Part shown: positions 1 to 64,000 of the stretch, piece after piece
Position numbering within the stretch: position 1 is the stretch's first letter
Layout: each line of letters opens with the position of its first letter
Source of the DNA: Allacma fusca
Taxonomy: Eukaryota > Arthropoda > Collembola > Symphypleona > Sminthuridae
Reading direction: 5' to 3'
Assembly (NCBI GenBank): GCA_947179485.1
Contig: OX359245.1
Coordinates: 61,305,067 to 61,369,066, forward strand
DNA: 64,000 nucleotides
Notes under the pieces: model-generated
Databases searched by the model: none
What the model was told of the DNA's origin: nothing
What the model saw: the letters and a program-made list of their open reading frames with translations, nothing else
Position numbers and translations under genes: made by a program

Positions 1-138
1 TACAATTCTAGAAACTTATCTGCAACTATTGTAAATAATAGAACTTGGAAAAACAAGCAAGTCGCTACAAATGAGAATTGAGGAAGGATTGCACAGAGTC
101 TTTTATGCAAGGGAATTCCACTGCTTCTTATTTGTTGA

Positions 139-1497
139 CTAACAAATCCCACTGTACATGGCGTTGATCATCTGGGCATCTAAGGCGGACAAGGCGTTCC
201 TTTGCCCTAACCGACTAATGGCCACGCTGCTGCTTTTCGGAGTAATGGTCTGAATGGCAGTGTTAGCGGCAAAAGCGTATGCTGAGTAGTGCATGATGCT
301 GTCGAAGTCATATGGCATGTTGTATAGGGCAGCTACGGCAGTGGTGTAAGTAACAAAGTTGTACTGGTACTCTAGAATGGGCACAAACAACGATCAAAAT
401 TCCAGAGGATTCATATTTCACACTAACATAGAGTGCTCTGACTGTAACATGCCTCCTTAAACACGTCGAACTTCATCATACAAAAATGTTTACATAAATT
501 TATATTTTACACAATACTTATTTTTAAGCGCAAAAGAATACACCACTGATATTGCTGAAGATGAGCTATGTACGTATTTCCTCAAAATGTGGAAGCAAAT
601 TGAACAAGTTTAAATTAATATTTGTCAACTTACGGCTTGGAATATTATTGAAATTTATTGTCACGTAGTTATCTCTGTCGGACCGGGATTGGGTGTGGTA
701 AAATCCAATGGTATGTATCAATTCATGAGCAACGAGCCCACTTATAGCACAAGTTCCGGAGGGGTAGTTACCCTGAATGTTGACAGTATTCGCTTTCCCA
801 GACTGCACCCCAACATCAGCCCAACAACCAGTTCCGTCCACACCCCTCACAATATTGACGTAGCTTGCTTCCGATACACGTTGCGTGAATTTGATACAAG
901 TGTAGTTTGAGATCTTAGTCAACGCCAGTTTCACTTCCGCCAGTTCCGTGGAAGCTGAAGATTAAGTAATTAATTAACACTAAAGCTTATTCTTGTACAC
1001 AAAATTCCAATAAATCAAACAGGTTAAAATTTTAGAGCTGTGCGATTCTTCTGCCTCAAATAAAATGCTCTAAAATTGATTTACTAAAAGGGATTAAAAT
1101 ATTTCTACGACAAAAAGTTTTAAGAAAATTTTAAAGAATTTACTGAAGCTTGAATCAATGACATAAGGAATTTTTCCTCCAGGCCATCTGTAGTTGCTGC
1201 CAACAATCCCTTGCTTGAGTTCTTCCAATTGGTCTTCATTCAGTCTCATGTCACCCCCAGGGTAGGGACCTCTTTCGTCCATGTTGTCTCTGCGGATTGC
1301 TGGGAATGAAAAAATTAAATACGTTTTAAAGTAGCCATCCTGTTCATGTAAAATATAATTTTAGCACTGGCGATTTTAAATAAAAACTTACTCTCGTTTA
1401 AACTTTTAGGTTCATCGAGCCCAGCAATGAGTGGCCTGTATTTGCAAGACACTGCTGCCACCAAAAGTAATAGGATACAAATGTTGCCAGTGTTCAT
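139..1497 (-). CDS. Astacin-family zinc metalloprotease, gene 1 (4 exons)
   Basis: Predicted secreted M12A metalloprotease that would cleave extracellular proteins. I infer exons 1392-1497, 1144-1299, 634-954 and 139-371 (106, 156, 321 and 233 nt). All have AG/GT borders and join in frame to 271 aa. Exon 1 gives a signal peptide with the core LLLLVAAVSC. Exon 2 holds a short propeptide whose PGGDM resembles the astacin aspartate-switch motif, then the start of the catalytic domain (NYRWPGGKIPYVID). Exon 3 has the zinc site HELIHTIGFYH. Exon 4 has the Met-turn SIMHY. Four cysteines (NYTC, GCW, SGTC and the C-terminal residue) fit the usual two disulfides. There is no EGF or CUB tail, so it is a minimal astacin. 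A near copy with the same exon lengths lies at 16911-18238. Splice sites are read by eye and not supported by transcripts. Confidence 0.9.
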
Positions 1498-1606
1498 TTT
1501 TGCGAAATATTGTTTTTGTAATTTGCCGAAACTTTTGCTGAGCTTATTTTTATCGGATAAGTCTAGCCTGGGGAACTGAGGATGAAATGTATGCATTTAT
1601 TCGGTG

Positions 1607-1614
1607 CTTTTATA
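1607..1614 (-). promoter_or_regulatory. TATA box of astacin gene 1
   Basis: The minus strand reads TATAAAAG about 110 nt upstream of the start codon at 1497. The second astacin gene has the same octamer about 100 nt upstream of its ATG. Confidence 0.55.
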
Positions 1615-1722
1615 TGCAAATTCTTTTATGGGTAAATTTTTGTATGCCGGAACTCTGAGTGAAACTAGGTTACTTAAAACAGTTGGCTGTCAAAAATGTT
1701 TCCTAAAATGGATTTATTGCCA

Positions 1723-2410
1723 CTTCCCGTGTCTGTTCATAGATTTTGCAAATAGTCATGCAATTGACATTAAAAATATGCAAAGTTTTTTTACATGCCC
1801 GTTTTGAGAATGTGAACTTAAACTTAAAATTGTGGATTAAATATTTCAATCTGTTATCGGTACTGATTCGGAATGGTACGGGAAAAAATTGGTTCGGGAT
1901 AAACCAATATCGGGTTAGTCGGTTTCGGGATAGTATCGGTACCGGGACAAAAAATATATTTTCCCCGTTTCGGGATAATAATTTCCCGAACCGAAATTTC
2001 GGGTATCGGAACGTTACCAGTTCCTGATTTGCAAGATTTCATTCGGTTCGGAATGGTACGGTGGCCGGGACGGTTTTTTTGTCTAGATAAGAAACACCAT
2101 TGCAAAGGTATCATGATGACATCAAATTGTCTGCAGATACATAGTATCAATATGTCTGCAGAAGTTTGGCTTCCAAGTACGTACATCGTTTCGAAGATTT
2201 AGTAGTCACAGGAGGTGTCTTGTCAAATCTTTTAGCACGCGCTCAAATATGGCGTGATCGTAAAACTAGTTTCCTGCTGTGGGCTGCAAAAAACGGGAAA
2301 GGGAAGGGCTTGAACATATATATGGATATGCACTTACGTATTTATGTGTATTTTTTAATCCTCGAGATATGTTTTTTTTCGATTCATGAGTGTTAATTAG
2401 TTGTCGATGT
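1723..2410. repeat. Dispersed duplicated segment, copy 1
   Basis: The flanks of this segment (about 1723-1815 and 2100-2410) closely match 5802-5890 and 6028-6330 in the same order. The middle differs: copy 1 carries a block rich in CGGGAT/TCGGTA motifs (about 1850-2097) that is absent from copy 2. That block ends with AGAAACAC, like the right end of the hAT element at 41786-42104, so it may be a diverged insertion. No coding content is recognised. Confidence 0.6.
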
Positions 2411-3131
2411 TTTCACCAGTGCATCGCATGGGTACAAAAATTCTGTACCTGGACCTGAACCTGGACCCAAATAGTGGGTACAGGGAAAAATCATACCCAA
2501 ACCCCGTACCTGAATAAAAGTACCCATTAATAAATGTTGGTACCTGGACCTGATTATTTTGTAAGTAGTGCGTACCTGTACCTGAATTGTACCTGTACCC
2601 AAATTATACCCAAAATATGGACCTGTACCTGAAAAATTTTCCTACGGACCTGTACCCAATCAGGTACTTTACAAAATTACTGAAAACGATTCAACATTCG
2701 ATGATTTACATCCCACCAATTACAAACTAGAAAAAATTCTGCCTCGCCATAATTTTTGCAATACTAGACACCTAATGAAACTATAACCTCTATTCCACCT
2801 GAGGCATAGCCATTTCCAATTAAATTTTCCACTTCTAGGTCATCATCCATAACCAAAGTATCATTTAACGCCATTTTTACTGGATCACAAGTGCAATTTG
2901 TAGTTACACATACTTATTGCTGGCACGTTGTGCTAAGTCAACCATCTCTATTGCATAAACGTATGTTTTTTCAAAAATTACGATGTACTCCTGTAAACAC
3001 GCTGAATATCAAAATAAGCCTGTAGGTCGGTGAGAAAGCCTCATTCTACGCTAGATGCCTCGTAAGATGGATTTGTGTTTGTAAAAGTACCCACATTTTC
3101 AGGTATTAATTTGTCAGGTCCAGGTATATTG

Positions 3132-3923
3132 TAGAGCATCTCGGGCGGGTAAAATTTACGGGTAAGCCAGCAAAAAGCCCGGCCCGCACGGGCTTCGAGC
3201 GGGTACGGGTAAAAATTATTACGTTTGACGGGCTACGGGCGGGTACGGTCTTTTCATCGCGGTTAAAAAAGACCGTGAGAAATTCCATTAGTTGTGAATG
3301 CAGGAGCAGCGGTTGTGAATGTACATAGACTTGAATGACTTGAACGAATTTCAGGCGTTTGTAATTTTAGCTTTCAAACAAACTAAGGCTTGATGTACGA
3401 TAGAGCATCACCCCGTGGGATATTTTATGCCCGTGCCCGTCTGTACGGCGGTTACTAAATAACAAAGGCAGGTATGCAAGAAAAGTTTTCTTGCATACCT
3501 GCTATTGTTATTTAGTAAGTTTCATTTCTGTGGAAAAAACCATTTAGTCTAGAAGATGAATCCTGCTTGTAGTTCAAGTATTTGTAATAAGAATCCAGAA
3601 GTTAACATTGTAATAAATTCAAGAACGCCACCAGAAGTGCTTTCCAAAGCCGAAATAGCAGCATAAGGTTTTGTATTGCGTTCTTAATAAACAAGGTAGT
3701 TTAACGACTGTATGTAACGGTCAAGAACGCCAATATTTTAAAATACAGTTTTTCAGTATTTAAGATGTATGGTATTTGCGGGCGGGCTACGGGCTTTTTT
3801 TAATTTTGCGGGCCGGGCCGGGCTTTTTCGATAAACATTAATTTCGGGCCGGGCGGGTACGGGTAAAACGTTACGAGCCGCGGGCAGGCACGGGCCTAAA
3901 ATATCCCACGGGGTGATGCTCTA
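3132..3923. mobile_element. Non-autonomous hAT element, TAGAGCATC family, copy 1
   Basis: The inverted ends read TAGAGCATC and GATGCTCTA. They are flanked by a perfect 8-bp direct repeat GTATATTG (3124-3131 and 3924-3931), the target duplication length of hAT transposons. Both subterminal regions are dense in CGGGCGGG/TACGGGTAAAA words in inverted orientation. No transposase is present. An internal copy of the terminus starts near 3403, followed by a long hairpin (3452-3518), so the element itself looks composite. Confidence 0.88.
3452..3518. repeat. Near-perfect palindrome inside the hAT element
   Basis: Two arms of about 33 bases (3452-3484 and 3485-3518), beginning TTACTAAATAAC and ending GTTATTTAGTAA, pair almost perfectly with essentially no loop. 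This could extrude as a cruciform or mark a fold-back insertion within the element. Confidence 0.75.
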
Positions 3924-4336
3924 GTATATTGGTAGCTGTTCCTGTCAGGTACAACCCAAAAAGTTCCAAGTTTGTACCTGTACAGAACACCTGGTTTTGT
4001 ACCCAAAATTTGGGTACATATAGCTAGTACCCATAAAGTACCCATCCAGTTTGGGTACTTAAATAGAGTACCCATTTTGGACCTGGACCTGTACCTGTAC
4101 CCAAATACTCAGGTACTGTGCCAGTTCATGCAACCTAATTGAAACCATGGCGAGGCACCGTCAACAAGTCACGTAAGCCACCGTGCTCACGCCAGCGCGA
4201 AGGTTGTAGTAACGGAGTTCTGCAGGTTGTCACGGTTTCGAATCCCCATGGCTGTATATTTTTTTGGAAATATTTTTCGCCTTTGTCAGTAAATTTTACA
4301 AGCATTCTTATTAGATTGTTAAAGCCATGTCAAATA

Positions 4337-4514
4337 CAGTCAACTCTCGCTATAAGGGATGCCCTTATAAGGGATTTATCGATATAAGGGATCAGGATTA
4401 GTAGCCCCGATTCCCATTTACACAATGTATAACACTATGCTTATAACGGATTAGTGTTTATAAGGGACAGATTTTGCCGGTCCCTTGAGCATCCCTTATA
4501 GATAGAGTTGACTG
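4337..4514. mobile_element. Tc1/mariner (pogo/Tigger-like) MITE
   Basis: Inverted ends CAGTCAACTCTCGCTATAAG and CAGTCAACTCTATCTATAAG (read inward) are flanked by TA on both sides (4335-4336, 4515-4516). The CAGT(C)AACTC start and TA target fit the pogo/Tigger group. At 178 bp it has no coding capacity. Confidence 0.75.
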
Positions 4515-4519
4515 TAGTG

Positions 4520-5601
4520 ATCTAATAAATGCGGAAAATGTGTAAACAATTTTCATCTTTATCATTTCAGAAATTATTTATAATCAAATACCACACTTGA
4601 ACATCTTTATAGTTGTAGAAATATTACAGGTAGTATAATTGCATTTCATGTACATATAGTGAAAAATTCCAGGATGCTACGGAACGGATCGAGTACGGAA
4701 AAGAAAAACCAGCATAATCCGGAACGGAACACAAACTGTGACGGCAACAAAACTGTACTTCTTTGTTCCAAACGATTTAAGTTAAAAAGTCCCGATGTCC
4801 CCAAAAATCGAAACGGAACCGGGAATAATATTTTTTGTAGGTTACGGAACGGAATTTCCTACGAAACAAAAATGTTGAACACATTGGAAGCTCTAGTCGA
4901 ATCCATGATTTATTACCGTTTACAAACACTATATGGGAGTATCTATACGGTTAATTTTAATTACCCAGAAATATTTTAATTTACTAGGGTAAATAGCCAT
5001 CGGCTTCGCCAATGGAAACTACATATATATTTCATATGCATAAGCCGTTTAGCAATTTGGTAGTTTGTACTTGCGGATCTATAAAATGCGCTTAGAAGAT
5101 AGAGCGAAGATTTAAAATCCTTTCATCATCTTGAAATTGTGGTATAGGATACTGCAATTTGTAGCATAACAGCACTTCTAGTATAAAACCGATCACTGTA
5201 CAAGTGCCATCTCCAATGCTACTTTTAAAACGCGTACTACCTATGGCACTACATATAGTTACGTGAGTATTCGCGTGTAGTGTAGTCATCGCTTGCAAGC
5301 AGAGGAAACCAATTATTGGAAGCTTTTGTGCTGTTTTCCATGCACATCTGAATCACATATTTCAAGAGGCGGTTTTTCGTATTCAGTTGCAGGCGTTCTC
5401 TTATTAAGCGAACATTTACCACCACCTGAAATGAATTCCATTCAGGTGAGCACACTCATCTTAATTCACCCGGTTGAGTTACCCTTAGGGTAAACTCCAG
5501 GAGATACCTATTGACACATATCTTCTGAAACATTATTACTAATATAAACAATAAAAGCATTATACGAATGAAATCGTAGTGTGTATGATACAGTCAAGAG
5601 T
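4520..5601. other. Intergenic, no gene recognised
   Basis: AT-rich sequence with a block of ACGGAAC/CGGAACGG-type words at about 4675-4870, which looks like an eroded repeat. No protein family, RNA gene or clear element ends were recognised. Confidence 0.5.
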
Positions 5602-5801
5602 NNNNNNNNNNNNNNNNNNNNNNNNNNNNNNNNNNNNNNNNNNNNNNNNNNNNNNNNNNNNNNNNNNNNNNNNNNNNNNNNNNNNNNNNNNNNNNNNNNN
5701 NNNNNNNNNNNNNNNNNNNNNNNNNNNNNNNNNNNNNNNNNNNNNNNNNNNNNNNNNNNNNNNNNNNNNNNNNNNNNNNNNNNNNNNNNNNNNNNNNNNN
5801 N
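5602..5801. other. Assembly gap of 200 N
   Basis: Exactly 200 unknown bases, probably a scaffolding gap of nominal size. Reading frames crossing it are meaningless. Confidence 0.99.
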
Positions 5802-6330
5802 CTTGTGTTCATAGATTTTACAAATAGTCATGCGTTTGACGTGAAACATATGCAAAGTTTTTTTGCATGTCAGGTTTGCGAAAATGTATGCACGTATATA
5901 TATATAGGATGGGCATGGATAATTGCTTCGTATAATCGTAAGCCGAAGAAGCAGGACATGATTACTATTTTTGCCAATCATTTTAACGTTCCTCCAGCAC
6001 ATCTCAGATACAGCCTGCCTTCCCTTCAAAGGTATCATGCTGACATGCAGTTCGTAGCAATATGGCTCCCAAAGCTTGCCTGCCACCTGCGTACATCGTT
6101 TCGAAGATTTTGTAGTCACAGGAGGTGGCTTGATCAAATCTTTTAAAGCACGTGATCAAATATGACGTGATCCTAAAACTAGTTTCCTGCTGTGGGCTGT
6201 CAAGAACAGGGAAGGGAAGGACTTGAACCTATGTATGTATATATACTTATGTATGTATGTATACGAATTTTTTAATTCTTGGGATATGATTTTTCGATTC
6301 ATGACTGGTAATTAGTTGTCGGTTTTTATA
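5802..6330. repeat. Dispersed duplicated segment, copy 2
   Basis: Same-orientation match to 1723-2410, for example the shared run around CGTACATCGTTTCGAAGATT and the following block around TTTCCTGCTGTGGGCTG. It begins directly at the assembly gap, so its left limit is unknown. Confidence 0.6.
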
Positions 6331-7400
6331 CACTCATTTATATTTACTCAAGCCAGGCATACATACATATATAGGTCGACAACTGATGATTCAGTAGTTC
6401 GTTTAAATGCATATTGTCCATTTGAGTAGCTTGCTGTTCCATTGATTATTAGTAGTTGATTTCCTTTAATTGTATATTTGATTTCCACTTCTGTTGGTTG
6501 TAATTCAGTAGAAGTTTATGCAGTGACAATGCTTGGTTTAGCGAAATGCAGTATATACTCTTTAAAATATAATATAAGATTTTCGTTTTCTCTACTCGCG
6601 ACAAGACATTCCAATCTTTATTTTAATTTAAGTGCCCTCAGAAATCACGAAGGGACCAAGATCGATGTCAATAAATGTAACTCAAAGCTTGTTGTTTTTC
6701 AGAATAAATTATATTTATAAATATTTAATTGCATTCCATCCTAATTAGTAGTTCGTTTTCCAATTTTGAGATATTATTGACCGAGATGTGACATCCCAGT
6801 AAGATTACATTGCAGTTTATTCAAAGTTTCACAATCTCTCCAAAATTTTACTCTCTAGATATTTTAATGATCAATCAACATGACATTAATTTTAAAAAAA
6901 AGTATTCAACGACTTTTTTCTAAAGGGGGAGGGCCAGTGTGTGATGATTTATTCTTACTAAAAATAATCTTGAAATTTTTATCGAAGATTTGATACAAAT
7001 GAACATACCGCCACAATATTGACCAGAATTTCGAAATTTCGATTGGAATTGTTTTAGCTGTTAGAACATTTAAATTATATGAACTGAGGTATCGTTGTTA
7101 TCGAGGTACTGCATCTCATTCAAAATTTACTAGAACTTTTCGATCAACTCGGCCAAAAATAAAAATAAAATCGATCGTTTTTTCGAAATTTTGAACACCA
7201 GTTGACTTTCTAGGTGAAAACAGATATTAACATTGTGGTCGTGTCATTAGTTACAATCGTTATGTAAATGCTTACCTTTCATTTCTGACTGTCTTCATTT
7301 TTACGTGAAACTTCTTCGGACGTGTTTCTGAGGAAGTCTGTTAGAAATTAAAGTGAACAGATGTGGAATTCAGAGCTCCTTTACAAGTTAATCTTCATAA
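6331..7400. other. Intergenic, nothing recognised
   Basis: AT-rich, with frequent stops in all frames. No family match, TIR pair or tandem repeat was noticed. Confidence 0.5.
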
Positions 7401-7408
7401 GCGAACAT

Positions 7409-8252
7409 TAGAGCATCACCCCGTGGGATATTTTAGGCATGTGCCCGCCCGCGGCCCGTAACTGTTTACCCGTACCCGCCCGGCCCGAAATTAAAGTTCA
7501 ACGATAAAGCCCGGCCCGGCCCGTAAAATTTAAAAAAGCCCGTAGCCCGCCCGCTAATACTAGTTCAGGTTGTAAATCTATAGTTATTGACCCAGATTAA
7601 TTTTCTTATTCTAAATACAACTAATATAAATAATAATAATAATTAATTATGTTAGAGACTAGAGAAATTTAAGTAATTAATAAAAATACTATAATTTATT
7701 ATTAACATTCTAAATTCTAATTTTACATTTTCTACTTCTTTTTAATGAAATTGGTAAGAGCTAGGGTTGTTTCCACTGCAGATTTCTAACAATTATGTTT
7801 GGCCAGAGTTGATGCCCATCCCTCCTTGGCGCGATTGCCTGCTAAAATATTCCTGCACGCATTGCACTTCACATACTTTATGGAAACCTATAGCCAACCA
7901 GTATCTGTTTAAATGTTTTCCAACCTTGCTTTTTTCCGGCTATTTCCTGTAATTTAATTCGTTGACATTGAATGTTAAGGCTTTGTTTTATAGGCAAAAT
8001 TACAAACGTTTGAAAATCGTCCCATGTATTCAAGTCAATGTACTTTTACAACCCCTGATCCTGCATGCACCACTCATGATTTTTTTCACGGGCTTTTATG
8101 GGCTTTCACGGTCTTTTTTAACCGCATTGAAAAGACCGTACCCGCCCGTAACCCGTCAAGCGTAATAAGTTTTACCCGTACCCGCTCGAAGCCCGGGCGG
8201 GCCGGGCTTTTTACGGGCTTACCCGTAAATTTCAACCGCCCGAGATACTCTA
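7409..8252. mobile_element. Non-autonomous hAT element, TAGAGCATC family, copy 2
   Basis: The ends read TAGAGCATC and GATACTCTA, with a perfect 8-bp target duplication GCGAACAT (7401-7408 and 8253-8260). Both ends are rich in CCCGCCCG/TACCCG words and match the element at 3132-3923 in opposite orientation. The centre is AT-rich and unrelated. No transposase. Confidence 0.9.
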
Positions 8253-8402
8253 GCGAACATTACAGTACAGCGCACAAGCTATCGATCAAATGCAACTTCA
8301 ACGCCACAGCCTTACTTTCTGGGGCACGTGCGGCCACTGAAGACAACTGATTCGGGATCCTAAATATTAGCTAATCAGCATTACCAGACTATACCTCAAT
8401 GC

Positions 8403-9016
8403 CGTGGTCCCAATCTTTCAATTCAATTCAAAAAATTCGTTTTGATTCAATTCAACTTATGAATTGAATGAAATACAATGATTCGATTCAATTCACGATT
8501 CACAGGAGTCAATTTGATTCATTTTTGCGTCCTGAATTGAATCGAATGATGATTCAAATCATTCAGACAGTAAAAGGTGGTAACGTTGACTGTAACATTA
8601 GGAGATTCGAGTTGCATATCCTGCTAATTAATTGTCCCATTATGGCCTAAATTGGACCGTTAGTAAATGCACTAATAATAATTAATAATAATTGATGTAT
8701 TTAATGCAAAAAAAATATTATTTACGAAATAATTGATAAGTCGGTTTCCAACAAAAATGTCTCAGAAACACGTGCGAGTTTTTTAATGTGATGCTTTACT
8801 AGCTGCATTTTTAACAGGATATGCAAACAAATTCGTTGCACGTGAATCATTTGAATCGCAATTCAAGGCATTTCGCGTGATTTCATTCATGAACTGAATT
8901 GAATGAAATGATTCAATTCATGTTTTGAATTGAATCAAAAAATGATGAATCAGAATTGAATTGAATTGAATCGAATCGAGTTTTTTTGATTCAGAATTGA
9001 AAGATCGGGACCACTA
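8403..9016. mobile_element. Non-autonomous hAT element, TAGTGGTCCC family
   Basis: The right end reads inward TAGTGGTCCCGATCTTTCAA and the left end GTGGTCCCAATCTTTCAA. The 8-bp direct repeat CTCAATGC flanks it (8395-8402, 9017-9024). The interior is dominated by degenerate GAATTGAAT/ATTCAATTC words. A related truncated copy starts near 28735. Confidence 0.85.
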
Positions 9017-9399
9017 CTCAATGCAGTTGGTAGAACTATTGGGGCAGAAAATACTGTGAACGTTTAAAGAGTAGCATCTAATTATGGAATCTGTATAGTT
9101 TAAAAATGGGGAAGCTGCAAATAAATTAAAAGATCTCCATTTCGTCAGGATAAACAATCCCCTAAGAAAAGTAATGCTGATAGGATTATCACCTTTTGTA
9201 AGTTACAACATGCTAATACATGAGCTAATCAAATAGGAAACATCAATACTTTCAATACAGCCTGAGGACCCCGAGACACAAAAAATTAAAAAAGGCTAAT
9301 GTGACTCGCAAAATGGGGGGAGGACAATTGTATAGACTTCCTATCCGTTACATTTTTTGGGGGTACAATGTCCCAATTTCCCTCTTATTCCAGGATTGA

Positions 9400-9990
9400 T
9401 TGACTTTTTGAACACATTACTTCTCTGGGATTCTGGAAATTGCTTTCGGTTTAATATTACACAACCCCGATTACAAGTACTGTATTACAGTAATGGTAGC
9501 GCGAAATTATTCTAAGTGGGAAAAATGACTTGATCATCCTAATTATCCTAAATGGTGGGATACAAAGGCATGTTCAATTGTGCAAAATAATTACATAACA
9601 TATCATCATATCGTGTAACGTTGCTATCTGCTTCTTAGAACGTAGACGTTGGCATTCATTGTGAAATTACAAACTTAAAAACTAGAAACACGGAGCAATA
9701 ATTCGTTTTAATTACACTGATTTCTCACCTGGTGAGGATATAATAACATAATGGCATTTCCCGATTTGTGATCTCTGTTTAGGTAAAATATTTCGTAATT
9801 AATTACTTTTATCAATCATTTGAGTAGTCAAATCATATTAGGCTCAGTATCTAAAATCAAGTTCCAACATTGACAGACTTCTGGTGATACTTAGAATCCA
9901 AATTCTCCCACATGCTAAACAAAAATATAAAATACTTGTACTAAATCCAGAGAGTTGAAATGTGATCTGTCAGTTATAGATTCGTCTATG
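9400..9990. repeat. Dispersed homologous segment, copy A
   Basis: Aligns by eye, same strand, with about 29335-29990, for example the TTTCGGTTTAATA..ACACA, TTACAAGTA and TTTCTCACCTGG stretches. Divergence is substantial, so the duplication is old. It may be part of an unrecognised transposon, possibly linked to the decayed hAT transposase just downstream. Confidence 0.5.
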
Positions 9991-10348
9991 ATAATAATAC
10001 GGTTTATTAACTACTGACATGTACGATCAGGGACTAAACCACGCCGGGAAAAGTGGGGAGTACAACGACCCTCACCAAAAATGGTTGAAGTAAATGACAA
10101 AATATCCCATATTTTTTCATGATTTCGGCCTTATATTTACGTATTAGGAGTTTTGCGTTTATGTAGAACAGAACAGTGTGATAAATAAATTGAGTAAAAA
10201 GGACTACGAATTCCGAGAAACCTTTTGGTGGTAGTCATTATACACGAAGGTCCCCATGAGCTCTTCAATTTCCAGTTGCTTTTTACAATTTCTGGGAAGC
10301 AGTGAATGACGCAGCAGGGGTTTAGTCTTTCCTGTCCAATTACGAATC

Positions 10349-10890
10349 TTAGATGTTTTTATTCGCCGTAAAGTGATCTCTCAGCTGTTGCGTATAGCTG
10401 ATTGGGAGCACGATTAAAATTTTTAAAAAGTTCCTAACTTCAGAGAAAATTTGACGAGCATCTGGGAGACAGGCCGTAAACCATGACAAAAATCCTGTTA
10501 TAAAGCTTTGGTCTACCCCTTCAATCCCATGAATCATAGTCATTTGAAGATTAAGTCTCTCTGAATTGAACTGGTACGAATCTGATATAGCATCTATTTG
10601 GTGCTCCCGGTATTTTGGTTTTAGTTGATTCCAGTTAAGCAATATTTTCTCTAACTCCTGGACTTTCGTGATCCCGGGCTGATCAAAACAGTAAGGTCGA
10701 TCGAATGGTTGAATATGTTTTGGTACTTTACTTCTGCAGTTGTAAAGACAGGTGGATTATTTATTCCATACCGCTTTGGTGTTTTGCGGATTCGGACTAG
10801 AGAAGAATGTTCTAAACGAAAACAGTCACAGGCTTCCTCCATGCGATTCCAAAGCCCACTGAAGACGTCCTGCCTTTCTGCTTTCTAAAA
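10349..10890 (-). pseudogene. Decayed hAT-type transposase fragment
   Basis: Two minus-strand frames give the C-terminal part of a hAT-like (ZMYM1-like) transposase. The first (about 10651-10890) has VFSGLWNR...RKTPKRY...FTTAEVKYQNIFNHSIDL, recalling the LW..L / R.RK.P.R / Y....F...ID pattern of these proteins. The second (10349-10645) has FSEVRNFLKILIVLPIS, like the dimerisation region that precedes SERSFS in hAT enzymes. The frames are offset near 10650 and the conserved SERSFS stretch is lost, so it is non-functional. It could be a remnant of an autonomous relative of the nearby non-autonomous hAT elements. Confidence 0.6.
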
Positions 10891-11635
10891 TTGTAATTTC
10901 GAAGCTTGAACAGTGCCACTGACAATGATTTTCGTAAATCACCTCAACAATTTCGAAAATCCCTGTTGACAAAAGATGCTTTCAGTAAAACACCTCAACG
11001 ATTTCAAAAATCCCAATCCCTGTTTTTAATCCCGTTTGAAAATCTCCCTGCGGAAGGCATTTTTTCCCTGGGAAGATTCTTCCCGTCTTTTCACATAAAT
11101 TCGACCCCTGTTTTTGAGCTGCATATATAATCCAGAGTGAGTTGCACATATGTCCGCTGACTTCGGTGTGTGCAAAATGTTTAAGAGATACTCATAATTT
11201 TGCACTGCAATGGTGACACTAGGCCCTCTAACCGTCCATCTCGTCGGAATATTCTTCGTTGTCTTCAAATGAAACTTTCCTGTGCTTCAATTCATAGCTA
11301 TGATTCAACCGTATGTACTGTATACTATATACCAAAACCTTAAGGTTCTCTAGCCTAGAAGCTTGAATGAAGTCCCAAATACGACTGATGCGACATGATG
11401 CACTCAACGGATAGTAGCGAAACGTTTTACTGTTTTTCTGACTGGTTGGGCACACGCACGCTCTTGTAATTACATGTTAGGTTACTAACTGATCTCTCGA
11501 ATGTCTGATTTTGGTAAATTTAGAGCTATTAATTCTGGAACTTGACATTTGTTGCCAAAATTGAGGGGGTACAATCCATATACTGTACCACCCTGGATAC
11601 AATCAGGGGGTACACAGTACCACCTGTACCAATGG
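10891..11635. other. Intergenic, nothing recognised
   Basis: Contains a short degenerate repetition of CACCTCAACRATTTC...AATCCC near 10935-11030, but no gene or element border that I can support. Confidence 0.45.
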
Positions 11636-11639
11636 GCTG

Positions 11640-11790
11640 TTTAGTCCGTGTACGATTGAGACATTTATTGTTCCAGCAACAATCAAATCCAATCAATGTC
11701 TTCAATCTGAAGACTCCTGTCTATTACGAAAATGCAATCTTGAAAACTGTGGGAATTTTTCATGCTATTTAGTTTTAATTTTCCAATACT
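11640..11790. repeat. Paralogous empty site of the hAT insertion at 39882
   Basis: This stretch matches the sequence on both sides of the hAT element at 39882-40959 (GTGTACGATTGAGACAT, CCAGCAACAATCAAATCC, GTCTTCAATCTGAAG, CTTGAAAACTGTGGGAATTT), but without the element and with one copy of the target-like AATCCAATC. It therefore represents the pre-insertion state of a duplicated segment. Confidence 0.7.
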
Positions 11791-12028
11791 GAGAAACTGA
11801 GATACTGCACTCAAAATTATCTCAAAGATATGATAAGGGCATTGTATTATTGCATTGAACTTATTCATAACGTAGATTTTGCTACCTGTTATCTTTTCAA
11901 CCTTTATGTAATCATTTATAACTACTGATAATTCCAGTACTTAGTCATGCTTTTGAAGAATAAAAAATATAAGGTCGCAGATATTTTAATTTTTTATTTC
12001 GTGTAATATCTTTGGTAATCCTTTAAAT

Positions 12029-12329
12029 TAGTACAATCGGAAATACCCAGGTAGGTTCAGGTACTTTTAAAATATACCCGGGTACAGGTACTTCTTTGGG
12101 TACTTTTTGGGTACAGGCACTTCTTTGGGCACTTTTTGGGTACAGGCACGTTTTTGGGTACTTTTCAGGTACGGGTACTCCTAATTTGGTTTGAGTACAG
12201 GTATACAGGTTCAGGAAAATTGAACCCAGGTATTCAGGTACAGGTACGAGTACAAGTTCAAAAAATCCATGTAGCCATGATTCAGGTAAAGGTTCAGGTA
12301 CAACATTTTTGTGCCCATGCGGGGCACTA
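12029..12329. mobile_element. Degenerate TIR element rich in GGTACAGG words
   Basis: Starts TAGTACAATCGG and ends CATGCGGGGCACTA. It is filled with TACAGGTA/GGGTACTTTT words. The right end, read inward, resembles the left end at 2417. I see no matching 8-bp target duplication, so it is probably rearranged or old. Confidence 0.45.
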
Positions 12330-12562
12330 ATATAAACAATAAGAGACCCACATGGGCGCATTTTATTCTTTCACTTGAATTTAATCACCACACCATATAC
12401 AATTTTTCTAACTTGTGAAGCTACAACTGAGAAGCTTTTACAGGTTCTCCTCGGTTGATAGAGGGTTGGGAATCACATGTACAGGGTGTCGTACACACGA
12501 CTTCCCCTTATGCACGTAGGCACAGAGCTAGACGAGTTGGACAAACACCGTTCAGTCCATTC

Positions 12563-13526
12563 TAGGGGTGAGTATCTCGTTGGTTTTAAAATTCTCGTAT
12601 GTCTCGTTCTCGTTTCTGTAAAAAATACGAGAACGAGATATTTCGAAAACGAGAGTAGCGATAGTAAGCAACAGGGTTGGCAAAAAACCGGATTTTATCA
12701 ATAAAGGCCAAGCCAGTGGCAAGAAATGGTAACAACCGGTTTTTATTGGACAGTGGACTTATTTGGATAGTATTAATTTTGGCCATTTTATACCAACCTA
12801 TACAACAGGTCCGGGCCGGTTAGAACCGGATTTTAACCAATAATAACCAGACCATTTCTGACCACTTGGCAACCCTGTGTTCATGCATGCGTAATAATAG
12901 CCAAGCCGGTGGTACGTTTTGGTTAAAACCGGTTTTTATTGGACAGTGGATTTATTTGGATAATATTAATTACGACCATTTTATACCAACCCAAGCAATT
13001 GGACCAAGCCGGTAAGAACCGGATTTTAACCAATAACGGCCAGGCCATTTATTGCCACTTGCCAACCCTGGTAAGCAATGAACGAGACAAACGAGACACG
13101 GCAAAAACATGGGTTTTCTGTTAAAAAATGTGTTCTGTTGAAATCTATGCAACTTAATTGTAGCCTGCACAAATTCTGGTAAGAGAACGTAGAAGTTTAT
13201 ATAATTTGTACTTATCAAACCAATCTCAAGACGCAAAATATATATTTTTGGGTTTGGACCATAAAATTTGAAAACATGAAAACACTGAAAAAAGTAAATG
13301 AAGGCCTCCTGTAATAATGGCTAGAACCAAGAGTTGCAAAACGTTTCAATTGGCCAAATGATATAGAAAAACGACTCATTTTCCCCACTGATATTGGCTT
13401 AAACAAGATTTAATTGCAAACGATACTCTCGGTAAATAAAGCGAGATGTCTCGTACAGTCTCGTTGATGCAAAAAGAACGAGACAAACGAGATTCTCGTC
13501 TCGTTGTCTCATTATGCTCACCCCTA
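12563..13526. mobile_element. Non-autonomous hAT element, TAGGGGTGAG family, hosting a nested hAT
   Basis: Inverted ends TAGGGGTGAG flanked by a perfect 8-bp repeat GTCCATTC (12555-12562 and 13527-13534). Subterminal regions are built from CTCGT/ACGAGA words in inverted orientation. A second complete hAT element (12672-13070) interrupts the left part. No transposase. Confidence 0.9.
12672..13070. mobile_element. Nested non-autonomous hAT element, CAGGGTTGGC family
   Basis: Ends CAGGGTTGGCAA and TTGCCAACCCTG with a perfect 8-bp duplication GTAAGCAA (12664-12671, 13071-13078) lying inside the surrounding hAT element. The interior repeats ACCGGATTTTAACCAATAA-like words, and an internal terminus copy occurs near 12870, so it may be partly duplicated. 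Confidence 0.9.
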
Positions 13527-13534
13527 GTCCATTC

Positions 13535-14940
13535 CTACCATTAAGGGAGTATATCACAAGTCTTGGCTCCAGCCGAGGACCGAGGAAATATAGAATAGGA
13601 GATAATTGAGAAGGACAGGAGGTTTTGGATTTTTTGGGAATTGATTAACGGACGATCTTTAGACTGAAACGTCTAGCGAGCCATGCAGATGCGCTGCTTC
13701 TAGTTCTTGTCCGTCTACAGGATTTCCACTGCTAGCTTCCTTTGTGCATCCAGCCCATGGCTCCAGCCTTCAGAGTGCAAGCGCCTTTCAAGCTCTTCTC
13801 CTCACCTCATCCGAAGATATAGTAGAAGACAAAAAACAGTTGAAATTATTTAAAAGTATCAGAGCTTTACTGGAATCGAAATAAACCCCAGTCGCAACGA
13901 ACGGGACGCTCTGACCACTCAGCCATCACTACTTGGCTAGTTGCATAATCTATTGTCAGTACAGGATTCATTGAACCGAAGGTAGAGGTGAGATTCGGGG
14001 TTGACTTTAAGACTGAACCCGGAATACTATAAACCTGAAAAAGACTATGGGACCGACCTGGCCCGCCAACGGGGCTAAATAATTGGTATTCAACCATGCC
14101 CGTCTTTTGCACCTTAAACTTTATGAAGCCCCGAACTCGTTAAAAACCCGGTCTTCAAAATAAAATCCCGATTTTTAAATGGTTTTAAAACATGACGAAA
14201 ACTCGGCTTTTTATTGACAATCGAATCCGCTGTGAAACCTTTGTAAACGAAACTTTCATAGTGTATTCTATTTGTATATAATATCCATCCCAACTAACAC
14301 TCAATTAGCGTACACATGAGAAGCAAAATTTATTATTGGCTCTGAAAATTTCGAACCTAGAGTATCAAAAGAGAGTTATCGTTTCAAAATGTTTATGTAT
14401 GTGTACGTATTAAACATAGTGAACGATTATTTAACATGAATACACCTGAAAGCAATCGAATCACGTAAAGCGAAGCACGTCAAATGTAAGCCACATATAA
14501 GTCCTAAATTATATTCTAGTATTATTGTCGTTTCATTTTTAATTTCTGATCCGCCTAAAACCGGAAATACAAAATGCATGCAGGCCAAGCCCGATCGATA
14601 TCTTACTACAAAGTTTGTGTGAATGGTTGTATACAGGATTTATACCATTTTGTTCTTCAGTGACGATATACAATCTGCATAATCGTGGTAAAAATCTAAT
14701 GATAGCAATATACATAAATGGAATGCCATCCTAGAGGAAACCGCTATACAGGAATTTCACTGTACACGCAGAATTGCAGCATGTTTTTTTTAAACCCGAA
14801 CTCGATCGTAACCTGACCTGTACTCTCTGGTGCGGATCCTTGCTCTAACCGAACTTGACCCGAATCTCAGGTATGTTTTTGTAGCTGACCCGAACTTGTC
14901 CCGAACCCGACCCGGTGGGTATTTTTCAGGTACTATCTGA
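13535..14940. other. Intergenic, nothing firmly recognised
   Basis: AT-rich spacer between hAT elements. Short ACCCGAAC/CGAACCCG-rich words at 14800-14930 look like the eroded end of another element, but no partner end was found. Confidence 0.45.
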
Positions 14941-15354
14941 CAGAGCTTCTGCCGGGGACGGGACGTCGGGACACTGGACGGACCGGGACGGGACGTCCAC
15001 TGGGACAAAATAATTGTCCCCGTGTTGTATTCGGGACGGGTCGGGGACAAAAAAAATTGTCCCTATTATTTTCGGGACGGGACGAGAACAAAAAAATGTG
15101 ACCCCATTATATTCGGGACGGGATAGGGACAGAAAAAATTTTCCCCATTATTTTCGAGACGTTTTTTAAAAATTTTGGGGACGGGACGGGGACAACGTTT
15201 TTGTCCCCATGTCCCGATTATCGGGACGGGACCGGGGACAACGTTTTTGTCCCCATGTCCCGACTATCGGGATGGGACCGGGAACAAATGTTTTGAAAAA
15301 ATATCGGGACGGGCCGGGGACGGGACAGGAATTTTGTCCCCAACAGAAGCTCTG
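14941..15354. mobile_element. Non-autonomous hAT element, CAGAGCTTCTG family
   Basis: Ends CAGAGCTTCTG and CAGAAGCTCTG with a perfect 8-bp duplication CTATCTGA (14933-14940, 15355-15362). Almost the whole element consists of GGGACGGGGACAA/TTGTCCCC words. Confidence 0.9.
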
Positions 15355-15476
15355 CTATCTGATACCTGGAAGCAGCACTGGTTACATTATTGAGTCGCGC
15401 AAATATCACTTCGCCACTTGGTGACTTTGCGTTTTTTGAAGAACAGAAGTGCGTTACTCCTTTATGAATACCTAAT

Positions 15477-16650
15477 CAGGGATGGGAAATTTAGACAGAT
15501 GACCTGCAGGATTGGATTAAGGGATTGAGCAAAAAAATCCGATCATTTGAATTGGATTAACGGAATGAGGGGGAAAATTCCAAACATTTGGATTCGATTA
15601 GCGGATTAAAGGGGAAAATTCCGATCATTTTAATTGGCTTAACGGATTGAGCGGAAAAGTTCCGATCACTGGGATTGAGGGATTGACGGGAAAAATCCAA
15701 AACATGTGTATTAGATAGATTAATGATTAAATAATAATAATTAACATTGATGAATGGAAATTCGCAGACTTACATTGGACTGGCGATTTCCAATAAAGAT
15801 GCATACATTAAAGGATTGATGAAGAAACAACAATCGATCAAAACATTTCTAAAGGATTGTCAATTTAAATCATATACAAATTAGATTAAAGGGTCAACAT
15901 TTGTCAGCACATACATACGTAGATGTTTTGCACCATTGGCCACCACAAATTTGGCAATTCAGGTAGGCGAATTTGGCGAATAATGCGACGACGTAAATAT
16001 CCAAACAGTTGGTTTATATTACCAGGTTGGTTCTAATTATTCAAACTCAATAGTATGCAATTATTTTGTGGATGGAGTGGGACCCGAAATACTAATCTTC
16101 AAACAAAAAGATATAGTTCAACAGTTCACATTAAAATTCCAATCTGCATGTTTATGATAAATTTTTCAATTATTGTATTAAACCAAATTACTGGTTAACA
16201 AAATATACACAGATCTGGAACAATAGTACTGAGAATTTGTTACGCCGTAATCAGTAAAAAAAGCTTTAAGCTACTACTATGTTACAACGTTCTTTGCTAC
16301 ATTTATATTTCTATAAACCAAAACGACATGACTGGTTTGAAAACGTTAGCCTTAGGCATAGCAGTAGATACAATCCAATCCATACTACTGACGACAATGG
16401 ATTTTAGGGTTAGGATTGACAAAATATTTCATCAAATATTGGATTCGGATTGGGGATTAATTTCTTGGCCATGCAAATAATTGGATTTGTCAAATAGATT
16501 AAAATGAAAGCTCTGAGCCGGGATTGAGGAGTAAGGATTAGAGTCAAGTTTGCTCAACACTTGGATTAGGATTGGGATTAATTATTTCTAAAAAAAACTT
16601 GTAATCCGGGATTAATTTAATCCCGGATTAACAATCCACTCCCATCCCTG
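15477..16650. mobile_element. Non-autonomous hAT element, CAGGGATGGGA family
   Basis: Ends CAGGGATGGGA and TCCCATCCCTG with a perfect 8-bp duplication TACCTAAT (15469-15476, 16651-16658). Subterminal regions repeat GGATTGAGG/GGATTAACGGA-like words. No coding sequence. Confidence 0.9.
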
Positions 16651-16910
16651 TACCTAATCGAGTAAAAATGTTTGCGTTAATTCACAAATTTCATTTATTT
16701 ATTCAAATCCAACTTCAGGATGGCATAACAATCGTATTAGGTTGATAAATACATCCATTAAATAATCAGGGATCCAATTCTAGAAACTTATCTGCAACTA
16801 TTGTAAATAATAGAACTTGGGAAAACAAGCAAGTCACAACAAATGAGAATTGAGGAAGGATTGCAAAGAGCCTTTTATGCATTGGAACACTGCTTCTCCT
16901 TAGTTGCTTA

Positions 16911-18238
16911 TTAACAAATCCCACTGTACATGGCGTTGATCATCTGGGCATCTAAGGCTGACAAGGCAGTCCTTTGCCCTAAACGACTTACAGCCACGCT
17001 GCTGCTTTTCGGAGTAATGGTCTGAATGGCAGTGTTAGCGGCAAAAGCGTATGCTGAGTAGTGCATGATACTGTCGAAGTCATATGGCATGTTGTATAGG
17101 GCAGCTACGGCAGTGGTGTAAGTAACGAAGTTGTACTGGTACTCTAGAATGGGCCCAAACAACCATCAAAATTCCAGAGGATTCATATTTCGCACTAACA
17201 TAGAGTGCACTGACTGTAGCATACCTCCTTATTACGTCAAACTTCATAAAACAAAACAGTTTACAGAAATTTTACACGATACTTGCTTTTAAACGCAAAA
17301 TCATATACCACTGATATTGCAGGTGGTGAGCACATATGTACGTATTTCCTCAAAATGTGAAATCAAATTGAAAAAGTTGAAATTAATTTTTGTAAACTTA
17401 CGGCTTGGAATATTATTGAAATTTATGGTCACGTAGTTATCTCTGTCGGACCGGGATTGGGTGTGGTAAAATCCAATGGTATGTATCAATTCATGAGCAA
17501 CGAGCCCACTTATAGCACAAGTTCCGGAGGGGTAGTCACCCTGAATGTTGACAGTATTCGCTTTCCCAGACTGCACCCCTACATCAGCCCAACAACCAGT
17601 TCCATCCGCCCCCCTCACAATATTAACGTAGCTGGCTTGCGATACTCGTGGAGTAAATTTGATACAAGTGTAGTTTGAGATCAATTGCAAAGCCTGTTTT
17701 ACCTGTGCCAATTCAGAGGCAGCTGCGGAGTAAATGTCACCATTATAATTGAGTTTAATGCAAGGAAATGTTATCTCAACAATAATTATCACAGTATGTT
17801 AAAACCGTATTTCATCGATGAGAAAATTTTAAGCGAAGTTTTAAAACTTCTTTGATTTTTATAAAAACGTTTGGAATCTTACGGAAACTTGTATCGATGA
17901 TATAAGGGATAATTCCTTGAGGCCATCTGTAGTTGCTGCCTACAATCCCTTGCTTGAGTTCTTCCAATTGGTCTTCATTGAGTCTCATGTCGCCCCCAGG
18001 GTAAGGCCCCCTTTCGTCCATGTTGTCTCTCCGAACAGCTGGAAGTAAAGTAAAAGAAACTTTAGCTACAGATTCTAGCTATAAAATAAAATGCATCGCT
18101 TTATTTTACTACTGAAACATATTAATAATTACCTTTTTCAGCAATTTTAGGCTCATCGAATTCGGCGACAAGAGGTCGGTATTTGCAAGACACTGCTGCC
18201 ACCAAAAGCAGTGGGATGAAAATATTAAGGGTGTTCAT
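16911..18238 (-). CDS. Astacin-family zinc metalloprotease, gene 2 (4 exons)
   Basis: Predicted secreted astacin, 271 aa. Inferred exons 18133-18238, 17883-18038, 17402-17722 and 16911-17143 (106, 156, 321 and 233 nt) match gene 1 exactly in length and phase. The signal peptide core is PLLLVAAVSC. The propeptide carries PGGDM, the zinc site is HELIHTIGFYH and the Met-turn is SIMHY. The same four cysteines are kept and the protein again ends at the last cysteine. Differences from gene 1 cluster in the signal/propeptide region and early exon 3 (ASELAQVKQALQL against STELAEVKLALTK). AATAAA on the minus strand about 210 nt past the stop may be the poly(A) signal. The two genes are a recent tandem duplication now separated by about 15 kb of transposons. 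Confidence 0.92.
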
Positions 18239-18333
18239 TTTCCAGGTCGCTTACTTGTTCTGACAATGTTGCAGATATGAATGTTTAAAGGTGTTGAATA
18301 GCTCTGATAATCTAAAATTAGCAGGATTTTGCT

Positions 18334-18341
18334 CTTTTATA
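18334..18341 (-). promoter_or_regulatory. TATA box of astacin gene 2
   Basis: TATAAAAG on the minus strand about 100 nt upstream of the ATG at 18238, at nearly the same distance as in gene 1. Confidence 0.55.
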
Positions 18342-18399
18342 TGATTTTTTTGCGGAAACGAGTTCATGTGCCGGAGCATCCAAATTTAGCTCCAGCTGT

Positions 18400-20070
18400 G
18401 TGCTGTCGAAGCTGCTTCCTGTAAGTAAATGATTAATTGTGACATTTCTCTGCTTGGGTTTTTGTTTGCATTCCTATTAGAGCAAATTTGAAAAGAATTC
18501 TATCATTTATAGTTAGCTTAGGATTTTTGTAAAAAGCTTCTCAAATGGTGATATGCATGTACATGCGTTCGTAACCAATGATGTTTTATCCTGATTGGGG
18601 CTGTACAAATAAAGGTTGTAAACATGACAATTTATTCGACTATTCCGTCATCCTAAACTGATCACATTTGTTGACAGGTCAATGAATGAGGAAATTACTG
18701 ATAGTTACGTTTTTACATCATTGTGTTACACGCTCATATGTACTCAGGGTGCAAATAAACAATTATTTTTGTAGTATTTAAATGAAGCATAGGAATAATC
18801 CATAGCGATTTTGGGGTAATGCAAGAGGGAAGTCCAGCAGGTATAAGGAATAATCTTATTTGAAAATATCCAAAATTTAGAGAAATGCTCAAGTGTTTTA
18901 AACGGAAGTTTAGTTTTGTGTTCCTTAATGCAAATTGAAATATTTAAATTCAGGATTTGTATTAGATCTCGGAAGAAAATTTTCGATAAATTTTGCTTAA
19001 AATAATTACTACCTAATTGCATGTTAGTGTAGGTAAAGAAGTATTCAGTCTTCTCTTTGGATGATCCCAGGATAAATAGTCTCTTTATTGTCTTTAAGTA
19101 CACATACTATGACAATCTTACAGTTCAGTGTTTTTACATTGCATGTCAATTTTTTGATTTCGCATACCATGAGAAAGCTTGTTGCATTTACTAGTGTGTA
19201 CGTATTTCATGTATCCACAGAATAACAAATGCCTAAGGATTTTACAATGATTTGGGAAGTGAGTAAAATATATTAACTCTGGTACAAAAAGCTGCCATGC
19301 CAAATTGAAACGCAAATGAAATGTGGACAGTTCCATATAGGACGGAAATAACCAAATATTCTTGAAGAGGAACAGGTTCCCAGCGTTCCGTCATAGCTCG
19401 TTTTTATCTAAACAATGGAATAGCACACTCCACTAAATTAATGTCAGAAATGCAAAACTATCGTTGCATTTTCTGGGACTTCTGTCTTTAAATACAAATT
19501 GAATTTATTAAAGATTTAAACATGCGTGTAGTCAATCTAACTCTAGTGAAAATAACTGGAACTTAAATTATTTTTCGGTGCTGTGAATATTGTACACCTA
19601 AATCTGCACCATTTAGGAAATCAGGGCATTTAAATGGTCTGGCTTTGTTGAATTAAAACACGCGTTGAAATGAATTACTAATTTAATTTCCGTAAAATTT
19701 ATGTAACATAGAACCAACCATGGTTGAATACAAGTAAATACGTAAATTTCATTGGTTAGTGACAACATATTACATTTATTTTACATGAAATAAAATTTAA
19801 TTGTCATGCCTATTGTGTAACGCATGTATCGCCAATTAGATTACTTCAACATGGTAATTTTTTGAAGGAATTTTTAGAGGAAATAATAATACGTGTTATT
19901 AGAGGATCTTATAAGATAGCTCATAATCACTTGTATAATGTTAATACAACAAAATAATAATTCTATAAAATGTGATTTAATTGTAGTTACAATATTATAA
20001 CTAAATATACTGTGTCTATAGGCAAGCACTGTTGAAGTGTCAGTGAAATAAATAAATTTCTATCTCTCTA
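18400..20070. other. Intergenic, nothing recognised
   Basis: About 1.7 kb of AT-rich sequence between astacin gene 2 and the desaturase. The longest open frames (about 120 codons) show no recognisable domain. No repeat ends were found. Confidence 0.5.
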
Positions 20071-20160
20071 AAACGGTTTATTCAGCAATGACACAACAAT
20101 ATAAATCTAAAATGCTTTCAATGATAATTTTGTTCCGGAATTGTTGTTTGAATTGTGTTA

Positions 20161-22254
20161 TCATGTCACTTTATGTACATAAGAGCCATCGCCAGTTCTT
20201 TTGGCTCTTCTTGCTACCAGCTCATCTGATGCAGTTTTGAGGTCAGATGCCCATCCAATATAATGGAAAAATTCTATGAAATGTTTCGTCAAGTCGAACT
20301 TTAATCCATACTCGGAACTTTTGTAGTCCCAAGGAAAAGCATGATGGTAATTGTGCCAGCCCTCACCCAGGGCCAAAAATGCAACCAAAGCATTCTGGGA
20401 TGGAAGGATGGACCTTAAAACACGAGACCGTTTGACGTTTATTGGCAAATACATATTCGCGTATGTATACATAGAAAACCATCCAAAAATTTATCTCACT
20501 TGTCAAATGGTCGCGTTCCCCAAATGTGAGCGAAGCTGTTAACCGAACTTGTTGCAAAAGAATTTATAAAAAAACCAAAACAAATTGCCGCGATTACTCG
20601 AATGACAGCAGTTTCTAAGCCCAGGATCAACGGTAGCATGATTTGCACTATTAGCAAAAATGCACTCCAGCAGTAGTAATTCCTGCTCAATTAAAGTACC
20701 AATGGTTTCAATTAGAAATAAAACAACAATAATATTATCAATAAAGAAATTACATTCACCTATATTGCCACATTATAACTCCATCAGCTTCCAAGTCAGC
20801 TGTTTGAATCTGGTCAGCAGAATTTCTGAGGAACTTCTGATGGTCATACATCATGATCCATCCAATATGTGAATAAAAGAATCCTCTGTTGGCGTTATGG
20901 GGGTCTCCATCCGTGTCAGAGAATTTGTGGTGTTGACGGTGCACACGGACCCAAGTATACAAGGAGCCCTGTGTTTGTAAATATAATTTTAGAAAATATA
21001 CATGGCCTGGAAAGGCTATCGTTGATATATTATTTGCTAATTCATTAAGGGAGAAGCGACATACTGTAGTTCAATAGATTAGCAATTTTTGTAAACTGTA
21101 ACCTTCCTACAATATTAAGAAGATTTCTAAGCAAACTTGTCAATCGTACAGTAACTCAAAAGGTACGTACAGTAGCTCCAAGAAATTGTACACAATTGAA
21201 TATTTATTTAAATCTCGTACATAGAAGGTCCCACAACATCTAGCGTTTCATGATTCTAAGCATGACTAAACAAATTTCATTTAAAAAACAAATCAGTAGG
21301 TAGATGGCACTTGCTTCGCCATCCTATTCCCAGATAATAGTATTTGCGCGTGTGTAAATATCTATGACCTGTTTAAAATCAAACGGACCTCATAGTCAAC
21401 GTCTTTGAATTTAGGGTGGCGTCAGTCCCCTATTTAAATAGCCTTGTCCGTACGTCCGTACATCACTGTGCCCTTCCGCACGATATCTCAAAAACTACAG
21501 AACCGATTTCAATAAACGTTTTTACAGACATTACTTGTGTCAAAAGTAAACCTGAGTTCGCATTTGGTTGAAATCGACGGGATTGATTTTCTGAAACAAA
21601 ATCTGAAATTTTGAAAAAGAACTCAAAATTTATCCTACATTGACGGCGTTAGCTGACGCCACCCTACGCAAAGCCTCAAATTATCGCATAGCTATGGTTG
21701 TTTTTTATTAATTTTGATAAACATATAAACTTCACAGTGTCACTGGTTCAGCTGGAATGTTTACAGACAAACCGTCACCCATATGTATTTCGTACTACCG
21801 CTGCGCCACGTCCTTAAAAAGATCGACAAAGAATCCAACGCAAAATTACTTGTAAGGTCATCGTATTGAGAGTCATCAAGAGTATTTGCAGAGGCAGATT
21901 AGCTTTATAGGACTTATGTGACCAGAGTCTATGAGCCCCTGCGGTAATCGAAAGACCAATTGCAGTAGACACAACGCCCTCTGGAACAATAAAATGATTC
22001 CAACATCAGATTAGATAAACCCAAAAATTTGCTTAAAAATAATAAAACTTGAGCTCATTGGTTGTCTTACGATAAATAAAATATCCCCAAGTGAAATCCC
22101 CCTTGCAAAGCAGTACCAGTTGATAAAATGCAAACGCATGGGTTATGGTAATGAAAAGTACTAATCCAGGATTAATAGTATCAAATATTTCAAATTCCCT
22201 TTTGAAATCTTTTTTGCTTGCTTTCATCTCAGCTTCACTCTCCACAACTTCCAT
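20161..22254 (-). CDS. Acyl-CoA desaturase (5 exons)
   Basis: Membrane di-iron fatty acyl-CoA desaturase of the delta-9/insect desaturase type, which would introduce a double bond into acyl-CoA in the ER. Inferred exons 22071-22254, 21850-21980, 20760-20968, 20500-20682 and 20161-20413 join in frame to 319 aa with GT-AG introns. All three histidine boxes are present: HRLWSH in exon 2, HRQHHK in exon 3 and HNYHH in exon 5. The NSFAHIWGTRPFDK stretch in exon 4 matches the usual N.AAH..G..P.D region. Hydrophobic segments in exons 1 and 4 fit the paired membrane spans. The N-terminus is short, because the start chosen is the first ATG of exon 1 and an upstream exon could exist. A likely poly(A) signal (AATAAA, minus strand) lies near 20076-20081. 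Intron 2 contains a MITE. Confidence 0.92.
21414..21664. mobile_element. TA-flanked MITE in desaturase intron 2
   Basis: Inverted ends GGGTGGCGTCAG and CTGACGCCACCC are flanked by TA (21412-21413, 21665-21666), as expected for a Tc1/mariner-type insertion. It lies in the intron between exons 2 and 3 of the desaturase and carries no coding sequence. Confidence 0.65.
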
Positions 22255-22259
22255 TGTCA

Positions 22260-23040
22260 AGGATGTGTGTATTGTATTCAGCAGTAAAATATTGCACGCG
22301 ATGTCTATTGCGCGTAACTGTTAATTATAAAGTGAATATTAAATACAACCAAGTTTGCATTAAATCGTAAACTGCTACTTTTCCCTCCGAGTCTCGTCTT
22401 AAATAGGTAATCCATTCCGTGTGACGTTTTATTTATTGACAAAAACTACCTTCCCTGCTTTGAAGATTTCCTTCGTTGAGTGAGTATACTTACAGACAAC
22501 TGGAATATCAAGTAAGCTTTCATTGTTAAATGAAGCACGTGTTTAGTTACATTCGTTCTCATCTATGGGGATTGATGGTTGAGGTGTGCAGCCCTACTAG
22601 TCAGCCAAGAAGGTGGATTATATACCATATGAATGTGGTTACACAGAAGATATATAGTTAAGTGAGGATAATTCTATGAAGTAGAATTTCTCTATCAGAA
22701 TTCCCACAAATTCTGGAATCTTTCCAATCGAACAGGAAATGTCATTTCATGGAAATTCCAGTCTTTAAATTGGTCGAGTAATTATATTAAGACTCTAGAT
22801 TCAGGTTCTATAATGCGCTGTCACCTTTACCTTTACTATAGTTGTATACTTTTTAAGAAATTTATTCTCACGCTTGACCGTAGAGGCTGACTCATAAAAG
22901 ACATTCAGTGTTATTACACTTAATTATCTATATAATTACTTGATACACACAACAATGTGTGTATCGATTATAATGTAAATGTGTAAGAAATATGCCTCAA
23001 ATAAGTACAACAAACCAGAGTCTCAGGGCAAAATTTCCAA

Positions 23041-23074
<34 letters not shown>

Positions 23075-23165
23075 CTCTATATGAATGCAGCTGAAACTAG
23101 TTTCTGTATCATAAAATGCTGTCAAGGGCATCTCTGTGCTTGTTTGAGTCACGTCTGAAGAAAGA
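22260..23165. other. Intergenic upstream of the desaturase, with a TA microsatellite
   Basis: Presumably holds the desaturase promoter, though I could not assign a TATA box. A (TA)n microsatellite of about 26 bp lies at 23046-23072. Nothing else recognised. Confidence 0.5.
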
Positions 23166-23335
23166 CACTATTTGGAGTTCCAGTGGAATTTCGTGCTCGG
23201 CACGGGTATGAGTATTACTCGGGTTAATAAGTGCGGGTATTACCCGAGTACATTGCTGTCACTACTCGCGCATTTCGGGTACCACCAGGGGAGGTTTAAT
23301 ATTATCATCAAAAATGGTAAGGGTTACAGGCATAA

Positions 23336-24887
23336 CCCAGCCAGCACACAGCTTCTTTCTGATATCAGAAACAACTCATGTACAGAATAATTGCTGATGT
23401 CAGTGATACTGACGCTAAACGAAATCATAGAGAAATCGCAAAATGACGCTTTTGTGAAGTCACTCAGAAATTGTTCCGATGTTATGAAACGCTTCGGAAT
23501 GACTTCGGAAATTGTACTGTAGAATGATATTGGCGGCGCTCAAACAAAATTCATAATTTGTTTGTCAGTTTTTCACCAAGTCATGGGCACGCTAGTAGTA
23601 GTTCTTCATACTGATTAACTTCTTGCCTTGCTTCAATATTTAGTAGGATTAAGTACTTACAGACAGATATTTGCTCAAAATCAGAGACTTGATCACATTA
23701 AGGATTTAACCCGGAGTAATAAGGTGAGTCAGTTACTTTACATGCTTTATCTAAATAATTCTTTTTATATGTGGAAACTGTGAAGTAATATATTTTTGGA
23801 GCTTGATTGTCTCAATAATTTGGGAAACTAGTAATAATGATTTTTTATCATAGCGAGCAATTCTATCACGAACGTGAGGAGAGAATTTTACTCAGGTTAC
23901 CAACAACATATTCCGGAAACTGCTGGCTTATGCCTGCAGTTTAACTTGTGTGGGGCTGCTGATAAATATCCTTTTTGAAAGCTGGAATGTTTTAATCTGG
24001 TTGCTGGTAAGTTTTATTTATATGCACGTCATCTGCAAGTACCTCATTAGAGTCTCCTAAAATGAAGATTACCATTCTATGGTATTTTTTATAATTAAAT
24101 ATTGTTTTGTGTAGATGTTGTTTGGGTCATCGTATCACTAATAGTGCAACAGATTCCGAGATCAAAAGGTCGTCATGCAATGGCTACAGCATTCAACTGA
24201 CCGAGTCCATGCTCACCTCAATGCCTTGTCTAAAAGATCGGTAATGTGTAATTTCAAATTATAAATTGTATTTCCATTTTTATTATATTTACATTCATTA
24301 ATTTTAGAATCATAATTTTACTGCTTATTGTTTATATGTTGTTTCCAGGCATCTTCCCATCAATATTAGGAAGCCTAATTGTGTGGAACTGACATTAAGA
24401 AAATTACCTTCCTGAGTTTGCCATGAAGCCACTTTTTATTAATTATTTTTATTAATAACTCAATTCGTCTTTTGTATTATCAATTCCTAATCCTTCCTCA
24501 ACTTAGTCTACCATAATTTTTCAATTTTAAAGTGGTTTTTACATAATAAAATGGTTTTCATTCAATAAACTCTAAAATATGAACCTTAATCAAATTTTTC
24601 ACAAATCATATACTTACAATAGGATGGAATCATTATAAATTAGTATCAAGTAGTAATAGAACCATGTAGATGGCGCATCTCAGAAATGCTTCAGAAGTAT
24701 ATCGCGTAACTGATAGATTTACGATTCGTGCACGGTAGGATAAAGAGGCAAAAATGCGGACATTTCATATTCGTAATGAATTCATTATTGTATCATGCTG
24801 AAGAATTATCCATATCAGTATGATATCAGTGAATTCGTACGGCTGATGTCGCACTGATATAACTACGACATCCGTGTGCTGGCTGGG
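23336..24887. mobile_element. TIR element with CCCAGCCAGCACAC ends, superfamily unassigned
   Basis: Left end CCCAGCCAGCACACAG and right end GTGTGCTGGCTGGG form an inverted pair 1.55 kb apart, followed inward on both sides by GATATCA/TGATATC-type sequence. Target duplication is unclear, and no transposase was recognised. It appears to sit inside a second repeat whose CGGGTA/ACCCG-rich arms lie at 23195-23300 and 24915-25010. Confidence 0.5.
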
Positions 24888-25339
24888 AAGTATCTATGTG
24901 TACTGGATGAATGCCTTAATAGTAATACCCGGTAGTTGTGGGTATATAGAGTCAAAGTACTCGTAACGTAACAATTTTACCCGTGTATTTTTAACAATCG
25001 AGCAAAGCCACATGAAAAATTCATCTGTATAACCCCGCAGATTAAACATGTGTTATATGCATGTATGCCAATGCAATTCTGTTGTGATTAAACGAACGTT
25101 TTAGTTTTGCTCGCCGGTAAGGTTTGGATTTCCTGGAACTACTGCATCTTGTTCCCCCAAAACGAGTACTGTTCCAGGAGCTCCAAATTTATTCTCAACT
25201 GTACGGTCTATTGCTGTCAAAGTGGACGAAGTTGAAAATCTTCGTTCGGACGAGTTATCTCTTGACGATGAAGTGCATACAGTTTATGCCTTTAGAACTA
25301 TTACAAAGGTTTTTAAACTACAGATAATTGAATACCGAT

Positions 25340-26105
25340 TAGTGGTCGGACAAGTTCAGCTTCGTTCGCAAAATTCAGTTTAGTTCGGTTCACAAAGTGA
25401 ACTGAATCGAAAATCAAAATTTCAGTTCAGTTAGCTATTCTTCGGAACAGTTCTACAAAACAGTTTAACGCGCCAGGTTAAAACTATAACGCAAATAGTT
25501 TCCGTTTTGGTAAGTACAACATATATAACATATGTTTGTAGATATATACACAAAAACAGTGGGGTGACAAAAGATTGTTCGATTGAGCAATTTTAAAGAA
25601 ACTGCTTTTTTTCGGAAGTACAAACTCCAGAAATAGTGCAGTATTACTTACATATATGTTAAATCTGCCTATTGGAACGAATTTTCGCATCAATAATCAG
25701 AATTATTTCAACACTTTCTGTACGTCAGCTGGTTCAAAAAACAAAACTAACAGAGGGACAAAATATTGTTCGATCCATTGAATTTTATGTTTAGTGGCGA
25801 GTAGCTCCTCCTTTACCTTTAATATTTTCATAAATACGGTTTGGAACGGAATACATGAGATTTGTGGGTTTCGCTTGAGGATACAGCTGCCCATTTACGG
25901 AACCTACCGTCAGATATGAGAATGTCATGACATAAACAGGCTTTATTGTGCATGCGTAACAATTAGTTCAAACGATTCAGTTCAGTTCAGTTTTACGCTG
26001 AAACCGAACCATTCAGTTTGGTTTGTGTATCAAACTGAAAAACAACTTGAATGAACCAAACTGAATTGAAATTTTCAGTTTTGAACTGAACTAGTCCGAC
26101 CACTA
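25340..26105. mobile_element. Probable hAT element, TAGTGGTCGGAC ends
   Basis: Inverted ends TAGTGGTCGGACAAGTTCAG and GAACTAGTCCGACCACTA enclose 766 bp, with TTCAGTTTAGTTCGG/CAGTTCAGTT words near both ends. Flanking octamers ATACCGAT and TTACTGAG match at only 5 of 8 positions, so the target duplication is eroded or the element is old. Confidence 0.6.
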
Positions 26106-26109
26106 TTAC

Positions 26110-27300
26110 TGAGTAGTACCAAGGATTTGAAAGGGACCAGCTGGAAAATAGATTGTATTATTTTGTAATTATGACGGTTTTGCAATCCTCTTAAATCCAA
26201 CATTCATAACATTCGCTATTTGTGAACACCATATGGTGTCTAAGCTCTACAACATTAACGCAGACTACTACAGCATTACGAATTAGAAAATGATAACATA
26301 AAATGTAAATTAAAGGTACTTAATTTATTACAACCAAATATGGTTCCTTCCTCGATGATATTCTTCGGTGAGATAGAATTTCCTGAAATAATACAGGTAA
26401 TCACTTGGCGCTAATTATTCAATTGCAGCATTTTAAAATGTGGTAGAGCACGCAAGTATTTCCAATTTAAATCCAGTTGAATTATAAATAAGATTGTATT
26501 CCCACCCGTCACTTCTCTCTCATACTTGCGTTTGGGTGTTTATGTTGACATTTAAAAAACATTATATCTGATATAAAAACACAGGACATATGAAACATTT
26601 ATATTCGCATTAATTTATCTGCAAATCTAAACATCAGAATCCACCGGACTCCTCGAAAATCCGCCGTTCATAGATCAAAGCTAGAGGACATTCTTGACAG
26701 CAAACAGCATGGTCACCCATTTCCCTTCCCGAGAGTTTCTCAAATTTCCAGTGCTTTTGGCCAAAAAATGATATAAGCTTTCGGGACTTGTGAGGAATCT
26801 GTGGAAGGGTTGGCTAAGCAAAAATAACGACAAATCGAATGCAATGACTAACCGGAGCCAGACGGAAAACCGATAAAATGAAGAGACACGAGGCAATAAT
26901 AATGATAGCAACTTCAAGGAAAGAAAAACTACGGTCTAACAGCTAAGTTGTACGTGGGACCCGTCACTGCTTTTTTATGCCTGTATTTGCTATCCGTGAG
27001 ATACTAGCACTTTGGATTATTGTCTAAACAAGTCAGGAGAGAAATAACCTTGGGATCTTGCAATTTCAGCAGAAAAGAACTTTCAGGGTTAAGGTCTACC
27101 ACTTTGAGCAATTATGCTACCTATGGATGCAAACGTTACCCAACCACAGGATCAAATTAACACGTCAGTAATGCAGTACAAAATTAAAATTGCGGAAGTG
27201 GACGCACATCGTCAGTTGTGGAACCTAGAGTTCACTTCTAGTTGTAAGAGAATACTTGATCCTTTAAAACGAAATCATATAATTACTTAAGCATCCTAAA
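26110..27300. other. Intergenic, nothing recognised
   Basis: AT-rich. Open frames up to about 80 codons have no recognisable family. No element ends were noticed. Confidence 0.45.
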
Positions 27301-27316
27301 CGCTTTACTGTAACTT

Positions 27317-27470
27317 TACTAGTCAAATCTAGACTTTCCTAGCCAAATCTAGACTTTCCTAGCCAAATCTAGACTTTACTAGCCAAATCTAGACTTTACT
27401 AGCCAAATCTAGACTTTACTAGCCAAATCTAGTCTTAACTAGTCAAATCTATACTTTCCTAGTTAAGACT
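27317..27470. repeat. 20-bp tandem repeat, about 7-8 units
   Basis: The unit CTAGCCAAATCTAGACTTTA repeats with a period of exactly 20 bases. Internal units are nearly identical and outer ones diverge. It is a minisatellite. Confidence 0.9.
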
Positions 27471-27680
27471 GACTAGACTATGGCAGCAGTGGTTAACCAT
27501 AAAACGTTGTTATAAATCTGTCTCAATACTCAAATTTTTGTCCATTTAGCATAAACGGTTTCCATATGGATCTAGCTATTATATTATGCTAATAAGAACA
27601 ATAGTGTAGATAAAGATAATTAATTTGTCTCCACTACGCCACTTTAGTAACAAATGAGAATTTTCTCTTTGTCAAGATTC

Positions 27681-27898
27681 TCATTGTAATATTAAGGGAA
27701 ATTTTGATTTATACGAAAGTGTCATGACATTATGCCATTGCGTAAGTACTATCAGAGAATAGCAAAAGTAAGTACAGTGTACACAATGTAACTCATTGTA
27801 ATATTAAGGGAAATTTTGATTTATACGAAAGTGTCATGACATTATGCCATTGCGTAAGTACTATCAGAGAATAGCAAAAGTAAGTACAGTGTACACTA
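27681..27898. repeat. 112-bp direct tandem duplication
   Basis: Two adjacent copies, starting at 27681 and 27793, begin TCATTGTAATATTAAGGG. They appear almost identical through the GTAAGTACAGTGTACAC end, so this is a recent duplication. Confidence 0.85.
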
Positions 27899-28734
27899 TA
27901 TCAAAAATGGGTGGTTTAAATCATTTTACAGTACAAACTGTCAATGGTGGATATAATACAGAGAAAAATAAATCTCTTACAACACTACAAACACTAAAAG
28001 TACAATGAAGAGCAGATATGTGTAAAATACCTCATTTTTGTTTAAAAAATACCAAATACTTTTAATTTTTTTCGTAACACACCCAAGTAAAATACAATTC
28101 AAAAACTGCTTCGAAAATACTTAATAAAAAATATTAAATATACTGTACTTCAAAATCAGGAAATACATGAAATTATTCTTTTGGAAATCGAGTACAGAAT
28201 TTCAAAAATAAAGCATTTTGAACATTTCATCCGAGATGTACGCGCACTAAAAATCAGTCCTGAAATGCTAAATGAGAAATTCGGAATGTATGACGAGATG
28301 AGATTCATATGTCCGATCGTTTCTTTTGGTATAATTCCATGTAAATCGCAGATCAAACAACTAAATATTCGTAAATATTGTTTTTTTTATTTTAATATAC
28401 TTCATAGAAGGTACCGGGTTTCTTCAGGTACAGATTATTCTATGATAATTATTCTCATCTTCTTTTTATTAGTTAATTGTCTTTATTTGCAAACAAAGAA
28501 TTAAAATAATATGAAATTAGATTAGGTTTGGCACAAAATGGAATACGTCCATTTATCGGAATTGTTATTGCCACCGAAGCATTGTACCTGGATTTTAAGA
28601 AATTATGTGAGAGTGCAGCATGTTACTAGTCTTCAATTTAAAAACGATGCGAGCTTTTAATTCTTATTCACTTTGTAATTTTTTGATCCTCCTGTGAAAT
28701 TCACCAAAATGAACTTCAGCCGGGTACATCTCAC

Positions 28735-28910
28735 TAGTGGTCCCAACACTTAAATTCAATTCAAAAAAATTTCGTTTTGATTCCATTCAAATTATGGATT
28801 GAAAGAAATACAATGATTTGATTCAATTCACGATTCACAGGATTCAATTTGATTCCTGAGTGCATGCTGAATTGAATCGAATAACGATTTAAATCATTCA
28901 GACATAAAAA
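28735..28910. mobile_element. Truncated copy of the TAGTGGTCCC hAT family
   Basis: Starts TAGTGGTCCCAACACTTAAA and continues with the ATTCAATTC/GAATTGAATCG words of the element at 8403-9016. No right end with matching TIR was found. Confidence 0.5.
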
Positions 28911-29334
28911 CAGCATAACTTAAAAATTATTTACTCCAAAATAATCGCTGGGAGATATGTATAATTATGTATAATTATATATATAATTGTAGAATCATGT
29001 TTAGTGTGAGACTATTCCGCTGTATGGACTCCAGTGTGTAATTATGATAAAATCGTGTTGTAGTTAAATTACGTTTCCCAATAGGGATTTTCAAAATCGT
29101 GGACATTTTCAAGAGATTTTGGAATTCGTTGACGTTTTTTTCAGTAGGTATTTTTGTAATCGTTAAGTTCCTCCCTGCAGAGACATCAGTTTCAGCTCGG
29201 AAATTCCAAACCGGTCTTCCAGGGAGTTAAAATTACTTGTTCTTCATGACTACTTTCTTTATTGTGTCCTGCCGTTATTTTATTAAGTGATTTTCTATTA
29301 TTTGAATACATTACTTCTGTGTTTTTAAATGACG

Positions 29335-29990
29335 TATTTCTTTATTGATTTTCTGGGTTTCTGGAAAATGTTTTCGGTTTAATACTACACAGCCCCCATT
29401 ACAAGTAATACATAAAAGTAATAGTAGCGCCTTCATAGTAGAAGTGAGAAAAATCGCTTGATCTCCCTAATGATTCCAAACTGTGGGATAGACAGGTATG
29501 TATGTACAATTGAGCAAATACATGATAATTACGTAATGACTCTTTAGTTTGCCACTGGAAGTTAGCATTCACTGTGAACTAAGTTTGAGAACTGACAACA
29601 CAGAGCATTAATTAGTTTGAATTACAATGTTTTCTCACCTGGAATGGATATAGCAACATGAAGGAATTTCAAGATTTGTTATCTCTGTTCATATACATAT
29701 GCAGTAATTCACATTTATCAATCATTTGAGTCCCGTCAAATCCTGTTACTCTCAGTATCTATAAACATGTACCAACAGTTGTATTGAGAAAATTCCAGTA
29801 AAAGGGATGAGGATTCTTGCAAGCAAGCGAAAAAGCAAGAAAGGATAAAATTATATTCAATATAAATATAAATGACAATCGCTATGCTACAAATTCCTTT
29901 ACTTATGCAATATTCATAAATATAAAGTGTACATATTTGGAATGATTTATATATCCCACATACTAAACAAAAATATGAAATACTTATTTT
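29335..29990. repeat. Dispersed homologous segment, copy B
   Basis: Diverged same-strand counterpart of 9400-9990. No coding content recognised. Confidence 0.5.
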
Positions 29991-30343
29991 GAAATCCGAA
30001 AATTGAAATTTCAGATTCAGATTTATTAGGACTCTTTTCCGGCGGTGCCCATATCATCCATGCAAAGCGCATAATATAAATTGGAGGATTGCCAGGAAAG
30101 TATTCCTGGAAATGCAAATATGAATCAATTGAAAAATATCGCAAATAAGATCCTTTGATGGGTTTGTGAATAATTAGAGAAAAGATCTTTTATCGATACC
30201 GCCGAGTGGAAACCATTATTATTCTATTTAAGGAACGAATTTCTTGGAGGTCATACATATGAATCCTTGACTGCAGATGGATTGAGTCGTTCTGTTCGTG
30301 CAGGTTACAATCAAAACAAAAATCAAGAGCTGAGAGTTTATAT

Positions 30344-30860
30344 TGTAAGAGTAGGTTATGGTTATACCATGAAATCCTAACTCATGGATTATTTACTTAT
30401 GTAATTGTCAAGAATTTGTAAATAATTGGAAATCGTGCTGATGAAAGGAATGATTAAGAATAAACGATTGAGTGTGATTTTACATTAATCCGAAGACTAA
30501 TTACTTTTATTTATAATCGAAATCAAAAGGAAAAGGAAATGAAGATTAACAACTAAAAATAGGTGTTACTGGAATGACTCTCAGTTATTCACTGAAGAGT
30601 CTGGAAGAATCTTAAACTTAACAAGTGGCTACTTGAGCCTATTTTTACAATCTTAAGTCTAGACGTTACATCATAACGGATGTAACGGGACGTTGACACT
30701 CGTCGGCTTTAGCCGATGGGAAGTGCTTACATTGCACCTTTACAATAAGTGTTTAAGTAACTTTGAACTGACTTAACCTAGGGTTGTGTGTTTCACAACT
30801 TAATTAATTATTCATGTGAGACTTAACTAATTTATGTGATTTCTATATACATACCTAACA
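30344..30860 (-). repeat. 3' LTR of Gypsy-type element 1
   Basis: 517 bp. The sequence just inside its upstream border (transcribed strand) is GACCGCGCGGGA, followed directly by the LTR. There is no long purine run, so the plus-strand primer is not a typical polypurine tract. Confidence 0.93.
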
Positions 30861-31127
30861 TCCCGCGCGGTCGGGGAAAATTTTGTCCCCAAAATTGAAT
30901 AATTTGTAATTAAAATTCATATTGTGTTAGTACAATTGGTATGTATGTTTGAACGAAAGATAGGTAGAGTAAAGAAGAGATAGGTCAACAAAAAAAAATT
31001 TATTTTTGTGTTTTTCTTTACAAGCTAGTACACATACTGGAATCATTTAAGGCGAAGGTGATAACAGGTGTAAAATCAATATTGTATTAGTACATCCTAC
31101 TGTTAGAAAATCAAAATGAGCGTAAAA

Positions 31128-33053
31128 CTAGGCTGGAGTCCGGGCAGACAGCTGGTTGGATAAATTGTTGAGGGCCACGATGGGTGGGTACGGGTCATGG
31201 TTGTGTGGGCGGGGATTATTGATGAAGTAGGCGCTGGGCAGGGCATGGGAGATTCGGGAGTTCTGGCGGTTTCGCTGACGATACCGGTAATAACAATATA
31301 AACCATATACAATTAAACCAAAGCCAATAATGGTTGAAAGGGCCGTACTTGACAAAGTGAAAATACGGAGAAGAACTTGGGAATCTCCCTCGCCAACGCC
31401 AATTTCCATCTTTGGAACCGGAAGGACGGGAGGAATGGGTTCCGGCGCCGTTTGCTTAGCATGCACTGGCGGAGAGAGGGTAGTAGTGATAGTAACTGTC
31501 TGGCCGGGCTCATCCTGCTTATTCTGTAGGGAGAGAAAAGAATTATGAATAGATTTCCATTCCTCTAACATTCTAGTTATGTTGGCATCATAATTATTAA
31601 CATCTTTGAAAGGCTTTAAAGTATCGTCTTTATAATCGTCAATCGTAATTGGTGAGTTTATTAAGAGTCGTTGTTCGAGTGGGGAAGGAGTGAGCGGAGG
31701 AGGAGGAGGAGTTTCCAGGTCAGGCTTTGGAATTTCGGGGAAGGTGTTGGAGCGAGAGGGAATAAAATCCAAGATTTTACTTATAATTGGTGGGGCTACC
31801 ATAAGAGCAGCTCCAGCAGCCATAACTTTGACCGCATTATTTTTCTTGGAAGGGGCCGCCTGCATGGGAAGATTAAAATTTTTGTTACCGTTCTGAGCCA
31901 AGGAGGGTAGTGATTGGATACTGACTGACCGTTGAAGGGGTACCATTTTGTGCATTGAATTGGTCCGGGCCATGTTTAGTTTTGTTCCGGCACCTGTCAG
32001 CTTGGAGAGGTTGGGGAGGCTTCCCCAAATGCCAAGTGGAGCACTTTCACAGGCGAAAATAAAAAGAAAAATCATGATTATTAAGGTTGAAAAGTTGACG
32101 GGGCTTCCACAAATTCCCCTTGTTCGTTGAGAACGAGTTCCGGGTAGATTCGGTGAGGTTGATGGAGAGGAGTGAGTTGTATGGTTTCCATTATCGTTTG
32201 GGGTCTGAGGTCGATCACCGTCCCAGTCGTCTGAGTCCATTGCTGCGGCGGCTTGACAGGCGTCGTACCAGTCATCATATGAGTCGTTGGCGGGGGGCCG
32301 GGCGTCAGAGTTGGGAGAGGGCGAGTTTGGCAAACTGTCGTCATCACTTCCGGTGAAGTCACTTTCGGAAGTGAAGGTATATGTACAGGGCCTTGTTGAG
32401 GCGGTTGAGCGAGAGGGTTTTGTATGGGGTCCGGTGGAGCTGTGGACAGGAGTTGTTGAGGCAATGTCAGAGTAGGGCCTTGACGTGGCCCGTGCTTCTT
32501 GATCCAATTGGATCGACGGGTTTGGATTGCACAAATGTTGGCTGATTCCAAACATGCCCGAGATATTTGTTCGAACCGAATTTGCGGATCGATTGAAATA
32601 ACGGGCGTCGCTGAGACGTAATTCGGTGGGGCGTCGCGTAGTTGAAGGGGAAATTCGTTCCACATTTGGGATTGTTTCACTGTTGCCTGGAAGTAAGTTG
32701 CGCTCAACTGGTCCAGAAGAGAGGGAATTTGGTCCGGCAATACAATTCCCACAGCAACATGGCGGAAGGTCCTCTTCAGAATAGGAATTGAGGAGTCGTA
32801 ACAACTGAGTTCGTTCCCAGACGCGTCGGCAAATTGATAGGGAAATATTTGAACTGTGCAAATGGATACTGGGCAACAGATTAGCGTGTCCGGGGTTCCG
32901 GGGAGATAAACTTTGATTAATTCCGTCCAGGGGTTGTCGGAGAGTCGAATGGCAGGATTGATGCCCAGAGTTGTCGGGTACTGGACAATGCCTGGCACAT
33001 AAGGGTACACAGGCGGGGACTGGGGACTGTTGCTGGTCATTGTGGTCAGACAT
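31128..33053 (-). CDS. Post-pol frame B, envelope-like membrane protein, element 1
   Basis: 641 aa from the ATG at 33053, which overlaps the end of pol and has a weak context (C at -3). Roughly residues 1-330 overlap frame A completely and are Ser/Pro/Asp-rich. Where frame A ends, an internal hydrophobic segment (LIIMIFLFIFACESA) appears with a plausible signal-peptidase site before PLGIWGSLPNL. A Gly/Ala-rich stretch follows (VMAAGAALMVAPPIISKIL). One NIT glycosylation site lies beyond that. A C-terminal membrane span (TIIGFGLIVYGLYCYY) is followed by a basic tail. The post-overlap half aligns with element 2. It sits where errantiviruses have env, but I see no resemblance to baculovirus F-type Env. 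Confidence 0.75.
   Translation of the reverse strand: MSDHNDQQQSPVPACVPLCARHCPVPDNSGHQSCHSTLRQPLDGINQSLSPRNPGHANLLPSIHLHSSNISLSICRRVWERTQLLRLLNSYSEEDLPPCCCGNCIAGPNSLSSGPVERNLLPGNSETIPNVERISPSTTRRPTELRLSDARYFNRSANSVRTNISGMFGISQHLCNPNPSIQLDQEARATSRPYSDIASTTPVHSSTGPHTKPSRSTASTRPCTYTFTSESDFTGSDDDSLPNSPSPNSDARPPANDSYDDWYDACQAAAAMDSDDWDGDRPQTPNDNGNHTTHSSPSTSPNLPGTRSQRTRGICGSPVNFSTLIIMIFLFIFACESAPLGIWGSLPNLSKLTGAGTKLNMARTNSMHKMVPLQRSVSIQSLPSLAQNGNKNFNLPMQAAPSKKNNAVKVMAAGAALMVAPPIISKILDFIPSRSNTFPEIPKPDLETPPPPPLTPSPLEQRLLINSPITIDDYKDDTLKPFKDVNNYDANITRMLEEWKSIHNSFLSLQNKQDEPGQTVTITTTLSPPVHAKQTAPEPIPPVLPVPKMEIGVGEGDSQVLLRIFTLSSTALSTIIGFGLIVYGLYCYYRYRQRNRQNSRISHALPSAYFINNPRPHNHDPYPPIVALNNLSNQLSARTPA
32081..33040 (-). 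CDS. Post-pol frame A (conserved, unrecognised), element 1
   Basis: 319 aa, unknown function. Residues 20-110 align well with the matching frame of element 2: the LSDNPWTELI, LPGTPDT, CPVS, RIFPFQY-like and RTFRHVAVGIVLP stretches are nearly shared. A second conserved patch is IYPELVLNEQGEFV just before the stop. The middle is proline/threonine-rich. No signal peptide or membrane span, so it is probably soluble. Its ATG has A at -3 and lies 13 nt after the ATG of the longer overlapping frame, with which it shares its full length in the other phase. It could be an accessory or capsid-associated protein; I do not recognise a family. Confidence 0.75.
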   Translation of the reverse strand: MTSNSPQSPPVYPYVPGIVQYPTTLGINPAIRLSDNPWTELIKVYLPGTPDTLICCPVSICTVQIFPYQFADASGNELSCYDSSIPILKRTFRHVAVGIVLPDQIPSLLDQLSATYFQATVKQSQMWNEFPLQLRDAPPNYVSATPVISIDPQIRFEQISRACLESANICAIQTRRSNWIKKHGPRQGPTLTLPQQLLSTAPPDPIQNPLAQPPQQGPVHIPSLPKVTSPEVMTTVCQTRPLPTLTPGPPPTTHMMTGTTPVKPPQQWTQTTGTVIDLRPQTIMETIQLTPLHQPHRIYPELVLNEQGEFVEAPSTFQP

Positions 33054-36000
33054 GGGAAAAAGTAACTTTCTTTGTTTTATTTTGTAAACGTGTGGAACGT
33101 CGTACTGTATGATTGCTATCAACGTGTTGGGGAGATTTGAGAATTGATTTTAACTTTGTGGAGTGATAACCAAAAGTTTGAGGCGAGAAGTTTGGAGGAG
33201 GAGAAGTTAAACGCTTAACTGGACGGTCTTCAGAAGAAGTGGACGGTTGTAGTTTCATTTTGCGTGAAGGACGTGTGGAATGTTTACGGATGGGAGAAGG
33301 GAGAGAGGAATCGGAGTTTGGGGTGTCGGAGGGAAATTGTGTCAACCAAGCGTCAAATTCGTGCTGGTCTTCCGTAGTATATACATACTCGGGATGAATA
33401 ATGCCATCCCCCAAATCAATTTTTATGAGCTTGAGTTGGGAGAGGTGACACTTAATACTAGGTCGAAGCTTAGTAGAGGGAAAGGTTAAAACTAAGTCAG
33501 CATTATTGTTCTTATCAATATAAGTTATGGTATAAGGTCCAACCCAACGACAAAGAAGTTTGTCAGACAGACCAATTTTTCGCTGAGGGAGATAAAATCG
33601 AACGTGGGAACCAACTTTAAACTCTAAGGGTTGATACATAGCATCAAATCGTTCTTTGGCTTGTAATTGAGCCTTTTTAATTAATTGGGATATTCTTTGA
33701 TGCATGATTTTGACCTGAGAAGCGCTGAGCTGAGTCATTTGTAAAAGTGTATTGGGAATGGAGTTGAGTAGAGGGGCTGGAGGAGCTCTACCGAAAAATG
33801 CTTGAAAAGGGGAAATTTTTGTAACTGAATGCTCGGAAGTATTATATGCAGTAATTACATACGGAACAAATATGTCCCAATCTAACTGATTGTCCGAGAC
33901 AAATTTGCTGAGCATAATTGCGAGAGTTTGATTTAATCTCTCTACAATTCCGTGGGAACGGGGGTGAAAGGGCATACTTACATGATGTGTAATATTAAAC
34001 CGTTTTAATAATTCTTGTAGAGTCGCAGATTTAAACTCCGCAGCTCCGTCAGAAATTAATATAGACATGCCTGGAAATGTTAAAATAAAAGATTCCAAAT
34101 GCATGGCTATATGGGCAGCTTCTCTGTTGGGAAGGAGGGAAGTATGTACCCATTTGGTAAATAAGTCGGTGAGGACGAGTACATATTTATTGCCTCTCGG
34201 AGTTTCACGAAAGGGGCCTAATAGATCCATAGCATATGTGCTCGCTGGAATTTTTATGGGAATGTTTTTCAAACTGTCCATACGTAATTTGGTGAGGTGC
34301 TGGCGACTTTGGCACTCTGGGCAATGAGTACAGTGCTTAAATGTGTCTGATGTAATTGATCTCCACCAATAAAATGGACGGAGACGTGCCAAAGTCCTCT
34401 GAAAATTCAAATGACCACCAAGGGGATGATTGTGAGCATTTTGTAACACGATGGGAATCATAGCTTTAGGGATGACTAAAAGTTTAGGATTGCGGGGATT
34501 AAATTGAATAAAATAAATACCATCATCATTGGGAATTAATTTGGAGCGCTTTTTCTGCAATAATTTATTTAAAGTATGATCAATAGCTTGAGCATGCTTT
34601 AAATCAGCAGGATTTATGAGAGGTATTGCTGGGAGTGGCTTGGGGCTGGATGTGGGAGATTGGGCTGTAAGACCTGGTATGGTAAGATCATCTTCCGTGT
34701 CTTTTGTAGTGGAAAGAGCGTAGGGGCAACGAGAGACACCATCTACGTTCCTATGTAGAGTACCTTTCTTATACCTAATTACATAGCGAAATTGTTCTAA
34801 AATTACAGCCATACGAGTAAGTCGGGCGGTGGGATTACGTTGGCATTTTAAATAACATAAAGCATGATGGTCAGTAACAATTATGAAAGGTTTGAGATAT
34901 AAAAATTCTCGAAGCTTTCGTGTAGCAAATACTACAGCTAAACATTCTTTTTCCGTAGCACCCCAATTTTTCTCAGCTGGAGTCAAAGCTCGGGAAATAA
35001 AATAAATTGGGTGTTCGCCATCCTCAAATTGTTGATGTAAAATGCCAGCTATGGCTAAATTACTTGCATCCGTATATAAAATACATGGGAGTGTGGGATC
35101 ATAGTGTCTGAGGACCGGAGCTGTGCATAGCGCATTTTTGAGAGTCAAAAATGCCTTATCACAGTCTGGGCTCCAATGATAAAGAGAATGTTTCTTCAAT
35201 AAACCTTGGAGAGGAGCAGCTATTTGAGCAAAGTTCCAAATAAATCTGCGATAATAACCTATAGTGCCTAGAAATTTTCGTAGAGTTTCTAAATTATTAG
35301 GTTTGGGCTGTTCCATGATTGCAGCTACTTTTGCTGATTCAGTAGATAGACCTTTTTGGGACAAAAAGAATCCAAACACCACATGTTCTTGCATACCAAA
35401 GAAACACTTTTTGGGATTCATGCGAAAATTAACTTTAGCTAAGCGCTGAAATACAAGTTCTATGGCGACCAGGTGAGAGGGAAAGTCCTTACTGTAGGGA
35501 ATAATGTCATCAATATAAGATACAGCGTGTGTGTATCTTAAAGTACCGAGAGTACGAGCAGCTAGCCTTTGAAAGTAGGCAGGGGCATTTTTCAGACCAA
35601 AACATACACGTAGGTACATATATAGTCCGAATTCAGTGACAATAGCAGTTAAATGCTGATCATCTGGGTGGATGAGGGCTTGGTAATAACCGCTAAATAA
35701 ATCTAAGGGGGAAAAATACGCAGCGCTTCGTAACTGAAAAAGCAAGTCATCAATCCTTGGGAGAGGGAATATTTCGTCTACCGTGATTTTATTTAGTTTT
35801 TGAAAATCACAGACGAGTCGCCATTTACCTAATTTTTGGCGGACTAAAAATACAGGGGTGGAATAATTGGAGTTTTCACAGGGAACAATTATACCTGCTT
35901 GAATTAATTTATCTAATTCTTGCTTTAAAATCTCACGCTCCGTGGTGCTCAAGCGGTAGGGTTTAGCCTGAACTGGAGTGTCAGAATTTAACGTAATTCG

Positions 36001-36837
36001 CATGGGGGGGAGGGTGCAAACTTGAAGATCCATAAGTGTCCATGCAAATAAATATGAATACTTATTAAGGAGACTAATGATCGAGGCGCGTTCAGCTGGC
36101 CTTAATTTAGGATTAATATTTAAGGATTGAAGTTGTTCAGGAGTAAAAGGGGTTGGAGTTTGAGGAATTACCGGAGCTGTGTTTAAGCTTTGGGTAAAAT
36201 CATAGCGTTGAGCATGACCTAAAAGAGTATCAGCGGGAATAATCTGGGTAGATGTGGAAATGTTTGTGGCGAGCAAAACATTTTTCGCTGGGTTGATAAC
36301 TGGAGGAAAAATTACTTTGTATTGTTTTTCAATGAGTGGATGAGGGTTGAAAAATGTCGTGTGAGACGTGTGTAATGAAGTAGTCGGTACATACATTTGG
36401 TGTCGAGGGGGAAGTTGGATAGTAAATAATGTTTTGACGGGAGAGGAACAGCCGCATTCAGACGAGCAAGTGGCTGAGTATGCATGCTTACGAAAGTAAT
36501 GACATACGTGAGAGTTGTATAGGGAGTTGGAATTCAGATGTATATGAAAGTCAAACTGTGTAATAAACTTACAGCCAAGAATGAGTGGAGGAGTGAGCGT
36601 TTCAAGGACATGGGCTTCTGTTGTGTAAAAGTAGTTATCAAGTTGGAATGTTAAGGAGGCTATATGGGACGTAGGAATGCGAGCTTTATCTGCGGTTATA
36701 ACAAATCTTTGTGGACAAGGAGTGATGACTGCACTGGAGGGGATGTGATTCTTTTGAATTAAATTATGAGAAGCTCCTGTGTCAATTAATGCATCAATGG
36801 AGACATCATCAAAATAACACATGATATATGGGCACAT
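33046..36837 (-). CDS. pol: Pol polyprotein, element 1 (PR-RT-RH-IN)
   Basis: A 1263-aa polyprotein, intact. Aspartic protease motif DTG near residues 19-21. Reverse transcriptase with VCDFQKLN, FSPLDLFSGYYQ and the YIDD active site near residue 440. RNase H start LYTDAS near 585 with a later VTDHHAL. The integrase zinc region has two histidines (HNHPLGGH) followed by CTHCPEC near 800-840. The integrase catalytic triad is D (AMDLLG), D (SDGAAEF) and E (VERLNQ) near 868, 927 and 966. A GPY/F-type module (WVGPYTITYI) follows near 1100. No chromodomain was seen. The frame is -1 to gag. The end overlaps the first ATG of the downstream frame by 8 nt. The start given is the first ATG after gag, but the true product may come from frameshifting. 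Confidence 0.93.
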   Translation of the reverse strand: MCPYIMCYFDDVSIDALIDTGASHNLIQKNHIPSSAVITPCPQRFVITADKARIPTSHIASLTFQLDNYFYTTEAHVLETLTPPLILGCKFITQFDFHIHLNSNSLYNSHVCHYFRKHAYSATCSSECGCSSPVKTLFTIQLPPRHQMYVPTTSLHTSHTTFFNPHPLIEKQYKVIFPPVINPAKNVLLATNISTSTQIIPADTLLGHAQRYDFTQSLNTAPVIPQTPTPFTPEQLQSLNINPKLRPAERASIISLLNKYSYLFAWTLMDLQVCTLPPMRITLNSDTPVQAKPYRLSTTEREILKQELDKLIQAGIIVPCENSNYSTPVFLVRQKLGKWRLVCDFQKLNKITVDEIFPLPRIDDLLFQLRSAAYFSPLDLFSGYYQALIHPDDQHLTAIVTEFGLYMYLRVCFGLKNAPAYFQRLAARTLGTLRYTHAVSYIDDIIPYSKDFPSHLVAIELVFQRLAKVNFRMNPKKCFFGMQEHVVFGFFLSQKGLSTESAKVAAIMEQPKPNNLETLRKFLGTIGYYRRFIWNFAQIAAPLQGLLKKHSLYHWSPDCDKAFLTLKNALCTAPVLRHYDPTLPCILYTDASNLAIAGILHQQFEDGEHPIYFISRALTPAEKNWGATEKECLAVVFATRKLREFLYLKPFIIVTDHHALCYLKCQRNPTARLTRMAVILEQFRYVIRYKKGTLHRNVDGVSRCPYALSTTKDTEDDLTIPGLTAQSPTSSPKPLPAIPLINPADLKHAQAIDHTLNKLLQKKRSKLIPNDDGIYFIQFNPRNPKLLVIPKAMIPIVLQNAHNHPLGGHLNFQRTLARLRPFYWWRSITSDTFKHCTHCPECQSRQHLTKLRMDSLKNIPIKIPASTYAMDLLGPFRETPRGNKYVLVLTDLFTKWVHTSLLPNREAAHIAMHLESFILTFPGMSILISDGAAEFKSATLQELLKRFNITHHVSMPFHPRSHGIVERLNQTLAIMLSKFVSDNQLDWDIFVPYVITAYNTSEHSVTKISPFQAFFGRAPPAPLLNSIPNTLLQMTQLSASQVKIMHQRISQLIKKAQLQAKERFDAMYQPLEFKVGSHVRFYLPQRKIGLSDKLLCRWVGPYTITYIDKNNNADLVLTFPSTKLRPSIKCHLSQLKLIKIDLGDGIIHPEYVYTTEDQHEFDAWLTQFPSDTPNSDSSLPSPIRKHSTRPSRKMKLQPSTSSEDRPVKRLTSPPPNFSPQTFGYHSTKLKSILKSPQHVDSNHTVRRSTRLQNKTKKVTFSHV

Positions 36838-36857
36838 GGATGAAGCAGGTGACAGAT

Positions 36858-38465
36858 TTATTGTGGGTAAGTTATGGAGGGATATTGAAGATTCGCAAAG
36901 TGATTCTGGGGAGCTTGATTGTTTTGGGGCGGATTGGGATTGAATGAAATTTCCAATCTGTGGGCATTTTGGTCGTTCCGGCGATTGTTGCCGTGGTTTT
37001 GTTGGTTGTTGCGGAAGCCATTGTTGTTTCCGCGGAAATTGTTGTTCCGAAAGTTCGGGCGGGGACCCTGACCACGCTGGTTGGGCCCCCTCTGTTGGTT
37101 TCCCGAACGGCAGTCACGACTGATGTGACCGAATTTATTGCAATTGTAACATTGCATACCCTTATGGGGGTTCTGAGCCTGTCCTCTATTATTATTGTTA
37201 TTATTATTGTTACCTCTGGGCTGATGGGGAACCGGTTGGTGAATGTTGCCTTGGTTACCGCGGTGATTATTGTTATTATGGGAATTGCCGCGGCCATTTC
37301 CACGACCTCGTCCGCGGCCAGGGACAAAAGCAAAATTAGCTTGGGCATTAGGCGCATCAGACAAGGTAAGTTTTTGGATGGTTTCTTCCAAAGACTTAAC
37401 TTTTGCAGCCATATCTGAAGGGCCAGCAGTTGTATCTGCAAATTCTCGTTGTTCGCAAAAACGAACGAGAGCAGCTATGCTCGTAAATGGAAAACCTGCC
37501 GCTGCCGATTTGAACTTGGGGAGGAGGCCTTCCATTCCCCAAGCAACACGGTCAGGTTGACTCATGGTTGGGTCATAGCGAGTGCAAATACTATCAACAT
37601 CATACAAAAATTTGGCACTCGTCTCATTATCTTTTTGTTTGCGGGAAATTAATTGATTGAGATAAACCTGTCTGGGTTTTGCATAGCGTTCACGGAGAGC
37701 CGTGAAAAATGTATCAATACTAACAATAATGGGTGGAGCAATGGCGAGTTGTGTTTGCAGCCATTGATAGGGGTCACGAGCTAATAAATTGGGAGTGTGT
37801 CCTTGGAGAGTGGGCCAATCCCATTGATATTGGGCCACGACACGTTGAACATCAATAATAAAATCATGAACATCATGAGTTGCTGGAAGGAATTGTTTAA
37901 TCTTTTGGAAGTCAACAATGGAATGAATGGGGGCGGTATTCACCGTGACATTGACGGGAGTTGCTGGTGCTGCTGCTGCTGCTGCGGCCATTTTGAACGG
38001 TTTAACTTTGCGAGTTTTGGTAGAGGGTCCGTGACGGGAAAAATGTTGGATTTTACGGGCTTTTAATATTTGTCGTTTAAAAGAGGGAACGGTTCGTGTA
38101 ACGGGAGTAACTAATGGACGAGCAGGTAACGGAGGAGGGAGTGGTGGAGGTAAAGAGATCGGTGGTGGAGTGCCTGGTGGAGTAGAATATTGTGGACTGG
38201 GAGTTCTCGGAGGAGAAACTTGTGCTGGAGGAACTACTGGAGGAACTGGCGGTGGAGGTGGTGTGTTTATGGGGGCTGGCGGAGGTAATGGTGGTAAATT
38301 TTTACTAGTGCTAGTTGTAGCTTTTGCTTTTGCTTTTGCTTGTTGTAAGACCTTTGCTAATTCTGAGGCGTCTTTTAAATCAGGGTCAGAATTTTTACGA
38401 GTGACTCTACTTGTAGAAGGTTTAGGGTCTGGTTTGGATGCGGAGGGCTTCTTTTTATCGGACAT
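36858..38465 (-). CDS. gag: Gag-like capsid/nucleocapsid polyprotein, element 1
   Basis: A 535-aa structural protein that would assemble the particle and bind genomic RNA. It begins MSDKK, like the gag of element 2. The N-terminal third is proline-rich with basic stretches. The central region (about residues 185-330) aligns well with element 2, for example QYxWDWxTLQGHxPNLLxRDPY and ..RYAKxRxVYLNQL. The C-terminus is Arg/Gly/Asn-rich and carries one CCHC zinc knuckle (CYNCNKFGHISRDC, about residue 440). The stop lies 20 nt before the pol ATG and pol is in the -1 frame. I found no convincing slippery heptamer at the junction. Confidence 0.9.
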   Translation of the reverse strand: MSDKKKPSASKPDPKPSTSRVTRKNSDPDLKDASELAKVLQQAKAKAKATTSTSKNLPPLPPPAPINTPPPPPVPPVVPPAQVSPPRTPSPQYSTPPGTPPPISLPPPLPPPLPARPLVTPVTRTVPSFKRQILKARKIQHFSRHGPSTKTRKVKPFKMAAAAAAAPATPVNVTVNTAPIHSIVDFQKIKQFLPATHDVHDFIIDVQRVVAQYQWDWPTLQGHTPNLLARDPYQWLQTQLAIAPPIIVSIDTFFTALRERYAKPRQVYLNQLISRKQKDNETSAKFLYDVDSICTRYDPTMSQPDRVAWGMEGLLPKFKSAAAGFPFTSIAALVRFCEQREFADTTAGPSDMAAKVKSLEETIQKLTLSDAPNAQANFAFVPGRGRGRGNGRGNSHNNNNHRGNQGNIHQPVPHQPRGNNNNNNNNRGQAQNPHKGMQCYNCNKFGHISRDCRSGNQQRGPNQRGQGPRPNFRNNNFRGNNNGFRNNQQNHGNNRRNDQNAHRLEISFNPNPPQNNQAPQNHFANLQYPSITYPQ

Positions 38466-38488
38466 AAATTATAACGTAAGTATGTACG

Positions 38489-38492
38489 TACC
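38489..38492 (-). promoter_or_regulatory. Candidate splice donor upstream of gag, element 1
   Basis: The transcribed strand reads G|GTACGTAC about 25 nt before the gag ATG. The same GGTACGTAC nonamer stands about 40 nt before gag in element 2. It could serve a spliced subgenomic mRNA for the post-pol frames, as in errantiviruses (inference). Confidence 0.4.
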
Positions 38493-38967
38493 GTGACGGT
38501 GGTTCATGGATATGAAACTTAACACTGTGTATTTAATATATAAAATTCCTCCTGGATGAGGTGGGAACGGTACTGAGCTCCGTGGCTGTCCGTTGAGTAT
38601 ACCCAAATCCTCAGGGCATCGGTCGGTGAAGTGCAGGTAAATCCGTCTGCCTTCCGTGGACAAGAAATAATAACCCCGTTTATCAATAAAAACTTACGAG
38701 GGGTTCTTCGACCGGTCACAGTCAATAAAGGTTGACTCCGCTGGGGTAGTCCCGAATGAGCTGTGCGTGTTGCAACGTCAAAAATGCAGGAATGTAACCT
38801 CTGCGTGGCCAAAACTGTAAATCTCAAAAATTCTCACGAAATATGACATATTATTCAAACTTGCCTGGTAATGAAATCAATTCTTAAAGTAAATCGATTG
38901 TTTCCCAAGGGGAGTGATAATTGAGAGTAATTCGGGAGCATTGCCAGGGCAATAATATTTTGGCAAT

Positions 38968-38985
38968 GTTTTACAAAGGCCACCA
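38968..38985 (-). promoter_or_regulatory. tRNA primer-binding site, element 1
   Basis: Directly after the 5' LTR the transcribed strand reads TGGTGGCC, complementary to a tRNA 3' end (..GGCCACCA). The second element has the same eight bases flush with its LTR. The tRNA species was not identified. Confidence 0.75.
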
Positions 38986-39502
38986 TGTAAGAGTAGGTTA
39001 TGGTTATACCATGAAATCCTAACTCATGGATTATTTACTTATGTAATTGTCAAGAATTTGTAAATAATTGGAAATCGTGCTGATGAAAGGAATGATTAAG
39101 AATAAACGATTGAGTGTGATTTTACATTAATCCGAAGACTAATTACTTTTATTTATAATCGAAATCAAAAGGAAAAGGAAATGAAGATTAACAACTAAAA
39201 ATAGGTGTTACTGGAATGACTCTCAGTTATTCACTGAAGAGTCTGGAAGAATCTTAAACTTAACAAGTGGCTACTTGAGCCTATTTTTACAATCTTAAGT
39301 CTAGACGTTACATCATAACGGATGTAACGGGACGTTGACACTCGTCGGCTTTAGCCGATGGGAAGTGCTTACATTGCACCTTTACAATAAGTGTTTAAGT
39401 AACTTTGAACTGACTTAACCTAGGGTTGTGTGTTTCACAACTTAATTAATTATTCATGTGAGACTTAACTAATTTATGTGATTTCTATATACATACCTAA
39501 CA
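38986..39502 (-). repeat. 5' LTR of Gypsy-type element 1
   Basis: 517 bp, with TG..CA ends as read on either strand. In the transcribed orientation it begins TGTTAGGTATG. It matches the other LTR base for base as far as I could check. Confidence 0.93.
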
Positions 39503-39881
39503 ATATTTCACCCTGGTTGTATATAGTGTATCGGAGTGCAATTTTATGTGTGCCATTAGGCGTATATATGAATATGGATTTAAAAAGTAAGGTATTCTAA
39601 AGTGCAGAAACGCGATTTGATCAATTTATAGGAGGTTATGAAGGAGGAGGATTATATTCTGTCAAGATTAGATTCAATGAAGGAGTTGAGAATTGCAGCT
39701 ATTATGTGTCCAGAAATACTAGAAAATTGAAATTTGACCTTCAATAATTGAAGGTTAAATTTATTATAGAACATGCTATGAGAATACTACGGTTTATTGA
39801 ATATACTGCTGTGTACGATTGAGACATACATTTGCACACACATATATAGCATGTATTATTCCAGCAACAATCAAATCCAGC

Positions 39882-40959
39882 CAGGCGCGTAGCCAAGGGG
39901 GGGCAAAGGGGGCACTTGCCCCCCCATACGAAATAAAATACTCCCAAATTACTCAAAAAGTTAAAAATAAATCAGTCCATACCGAGACATGCAAACCTTT
40001 TTAGTGATTTGACAGTAAAATTTTTTTTATTTGTAAAAAAAATCACTTCGAAACTCAACATATGCAGTATTCCATGTAAATGTCTGTGTATAAACAGCAT
40101 AACTCTAGAATCACCCATGAAATTTGCATGTTTCGTGTGAATGATTTATTACCCACGGCTCCTCCCGTCATTAATTGACCCATCCATACGCGCGAAAATC
40201 GTATCGCAATGTTTGTTCATTGCGAGAGCAAAGGATTTCTAGATCAATAAATTTCTATCGAAATGGAAAAGCATTTCGATACGATTTTCGCGAGTATGGA
40301 TGGGTCAACTTTTGACTGGAAGAAGCCGTGGGTAATAAACCATTCAATAAAAAGACGTTTTGGGTGATTCTAGAGTATATTTTTATTGTGTTCATCCTTG
40401 CTTAGCGGGTGATTTGAATGCATTGCGAAATCCCGATTTCACTTTGACCTTTGCCTCGTCGATTTGACTTCAACCTTCAACGGCAACAAAAGTATGGTAA
40501 CAGCGGCTTTAAATATTTTCACATTAAAAGCTTTTAGCTTCTGTAACTTACACGCATCGCTTCGAGGGAATTTTTAAACTGGATAGAATTATTAAATTAG
40601 TGAATTGTATTTAATTCTTCATTATGAAAAGGTCAAGCACGCCTGATATCCGCAGTTTCTTTTCGAAGCAAAGACGTGTGTCACAGGAACAGTAAGTTAA
40701 GCACCAGCTGAAACTATAGAAGCGAACCCAGGTCTCGAAATTCTCCGAAATCGGATCAAGCCCAATAAAAATCTGGTCTAAAATTATTCAAATTTGATGG
40801 AATCGTAAAACGTGGAGAATTTTAAAATCTGAAATTCAGTTTGCAAAATTTGATGCGTTTTACATTCGTGAATTGGATTTCTCATAGAATGTGTCAGTTT
40901 ACATATGTACGTTCTAATTAATGTTGCCCCCCCTTGGCCAATTCCTGGCTACGCGCCTG
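39882..40959. mobile_element. Non-autonomous hAT element, CAGGCGCGTAGCC family
   Basis: Ends CAGGCGCGTAGCC and GGCTACGCGCCTG with a perfect 8-bp duplication AATCCAGC (39874-39881, 40960-40967). The G/C homopolymer runs near both ends (GGGGGGG, CCCCCCC) are part of the TIRs. An internal fold-back (about 40090-40380; arms sharing CTCTAGAATCACCCA, GAYCCATCCATAC and ATTTTCGCG) suggests a second insertion inside. The empty counterpart of this site is at 11640-11790. Confidence 0.92.
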
Positions 40960-41293
40960 AATCCAGCCATTGTCTTCAATCTGAAGGTTCCTGTCAACTC
41001 TTGAAAACTGTGGGAATTTTTTATTTGATTCAGTTTTAATTCTCTAATTTTTTCACCTGCTTCAAATGCAGTGAAATTCCTATATATTTCACTTTATATT
41101 CCATCTGTATAATGTATGTATGTAAGGAAAATTAAGCAAGCCAATATAGAGGGAATGCTGCGTAAAAGGAAACCATTATATAAAAACTCCCTGTTTTCCA
41201 AAATATATTTGTTGTTCATATAACGATGTTTACATGTTACGATTTTTCATTCATATTGCTGTTCCGGATAAAGAAATCAAAAGTAGTCGAGAG

Positions 41294-42931
41294 CAGAGCT
41301 CCGCACGGGTTCGAGTACCTACTCGAGTTTCAAGAACGAGTACAAGTACTGGTCGAGTACGGAGTCATAACAAATTATGTACTCGTACTCTCGGGTCAAG
41401 TAACTCTATGCGTACTTGTATTTGAGTAATTTTGAACCGAGTATCGTAACAAGTACGAGTTCTCAAAAAATACTCGAAGCAAGATACGAGTACAAGTACA
41501 AGTATTGAATTCGAAATTACTTGGTACTCGTACTTGAAATGCAAAAAGTACTCGAGTACTTCCACATAAGCATGCGTAGAAAAGTCATGCCTTAAAGCCT
41601 GTATCATTGGCTGTTATTTTGATATGAGCCGAGAGCCGCCTTGTACAACACATCTACATTTGGAATGTTATACTTCTATGAAAGTACTGAAAATACAATG
41701 AAAGCGTTGTATGGTATATAGAACTAAAACCGCAACAGTATTGAAGGTTTAGTTCACAATCAGTTTACAGGGGCAGACTTCATTGTAGTGTTTCTGAACG
41801 GCACCAGAACATGGACTCGACCCGACTCGTTTTCCCGAACCGAAAAAAATCACATTTCTGTTACCGGAACCGATATGTTAGAGTCCGGCACATTTTTGCC
41901 TTCCGGAACTGATCCGAAAAATAAAACCGTTTCCCAAATCGGTTCCGGTTCCTTTCTGAAAAAGCAAAAATGTATAGGATTCATTTTTATGGAAGTCAAA
42001 ATTGTGCCCCCTTTTCAAATGACCGAAATTTAACGGTTCTTTAAACCGTTGACCCGAAACCGAGAGGGATCCGCGGGAATTCGCGATACCGAAAAGAAAC
42101 ACTACTGCATTGCCATGAATATTTGCGAGGTTGATCGATCACGGGATACGGGTCATTCTAGATATCTTTAAATTTACTCATTTACCTGAGGTCGTTCCAA
42201 AAATTAAAACAATGTTTTTTTAGAATATTCAGTGTTTGAAGTACATACAAACGCTAGTTGGTCGAAAATTTTGCAGGTTTTTCAGAGATCCATTGCGTAT
42301 GTTTATATAAGCGATTGTGGCAATTTACGCAAATGTACAGAAAACACTGGAAACAAGGTTTAAGAAATTCTCTTCAATAACGTATTAATGGTCATAGTTA
42401 AAAATATTGCGGATAAGAAAAATTTTAATATCAACTTTTTTAATATCACACCTGGCAGTTCTGAAGCTATGTTACTATCGTCTAGTTGTTGCGAAATTTT
42501 CGCGGGTAAAACTCAATTAGAGTTAACTATCGTTAGCTTAAGTGCAGAATTGCCACCACAGCAGCTAAATCGGTGATGTTAGACGATGAATTATTTGAAA
42601 ATTTATCAGCAAAACAAATCCTTTCGCTCGATTAAGATACTAAAAATGTGTAAACTAAAATTTACAAAAGTAATTGAAAAAGTAATTGAACCTCGAGTCG
42701 GTCTAGGTACGAGTTCATGTACGGGTCGGTCCGGTTTTTAAAAAATACTTGAAAATTCGGTCCGAGTACGAGTACGCATGCATTGTATTTTTACCCGCAC
42801 TCAGAGTACCGGATTTTGTACTCGTACTTGAACGAGCGAGTCCGGATCTGACTCTACTTTGACCCGAAAATTCAAGTACGGTTCCGGTTCAAGTTCGGTA
42901 TAAAAAATTACTCGACCCGTGCGGAGCTCTG
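41294..42931. mobile_element. Non-autonomous hAT element, CAGAGCTCCGCACGGG family, hosting a nested hAT
   Basis: Ends CAGAGCTCCGCACGGGTTCG and GACCCGTGCGGAGCTCTG with a perfect 8-bp duplication GTCGAGAG (41286-41293, 42932-42939). Subterminal regions consist of GAGTACGAGTACAAG-type words. The 319-bp hAT element at 41786-42104 interrupts it. Confidence 0.92.
41786..42104. mobile_element. Nested non-autonomous hAT element, TAGTGTTTCT family
   Basis: Ends TAGTGTTTCT and AGAAACACTA. Flanking octamers CTTCATTG and CTGCATTG agree at 7 of 8 positions. Words of the type CCCGAACCGAAA fill both ends. Confidence 0.82.
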
Positions 42932-43162
42932 GTCGAGAGTCAAATGTGCTCTATTAACTTCCTCCACCACAACCTTAAATTGTCAACAAGATCCATTGGC
43001 AAGTTTGTTTGACTTCAACCACGGTAAACAAATTAGCCCCATTATGGTACAAAAAAACCTTCGACACACACTTATTTTCGGCTGAAATTTGAAAACCATT
43101 TTTTGGAGTTTTTGAAGAAAAAATCATTTGCGGTGTCTAAAACGCTTCTCTGGGAAACATAG

Positions 43163-43656
43163 TGTTAGGTTAAGATGAATTAAGTATGTTTTTCCATACA
43201 ATTATTTAAGGATCATTTTAAAGTACAATTTAGCCTGCGAGCTAAATCATTAAAGTTTATTATTTGCTGACTGTATCCAGTCAACGGCCTTGGTAACTTC
43301 CGTTACCCATTTATCATGTATGTATTAATTTTAGAATTAGTAATCATTAGGACTAGTGTATCTAGTCCAGAAGATTTGTAAGAATGTATTTTTAGTCTTG
43401 TTCTGGTCTTCGGATCAATCCAATCAATCATTTAATCTTTCTTTAATTTCCCTTTCAGTTTCTTTTGATTTCATAAATAAATCAATTTTATTTTAATCTT
43501 CTCATTAATCACAGATCAGCTTCAATGGTTTAATTTATTCGTTGGCGTATCGTTTTGATTCTCACAATAATTAATAGTGTCTCATATTTATTCAATATTC
43601 ATGTATTTTGATATCTGCCTTTATCTCATATTGATACACGCCAACATAAACCAAAA
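43163..43656 (+). repeat. 5' LTR of Gypsy-type element 2
   Basis: 494 bp from TGTTAGGTTAAG to ACCAAAA. The end is set by the flush primer-binding site and by the ATAG target duplication at the outer end of the 3' copy. Confidence 0.88.
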
Positions 43657-43674
43657 TGGTGGCCCATGAAAACT
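43657..43674 (+). promoter_or_regulatory. tRNA primer-binding site, element 2
   Basis: TGGTGGCC immediately after the 5' LTR, the same eight bases as in element 1, then a similar downstream AAAAC. The tRNA primer was not identified. Confidence 0.75.
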
Positions 43675-44001
43675 TTATATCCCAATTCCAAACAAGACTC
43701 CCCGGGTGCGCGCTATTTTAAGAAATTGATTTGATAAAGCAGGTTTGATTAATTGTGCACATATCCCCCTTGGTTTTGAGTTTGAATATAGAAATCCAGT
43801 TTGAAGATTAAAGCAGCTGCCAGGAAGGCGCAATGAACTTAATATTGCTCACCTTCCTACTTTCGATGTGACCTGACTAGAGGCACAAGTGAAGACATTT
43901 CCCCATTTGTTACAAAGGTAATTATAAGTGTACTGGATAAAAATCCCCTACCTCAGGTTTTGCAACAGTCAACCCTGTGGTTCAGAGCGGATTACTGGAT
44001 T

Positions 44002-44010
44002 AAAGGTACG
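44002..44010 (+). promoter_or_regulatory. Candidate splice donor upstream of gag, element 2
   Basis: AAAG|GTACGTAC, about 40 nt before the gag ATG, shared with element 1. A pyrimidine-rich tract ending TTTCAG near 49407, just before the post-pol frames, is a possible acceptor. Confidence 0.4.
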
Positions 44011-44044
44011 TACAAAGATTAAATGCATTATTCCCCTATGACAT

Positions 44045-45664
44045 ATGTCAGATAAGAAGCCCAAAAAAGAGATACCCTCCACAGTACCCAAAACACACAG
44101 TAGACAGACTCGCTCAAATTCCCAACCTGAGCTAGATGCTCAGGCGTTAGACAGATTATTAAAGTTACGTGCAGATAAACGCAAACGAAAGCCCTCCGAT
44201 CCCACCTGTGAATCTACAGCTGAGAAGTTAAAGATAATTTTACCACCGATACCTCCCCCTCTAAGTAAACTTTCGACACCCACCCCATTTGTACTACATA
44301 GCGCCCTTGATTTTCATAGTCAGATTTTGAACGGTAAAACATTCCTAAAGACTCCCGAGCCCGATCTTTTAGGTTTTTGGGATTTTGTAGATAATATCCC
44401 GATTACACCAGGCCCTCCACCCTTCCCATTAATTCCTCCTAAGCCTTTAAAGCCTAGAAACTTTAACCCCCTTTCTTTTAATTTAAAAATCAGATTTGCC
44501 AGTAAAAATTTACGCAAGATCATGGCTACTACGGCTACAACCACCGTGGTTGTTAACACAGCTCCCATTCATTCTATTGTGCAATTTAAAAAGTTAAGTC
44601 AGTTTGACCCCACTTGTCATGATATCAATGATTTTGTCCTTGACATTGAACGAGTCGTCGCCCAATATTCTTGGGATTGGAAGACTCTTCAAGGTCATAT
44701 GCCCAATTTATTGGTTCGTGACCCCTATATTTGGTATCAAGCAGAGATCGCCAAACAACCCCCCACCATCACAGATATTGCGTCATTTTTCAGAGTTTTT
44801 AAGGACCGTTATGCGAAAGACCGCACGGTTTACCTTAATCAATTAAAAACTCGCTCCCAAAAAGAAGGCGAAAGTTGTGCAAAATTTTTATATGACATTG
44901 ATTATATTTGCACACGTTACAACCCCAGTATGTCCAATGAGGACAAAGTTGCATGGGGCATTGAGGGACTACTCCCTCAAATGAAAGCCCAGGCCGCTGG
45001 ATATAGTTACACCAGCATGGCTGCATTAGTCCGTTTTTGCGAACAAAAAGAATTCGCTGCCGTATCTGCCCCTGCTAATACGGCTGAAACCAAAATTCAA
45101 GCTCTTGAAGAAAAAATTGCGAAACTTGGCATTAGTGACGCTCCCAACGCTCAAGTAAGCTTTGCAAACAATCGTGGTAGAGGAGGTCGTGGCCGAGGCC
45201 GTGGCGCTCCTTCTCACTCTAATAATCAGGCTCAACAAGCCCACGGAAATTTTCAACCCTCTCGCGGGGGTGGAAACTTCCGTCCCAATAATAACTATAA
45301 TAATAATACTTCTGGAAACCAACCCCAAAATCGTTCCATCCAATGTTATAATTGTGGCCGTCAAGGTCACATGGCTCGAGAATGTCGATCGGGAAACGCT
45401 GCAAGGGGCTCTTACCATCAAGGTCAGGGCCCCCGGCAACAAAACTATTACCAGAATCCGAATCGATTTCAAAACAATCGACCCCCTCCCTTAATGCCTC
45501 AGAATTACAATCAGTCCAACAACCGCCGAGGCGGTTACTCCAATCATCCCCGCTCGAACGTCCAACGTCTCGAGATTTCCCTCACCCCTCCCCAACAGCA
45601 AGCCCAAGTTCAAACCCAACAACCACCTCAACAAGCCTATCCTTTGATAACCTTTCCTCAATAA
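44045..45664 (+). CDS. gag: Gag-like capsid/nucleocapsid polyprotein, element 2
   Basis: 539 aa, intact, beginning MSDKK as in element 1. The proline-rich N-terminal part contains a SRQTRSNS stretch comparable to SRVTRKNS in element 1. The conserved capsid region (about residues 180-340) includes QYSWDWKTLQGHMPNLL and RYAKDRTVYLNQL. It is followed by an RG-rich tract and one CCHC knuckle, CYNCGRQGHMAREC, near residue 433. The pol frame is -1 relative to gag and stays open into gag for about 300 nt here. Confidence 0.9.
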   Translation: MSDKKPKKEIPSTVPKTHSRQTRSNSQPELDAQALDRLLKLRADKRKRKPSDPTCESTAEKLKIILPPIPPPLSKLSTPTPFVLHSALDFHSQILNGKTFLKTPEPDLLGFWDFVDNIPITPGPPPFPLIPPKPLKPRNFNPLSFNLKIRFASKNLRKIMATTATTTVVVNTAPIHSIVQFKKLSQFDPTCHDINDFVLDIERVVAQYSWDWKTLQGHMPNLLVRDPYIWYQAEIAKQPPTITDIASFFRVFKDRYAKDRTVYLNQLKTRSQKEGESCAKFLYDIDYICTRYNPSMSNEDKVAWGIEGLLPQMKAQAAGYSYTSMAALVRFCEQKEFAAVSAPANTAETKIQALEEKIAKLGISDAPNAQVSFANNRGRGGRGRGRGAPSHSNNQAQQAHGNFQPSRGGGNFRPNNNYNNNTSGNQPQNRSIQCYNCGRQGHMARECRSGNAARGSYHQGQGPRQQNYYQNPNRFQNNRPPPLMPQNYNQSNNRRGGYSNHPRSNVQRLEISLTPPQQQAQVQTQQPPQQAYPLITFPQ

Positions 45665-45666
45665 AT

Positions 45667-46614
45667 GTGTCCGACCCATCTCATTGCCCTTATGTACTCT
45701 GCTCGTTTAATGATGTAATTATAGACGCTCTTATTGACACAGGAGCCTCTCAAAATTTAATTCATACATTAAGTGTCCCTCCTAATTCCATGCTCATTCC
45801 TTGCCCTCCCCGTTATATTTTAACAGCAGATAGGAATCATTTATGTACGCGCTTTACTGTTATGTTACGTTTTCATATTGATAATGTACCATATTCAGCA
45901 CAGGCTCAAGTTTTGGATATTCTCACACCCTCATTCATATTAGGTTGCACTTTCCTTTCCCAGTATAAACTTACCGTCGACGTTTATCATCACTCCCTCT
46001 TCAACTCCACACACTCTCATTATATACGTAGGCATGCATATACAGCCCCTTGTACTTCGCATTGTGGTTGTTCTGTACCTATAAAATCTCTTTTTACTCT
46101 CCAACTTCCTCCGCGTCGTCAATTCTATGTTCCAACTACACCCATTTTTACATCTCCATCACTTTGTTTTGTCGCTAACTCATCCATCTCCACACAGTAT
46201 AATATTTTTCTTCCAGCTCTCGTCAATATGCCGCCTCGTCATGTCCTTGTGTGTAACATGTCTAATAAAGTTCAGACCTTACCAGCAGGTACAACTTTAG
46301 GCACGTTAAATACATATGAGGCCGTTGCTCCATTAACTCTCCCTCCCGACATTCCTACAAATGTTTCTCCACTTACTCCAGCTCAACTTCAACACATTCA
46401 TATAAACTCTCAACTTACCCCTCCACAAAAATCTCAAATCATTACCCTTCTGAACAAATTTTCATACTTATTCGCATGGTCTTTACATGATTTAAAAATC
46501 TGCACTTTTCCCCCATGCGTATTCGTTTACATTCTTCCACCCCCGTTCAGGCTAAGCCTTATAGACTTAGTACAGCTGAACGTGACTATCTCAAAACTGA
46601 ACTTGACAAATTGA
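45667..46614 (+). pseudogene. pol: Pol, protease part, element 2 (frame broken)
   Basis: In the -1 frame to gag. Carries the aspartic protease motif DTG in IDALIDTGASQNL, then the linker region that aligns with element 1 (LDIL/LETLTPxxILGC, PPRxQFYVPTT). The frame is lost at 46510-46514, where a C run has five bases while the equivalent run in element 1 is longer. The remaining residues to 46614 are out-of-frame sequence. Either an inactivating single-base loss or a homopolymer base-calling error. Confidence 0.85.
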
Positions 46615-49334
46615 TTGACGCTGGTATTATTGTTCCCTGCGATAATTCCAACTATTCCACTCCCGTTTTTCTTGTCAAACAGAAGACAAAGTGGCGTTTA
46701 GTATGTGATTTCAAGAAATTAAATAAAATTACTGTTGATGAACTTTTCCCCCTCCCTCGTATTGATGACCTATTATTTCAATTACGTCATGCTGCTTATT
46801 TTTCCCCTTTGGATTTATTTAGTGGTTATTATCAAGCCGCTATTCACCCAGACGACCAACATTACACAGCAATCATTACAGAATTCGGTCTGTATATGTA
46901 TCTTCGTGTCTGTTTCGGTCTTAAAAATGCTCCCGCATATTTTCAACGCTTAGCTATGAAAACCTTGGGTAATCTTCGGTTTACCCATGCTGTTTCATAC
47001 ATTGATGATATCATTCCATATAGCAAAGATTTTCCTTCCCATTTAATTGCTCTCGATTTAGTTCTCACAGCCCTCTCTTTAGCTAATTTACGCCTTAATC
47101 CAGCCAAATGTAATTTTGCCCTGCAAGAACATGCCCTTTTTGGATATTTTCTTTCCCAACAAGGTCTTTCCACAGAATCTGCCAAAGTTGCTGCGATCAT
47201 GCAACAAAACCGGCCCTATAACATTGACTCCCTCCGAAAATTTTTAGGAACTATAGGTTACTATCGACGTTTTATTTCTGGATTTGCTCAAAAAGCTGCC
47301 CCCTTACAGCAATTATTAAAAAAGCATTCTCTTTATCATTGGTCCCCCGATTGTCAAAAATCTTTTGATGAATTGAAAAATGCTCTTTGTACCGCCCCTG
47401 TACTTCGTCATTATGATGAAACAAAGCCTTGTATCTTATATACGGATGCTAGCAATGCAGGGTTAGCAGGCATACTCCATCAGGTGTTTGAAGATGGAGA
47501 ACACCCCATTTTTTATGTATCCCGCTCTCTCACTCCAGCCGAAAAGAACTGGAGTATAACTGAAAAAGAATGCTTAGCTGTTGTTTTTGCTGTCAAAAAG
47601 TTTCGTGAATTTCTTTATTTACACCCTTTTAATATTGTCTCTGATCATCATGCATTATGTTATTTCAAATGCCAGAGGGATCCATCTGCCCGTCTCACTC
47701 GTATGAGTATAATTTTACAGGAGTATCGTTATGTTATTAAATATAAAAAAGGCTCCCTCCACCGCAACGTGGATGGCGTCTCCCGATGCCCCTACGCCCT
47801 TGCAACCTCCACAGATACGGATGCGGATTTACATATCCCTGGGCTAGTTGCACTTGAATCATCCCCCTCTGTCCCTCTAATTGACCCCACTAATCTTCTT
47901 GATGCCCAAAAACTTGACCCGACGATTTCTCGTATAATAATTAAAAAACGCTCCAAATTGTTACAAAATGATGATGGAATTTATTTTATCCAATTCAATC
48001 CCCGAGCTCCCAAATTACTTCTTGTTCCTAAGGCTTTAATTCCAACCCTTTTGCACAACGCACATAATCATCCCCTTTCTGGTCATTTAAATTTTAAACG
48101 AACTTTAGCCCGTATACGTCCTTACTATTGGTGGCGTGCGATGACAGCTGATACCTTTCGTCATTGTACCCAATGTGGTGATTGTCAAAGTCGCCAGCAT
48201 TTGACCAAACTCCGTATGGATAGCCTTAAACCCATTACAGTCAAGACTCCAGGCAGTACATATGCCATGGATTTACTTGGTCCGTTCCGTGAAACTATTC
48301 GTGGAAACATTTACATTTTTGTCCTTACAGATTTATTCACTAAATGGGTGCACTCAGCACTTTTACCGTGCCGAGAATCATCCCATATAGCCATGCAGCT
48401 CGAATCTTTTATTCTTGCATTCCCTGGAATGTCCACGCTCATTTCCGATGGCGCTGCGGAATTTAAGTCTTCAGCAGTTTCTTCCCTTCTCCAGCGTTTT
48501 AATATTACCCATAATGTAAGCATGCCACATCATCCCCGTTCTCATGGTTCAGTTGAGCGACTCAACCAAACCATTGCAATTATGCTTAGCAAATTTGTAT
48601 CTGATAATCAGCAAGATTGGGATATTTTTACTCCCTATGTCATTGCTGCTTATAATACATCAGCCCATTCGGTAACTAAAATTTCTCCCTTCGAAGCATT
48701 TTTTGGCCGAGCTCCTCCAGCTCCTCTTCTTAATTCTATTCCCAATAATCTTATGTCCTTCCAGCAATTATCTCCCAGTAAAGTGCAAGCCTTGCATCAT
48801 CGTATTTCACAACTCATCAAAAGTGCTCAAGCTCAGGCCAAAGCACGTTTGGATTCCATGTATAATGCCCTCGACTTTAAAATCGGTTCTCATGTGAGAT
48901 ACTTCCTTCCCCAACGCAAAATAGGCTTATCTGACAAACTTCTTTGTCGATGGATAGGTCCCTATACTATAACTTATATAGACAAATTCAATAATGCTGA
49001 CCTTGTATTAACATTTCCTTCCCATAAACTCCGTCCGGTCATAAAATGTCACCTTTCTCAACTTAAGCTTGTAAATATAGACTTGGGTGATGGTATTGTC
49101 CACCCTGAGTACATATATACGACTGATGATCAAGAAGAATTTCAAGCTTGGCAGGATTATATGCATTCTTCACCCTACAATTCCCTCTCTCAGTCGTCCG
49201 ATAGTCCGTCAACCAAAACTTCTTCTTCCAGTGCTTCTCCTAAAGTTGTTAAACCCCGTTCAAAAGTTCACCCTGTGTCTCATCCCCTTCCACGTCGTTC
49301 TGCTCGCATACAAGCGCAAGTACAACTTACTTAA
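46515..49334 (+). pseudogene. pol: Pol, RT-RNase H-integrase part, element 2
   Basis: 939 codons open, in -1 frame to the protease part. RT motifs VCDFKKLN, FSPLDLFSGYYQ, YIDD. RNase H LYTDAS and VSDHHAL. Integrase HNHPLSGH and CGDC zinc region, then D (AMDLLG), D (SDGAAEF), E (VERLNQ) and the GPY/F-type WIGPYTITYI. All catalytic residues are kept, so apart from the C-run break the polyprotein looks functional. The ATG at 46515 is an internal methionine, not a likely natural start. Confidence 0.9.
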
Positions 49335-49478
49335 CTACACAAAATTTTTTTCTCTCATCCGTCACTCATTGTGTCTTCGGAGTTTTTCTTTGCAATTTGT
49401 TTCAGTTATTTCCCAGTGCTGTTCCAATTTCCTACATAAACCCCCGTTTTTGTGCTCTCTTTCTTTGAAAATTGCCTA

Positions 49479-51290
49479 ATGCCTTCGGATCATGTCCAGC
49501 TTTCTTCCACCAACAAATCCACTCCTCCCGTCTTACCCGACGATACCGGGAGTCCAAAAGTTCTCCTCGACTCTAGCAATTCGGACCTCAATTCTACTGG
49601 GCGAAAATCCATGGATAGAGCTCATTCCAGTTCAACTTCCGGGACTTCCCCAGACACCGATTTATTGCCCCGTGGCCGAAGCCACAGTTCGGATCTTCCC
49701 CTTTCAGTACACCAGCCTACAGGGTCAGATGATGACTCACTCGGATCCTCTTATTCCCATTTACCATCGGACCTTTCGTCATGTGGCGGCGGGGATACTC
49801 CTCCCCTCCACAATTCCCCCGTTAATGGAACAACTACGAGCCACATATTGCTCAGCAAGCTACTCTTATGCAGTACAATCCCGGAATCTACTCCAGGAAA
49901 TGCGGGATCCTCCTCCTCTTCATCTGAGTGTGGTTCCCGTAATCCAGGTGGACGCGCAGATTGTCATCTCGACATTCCTGAGGGAGGATCTGATGTCAAT
50001 GGACCTCCTGACCCGGCAGAGGAAACAGTCAAAGAAGCTATTCGGCAAGCCCAAGCATACGATTCTAGCGATCAAATCTCCACCCCAAACGTCCGAGGAA
50101 ATAGCAGTCGGACTCACCCCGTTCCACAATGCCCCCAATATACATCCATTGGCAAGTTTTCAACTCACCCTAACAAACACCGCGGAGCATTCAGACCCCA
50201 ACAAAAGGTGCGAAATGTTCCTCAATCAACCCCAGAACGAATTCCCAGGTATCGTGATTACCCAATCTACGCCGACTGTACCCCCGTGCCTCAACACGTC
50301 GTCAACGCTCAGAACTCCTCCCGCAAGCCCAAGGGTCGTCCAAAATTCCAGACACAAGGACGACCGTTCATTACAAACCCCAACTTTCCTGTCGCCCGAA
50401 ACTCACCTTCATTCAGACCCCCTCCTGCAAATAACACCGTCACTACTACCATCCACACATCTCTACCCCCAGCTACTACTAAACGAGGCCGGTCAGTTCA
50501 TCGGTTCTCGTTTACATACACAACATTCCTCATCTGTTTGTTCTTCTTCCTCTGCGCCACCGGATTTGAGGCTGCTCCAATCCCCGGAGGTTGGGGAAGC
50601 CTTCCCAACCTCGCTCAACTCCACACACTTCCGGACACCAAATTGTATGATAAGCATGATAATTTTAATTTTGATAAAAATTCCAAGAATCATGTAGCTA
50701 AGAAAAATTCTGGTGTGAAAATGTTAGCTGCTGGAACTGGACTTATGGTTGCTGCTCCTGTAGTGACCAAAGTTTTAGACTATATTCCCTCCCCATCCAA
50801 CTCCTTCCCGGAATCTCCTTCCTCTACTAATTCAAATTTGACCATTCGTCATGAGTATGTCATGGCAACAGTCCCTCCACCCCTAATTGATACGACACCT
50901 TCCTATTTTGCCAACATTGATGACGGAATTTCCTCTGAAATTCCCTCAACAATGTTACCCATAGTTCTCAAGCAGGTACAACTACCTGTCCCAACTTCAC
51001 CTCCATCCCCTCCCCCTTTGGAGTTCGAAGTTAATTCTGGCCCTTGGACATTTCTTTTCCGTATTTTTTCAGTCCTCGGTTTTCTTATGACATTTTTAAT
51101 TGGACTAGGCCTCTTTTGCTACGGCGGATGCCGAATTTTCCTTGCCCGCCGTATCTCAAGACGGCGAGATCATGCTCTCCCAGCATTCTTTACCAGCGAT
51201 CCGTCCACGGGAACGCAGGTTATGCTTCCGTTAAACCCCTCTTGTCAGGTTACTACCCTCTCCAAAGCGGTGGATCATCTTTCCCAATAA
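49479..51290 (+). CDS. Post-pol frame B, envelope-like membrane protein, element 2
   Basis: 603 aa from the ATG at 49479 (C at -3, weak context). The first about 340 residues are Ser/Pro/Asp-rich and overlap frame A in the other phase. Near residues 343-361 an internal hydrophobic segment (FLICLFFFLCATGF) precedes a possible cleavage site EAA and then GGWGSLPNLAQL, matching element 1. The Ala/Gly-rich stretch MLAAGTGLMVAAPVVTKVLD and following PSPSNSFPE also match. One NLT glycosylation site is present. A C-terminal membrane span (about 525-550) is followed by RRISRRRD. Role inferred as envelope-like or other membrane protein of the particle. No known family recognised. Confidence 0.75.
   Translation: MPSDHVQLSSTNKSTPPVLPDDTGSPKVLLDSSNSDLNSTGRKSMDRAHSSSTSGTSPDTDLLPRGRSHSSDLPLSVHQPTGSDDDSLGSSYSHLPSDLSSCGGGDTPPLHNSPVNGTTTSHILLSKLLLCSTIPESTPGNAGSSSSSSECGSRNPGGRADCHLDIPEGGSDVNGPPDPAEETVKEAIRQAQAYDSSDQISTPNVRGNSSRTHPVPQCPQYTSIGKFSTHPNKHRGAFRPQQKVRNVPQSTPERIPRYRDYPIYADCTPVPQHVVNAQNSSRKPKGRPKFQTQGRPFITNPNFPVARNSPSFRPPPANNTVTTTIHTSLPPATTKRGRSVHRFSFTYTTFLICLFFFLCATGFEAAPIPGGWGSLPNLAQLHTLPDTKLYDKHDNFNFDKNSKNHVAKKNSGVKMLAAGTGLMVAAPVVTKVLDYIPSPSNSFPESPSSTNSNLTIRHEYVMATVPPPLIDTTPSYFANIDDGISSEIPSTMLPIVLKQVQLPVPTSPPSPPPLEFEVNSGPWTFLFRIFSVLGFLMTFLIGLGLFCYGGCRIFLARRISRRRDHALPAFFTSDPSTGTQVMLPLNPSCQVTTLSKAVDHLSQ
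49492..50697 (+). CDS. Post-pol frame A (conserved, unrecognised), element 2
   Basis: 401 aa starting 13 nt after the frame B ATG, with A at -3. Conserved with element 1 in the first about 110 residues (GENPWIELI, LPGLPQT, YCPV, RIFPFQY, RTFRHVAAGILLP) and at LYPQLLLNEAGQFI. Beyond that point this copy runs about 65 residues further than element 1, opposite the membrane-coding part of frame B, so the tail is probably not constrained. No membrane span. Function unknown. Confidence 0.75.
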   Translation: MSSFLPPTNPLLPSYPTIPGVQKFSSTLAIRTSILLGENPWIELIPVQLPGLPQTPIYCPVAEATVRIFPFQYTSLQGQMMTHSDPLIPIYHRTFRHVAAGILLPSTIPPLMEQLRATYCSASYSYAVQSRNLLQEMRDPPPLHLSVVPVIQVDAQIVISTFLREDLMSMDLLTRQRKQSKKLFGKPKHTILAIKSPPQTSEEIAVGLTPFHNAPNIHPLASFQLTLTNTAEHSDPNKRCEMFLNQPQNEFPGIVITQSTPTVPPCLNTSSTLRTPPASPRVVQNSRHKDDRSLQTPTFLSPETHLHSDPLLQITPSLLPSTHLYPQLLLNEAGQFIGSRLHTQHSSSVCSSSSAPPDLRLLQSPEVGEAFPTSLNSTHFRTPNCMISMIILILIKIPRIM

Positions 51291-51530
51291 AATAAATATT
51301 TTTTTGGTGTTTTTATTTTTATTTTTGTTTGTTTCTCTTTCAGTTAATTCTAGTTTGTTAGTCACAATTGTGCATTTTGCTAACACTTGTTACTTTAACC
51401 TTTTATTTTACTAACTCATTTTTAGTTTGCTACATTTCACTAAATTGTTTTCACTATTTACATATTATATTTTCTTTTGTTATGTACTTCGTCAAAATTT
51501 GAGGCCAAATTTTCTGTTTACGGCCCGGGA

Positions 51531-52024
51531 TGTTAGGTTAAGATGAATTAAGTATGTTTTTCCATACAATTATTTAAGGATCATTTTAAAGTACAATTTA
51601 GCCTGCGAGCTAAATCATTAAAGTTTATTATTTGCTGACTGTATCCAGTCAACGGCCTTGGTAACTTCCGTTACCCATTTATCATGTATGTATTAATTTT
51701 AGAATTAGTAATCATTAGGACTAGTGTATCTAGTCCAGAAGATTTGTAAGAATGTATTTTTAGTCTTGTTCTGGTCTTCGGATCAATCCAATCAATCATA
51801 TAATCTTTCTTTAATTTCCCTTTCAGTTTCTTTTGATTTCATAAATAAATCAATTTTATTTTAATCTTCTCATTAATCACAGATCAGCTTCAATGGTTTA
51901 ATTTATTCGTTGGCGTATCGTTTTGATTCTCACAATAATTAATAGTGTCTCATATTTATTCAATATTCATGTATTTTGATATCTGCCTTTATCTCATATT
52001 GATACACGCCAACATAAACCAAAA
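51531..52024 (+). repeat. 3' LTR of Gypsy-type element 2
   Basis: 494 bp, one visible difference from the 5' copy. It is preceded by CGGCCCGGGA rather than a long purine run. Element 1 also has CGGGA directly before its 3' LTR. An AATAAA-like poly(A) signal lies inside. Confidence 0.88.
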
Positions 52025-52029
52025 ATAGT

Positions 52030-52770
52030 TTTACCCATCATACTTTTTTATTTTGATATTAAGTAGAATTATTTAATAGCACGTTAAATTGCTCAATTCA
52101 ATTTAAATCAACTTCAAGTTAATTTCAATTCAACTTCAATTTGTACAAATATTACAACTTGAAATTGTCAACTTCAAATAATGAAGCTATTGGCTGGTTT
52201 CCGGCAATTGACTTCCAATTAAACAAAATTGATTTGCAATTGGTCAAATACAACTATGAGGCCAACATTGAGTCATCATGAGTGCGTTGTACACCTTGCC
52301 ATCATCAAAATTTGTTCACCGCCGCATTCACTGGCGAATTCCCCTTCGTCCTTTTAGTACACAGAAGTAGAAACTAGGCATCCACCAGTGTTGTACGTAA
52401 TAAATATGAAATGGAGATACTGAAGTCGTGAAAGTTTGGCGCAACTGTGACAATATTATCGCAATGATCCGATAAGAGATCTCTAATAACACGTTCCTCC
52501 TTCATTACGTCAGTTGAGCTTGATATACACAATTTGTACTATAAAAAACATAATTGGATACATAACCAGTTAATAATTTCTCACTCATTGGTTTGTGGTA
52601 TTAATGTGATTGCAGCGTAAAATGCCTATAAATCAAGGTATAGATCTATAACTGGTTGATCTATTTTGAGTCTTTATAATTCCTACACTACGTCTCTATT
52701 GTCAGTTCAGATTCGTTCTTTGGAGGAATTAGCGATCCAGATCATAAGTAATTATAAACTCGAAGCTATT
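52030..52770. other. Intergenic, nothing recognised
   Basis: Between element 2 and the hAT upstream of the reductase. Contains a patch of TTCAATTCAACTTCAA-type words (52090-52190), probably another eroded repeat. No coding sequence. Confidence 0.45.
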
Positions 52771-52782
52771 ACTACTTTCTTG

Positions 52783-53683
52783 CATACCTGGGCGTTTCGT
52801 TTGCACTCGCACTCACTTCGCACTCAATTACAATGGTGGATCTTTAAACTCCCCTCGCGCTCGCACTCATGAGTTGTGCCCCGCTGCACTCAAACTCCTG
52901 CCTCAAAGTACTCTCCCAAAATTTTTGCACTCATACTCATAGTTTGAGTGCCCTCATAGCCCTCTCGCACCATCGAGTGGGTGTTATAATTAATGGCTGG
53001 ATTGAATACCCGGATCTCCTTTACCAACAACATTTTTTTCGAAAACAACGTCTCACAATTAGTTTTGTGGTTACTTGTGATAGATCTCACCCCTCTCAAT
53101 GAACTTGGTGTTTCATCATGTTCCCCCGTTTTAGCTAATACAAGATAATACTAAATATGTATTTATACTTCATTTTGTGGGAATTTTTTAATATTTCTCA
53201 AATGATTCCTTGACAAATTAGCTAAAGCAGCTGTATTTGATGCGGCTCAATTTTTTCCTCAAATTACAATTTAGAAGTCGGGACGCTGATACCTCTGAAA
53301 AAATTAACTAAAGTCCAGGGATGTGGAATATTTTGAGATGTATATGAAATTTGTGTATTTGAAATAGTACTTGAAATGCATTCCGTATTTTGTGTTTAGT
53401 ATTTTTCAAGTCGTAAATTTTTTTAAGGTATTTTGCATTTGACATTTTGTAAGTACTATACTTTCTAGTGTATTTTCTATTTCGTATACCCTAGTTGTGA
53501 GTGCAAAACACTGCACTCAGCCTCTGCCTCTTGAGTGCACATAATTTGAATGATCACTCTACCCCATTACTGTGAGCGCAGAAATTTCAAATCGGAACTC
53601 GCACTCGCACTCAATTTGAGTGCGTTGAGTGCGAGGCTGAGTGCGAGGCATGCACTCAATGAGTGCGAGTGCGCCCAGGTATG
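52783..53683. mobile_element. Non-autonomous hAT-like element, CATACCTGGGCG ends
   Basis: Ends CATACCTGGGCG and CGCCCAGGTATG with a perfect 8-bp duplication CTTTCTTG (52775-52782, 53684-53691). Subterminal regions are made of CTCGCACTC/GAGTGCGAG words. It ends 57 bp before the presumed reductase ATG, so it probably lies in or replaces part of that promoter. Confidence 0.88.
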
Positions 53684-53740
53684 CTTTCTTGCAATAGCCT
53701 GTATTGGTTAAATTTGAATATACTGCAAATATATTCGCAA

Positions 53741-53943
53741 TGGGATCTGAACAAGGCATCTCCAATTTCTACGCTGGAAAATCAATTTTTATCACTGGAG
53801 CAACCGGGTTTCTGGGAAAATGTCTCCTGAGCAAATTTCTTAACTCTTGCTCCGAGATAGATCGTATTTATGTTTTGGTTCGTTCTGAACCAGATTCGAA
53901 GGACGGAGTGCAGACTAGGCAATCGGAAATTGTAGACTCCAAG
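53741..53943 (+). CDS. Fatty acyl-CoA reductase, first exon only
   Basis: N-terminal exon of a fatty acyl-CoA reductase, the enzyme that reduces acyl-CoA to fatty alcohol with NADPH. The Rossmann nucleotide-binding motif TGATGFLG follows FYAGKSIFI, and CLLSKFL and IDRIYVLVR match the conserved start of this family. The exon likely ends at AAG|GTAGAG (53943/53944), giving 67 codons. No further exon (about 400 more residues expected) is visible to the window end. Instead a Polinton-like element follows from about 54.9 kb. Either the rest lies beyond 64000 with the element in intron 1, or the gene is truncated. Confidence 0.8.
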
Positions 53944-54009
53944 GTAGAGGAAAATTATTATCTTGAATATACAGTTTGTTTTTATTATTTTATCACGTAA
54001 CCAGTTTTA

Positions 54010-54055
54010 TATTATTAAATATGTATATATATATAATTATATATATTATATTAAA
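54010..54055. repeat. AT microsatellite
   Basis: Short (TA)n tract directly after the reductase exon, inside the presumed intron. Confidence 0.7.
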
Positions 54056-54394
54056 CTGACTTAAAAGGTTCCTGTTTCCGAGTTGACTTTTCCAACTTTT
54101 GCTTTTTGAACTTTATACACCTTATTTTTTGAAACGGCTCTGCATATCCTAAACCTCGTAAAAAGGTATCAATGCGCAATCTTGCATCGATCATGATTAC
54201 CATAATATTTTTCAAAACGGTTTCGCAAAGCAATATATCGAAATAAAATCGATTCGAAAAGCATTTCGATACGTCTCATGACACTCAAGTTCGTGCTCTT
54301 ACCGGACTTCATATGCTAACGCTTTTGGGACAGAAAATTCCAAAACTGTGTTTGAAAACCAGTAGGATGTATGTCTATGGTGAGTCGGCCTGAA

Positions 54395-54665
54395 ATGTCC
54401 ACTGGACATTTCCCTATGCTTAAGGCATAGGGCCACCCTTCACTTTTTCCAGTGGACATTTCCACATGTTTAAAGCATATAGGTGCCCTTCACTTTTTCC
54501 AGTGGACATTTCCACATGTTTAAAGCATATAGGTGCCCTTCACTTTTTCCTCGTGGACATTTCCATGTGTTTTACTCATTGGGGTGCCCTTCATATTTTC
54601 AGTGGACATTTTCCCCATTGTTAAAGCATAGGTCCGCCCTTCACTTTTCATAATGGACATTTGCC
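54395..54665. repeat. 50-bp tandem repeat, five to six units
   Basis: The word TGGACATT recurs at 54403, 54453, 54503, 54554, 54603 and 54654. Units of about 50 bp read GTGGACATTTCCACATGTTT followed by AAAGCATATAGGTGCCCTTC. Central units are almost identical and outer ones diverge. It lies between the reductase exon and the Polinton-like genes and could belong to the latter's terminal region. Confidence 0.85.
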
Positions 54666-54926
54666 AATGTGTAGAGGCATACACACTTTACAGTGGTTCT
54701 ACTAAGTATATTATTTAAAAATAGTCATAACTGTTGAACTAGTGGGAGTTTTCAGGACATGAATTTTAGACAATCGATTATATTTATGGTAGTATATGTA
54801 AAAGTTAAAACATACACAAACTAATGCCAATGTACGTGGCAGAGTAGCTAGAGATGCGTAAAATTATAATCAGTGAATGGCTTCAATCCATGCTAGCTCC
54901 TATATGTATATATGCTTTGTTTACAG

Positions 54927-54950
54927 GAAATGGTCACCCCATCCATTAAG
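54927..54950 (+). other. Candidate 24-nt micro-exon
   Basis: TTGTTTACAG|GAAATGG...CATTAAG|GTAAGTA: a strong acceptor and a strong donor separated by 24 bases that stay open in the ATG frame. A further acceptor (CATTTGTAG) lies about 100 nt downstream. It could be a 5' leader exon of the gene at 55118. Confidence 0.35.
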
Positions 54951-55117
54951 GTAAGTATAGAAAAAAAAAACAAAAATAGTTTGTTTCCCCTATATGGGGG
55001 TTTGTTTTGCTACTACATATTATCATTCCACAAAGTTTCATTTGTAGGAGTACAACTACGAAAGAAATATAAAATTTCATTCCACATTTTTACTTTTGAA
55101 AAAACAGTTTTCAAAAT

Positions 55118-55810
55118 ATGGATCCAGTTGTAAGTGTAACCCAGGAGTTCGATTTTCTCAACATTTCCAATGAGAAAAGGGAAATCATTGCTAAAAAATC
55201 AGAAAAATTCTGGGCTGCAAAAGTGGCGATGTATAACTTCACCCTCAGGATAGCAAAAATTATGGTGAATCACAGCTGCGGGGTCGATTGGCGTCTTTCA
55301 TTGAAACCTAGTATGGAAATCCTCTGTAGCTGTGAGGAACTAGCCTATCTTAAGATAGAATGGGATCGGATTTGCTTGAAATTCGAAGATGCACTTCCGG
55401 ATACGAAGCAAGGAATGGATTTTAAAGAATACACGGGCACCTCGAAAATACACCCTGGTATAGACGCCGACACCGGTATGGAAGTCAATGTAAGTAACCC
55501 GGGATACCTGGATATAGTTCCGAGGCTATCATCCATTACGATGAGTCCTATGAAGAAAACATTATCACCTTATCTCACTCCCGCGGCGTTGGCTGAAGGT
55601 TATTACATCATTAAATCAGATGAAATAACATGTGTCTACTGTGATGGAAAGCCCGGATGGTTTTCCGAAGATCGCCAGATTAAATATAGAAAAGGATGTT
55701 TCAAGAAATGTCCACTGGAATTAGCTTATTTCTTTGGCGATGATGACAGACGACCGAAATGGAAAAGGAGGACTGAGTCATTGGAGAAGGAATTTTCTGC
55801 AATACGTTAA
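55118..55810 (+). CDS. BIR-like zinc-finger protein of the Polinton-like element
   Basis: 230 aa. The N-terminal about 150 residues are not recognised. The C-terminal part reads AEGYYIIKSDEITCVYCDGKPGW..ED...KYRKGCFKKCPLE. It follows the BIR pattern G-Y-Y-(4)-D-x-x-x-C-x2-C-(..)-W-(..)-D-(..)-H-(..)-C of IAP proteins (cysteines near residues 172, 175 and 198), except that the zinc-binding histidine position holds tyrosine. A second cysteine (GCF) nearby might substitute. If it is a BIR domain, a role in blocking host cell death is conceivable, but the altered ligand makes this tentative. Upstream AGs suggest a spliced 5' leader. Confidence 0.5.
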   Translation: MDPVVSVTQEFDFLNISNEKREIIAKKSEKFWAAKVAMYNFTLRIAKIMVNHSCGVDWRLSLKPSMEILCSCEELAYLKIEWDRICLKFEDALPDTKQGMDFKEYTGTSKIHPGIDADTGMEVNVSNPGYLDIVPRLSSITMSPMKKTLSPYLTPAALAEGYYIIKSDEITCVYCDGKPGWFSEDRQIKYRKGCFKKCPLELAYFFGDDDRRPKWKRRTESLEKEFSAIR

Positions 55811-55979
55811 AACAAACCGGGAGACATAGAGGCTATATTTCGTCTTCAGTACTTGGATAGAGTTATTGAAAGTAGAACTCAGAGATTTGGTTGAATAAAT
55901 TTGGACCTCAAATTTGTCTTTATCTGATATAATCTAGCATGGATTGTAACATTTATTCATTCATATTTTGGAATTCATC

Positions 55980-56615
55980 ATGGCAGGTTTCACAATCACT
56001 CTTCTCAGCGATGCATCTTATAATTTTTATCCCGAAAAAACGATAACTAATTTTAGAAATAAGTTAGCAACGCGAATTGACTTGGATGCACGGGACTTTG
56101 AAGTCGCTTTAACCACATGTACATACACATCAACAAATGTTTTCGTTTGTGAGGGTGAAGAAATTGGAATAGCCAGTATTTCATCAAAATCGGCTGAGTT
56201 CTTGTCTGTTAATTTACTAATTCTTAGTAATGACCGTTGGCTTGAAAGCAATTCATTAAAATGCAGGATGTTCGCACCACACAATTTTTCTGATGAAATA
56301 GATTTTTGTCAATACATTTCAAAAGTTACAAGGGATGTTTATGAAATTAACCAGAGGTCATATGTAGAGATTACAAAAGAAGCTGGTAATACAAAACTCA
56401 CATATTCATTTGAATTGTCAGAGCGACTCAAGAAAGTATTTGGAATACATGAAGGCTTTGCGGAAACACAAAAGGTGCAAAAATTAGTAATATCAAATAC
56501 AAGAGCAGAAGCTATAGTAGGATTTGATACTATTAACACAACTTATGAGCATATTTGGGGGGAAAACGTCGACGGAAATAACGGAGATTGTTCACCTAAA
56601 AAAAATCATGAGTGA
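55980..56615 (+). CDS. Penton-like minor capsid protein, N-terminal type
   Basis: 211 aa from the ATG at 55980 (an in-frame ATG lies 12 nt upstream). The start, FTITLLSDASYNFYPEKTITNF..KL...IDLD...FEVALTTCTY, matches the usual beginning of the arthropod Polinton penton-like protein (S...YP.NT...F...L...I.L.G..EV.L). A later segment, YVEITKEAG..KLTYSFELSERLKKVFGI, fits its middle. The expected C-terminal LHFR-type end is missing and instead appears in the next frame. The coding end overlaps the next ATG by eight bases. Either two separate genes or one split gene. Confidence 0.55.
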   Translation: MAGFTITLLSDASYNFYPEKTITNFRNKLATRIDLDARDFEVALTTCTYTSTNVFVCEGEEIGIASISSKSAEFLSVNLLILSNDRWLESNSLKCRMFAPHNFSDEIDFCQYISKVTRDVYEINQRSYVEITKEAGNTKLTYSFELSERLKKVFGIHEGFAETQKVQKLVISNTRAEAIVGFDTINTTYEHIWGENVDGNNGDCSPKKNHE

Positions 56616-57207
56616 TACAAAGATGCACCTAAAGAATTACTTTGACAAGGGTGAAATAATTGCAACATCACAAGATAATCCGAATATTTTCATATCCGCG
56701 GAGAGAGACATCAAATCATTTGAAGATTTCATGGAAATTCTCAGTTTAGAAATGGATATTGAGTGGTTTATCGTGAAAGGAAAAATGTATGTTATTTCTC
56801 ATGAAAATTCAAAGTTTAATGATTTTGATCTCTCACGATCTGCGAAGCATTATTTGGGATTTTTGACTGCGCAAGCCCCAGCACCATCTACAATTGTCTT
56901 CGAGAAGCAACGAGCTCGTCACAAGCTGTATAAGGGATTTGGGAATGATCTTCTATTCGTGTACTGTGATATTGTCGAAAATCAATACGTAGGTGACTCT
57001 TATGCACCTTTGATGCGATGTATGCCTCAAACTTTCAATAATGGTAAAGCCTATGAACACGAATTTTACAATCCAACATATCTACCATTGAAATCCAACT
57101 CATTTGACAATGTTCATGTGTATATAATGAATGAATCTGGGAAACCACCGCCATTCGAATTTGGGGACTTCAAGTGTACACTACACTTCCGTGAGCGAAG
57201 ATACTAA
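56608..57207 (+). CDS. Penton-like minor capsid protein, C-terminal type
   Basis: 199 aa, +1 frame relative to the preceding gene; start at the ATG within ATGAGTGA. The second half, LLFVYCDIVENQYVGDSYAPLMRC...YLPL..NSFDNVHVYIMNESG.PPPFEFGDFKCTLHFRER, matches the characteristic end of Polinton penton-like proteins (VY.DI...Q.VGD...PLLR ... LHFRR). An eight-A run (56598-56605) sits right at the junction, so the division may reflect an indel there. However, this frame has its own middle module (FVKGKMYVIS..), which would make a paralogue possible as well. Confidence 0.6.
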   Translation: MSDTKMHLKNYFDKGEIIATSQDNPNIFISAERDIKSFEDFMEILSLEMDIEWFIVKGKMYVISHENSKFNDFDLSRSAKHYLGFLTAQAPAPSTIVFEKQRARHKLYKGFGNDLLFVYCDIVENQYVGDSYAPLMRCMPQTFNNGKAYEHEFYNPTYLPLKSNSFDNVHVYIMNESGKPPPFEFGDFKCTLHFRERRY

Positions 57208-57255
57208 AAAACAACATATACTATTAGAATGACTAAAACGTTCCAGTGTTCTGAT

Positions 57256-57714
57256 ATGGAGAGCAAGTTTTACAGAATTCATTACCCTCAATATGGGCAA
57301 GGTATTCAATATGGTGGTGGTGGAGGACTTTTATTTTATAGGGGGTCTTAAGTTCGTCAAAAGGGTGCTGGACTGGGCTCCTTCTTTGGGTCAATTGCTT
57401 GAAGGCTTATACCATTCGCTTCTAAATACCTTCTCCCCCATGCTAAAACAGCCTTAAAAAATGTTGCACTTGATGTATTGGAGGGTGGTCGCCCCCTTAG
57501 CGAGTCCCTTAAGGATCGTGGTCTTGATGCTCTTAAAGCAGTTGGTCAGGATGTAATGTCTCAGTCTGGTTCTGGATTTGGAAGAAAACGTAAGGCGGAA
57601 GATCAAGGTAGAAAACTTTACCCATATAAGAAAATCAAACGTGCACCTAAAATTGGACGAGGGACAAAAAGGCTACTAAGAAACGAGGAAAGAAAAACGG
57701 TCGTGGAATACTGA
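57256..57714 (+). pseudogene. Adenovirus pX/pVI-like small basic protein, broken
   Basis: One frame from the ATG at 57256 reads MESKFYRIHYPQYGQG, a glycine run, then RQKGAGLGSFFGSIA and ALKNVALDVLEGGRPLSESLKDRG...KRKAED. This resembles the small Gly-rich/basic Polinton protein with Y.G...Q.G.GLG.FLG and a KRKAE-type tail. It is interrupted by an in-frame TAA (57349-57351) and TGA (57400-57402). Near an A run at about 57669 the strongly basic C-terminal sequence continues in another frame, up to a stop near 57788. Three lesions make it a pseudogene unless the assembly is wrong. It lies directly before the hexon gene, its usual neighbour. Confidence 0.55.
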
Positions 57715-57850
57715 AGCTAAATATTTCCAAAACGACTAAGAAGAGTGCTCCAAAAAGAAAAAAGGAAAATTCTAGAAACATTATTTCATAATTGCCGGGC
57801 ATCATTTTTTGAGGAGTGAACTCGACATTTTTAAACGTGAAGGTTACGAT

Positions 57851-59110
57851 ATGTCAATTCAAACAACTCAAACTTGTGATGTATTCCCAAATTGTCCCTT
57901 ATCTGAGACTGCTGTACCATTAACATTCAATGTTGATAGTACAGAGGCCCATTATATTGACCTTAGCAAGACTCGTCTGTATTTACGCATGGGAATTTTA
58001 GATTCTGATGGTAATGCCAATGCTGAAAACATAGTTGTTGCTCCGGTCAACAATATTTTACACTCTGTATTTTCTCAATGTTCAGTGTATTTAAATGAAA
58101 CATTGATATCCCCTACAAATACTTATTATCCATATCGATCAATAATTGAGCGGATGTTACTATTTTCAAAGGAGTACAATGAGACTCAATCACAATGTGC
58201 GGGTTATTTCAAAGATAATAACCCTCCAAACGTTGATGCTAATGTGACATCGTCCTATTATCAACGATGGACACTGAGTCGGGGTAGTAAAGTTTTCGAG
58301 GTAATAGGAAGACCCCATGCAGACATTTTCTGCCAACCGGACTTCCTACCACCGGGAGTAGACTTGAAAGTAGTATTTCATCGTTCAACTAAAGACTTTG
58401 CTGTTCATACTGATTTGGCACTTGTTAACCAGCCTCATTACAAATTACAAATAGTGGAGGCTAAGCTACAAATTCTCAGGCATAAAGTCATTCCAGCTGC
58501 TGCTCTGGATCATATTCGATTATGGGAGGCTGGAGATGTGGCGAATCTATATTTAAACAAGGTTAATATCAAGAGCTTTTCATTACCGATTGGGACATTG
58601 ACACGGATGGAGGAGGGCGTATTCAAGGGCGGGCAACTTCCTGATCGATTGGTACTTGCAATTATACCAAGAACAAACTTAAATGGAACTTGCACAAGTA
58701 ATCCTTTTGTATTTAGCGACTTTGGACTTACCAACATTAATGTTTCTGTTAATGGAGACAATTGCGAGTCTTATCCGCTAGATGTCGACTTTCAAGAAAA
58801 CCGTCTACGTGTACAAGAAGCCCTAAGTAATGTCTATAGAGCTATTGGGATTGACAATAAGGACGCTAGCATCGACTACAGTCTTTCAGACTTTTTGAAT
58901 AACAAGACTCTCTTTGCCTATGAAATCTCACCAATTGTCGATGCCAGATCCGTACCTCGTTTTGGAAATTTGAAAATCGAACTTCGCTTTCGAGGTGCCA
59001 CAGCCATACCATTGACTGTACTCTGTTACACAGAATCCCAAGCTATCTTGAACATTGACAAGAATAAATCTGTATTTTATACTGATTACACTCAGCAGAA
59101 TCAGCAATGA
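57851..59110 (+). CDS. Hexon-like major capsid protein
   Basis: 419 aa from ATG 57851; the open frame extends upstream to about 57790 without an ATG. The upstream residues LRSELDIF correspond to the conserved (K/R)SELD.F start of this family, so the original start codon seems lost. Family features: TRLYLRMGI, VNNILHSVFSQCSVYLN, YPYRSIIERML, PHADIFCQPDFLPPGVDLKVVF and the PDRLVLAII region, as in the widespread F54H12.2-like proteins regarded as the Polinton/adintovirus double-jelly-roll capsid protein. Length is typical. The stop overlaps the protease start in ATGA. Confidence 0.75.
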   Translation: MSIQTTQTCDVFPNCPLSETAVPLTFNVDSTEAHYIDLSKTRLYLRMGILDSDGNANAENIVVAPVNNILHSVFSQCSVYLNETLISPTNTYYPYRSIIERMLLFSKEYNETQSQCAGYFKDNNPPNVDANVTSSYYQRWTLSRGSKVFEVIGRPHADIFCQPDFLPPGVDLKVVFHRSTKDFAVHTDLALVNQPHYKLQIVEAKLQILRHKVIPAAALDHIRLWEAGDVANLYLNKVNIKSFSLPIGTLTRMEEGVFKGGQLPDRLVLAIIPRTNLNGTCTSNPFVFSDFGLTNINVSVNGDNCESYPLDVDFQENRLRVQEALSNVYRAIGIDNKDASIDYSLSDFLNNKTLFAYEISPIVDARSVPRFGNLKIELRFRGATAIPLTVLCYTESQAILNIDKNKSVFYTDYTQQNQQ

Positions 59111-59637
59111 ATACAACTCAAGTTTATAATTATTTACATGTTATATGCAAGCCTAGAAGGGCAATGTTTGATGTAGTATCATGTGATGAGTTGAAATATG
59201 TAAAATTGAATAAGTTTCCATTATGCCTTGTTGTAAATTCAGATCCCAGCACAAAGCCCGGGGATCATTGGGTGGCTATTTATATAGATAATAAGTCTAG
59301 TTTCTTAGAATTTTATGATTCATATGGTTTTGGTATAGATTACCATGCTGTTGAATTCAATGCGTTTGCAAAGAAATGTAAACTTAGAATAAGAGAGAAT
59401 ACAAAGCAGTTGCAAACTTGGGGTTCAACGGTTTGTGGAAATTATGCATTATATTTTTTGTATAAGAGACTCAGACGTTGCTCTCCCATGAACTTGTACT
59501 GCTCATTTTCAAATGACTTAGTTCGTAATGACAAATATGTTTTAATGTTTATTAACTCCAAAAAATATTCAATTAAAACTCGAATTGTTGTAATAAGAAT
59601 GTTCATCAATCAGTTACAGAGTTTGCAAAATAAATAA
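59107..59637 (+). CDS. Adenain-like cysteine protease
   Basis: 176 aa. Maturation protease of the C5/Ulp1-like fold. Catalytic residues by pattern: His54 in GDHWVAIYID, Asp71 in EFYDSYG, and Cys110 in STVCGNYALYFL with an oxyanion-type Gln103 six residues before it, the spacing of adenovirus protease. Complete length for the family, no breaks. It starts inside the stop codon of the hexon-like gene (ATGA). In Polintons this enzyme would process capsid precursors, and Gly-Gly-containing sequences in the neighbouring small proteins are possible sites (inference). Confidence 0.9.
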   Translation: MNTTQVYNYLHVICKPRRAMFDVVSCDELKYVKLNKFPLCLVVNSDPSTKPGDHWVAIYIDNKSSFLEFYDSYGFGIDYHAVEFNAFAKKCKLRIRENTKQLQTWGSTVCGNYALYFLYKRLRRCSPMNLYCSFSNDLVRNDKYVLMFINSKKYSIKTRIVVIRMFINQLQSLQNK

Positions 59638-59775
59638 ATAAAACTAATACTTATTCCATCGTATAACAATTTTCTTTTTACATCCACTTCCATGTTGTCC
59701 ATTTTTCCCACCACACCCAATGCATAATGTCTTAGAAATCTTTTTACGTTTTGATTTCGGTCTTACTGAATCATT

Positions 59776-60762
59776 TTATTCATCATCACCATAGCAGGTT
59801 TTACGCTTGGATGGATTCATTATTTTTTCAGTTTTAATCTTCTTTTCAGTAAGTATATACCGTTTTAATTTGATTAGCATGGTTGGTTTAACAGGTGGGG
59901 GTAATGCCCTTGGATTATCACCGACATCATTATAAATATTGTGAGTATCCGGCAATGGTTCTGAAAACTTTGTAAATAATCGCCTCTTGGGTAAAGTTGA
60001 TTCATCAAAAGTATAATCTTCATAAAATTTTCGTTTGCTCGCGGGAATTCTTCTTGTATCGATATTGTTTTGAATGAATGGAGCTGGTTCTGAAAACATT
60101 GAAAATAGTCGTCTCTTAGGTATAGGGGATTCATCGAAAGTGTAATCTTCATAAAATTTCCGCTTACTCGGTGGAATTCTTGTTGTATCGATATTGTTTC
60201 GAATCAATGATGGTGGATCCGAAAACTTTGTAAATAATCGCCTTTTGGGGATAGATGATTCATCAAAAGTATAATCTTCATAAAATTTCCTTTTGGTGGG
60301 AGGAATTAATTTATTTGAAATATTTATGCTGTCTGGCCAATGATCCAAAACCTTTGGAACTATTTGTCGATTGGGTATTTCTTCAAAATCAAAATCACAA
60401 TCATCTTCATGATCATCAAAATCGTAATCATCGTAAATTGTTCGTTTGGGCGGTCTTCTAGTTGCATGGGTTTGAATGATTGGTTGGCGGGCAGTTCGAT
60501 TATTTTCTTTATTTAAACTATACTGCTGGGAATTTTGAGGCTTGGACTTGTCATGTTTCATTTTTACGAGAAGTGGTTTGTTATCTTCATACTGTTTCTT
60601 TTGTCTCAGGGATCTAGCATGTTCACCATATAAAGCTTGTTTCACATCATCACGGAATTTTGTAGAGTCCAATATATTTAAAGAAGAAGATCCATGAGAA
60701 TTAGCCTCAGACATCATTAGATTATAATGTGCTTCTGGTACTAGTTTCATGCGTCGCGCCAT
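59776..60762 (-). CDS. Repeat protein with KRRLF (cyclin-docking-like) motifs
   Basis: 328 aa. The N-terminus MARRMKLVPE resembles a motif that opens a conserved Polinton gene of unknown function. After a lysine-rich region and an acidic stretch (DYDFDDHEDDCDFDFEE) come three 43-residue repeats (129-bp DNA period, about 59960-60310). Each is of the form KRKFYEDYTFDES..PKRRLF..FS, preceded by a degenerate fourth (KRTIYDDYDF). PKRRLF fits the RxL cyclin-binding consensus and also resembles a nuclear localisation signal. The tail is basic. Its ATG follows the preceding gene's stop by a single base. Function unknown; a host cell-cycle or nuclear role is an inference. Confidence 0.7.
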   Translation of the reverse strand: MARRMKLVPEAHYNLMMSEANSHGSSSLNILDSTKFRDDVKQALYGEHARSLRQKKQYEDNKPLLVKMKHDKSKPQNSQQYSLNKENNRTARQPIIQTHATRRPPKRTIYDDYDFDDHEDDCDFDFEEIPNRQIVPKVLDHWPDSINISNKLIPPTKRKFYEDYTFDESSIPKRRLFTKFSDPPSLIRNNIDTTRIPPSKRKFYEDYTFDESPIPKRRLFSMFSEPAPFIQNNIDTRRIPASKRKFYEDYTFDESTLPKRRLFTKFSEPLPDTHNIYNDVGDNPRALPPPVKPTMLIKLKRYILTEKKIKTEKIMNPSKRKTCYGDDE

Positions 60763-60763
60763 C

Positions 60764-61081
60764 TTACGGGAGGAACTGAGAGATTAGGGATGATGCCAAT
60801 GTTGCAAGGATCGGGATAAAGAACCCACCGCCTTTTTGTAAAACTTTACGTTTATTTTTAAAGGATGATGATTTTAATGAGAGCGTGTGAAGATGCTTTT
60901 TGTAGGGCCGCAGCTTTTCAAATGTGCCACGTGAGACTGGAACATTACCTAAAAGGAAATTCTTGGTGCATTCTGACAAAGCTTTTAGTTCTTCGTTGGT
61001 GGCCTTATTGAGGACACGTTTTACACATTTCCTGGATTTGCATTTATGAAAAAAGACTTTATTATCAATTAATCGCTTCAT
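60764..61081 (-). CDS. Small conserved Polinton protein with GG-hydrophobic tail
   Basis: 105 aa. Pattern ECTKNFLLGNVPVSRGTFEKLRPYKKHLHTL...KRKVLQKGGGFFIPILATLASSLIS matches a recurring Polinton small protein (EC..N.L.GN.PLS...K..L..YK..LR.L...K..L..GGFL..LL). The GGG followed by a hydrophobic amphipathic segment resembles adenain-cleaved minor capsid or membrane-active peptides, but that role is inferred. First gene of a minus-strand pair with 59776-60762; the two are separated by one base. Confidence 0.7.
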   Translation of the reverse strand: MKRLIDNKVFFHKCKSRKCVKRVLNKATNEELKALSECTKNFLLGNVPVSRGTFEKLRPYKKHLHTLSLKSSSFKNKRKVLQKGGGFFIPILATLASSLISQFLP

Positions 61082-61182
61082 TTTGAAAGGTAGGTGTTGG
61101 ACTCATGAATGCAACTTTGTCAATGATGAATATAAGTTAGTGTATTGGCATTTATGATTTATTTGATTACTCGCTCACTGTC

Positions 61183-62115
61183 ATGGCTGAGGCTAAAATT
61201 AAACGTCTGTATTTGAATCCCAAATTCAGAGAGAGTTTTTCAGGACTTAATACTTTTATGAAACACTACAAGGGTGGAGAATGTAGATCCACAATTGGAA
61301 ACGTTCTTCAGTCTATTCTTACATATGCTGAAAATAAACCAGCTATACAGAGGTTTAAGAGACGGATTGTGTATGTACATGGAATCGATGAACAGTGGGT
61401 AATAGACTTGATTGAAATCTCACGATATTCAAAACACAATAATAACTACAGATATATGCTTAGTATTATTGATGTCCTTAGTAAATATGCATTTGTAAAG
61501 CCTTTAAAGTCAAAAAAAAGCGCAGATGTACTGAAAGTGTTTCAAAACGTTTTAAAGTCCTCTGGTAGAATTCCTCAACGAATTCAATGTGACAAAGGAA
61601 CTGAATTTAAAATGGATTTCAAAGAGTTTTGTGTGGAAAAAGGAATTGGAATTTTCCATGTTCAATCAGAGCTTCAGGCATGTATAGTCGAACGATTTAA
61701 CAGAACTATTATGGAAAAAATAAGTAGATATGTCCAACATAAGGGTAGTTACAAGTTTATACATGTTTTACCTAAGCTTGTTCAAAATTACAATAATACA
61801 GTACATTCAAGTACTAAGTTTGCCCCAAGCTCGGTAAATTCCAAGAACGAGATGGAAGTATGGTATAACTTATTTGGAGAAAGGAAACTTCACATGTATA
61901 ATAATCCAAAATTTAACATTGGAGACCGTATATTAATTTCTATTGATAAAAATACATTTGAGAAAGGGTATGCCAAACGTTATCACCCTGAAGTATATAC
62001 TATCAATAGAATCGGTAATTCCAATCCCAGAATGTTTTATTTAACTGATCCAGAGGATAATGAACCCATGGACGGAGGGTTTTATGCGCAGGAACTTTCT
62101 AAAGTAAACTATTGA
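61183..62115 (+). CDS. Polinton-type (retroviral-like) integrase
   Basis: 310 aa, intact. RNase H-fold core with D75 (WVIDLIEI), D137 (IQCDKGTEF) and E170 (CIVERFNRT); D-to-E spacing is 33, slightly shorter than the usual 35. The region YRYMLSIIDVLSKYAFVKPLKSK and the C-terminal FNIGDRILIS..FEKGY...VYTINRI..GGFYAQEL follow known Polinton integrases. It would insert the linear element into host DNA. No zinc-binding HHCC domain is evident. It is oriented away from the minus-strand gene pair. Confidence 0.92.
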   Translation: MAEAKIKRLYLNPKFRESFSGLNTFMKHYKGGECRSTIGNVLQSILTYAENKPAIQRFKRRIVYVHGIDEQWVIDLIEISRYSKHNNNYRYMLSIIDVLSKYAFVKPLKSKKSADVLKVFQNVLKSSGRIPQRIQCDKGTEFKMDFKEFCVEKGIGIFHVQSELQACIVERFNRTIMEKISRYVQHKGSYKFIHVLPKLVQNYNNTVHSSTKFAPSSVNSKNEMEVWYNLFGERKLHMYNNPKFNIGDRILISIDKNTFEKGYAKRYHPEVYTINRIGNSNPRMFYLTDPEDNEPMDGGFYAQELSKVNY

Positions 62116-62144
62116 CAATATCATCACCAGGACCACCGGTCTAC

Positions 62145-62152
62145 TATATAAG
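62145..62152 (+). promoter_or_regulatory. TATA box for the spliced gene at 62331
   Basis: TATATAAG lies 30 nt after the integrase stop and about 80 nt before a GT donor (62229), consistent with a promoter for a short 5' leader exon. Confidence 0.5.
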
Positions 62153-62330
62153 GTGAGAACATTTCTAAAAAATTACATTCATCCTCAACAGCTTGTCCTA
62201 GACTTTCCAAACTCTTGGATAAATGTTGGTAAGTTTAATTTTGATTATCATGGATGGTCCTGCTTGTGTTTTGAAAACTTTCCAATTTTTATTTTCAATG
62301 TTAAAATTTTCCAGAAAATTCAACAAGACC

Positions 62331-62816
62331 ATGGACACTGAAATCAAACATTGTATTAATGCTGTGGAAGGTAACTCCACTGCTGAAACTACATCTATTG
62401 GAGGATCTGAGAGTGGAATATCCTTGGATAACATGGATATCGATTCCGGAGATGTCGCCGGTGGTGTTGTAAAACTTAGAGGACCTAAGAAACCAACATT
62501 TCGCATTCATGGAAATCCAATGGACCCGCACCGCCCAAAAGTTTGGTTCTCAAAGGCCGGAGAAGGAACAAAGCGTGTATTCATGAATATTTCAAGACTC
62601 TGCCTCAATGGAACCAAGATGCGGATGAACTTCAAAGTAACCCAAACCGCTGAAGTTATTAGTAACCTTGTGTATTACTACAATGTCGTACATGCCGATG
62701 TTGATGAACTTTATGAAACGTTATCCAGCTGTATGGCACAGACTGAAGAACGTATTGCTAAAAGAGACGGTAAAATTTTAGAAAGTAATGATACTCCAGA
62801 TGGTGTATGTAAATAG
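62331..62816 (+). CDS. Unrecognised Polinton-region protein, spliced leader
   Basis: 161 aa. The ATG is in good context (ACCATGG). A likely leader exon ends at TTG|GTAAGT (62228/62229), and the intron ends at TTTTCCAG (62313-62314), 86 nt long, just before the ATG. Ser/Thr-rich acidic N-terminal third, then a basic segment (KLRGPKKPTF, DPHRPKVWF) and a compact C-terminal region with two cysteines. No family recognised. Position after the integrase and the same style of leader as its neighbour suggest it belongs to the element. Confidence 0.6.
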   Translation: MDTEIKHCINAVEGNSTAETTSIGGSESGISLDNMDIDSGDVAGGVVKLRGPKKPTFRIHGNPMDPHRPKVWFSKAGEGTKRVFMNISRLCLNGTKMRMNFKVTQTAEVISNLVYYYNVVHADVDELYETLSSCMAQTEERIAKRDGKILESNDTPDGVCK

Positions 62817-63067
62817 ATTTAAAACGTTTGTGTAAAAATTATAAATAAATCTTACATTCACTTTTACAAGTATAAATGCTGCTTTTCTCTATGAATCATG
62901 AACCATTCTTCCATATTCTCTCATCAACTTGTTTTCATAAATACATTTATAGACATTCGAATTTTACTCCCAATTTTTCTGTTCTTTCTGACTATTTCAA
63001 TTAATACTCTGCTATCTTTATTCCTTCATAAACATTGTGCATTCATACCCCAAGACGTTGGAAATAA

Positions 63068-63853
63068 TGGCTCAGGCTTCGCTGGATAAACAGTCTATGG
63101 AAATGGATTCAACTATTAGTGGTAAGAATAAGTTATTGCTTCCCCGCAGGCGATTACCGCGGCGCGCGCGCACGTAGCTGTAACGGTTTGGCCGCAAAAA
63201 GGGAGGGGACGCAGGAAGTCCCAAACCTTACCCTATATCTGCCCCTTCCTTCGCCCCTGCGTACAAACATAATATGATTGAGAAGACATTATCTACTTTT
63301 TTTAACAGCAGTTGTAGCTAATGTGATTCATGAGGAAACTGGCATTGATGTGTGTGGTACTTGGGATTGGCTTAAAGTAACACCAATGAACATTAAGCCA
63401 TCATATTCCCCATCATCTTCGTCTACAGGATCAACACCTGAAATATCCACTGATGATTCCACCAAGCCAATGATTGATCCAAGAGTGAATAAAAGAAAGG
63501 CGACTACACCTCTCAAAGATGCTGGTATGCTAAAATCAGCAAAGAGCCGTGTAAAGTTGGACAAACTTGCTGCCAAAAAGAAGAAGGATCAACATGGTGG
63601 TGGTGTGATTAAAAGACTGTACCCAGTCTTTATCGACCCTGTTGACTCTTATTAGACATTGTGCAAAGACACTTTGGATGCAGAACAGATGGAGCGGAAT
63701 AGGACTGTATTTGTCTCCATTGATCGTGTATGCGGTGAATGCGATGAACGACAGTTCACATTCATTCAGGATGGGAATAAGATTTGTATGCGTTTTATTG
63801 ACTTTGAATTTATCAGTCGATATTACAAGAATTATTTTAATATGAATATTTAA
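63068..63853 (+). CDS. Unrecognised spliced gene with in-frame TAG
   Basis: Exon 1 is 63068-63122 (MAQASLDKQSMEMDST..) and exon 2 starts at 63309 after a 186-nt GT-AG intron. The join keeps frame and gives 133 aa to a TAG at 63653-63655. The same frame then stays open to a TAA at 63851-63853, adding 65 codons with VCGECDERQFTFIQDG and FIDFEFISRYYK. Content: Ser/Thr-rich middle, then KRKATTPLK and KKKKD basic clusters. No family recognised. The TAG is either a nonsense mutation, a readthrough site, or the true end with an unrelated frame behind it. Confidence 0.5.
63123..63308 (+). other. Intron with unusual GC-rich block
   Basis: Begins GTAAGAAT and ends TTTTTTAACAG. The middle (about 63145-63260) is strikingly GC-rich, with CGCGGCGCGCGCGCACG and GGGAGGGGACGC, unlike its AT-rich surroundings. 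Confidence 0.55.
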
Positions 63854-64000
63854 TTTTATTTATTTGGATTAATAAAAATAACACAATCATTATCCGGGAA
63901 TACATTATTTCTAAGCCTATATTTATCATCCTGAGTCTGGCTGCAATCAATCATAAGGTATCCATGGGGTATGGATATGCACTGTTTATATGCCTCCTTA

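Follow-up and report, generated by a model that had tools for sequence, protein, structure and literature searches.

From the comparison of two diverged LTR retrotransposons in the window (the whole 64,000-nucleotide stretch of Allacma fusca DNA that was analysed), we conclude that a dual-coding gene pair under selection is real in both elements: a long frame, A, is located downstream of pol, and a second frame, B, is nested entirely within it. The two are probably overprinted genes of the retroviral type that are leaky-scanned, and a nested pair after pol, translated by leaky scanning from a spliced mRNA, is the explanation that we favor with good, though not complete, confidence.

Both LTR elements of the window are classed here as Ty3/Gypsy type (Metaviridae) and are called young, retrovirus-like elements. 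By comparison within the window, each is flanked by a pair of LTRs, and by a domain scan each shows the order reverse transcriptase, RNase H and integrase in pol. Element 2 lies on the forward strand, between a 5' LTR (43163–43656, 494 bp) and a 3' LTR (51531–52024) that are 99.8% identical. It consists of gag (44045–45664), in which the domain scan, run for gag on this element, recognized a zinc knuckle (zf-CCHC); a protease-side frame (45382–46614) and a pol frame (46515–49334), interrupted in the window copy, with RVT_1, RNase H, H2C2 and rve located in 46515–49331; and frames A (49479–51290) and B (49492–50697). Element 1 lies on the reverse strand, and its 5' LTR (38986–39502, 517 bp) is identical to its 3' LTR (30344–30860). 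Its gag (36858–38465) has a zinc-knuckle motif recognized by eye in the translation, and its protease and pol share a single frame (33046–36837) that stops inside the first 8 nt of A; the putative protease gave a match to RVP in the Pfam scan that fell short of the cut-off (E = 0.0018, 19 bits against 20.7). Here A occupies 31128–33053, and B occupies 32081–33040. The coordinates of all four frames were given correctly in an earlier sequence-only reading; the −1 relation that it gave to them is wrong, B beginning 13 nt after A and thus being in +1 relative to A. The coding strands of both elements (43163–52024 and 30344–39502) are C-rich, with a GC skew of 0.17–0.29 in size over the coding parts, and most flanks differ in this respect.

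A search of the 393-Mb assembly with element 2 gave at least 79 matching pieces (40 of the 48 candidates were scored), and 40 places, the window included, were aligned. After the partial copy L040, which is without the ATGs, had been dropped, 39 copies were counted, and the within-family tests described below use these element-2 copies. Frame B has exactly 376 codons in 23 of the 39, 377 in one and 401 in the window copy; frame A runs to its normal end in 21, and this end is combined with a 376-codon B in 20. When substitutions alone are considered, the overlap contains no stop in A in 35 copies and none in B in 30. Stops in B of related copies had been named beforehand as evidence against the pair, and they do occur by substitution in nine of the 39, but each of these stop columns is private to one copy. 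The A-frame stops are five in number and fall in four columns, one of which is shared by two copies that, by the branching order of the tree, are no sister pair, so that a common lineage of A-stopped copies is unsupported. This shared stop, in L029 and L033 at the column of window position 49896, represents either parallel change or exchange between copies.

The window copy of element 2 is itself damaged. At 50619/50620 it has an in-frame deletion, particular to this copy, of a block that is present in all 39 other places (93 nt in 37 of them, and 92 and 94 nt in one each). Because the missing block contains the normal stop of B, the B of the window is longer by 25 codons, and its end differs from that of the family. 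The pol frame of this copy is also broken between protease and reverse transcriptase, where it is intact in six of the eight other copies examined. The block of 92–94 nt was considered as an intron and rejected: it is in frame in most copies, encodes A residues that are alike in element 1, and holds the stop of B.

The start codons of A and B are preserved as a pair. In both elements they are 13 nt apart (49479–49494 in element 2), the A ATG being preceded at −3 by C and the B ATG by an adenine, just as the sequence-only reading had it. All 39 copies of element 2 preserve the two ATGs together with these −3 bases, and the 16-nt block is identical in 37. The stretch with the paired starts (49473–49491) shows 0.37 changes per site, whereas the sequence 5' of it shows 2.38. 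At the +4 base, G is found at neither the A nor the B ATG, which counts against leaky scanning. The arrangement described earlier as a leaky-scanning pair is present and kept in every copy counted, and the mechanism itself is probable. In the model that we propose, splicing would join a donor located immediately 5' of the gag ATG to an acceptor immediately 5' of that of A, and so yield a subgenomic mRNA; a part of the ribosomes would initiate at the first AUG, that of A, in its weak context (C at −3), and the remaining ribosomes would scan 13 nt further and initiate at B, which has the adenine at −3. The N-terminal half of A would then pass through the coding region of B and be selected mainly to remain open.

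Candidate splice sites are found where this model would place them in element 2. The sequence GGTACGTAC is common to both elements just 5' of the gag ATG, and the candidate donor of element 2 (44005–44012, with GT at 44006, ahead of the gag ATG), AAGGTACGTAC, is kept in all 17 copies with a leader match (20 were fetched, three of them without a match). In element 1, the candidate donor (38485–38492 on the reverse strand, with GT at 38491–38490) reads CACGGTACGTAC. The candidate acceptors of element 2 lie in a pyrimidine-rich stretch (49392–49416), with CAG ending at 49405 and at 49416; the first is CAG or TAG in 35 of the 39 copies, the second is CAG in 33, and from the first acceptor site to the start of A all 39 copies are free of any other ATG. 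However, element 1 lacks a clear acceptor candidate, which counts against the splicing model. The leaders also contain ATGs in the interval from the 5' LTR to the donor, three in element 2 and four in element 1 (11 and 13 when counted from the start of the LTR), and since these precede the donor, plain scanning would meet them first, which is against the leaky-scanning model.

Because of these leader ATGs, the absence of a clear acceptor candidate in element 1, and the position of the element 1 pol stop within the first 8 nt of A (ATGTCTGA), a real rival is that the same two genes are started on the full-length RNA, either through reinitiation following termination of pol or through internal entry, and that no spliced mRNA is involved. 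We consider this fairly unlikely: in element 2, pol ends 144 nt 5' of the A ATG, and diverged copies still have the donor- and acceptor-like sites. A spliced, leaky-scanned mRNA is preferred here, and both of these readings assume the same pair of genes.

The protein that is conserved across the overlap is that of frame B. Between the two elements, B shows 43% identity (73 of 171 amino acids, with no gaps), whereas a significant match in A begins only at about residue 313 in element 2 and 281 in element 1, close to the hydrophobic stretch that A encodes where B is about to end. The sequence-only reading, in which A was conserved and B poorly conserved in the overlap, had this relation reversed. 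The same is seen within the family, where the minimum numbers of changes on the tree (counted over the 39 element-2 copies, damaged ones included) in the overlap 49495–50619 were 166 at first positions of B (second positions of A), 182 at second positions of B (third of A) and 543 at third positions of B (first of A), with 375 sites in each class. Changes are thus concentrated at B third positions, as expected where the frame-B protein is what selection preserves, and B is shown by this to be under purifying selection. In the part that belongs to A only (50620–51287), the changes are 173, 83 and 407 at first, second and third positions of A, a frame-A pattern. The final 119 nt of the overlap (50501–50619), which encode a hydrophobic segment of A, show 39, 9 and 35 changes at the same three positions, and both frames are constrained there.

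Although the amino acid sequence of A is not conserved there, frame A is open over the entire overlap in both elements, and far beyond what chance would give. Synonymous codons of B were shuffled in 2000 rounds, so that the B protein and its codon usage were preserved. In element 2 (to 50619), a mean of 12.4 A-frame stops was expected, with a minimum of 4, and in element 1 a mean of 10.9, with a minimum of 3; the real sequences have none. When the overlap was divided into halves, the proportions of shuffles without any A stop were 0.0095 and 0.0005 in element 2, and 0 of 2000 and 0.009 in element 1. The absence of stops is explained by the fact that T is never the last base of a B codon when AA, AG or GA follows: in element 2, it was found there in none of 60 cases but in 79 of 315 other contexts, and the corresponding figures for element 1 were none of 44 and 76 of 274. 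As controls, the forward frames of gag (its first 435 codons in element 2), of pol and of the A-only part were shuffled in both elements, and no significant depletion of stops was recognized (P of 0.058 or more). One reverse-strand frame was mildly short of stops in several genes, including pol (P = 0.004–0.06), and the shuffle null is thus imperfect, but this effect is far smaller. As 11 of 38 silent sites of B are alike in the two elements, these sites look saturated, and the openness of A has thus been maintained through the divergence of the elements.

In a second kind of test, the changes among the 39 copies show that new stops in A are avoided. Alternatives that are silent in B and would stop A were observed in only one of 44 cases, against 275 of 772 for those that would not stop it (P = 1.8 × 10-7), and the avoidance is recognized in both the 5' half (P = 0.0063) and the 3' half (P = 2.9 × 10-5) of the overlap; each single-base alternative was counted once in this test, although those that share a site are not independent of each other. 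Three controls were clean: B-silent changes showed no avoidance of stops in the third frame (P = 0.95), and A-silent changes in the A-only region showed none in the other two frames (P = 0.73 and 1). An earlier, column-based version gave one of 44 A-stopping columns against 58 of 181 (P = 5.8 × 10-6, with 0.022 for the 5' half, and 11 of 15 against 36 of 74 in its control), and a first C/T test, with few usable columns, found polymorphism in none of 30 stop contexts in the overlap against eight of 48 (P = 0.02), with halves that were not significant. The reciprocal test, on A-silent changes that would stop B, gave one of 24 against 71 of 798 (P = 0.36), with no significant avoidance, since few A-silent changes survive the constraint of B. 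Thus, frame A is kept open by selection over the entire overlap, and apparently this openness serves the passage of ribosomes to the membrane protein. Overprinting under selection, as proposed in the sequence-only reading, is in this respect supported by both the shuffling and the changes among copies.

These results bear directly on a different division of the region, in which the genes are B and the C-terminal part of A alone, the latter having its own start or acceptor, and the upstream part of A is open by chance or through C-rich composition. Such a division would agree with the strong C over G skew of both elements, with the unconserved A sequence of the overlap, and with an ATG of element 1 that is located just 5' of the hydrophobic segment, directly after the B stop. 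However, the shuffles preserve composition and codons and still yield the 12.4 and 10.9 stops, the forward frames of gag and pol are undepleted, new A stops are avoided among the copies with three clean controls, and element 2 has no A-frame ATG from codon 45 to the hydrophobic segment. Chance or composition as the reason for the open frame is rejected on these grounds, and the division as a whole is very improbable. Frameshifting is common in retroelements and would likewise need A to be open downstream, but a shift of frame by ribosomes shortly after the start of B, with a B-A fusion as its product, is about equally improbable, because A-stop avoidance is already present in the N-terminal half of B, in element 1 as well as in element 2, and because the A ATG with its −3 C (39 of 39 copies) and the 16-nt block (37 of 39), which a frameshift would not need, are preserved.

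The N-terminal half of A looks free in its sequence. Given the B codons, the amino acids of A in the overlap, examined in the gapless N-terminal part of B, are alike at 30 of 170 positions against a shuffled mean of 29.6 (P = 0.50). Excess synonymous constraint in the overlap, which had been proposed as a check on the pair, is modest: compared with 2.15 changes per four-fold site in the A-only part, B shows 1.84 in the 5' half (P = 0.054) and 1.56 in the 3' half (P = 0.0025), and the 22 four-fold sites at the end of pol are lower still, at 1.36. As the amino acids of A are unconserved beyond the demands of B and the silent constraint is modest, this half is probably a free and disordered stretch, selected mainly for openness. 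It has a high content of S, P, T, G, N and Q, which make up 50% of it in element 1 and 54% in copy L003.

The product of A, 603–641 amino acids long across the elements, is probably a membrane protein whose conserved C-terminal part of about 290–315 amino acids is Env-like. In element 2, an S/P/T-rich N-terminal part over B is followed by a hydrophobic segment, a loop, a transmembrane segment and a short tail, and the C-terminal part in general is composed of a leader-like hydrophobic segment, a loop, a transmembrane helix and a short tail. Three hydrophobic segments are found in the same order, beginning at residues 324, 410 and 564 of the element 1 protein and at 350, 446 and 560 of that of copy L003, and in both elements a basic stretch follows the last of them. 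No Cys exists between the first and last hydrophobic segments in either element, and no RXXR was seen by eye in the aligned C-terminal part ahead of the last membrane segment. A search of Pfam with A at E ≤ 0.1 gave no family in either element, with no homology to Env-F, and the C-terminal part (residues 325–641 of element 1) gave no homologue in a large protein set. The AlphaFold model of this part is poor (mean pLDDT 45), the last membrane helix being its sole confident piece.

The product of B is a conserved, probably non-membrane protein of about 320–376 amino acids, for which an accessory role may be supposed. Its hydrophobic stretches are weaker than those of A (top mean hydropathy 1.45 and 1.70). 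No match to B was found in Pfam for either element, nor a homologue in the large protein set, nor a match among the PDB sequences (best E 0.55), and viral contigs searched with element 1 pol and with B gave nothing useful. The AlphaFold model of B is also poor (mean pLDDT 36), and neither model is good enough to search by fold.

Viruses offer well-known examples of long overprinted gene pairs; to our knowledge, the overlap of A and B would be unusually long for an LTR retrotransposon, and the leader that it provides would be extra-long for an Env-like protein. In HTLV-1, tax and rex, which are regulatory proteins of the Retroviridae, are read in overlapping frames from nearby AUGs on one spliced mRNA, whereas A and B are a membrane-type protein and an orphan protein in a Ty3/Gypsy element. 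The vpu and env genes of HIV-1 overlap briefly, whereas here one gene is fully nested over about 1 kb and the upstream AUG is that of the membrane protein. By the description in passages of PMC2657110, vpu-env has a spliced bicistronic mRNA with a weak first AUG and scanning on to the second gene, and it resembles A/B in the spliced mRNA of our model, in the weak first AUG and in one product that is an envelope or envelope-like protein.

Other LTR elements share single features with elements 1 and 2. The endogenous retroviruses of insects (errantiviruses) are also Ty3/Gypsy elements with an extra gene, and passages of PMC12992720 describe env mRNA that is spliced, in some subclades, from an exon upstream of gag. 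However, their Env-F has a furin site, a fusion peptide and conserved cysteines (same passages), whereas A is free of Cys from the first of its hydrophobic segments to the last, has no Pfam match, and is overlapped by another gene. Elements of the MDG1 group, as treated in parts of PMC11952523, carry two accessory ORFs, sORF1 and sORF2, of which one is transmembrane with a basic stretch after the membrane segment, as in A, and in some Lepidoptera sORF2 is located downstream of pol. But sORF2 has about 70 amino acids, lies upstream of gag in Drosophila, and is described there with no splicing evidence, whereas A exceeds 600 amino acids and overlaps B; with 603–641 amino acids, A is also outside the range of the FAST-like/sORF2 cell-cell fusogens (63–107 amino acids in the same parts of PMC11952523). 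In bdelloid rotifers, LTR retrotransposons have captured an ORF3 beside gag and pol, sometimes transmembrane and without clear relatives, and the ORF3s are said to come from spliced messages (passages of PMC5408684), so that the extra ORF is a common feature with elements 1 and 2; dual coding is not mentioned in those passages, and the word "overlap" is absent from the main text of that paper.

In the literature searched, which was mostly that outside subscription journals and partly in the form of passages, no overprinted pair like A/B was found in Ty3/Gypsy elements. We give about even chances to the broader view that a Ty3/Gypsy lineage has evolved a retrovirus-like bicistronic env mRNA, with B wholly inside the Env-like gene and the N-terminal half of A as a passage frame selected for its openness and not for its sequence. 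The two signals of selection are separable here, one frame being held for its protein and the other mainly for openness, and the approximately 40 copies in one genome represent a natural experiment on the evolution of overlapping frames. Two orphan proteins, one of them of membrane type, also bear on how retrotransposons may become infectious.

Some other features were recognized in the window. A short upstream ORF (44023–44055), whose 3' end overlaps the start of element 2 gag, has its ATG in the 17 copies with a leader match. A Maverick/Polinton-like element (55118–62816) adjoins element 2; its ORFs include an adenovirus-endoprotease-like domain (59107–59634) and an integrase core (61183–62115), and the region 55118–55810 gave a weak BIR match, under its cut-off. 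Five units of about 50 bp are arranged head-to-tail at 54398–54651, and an exon of an astacin-type peptidase is located on the reverse strand at 17301–17792.
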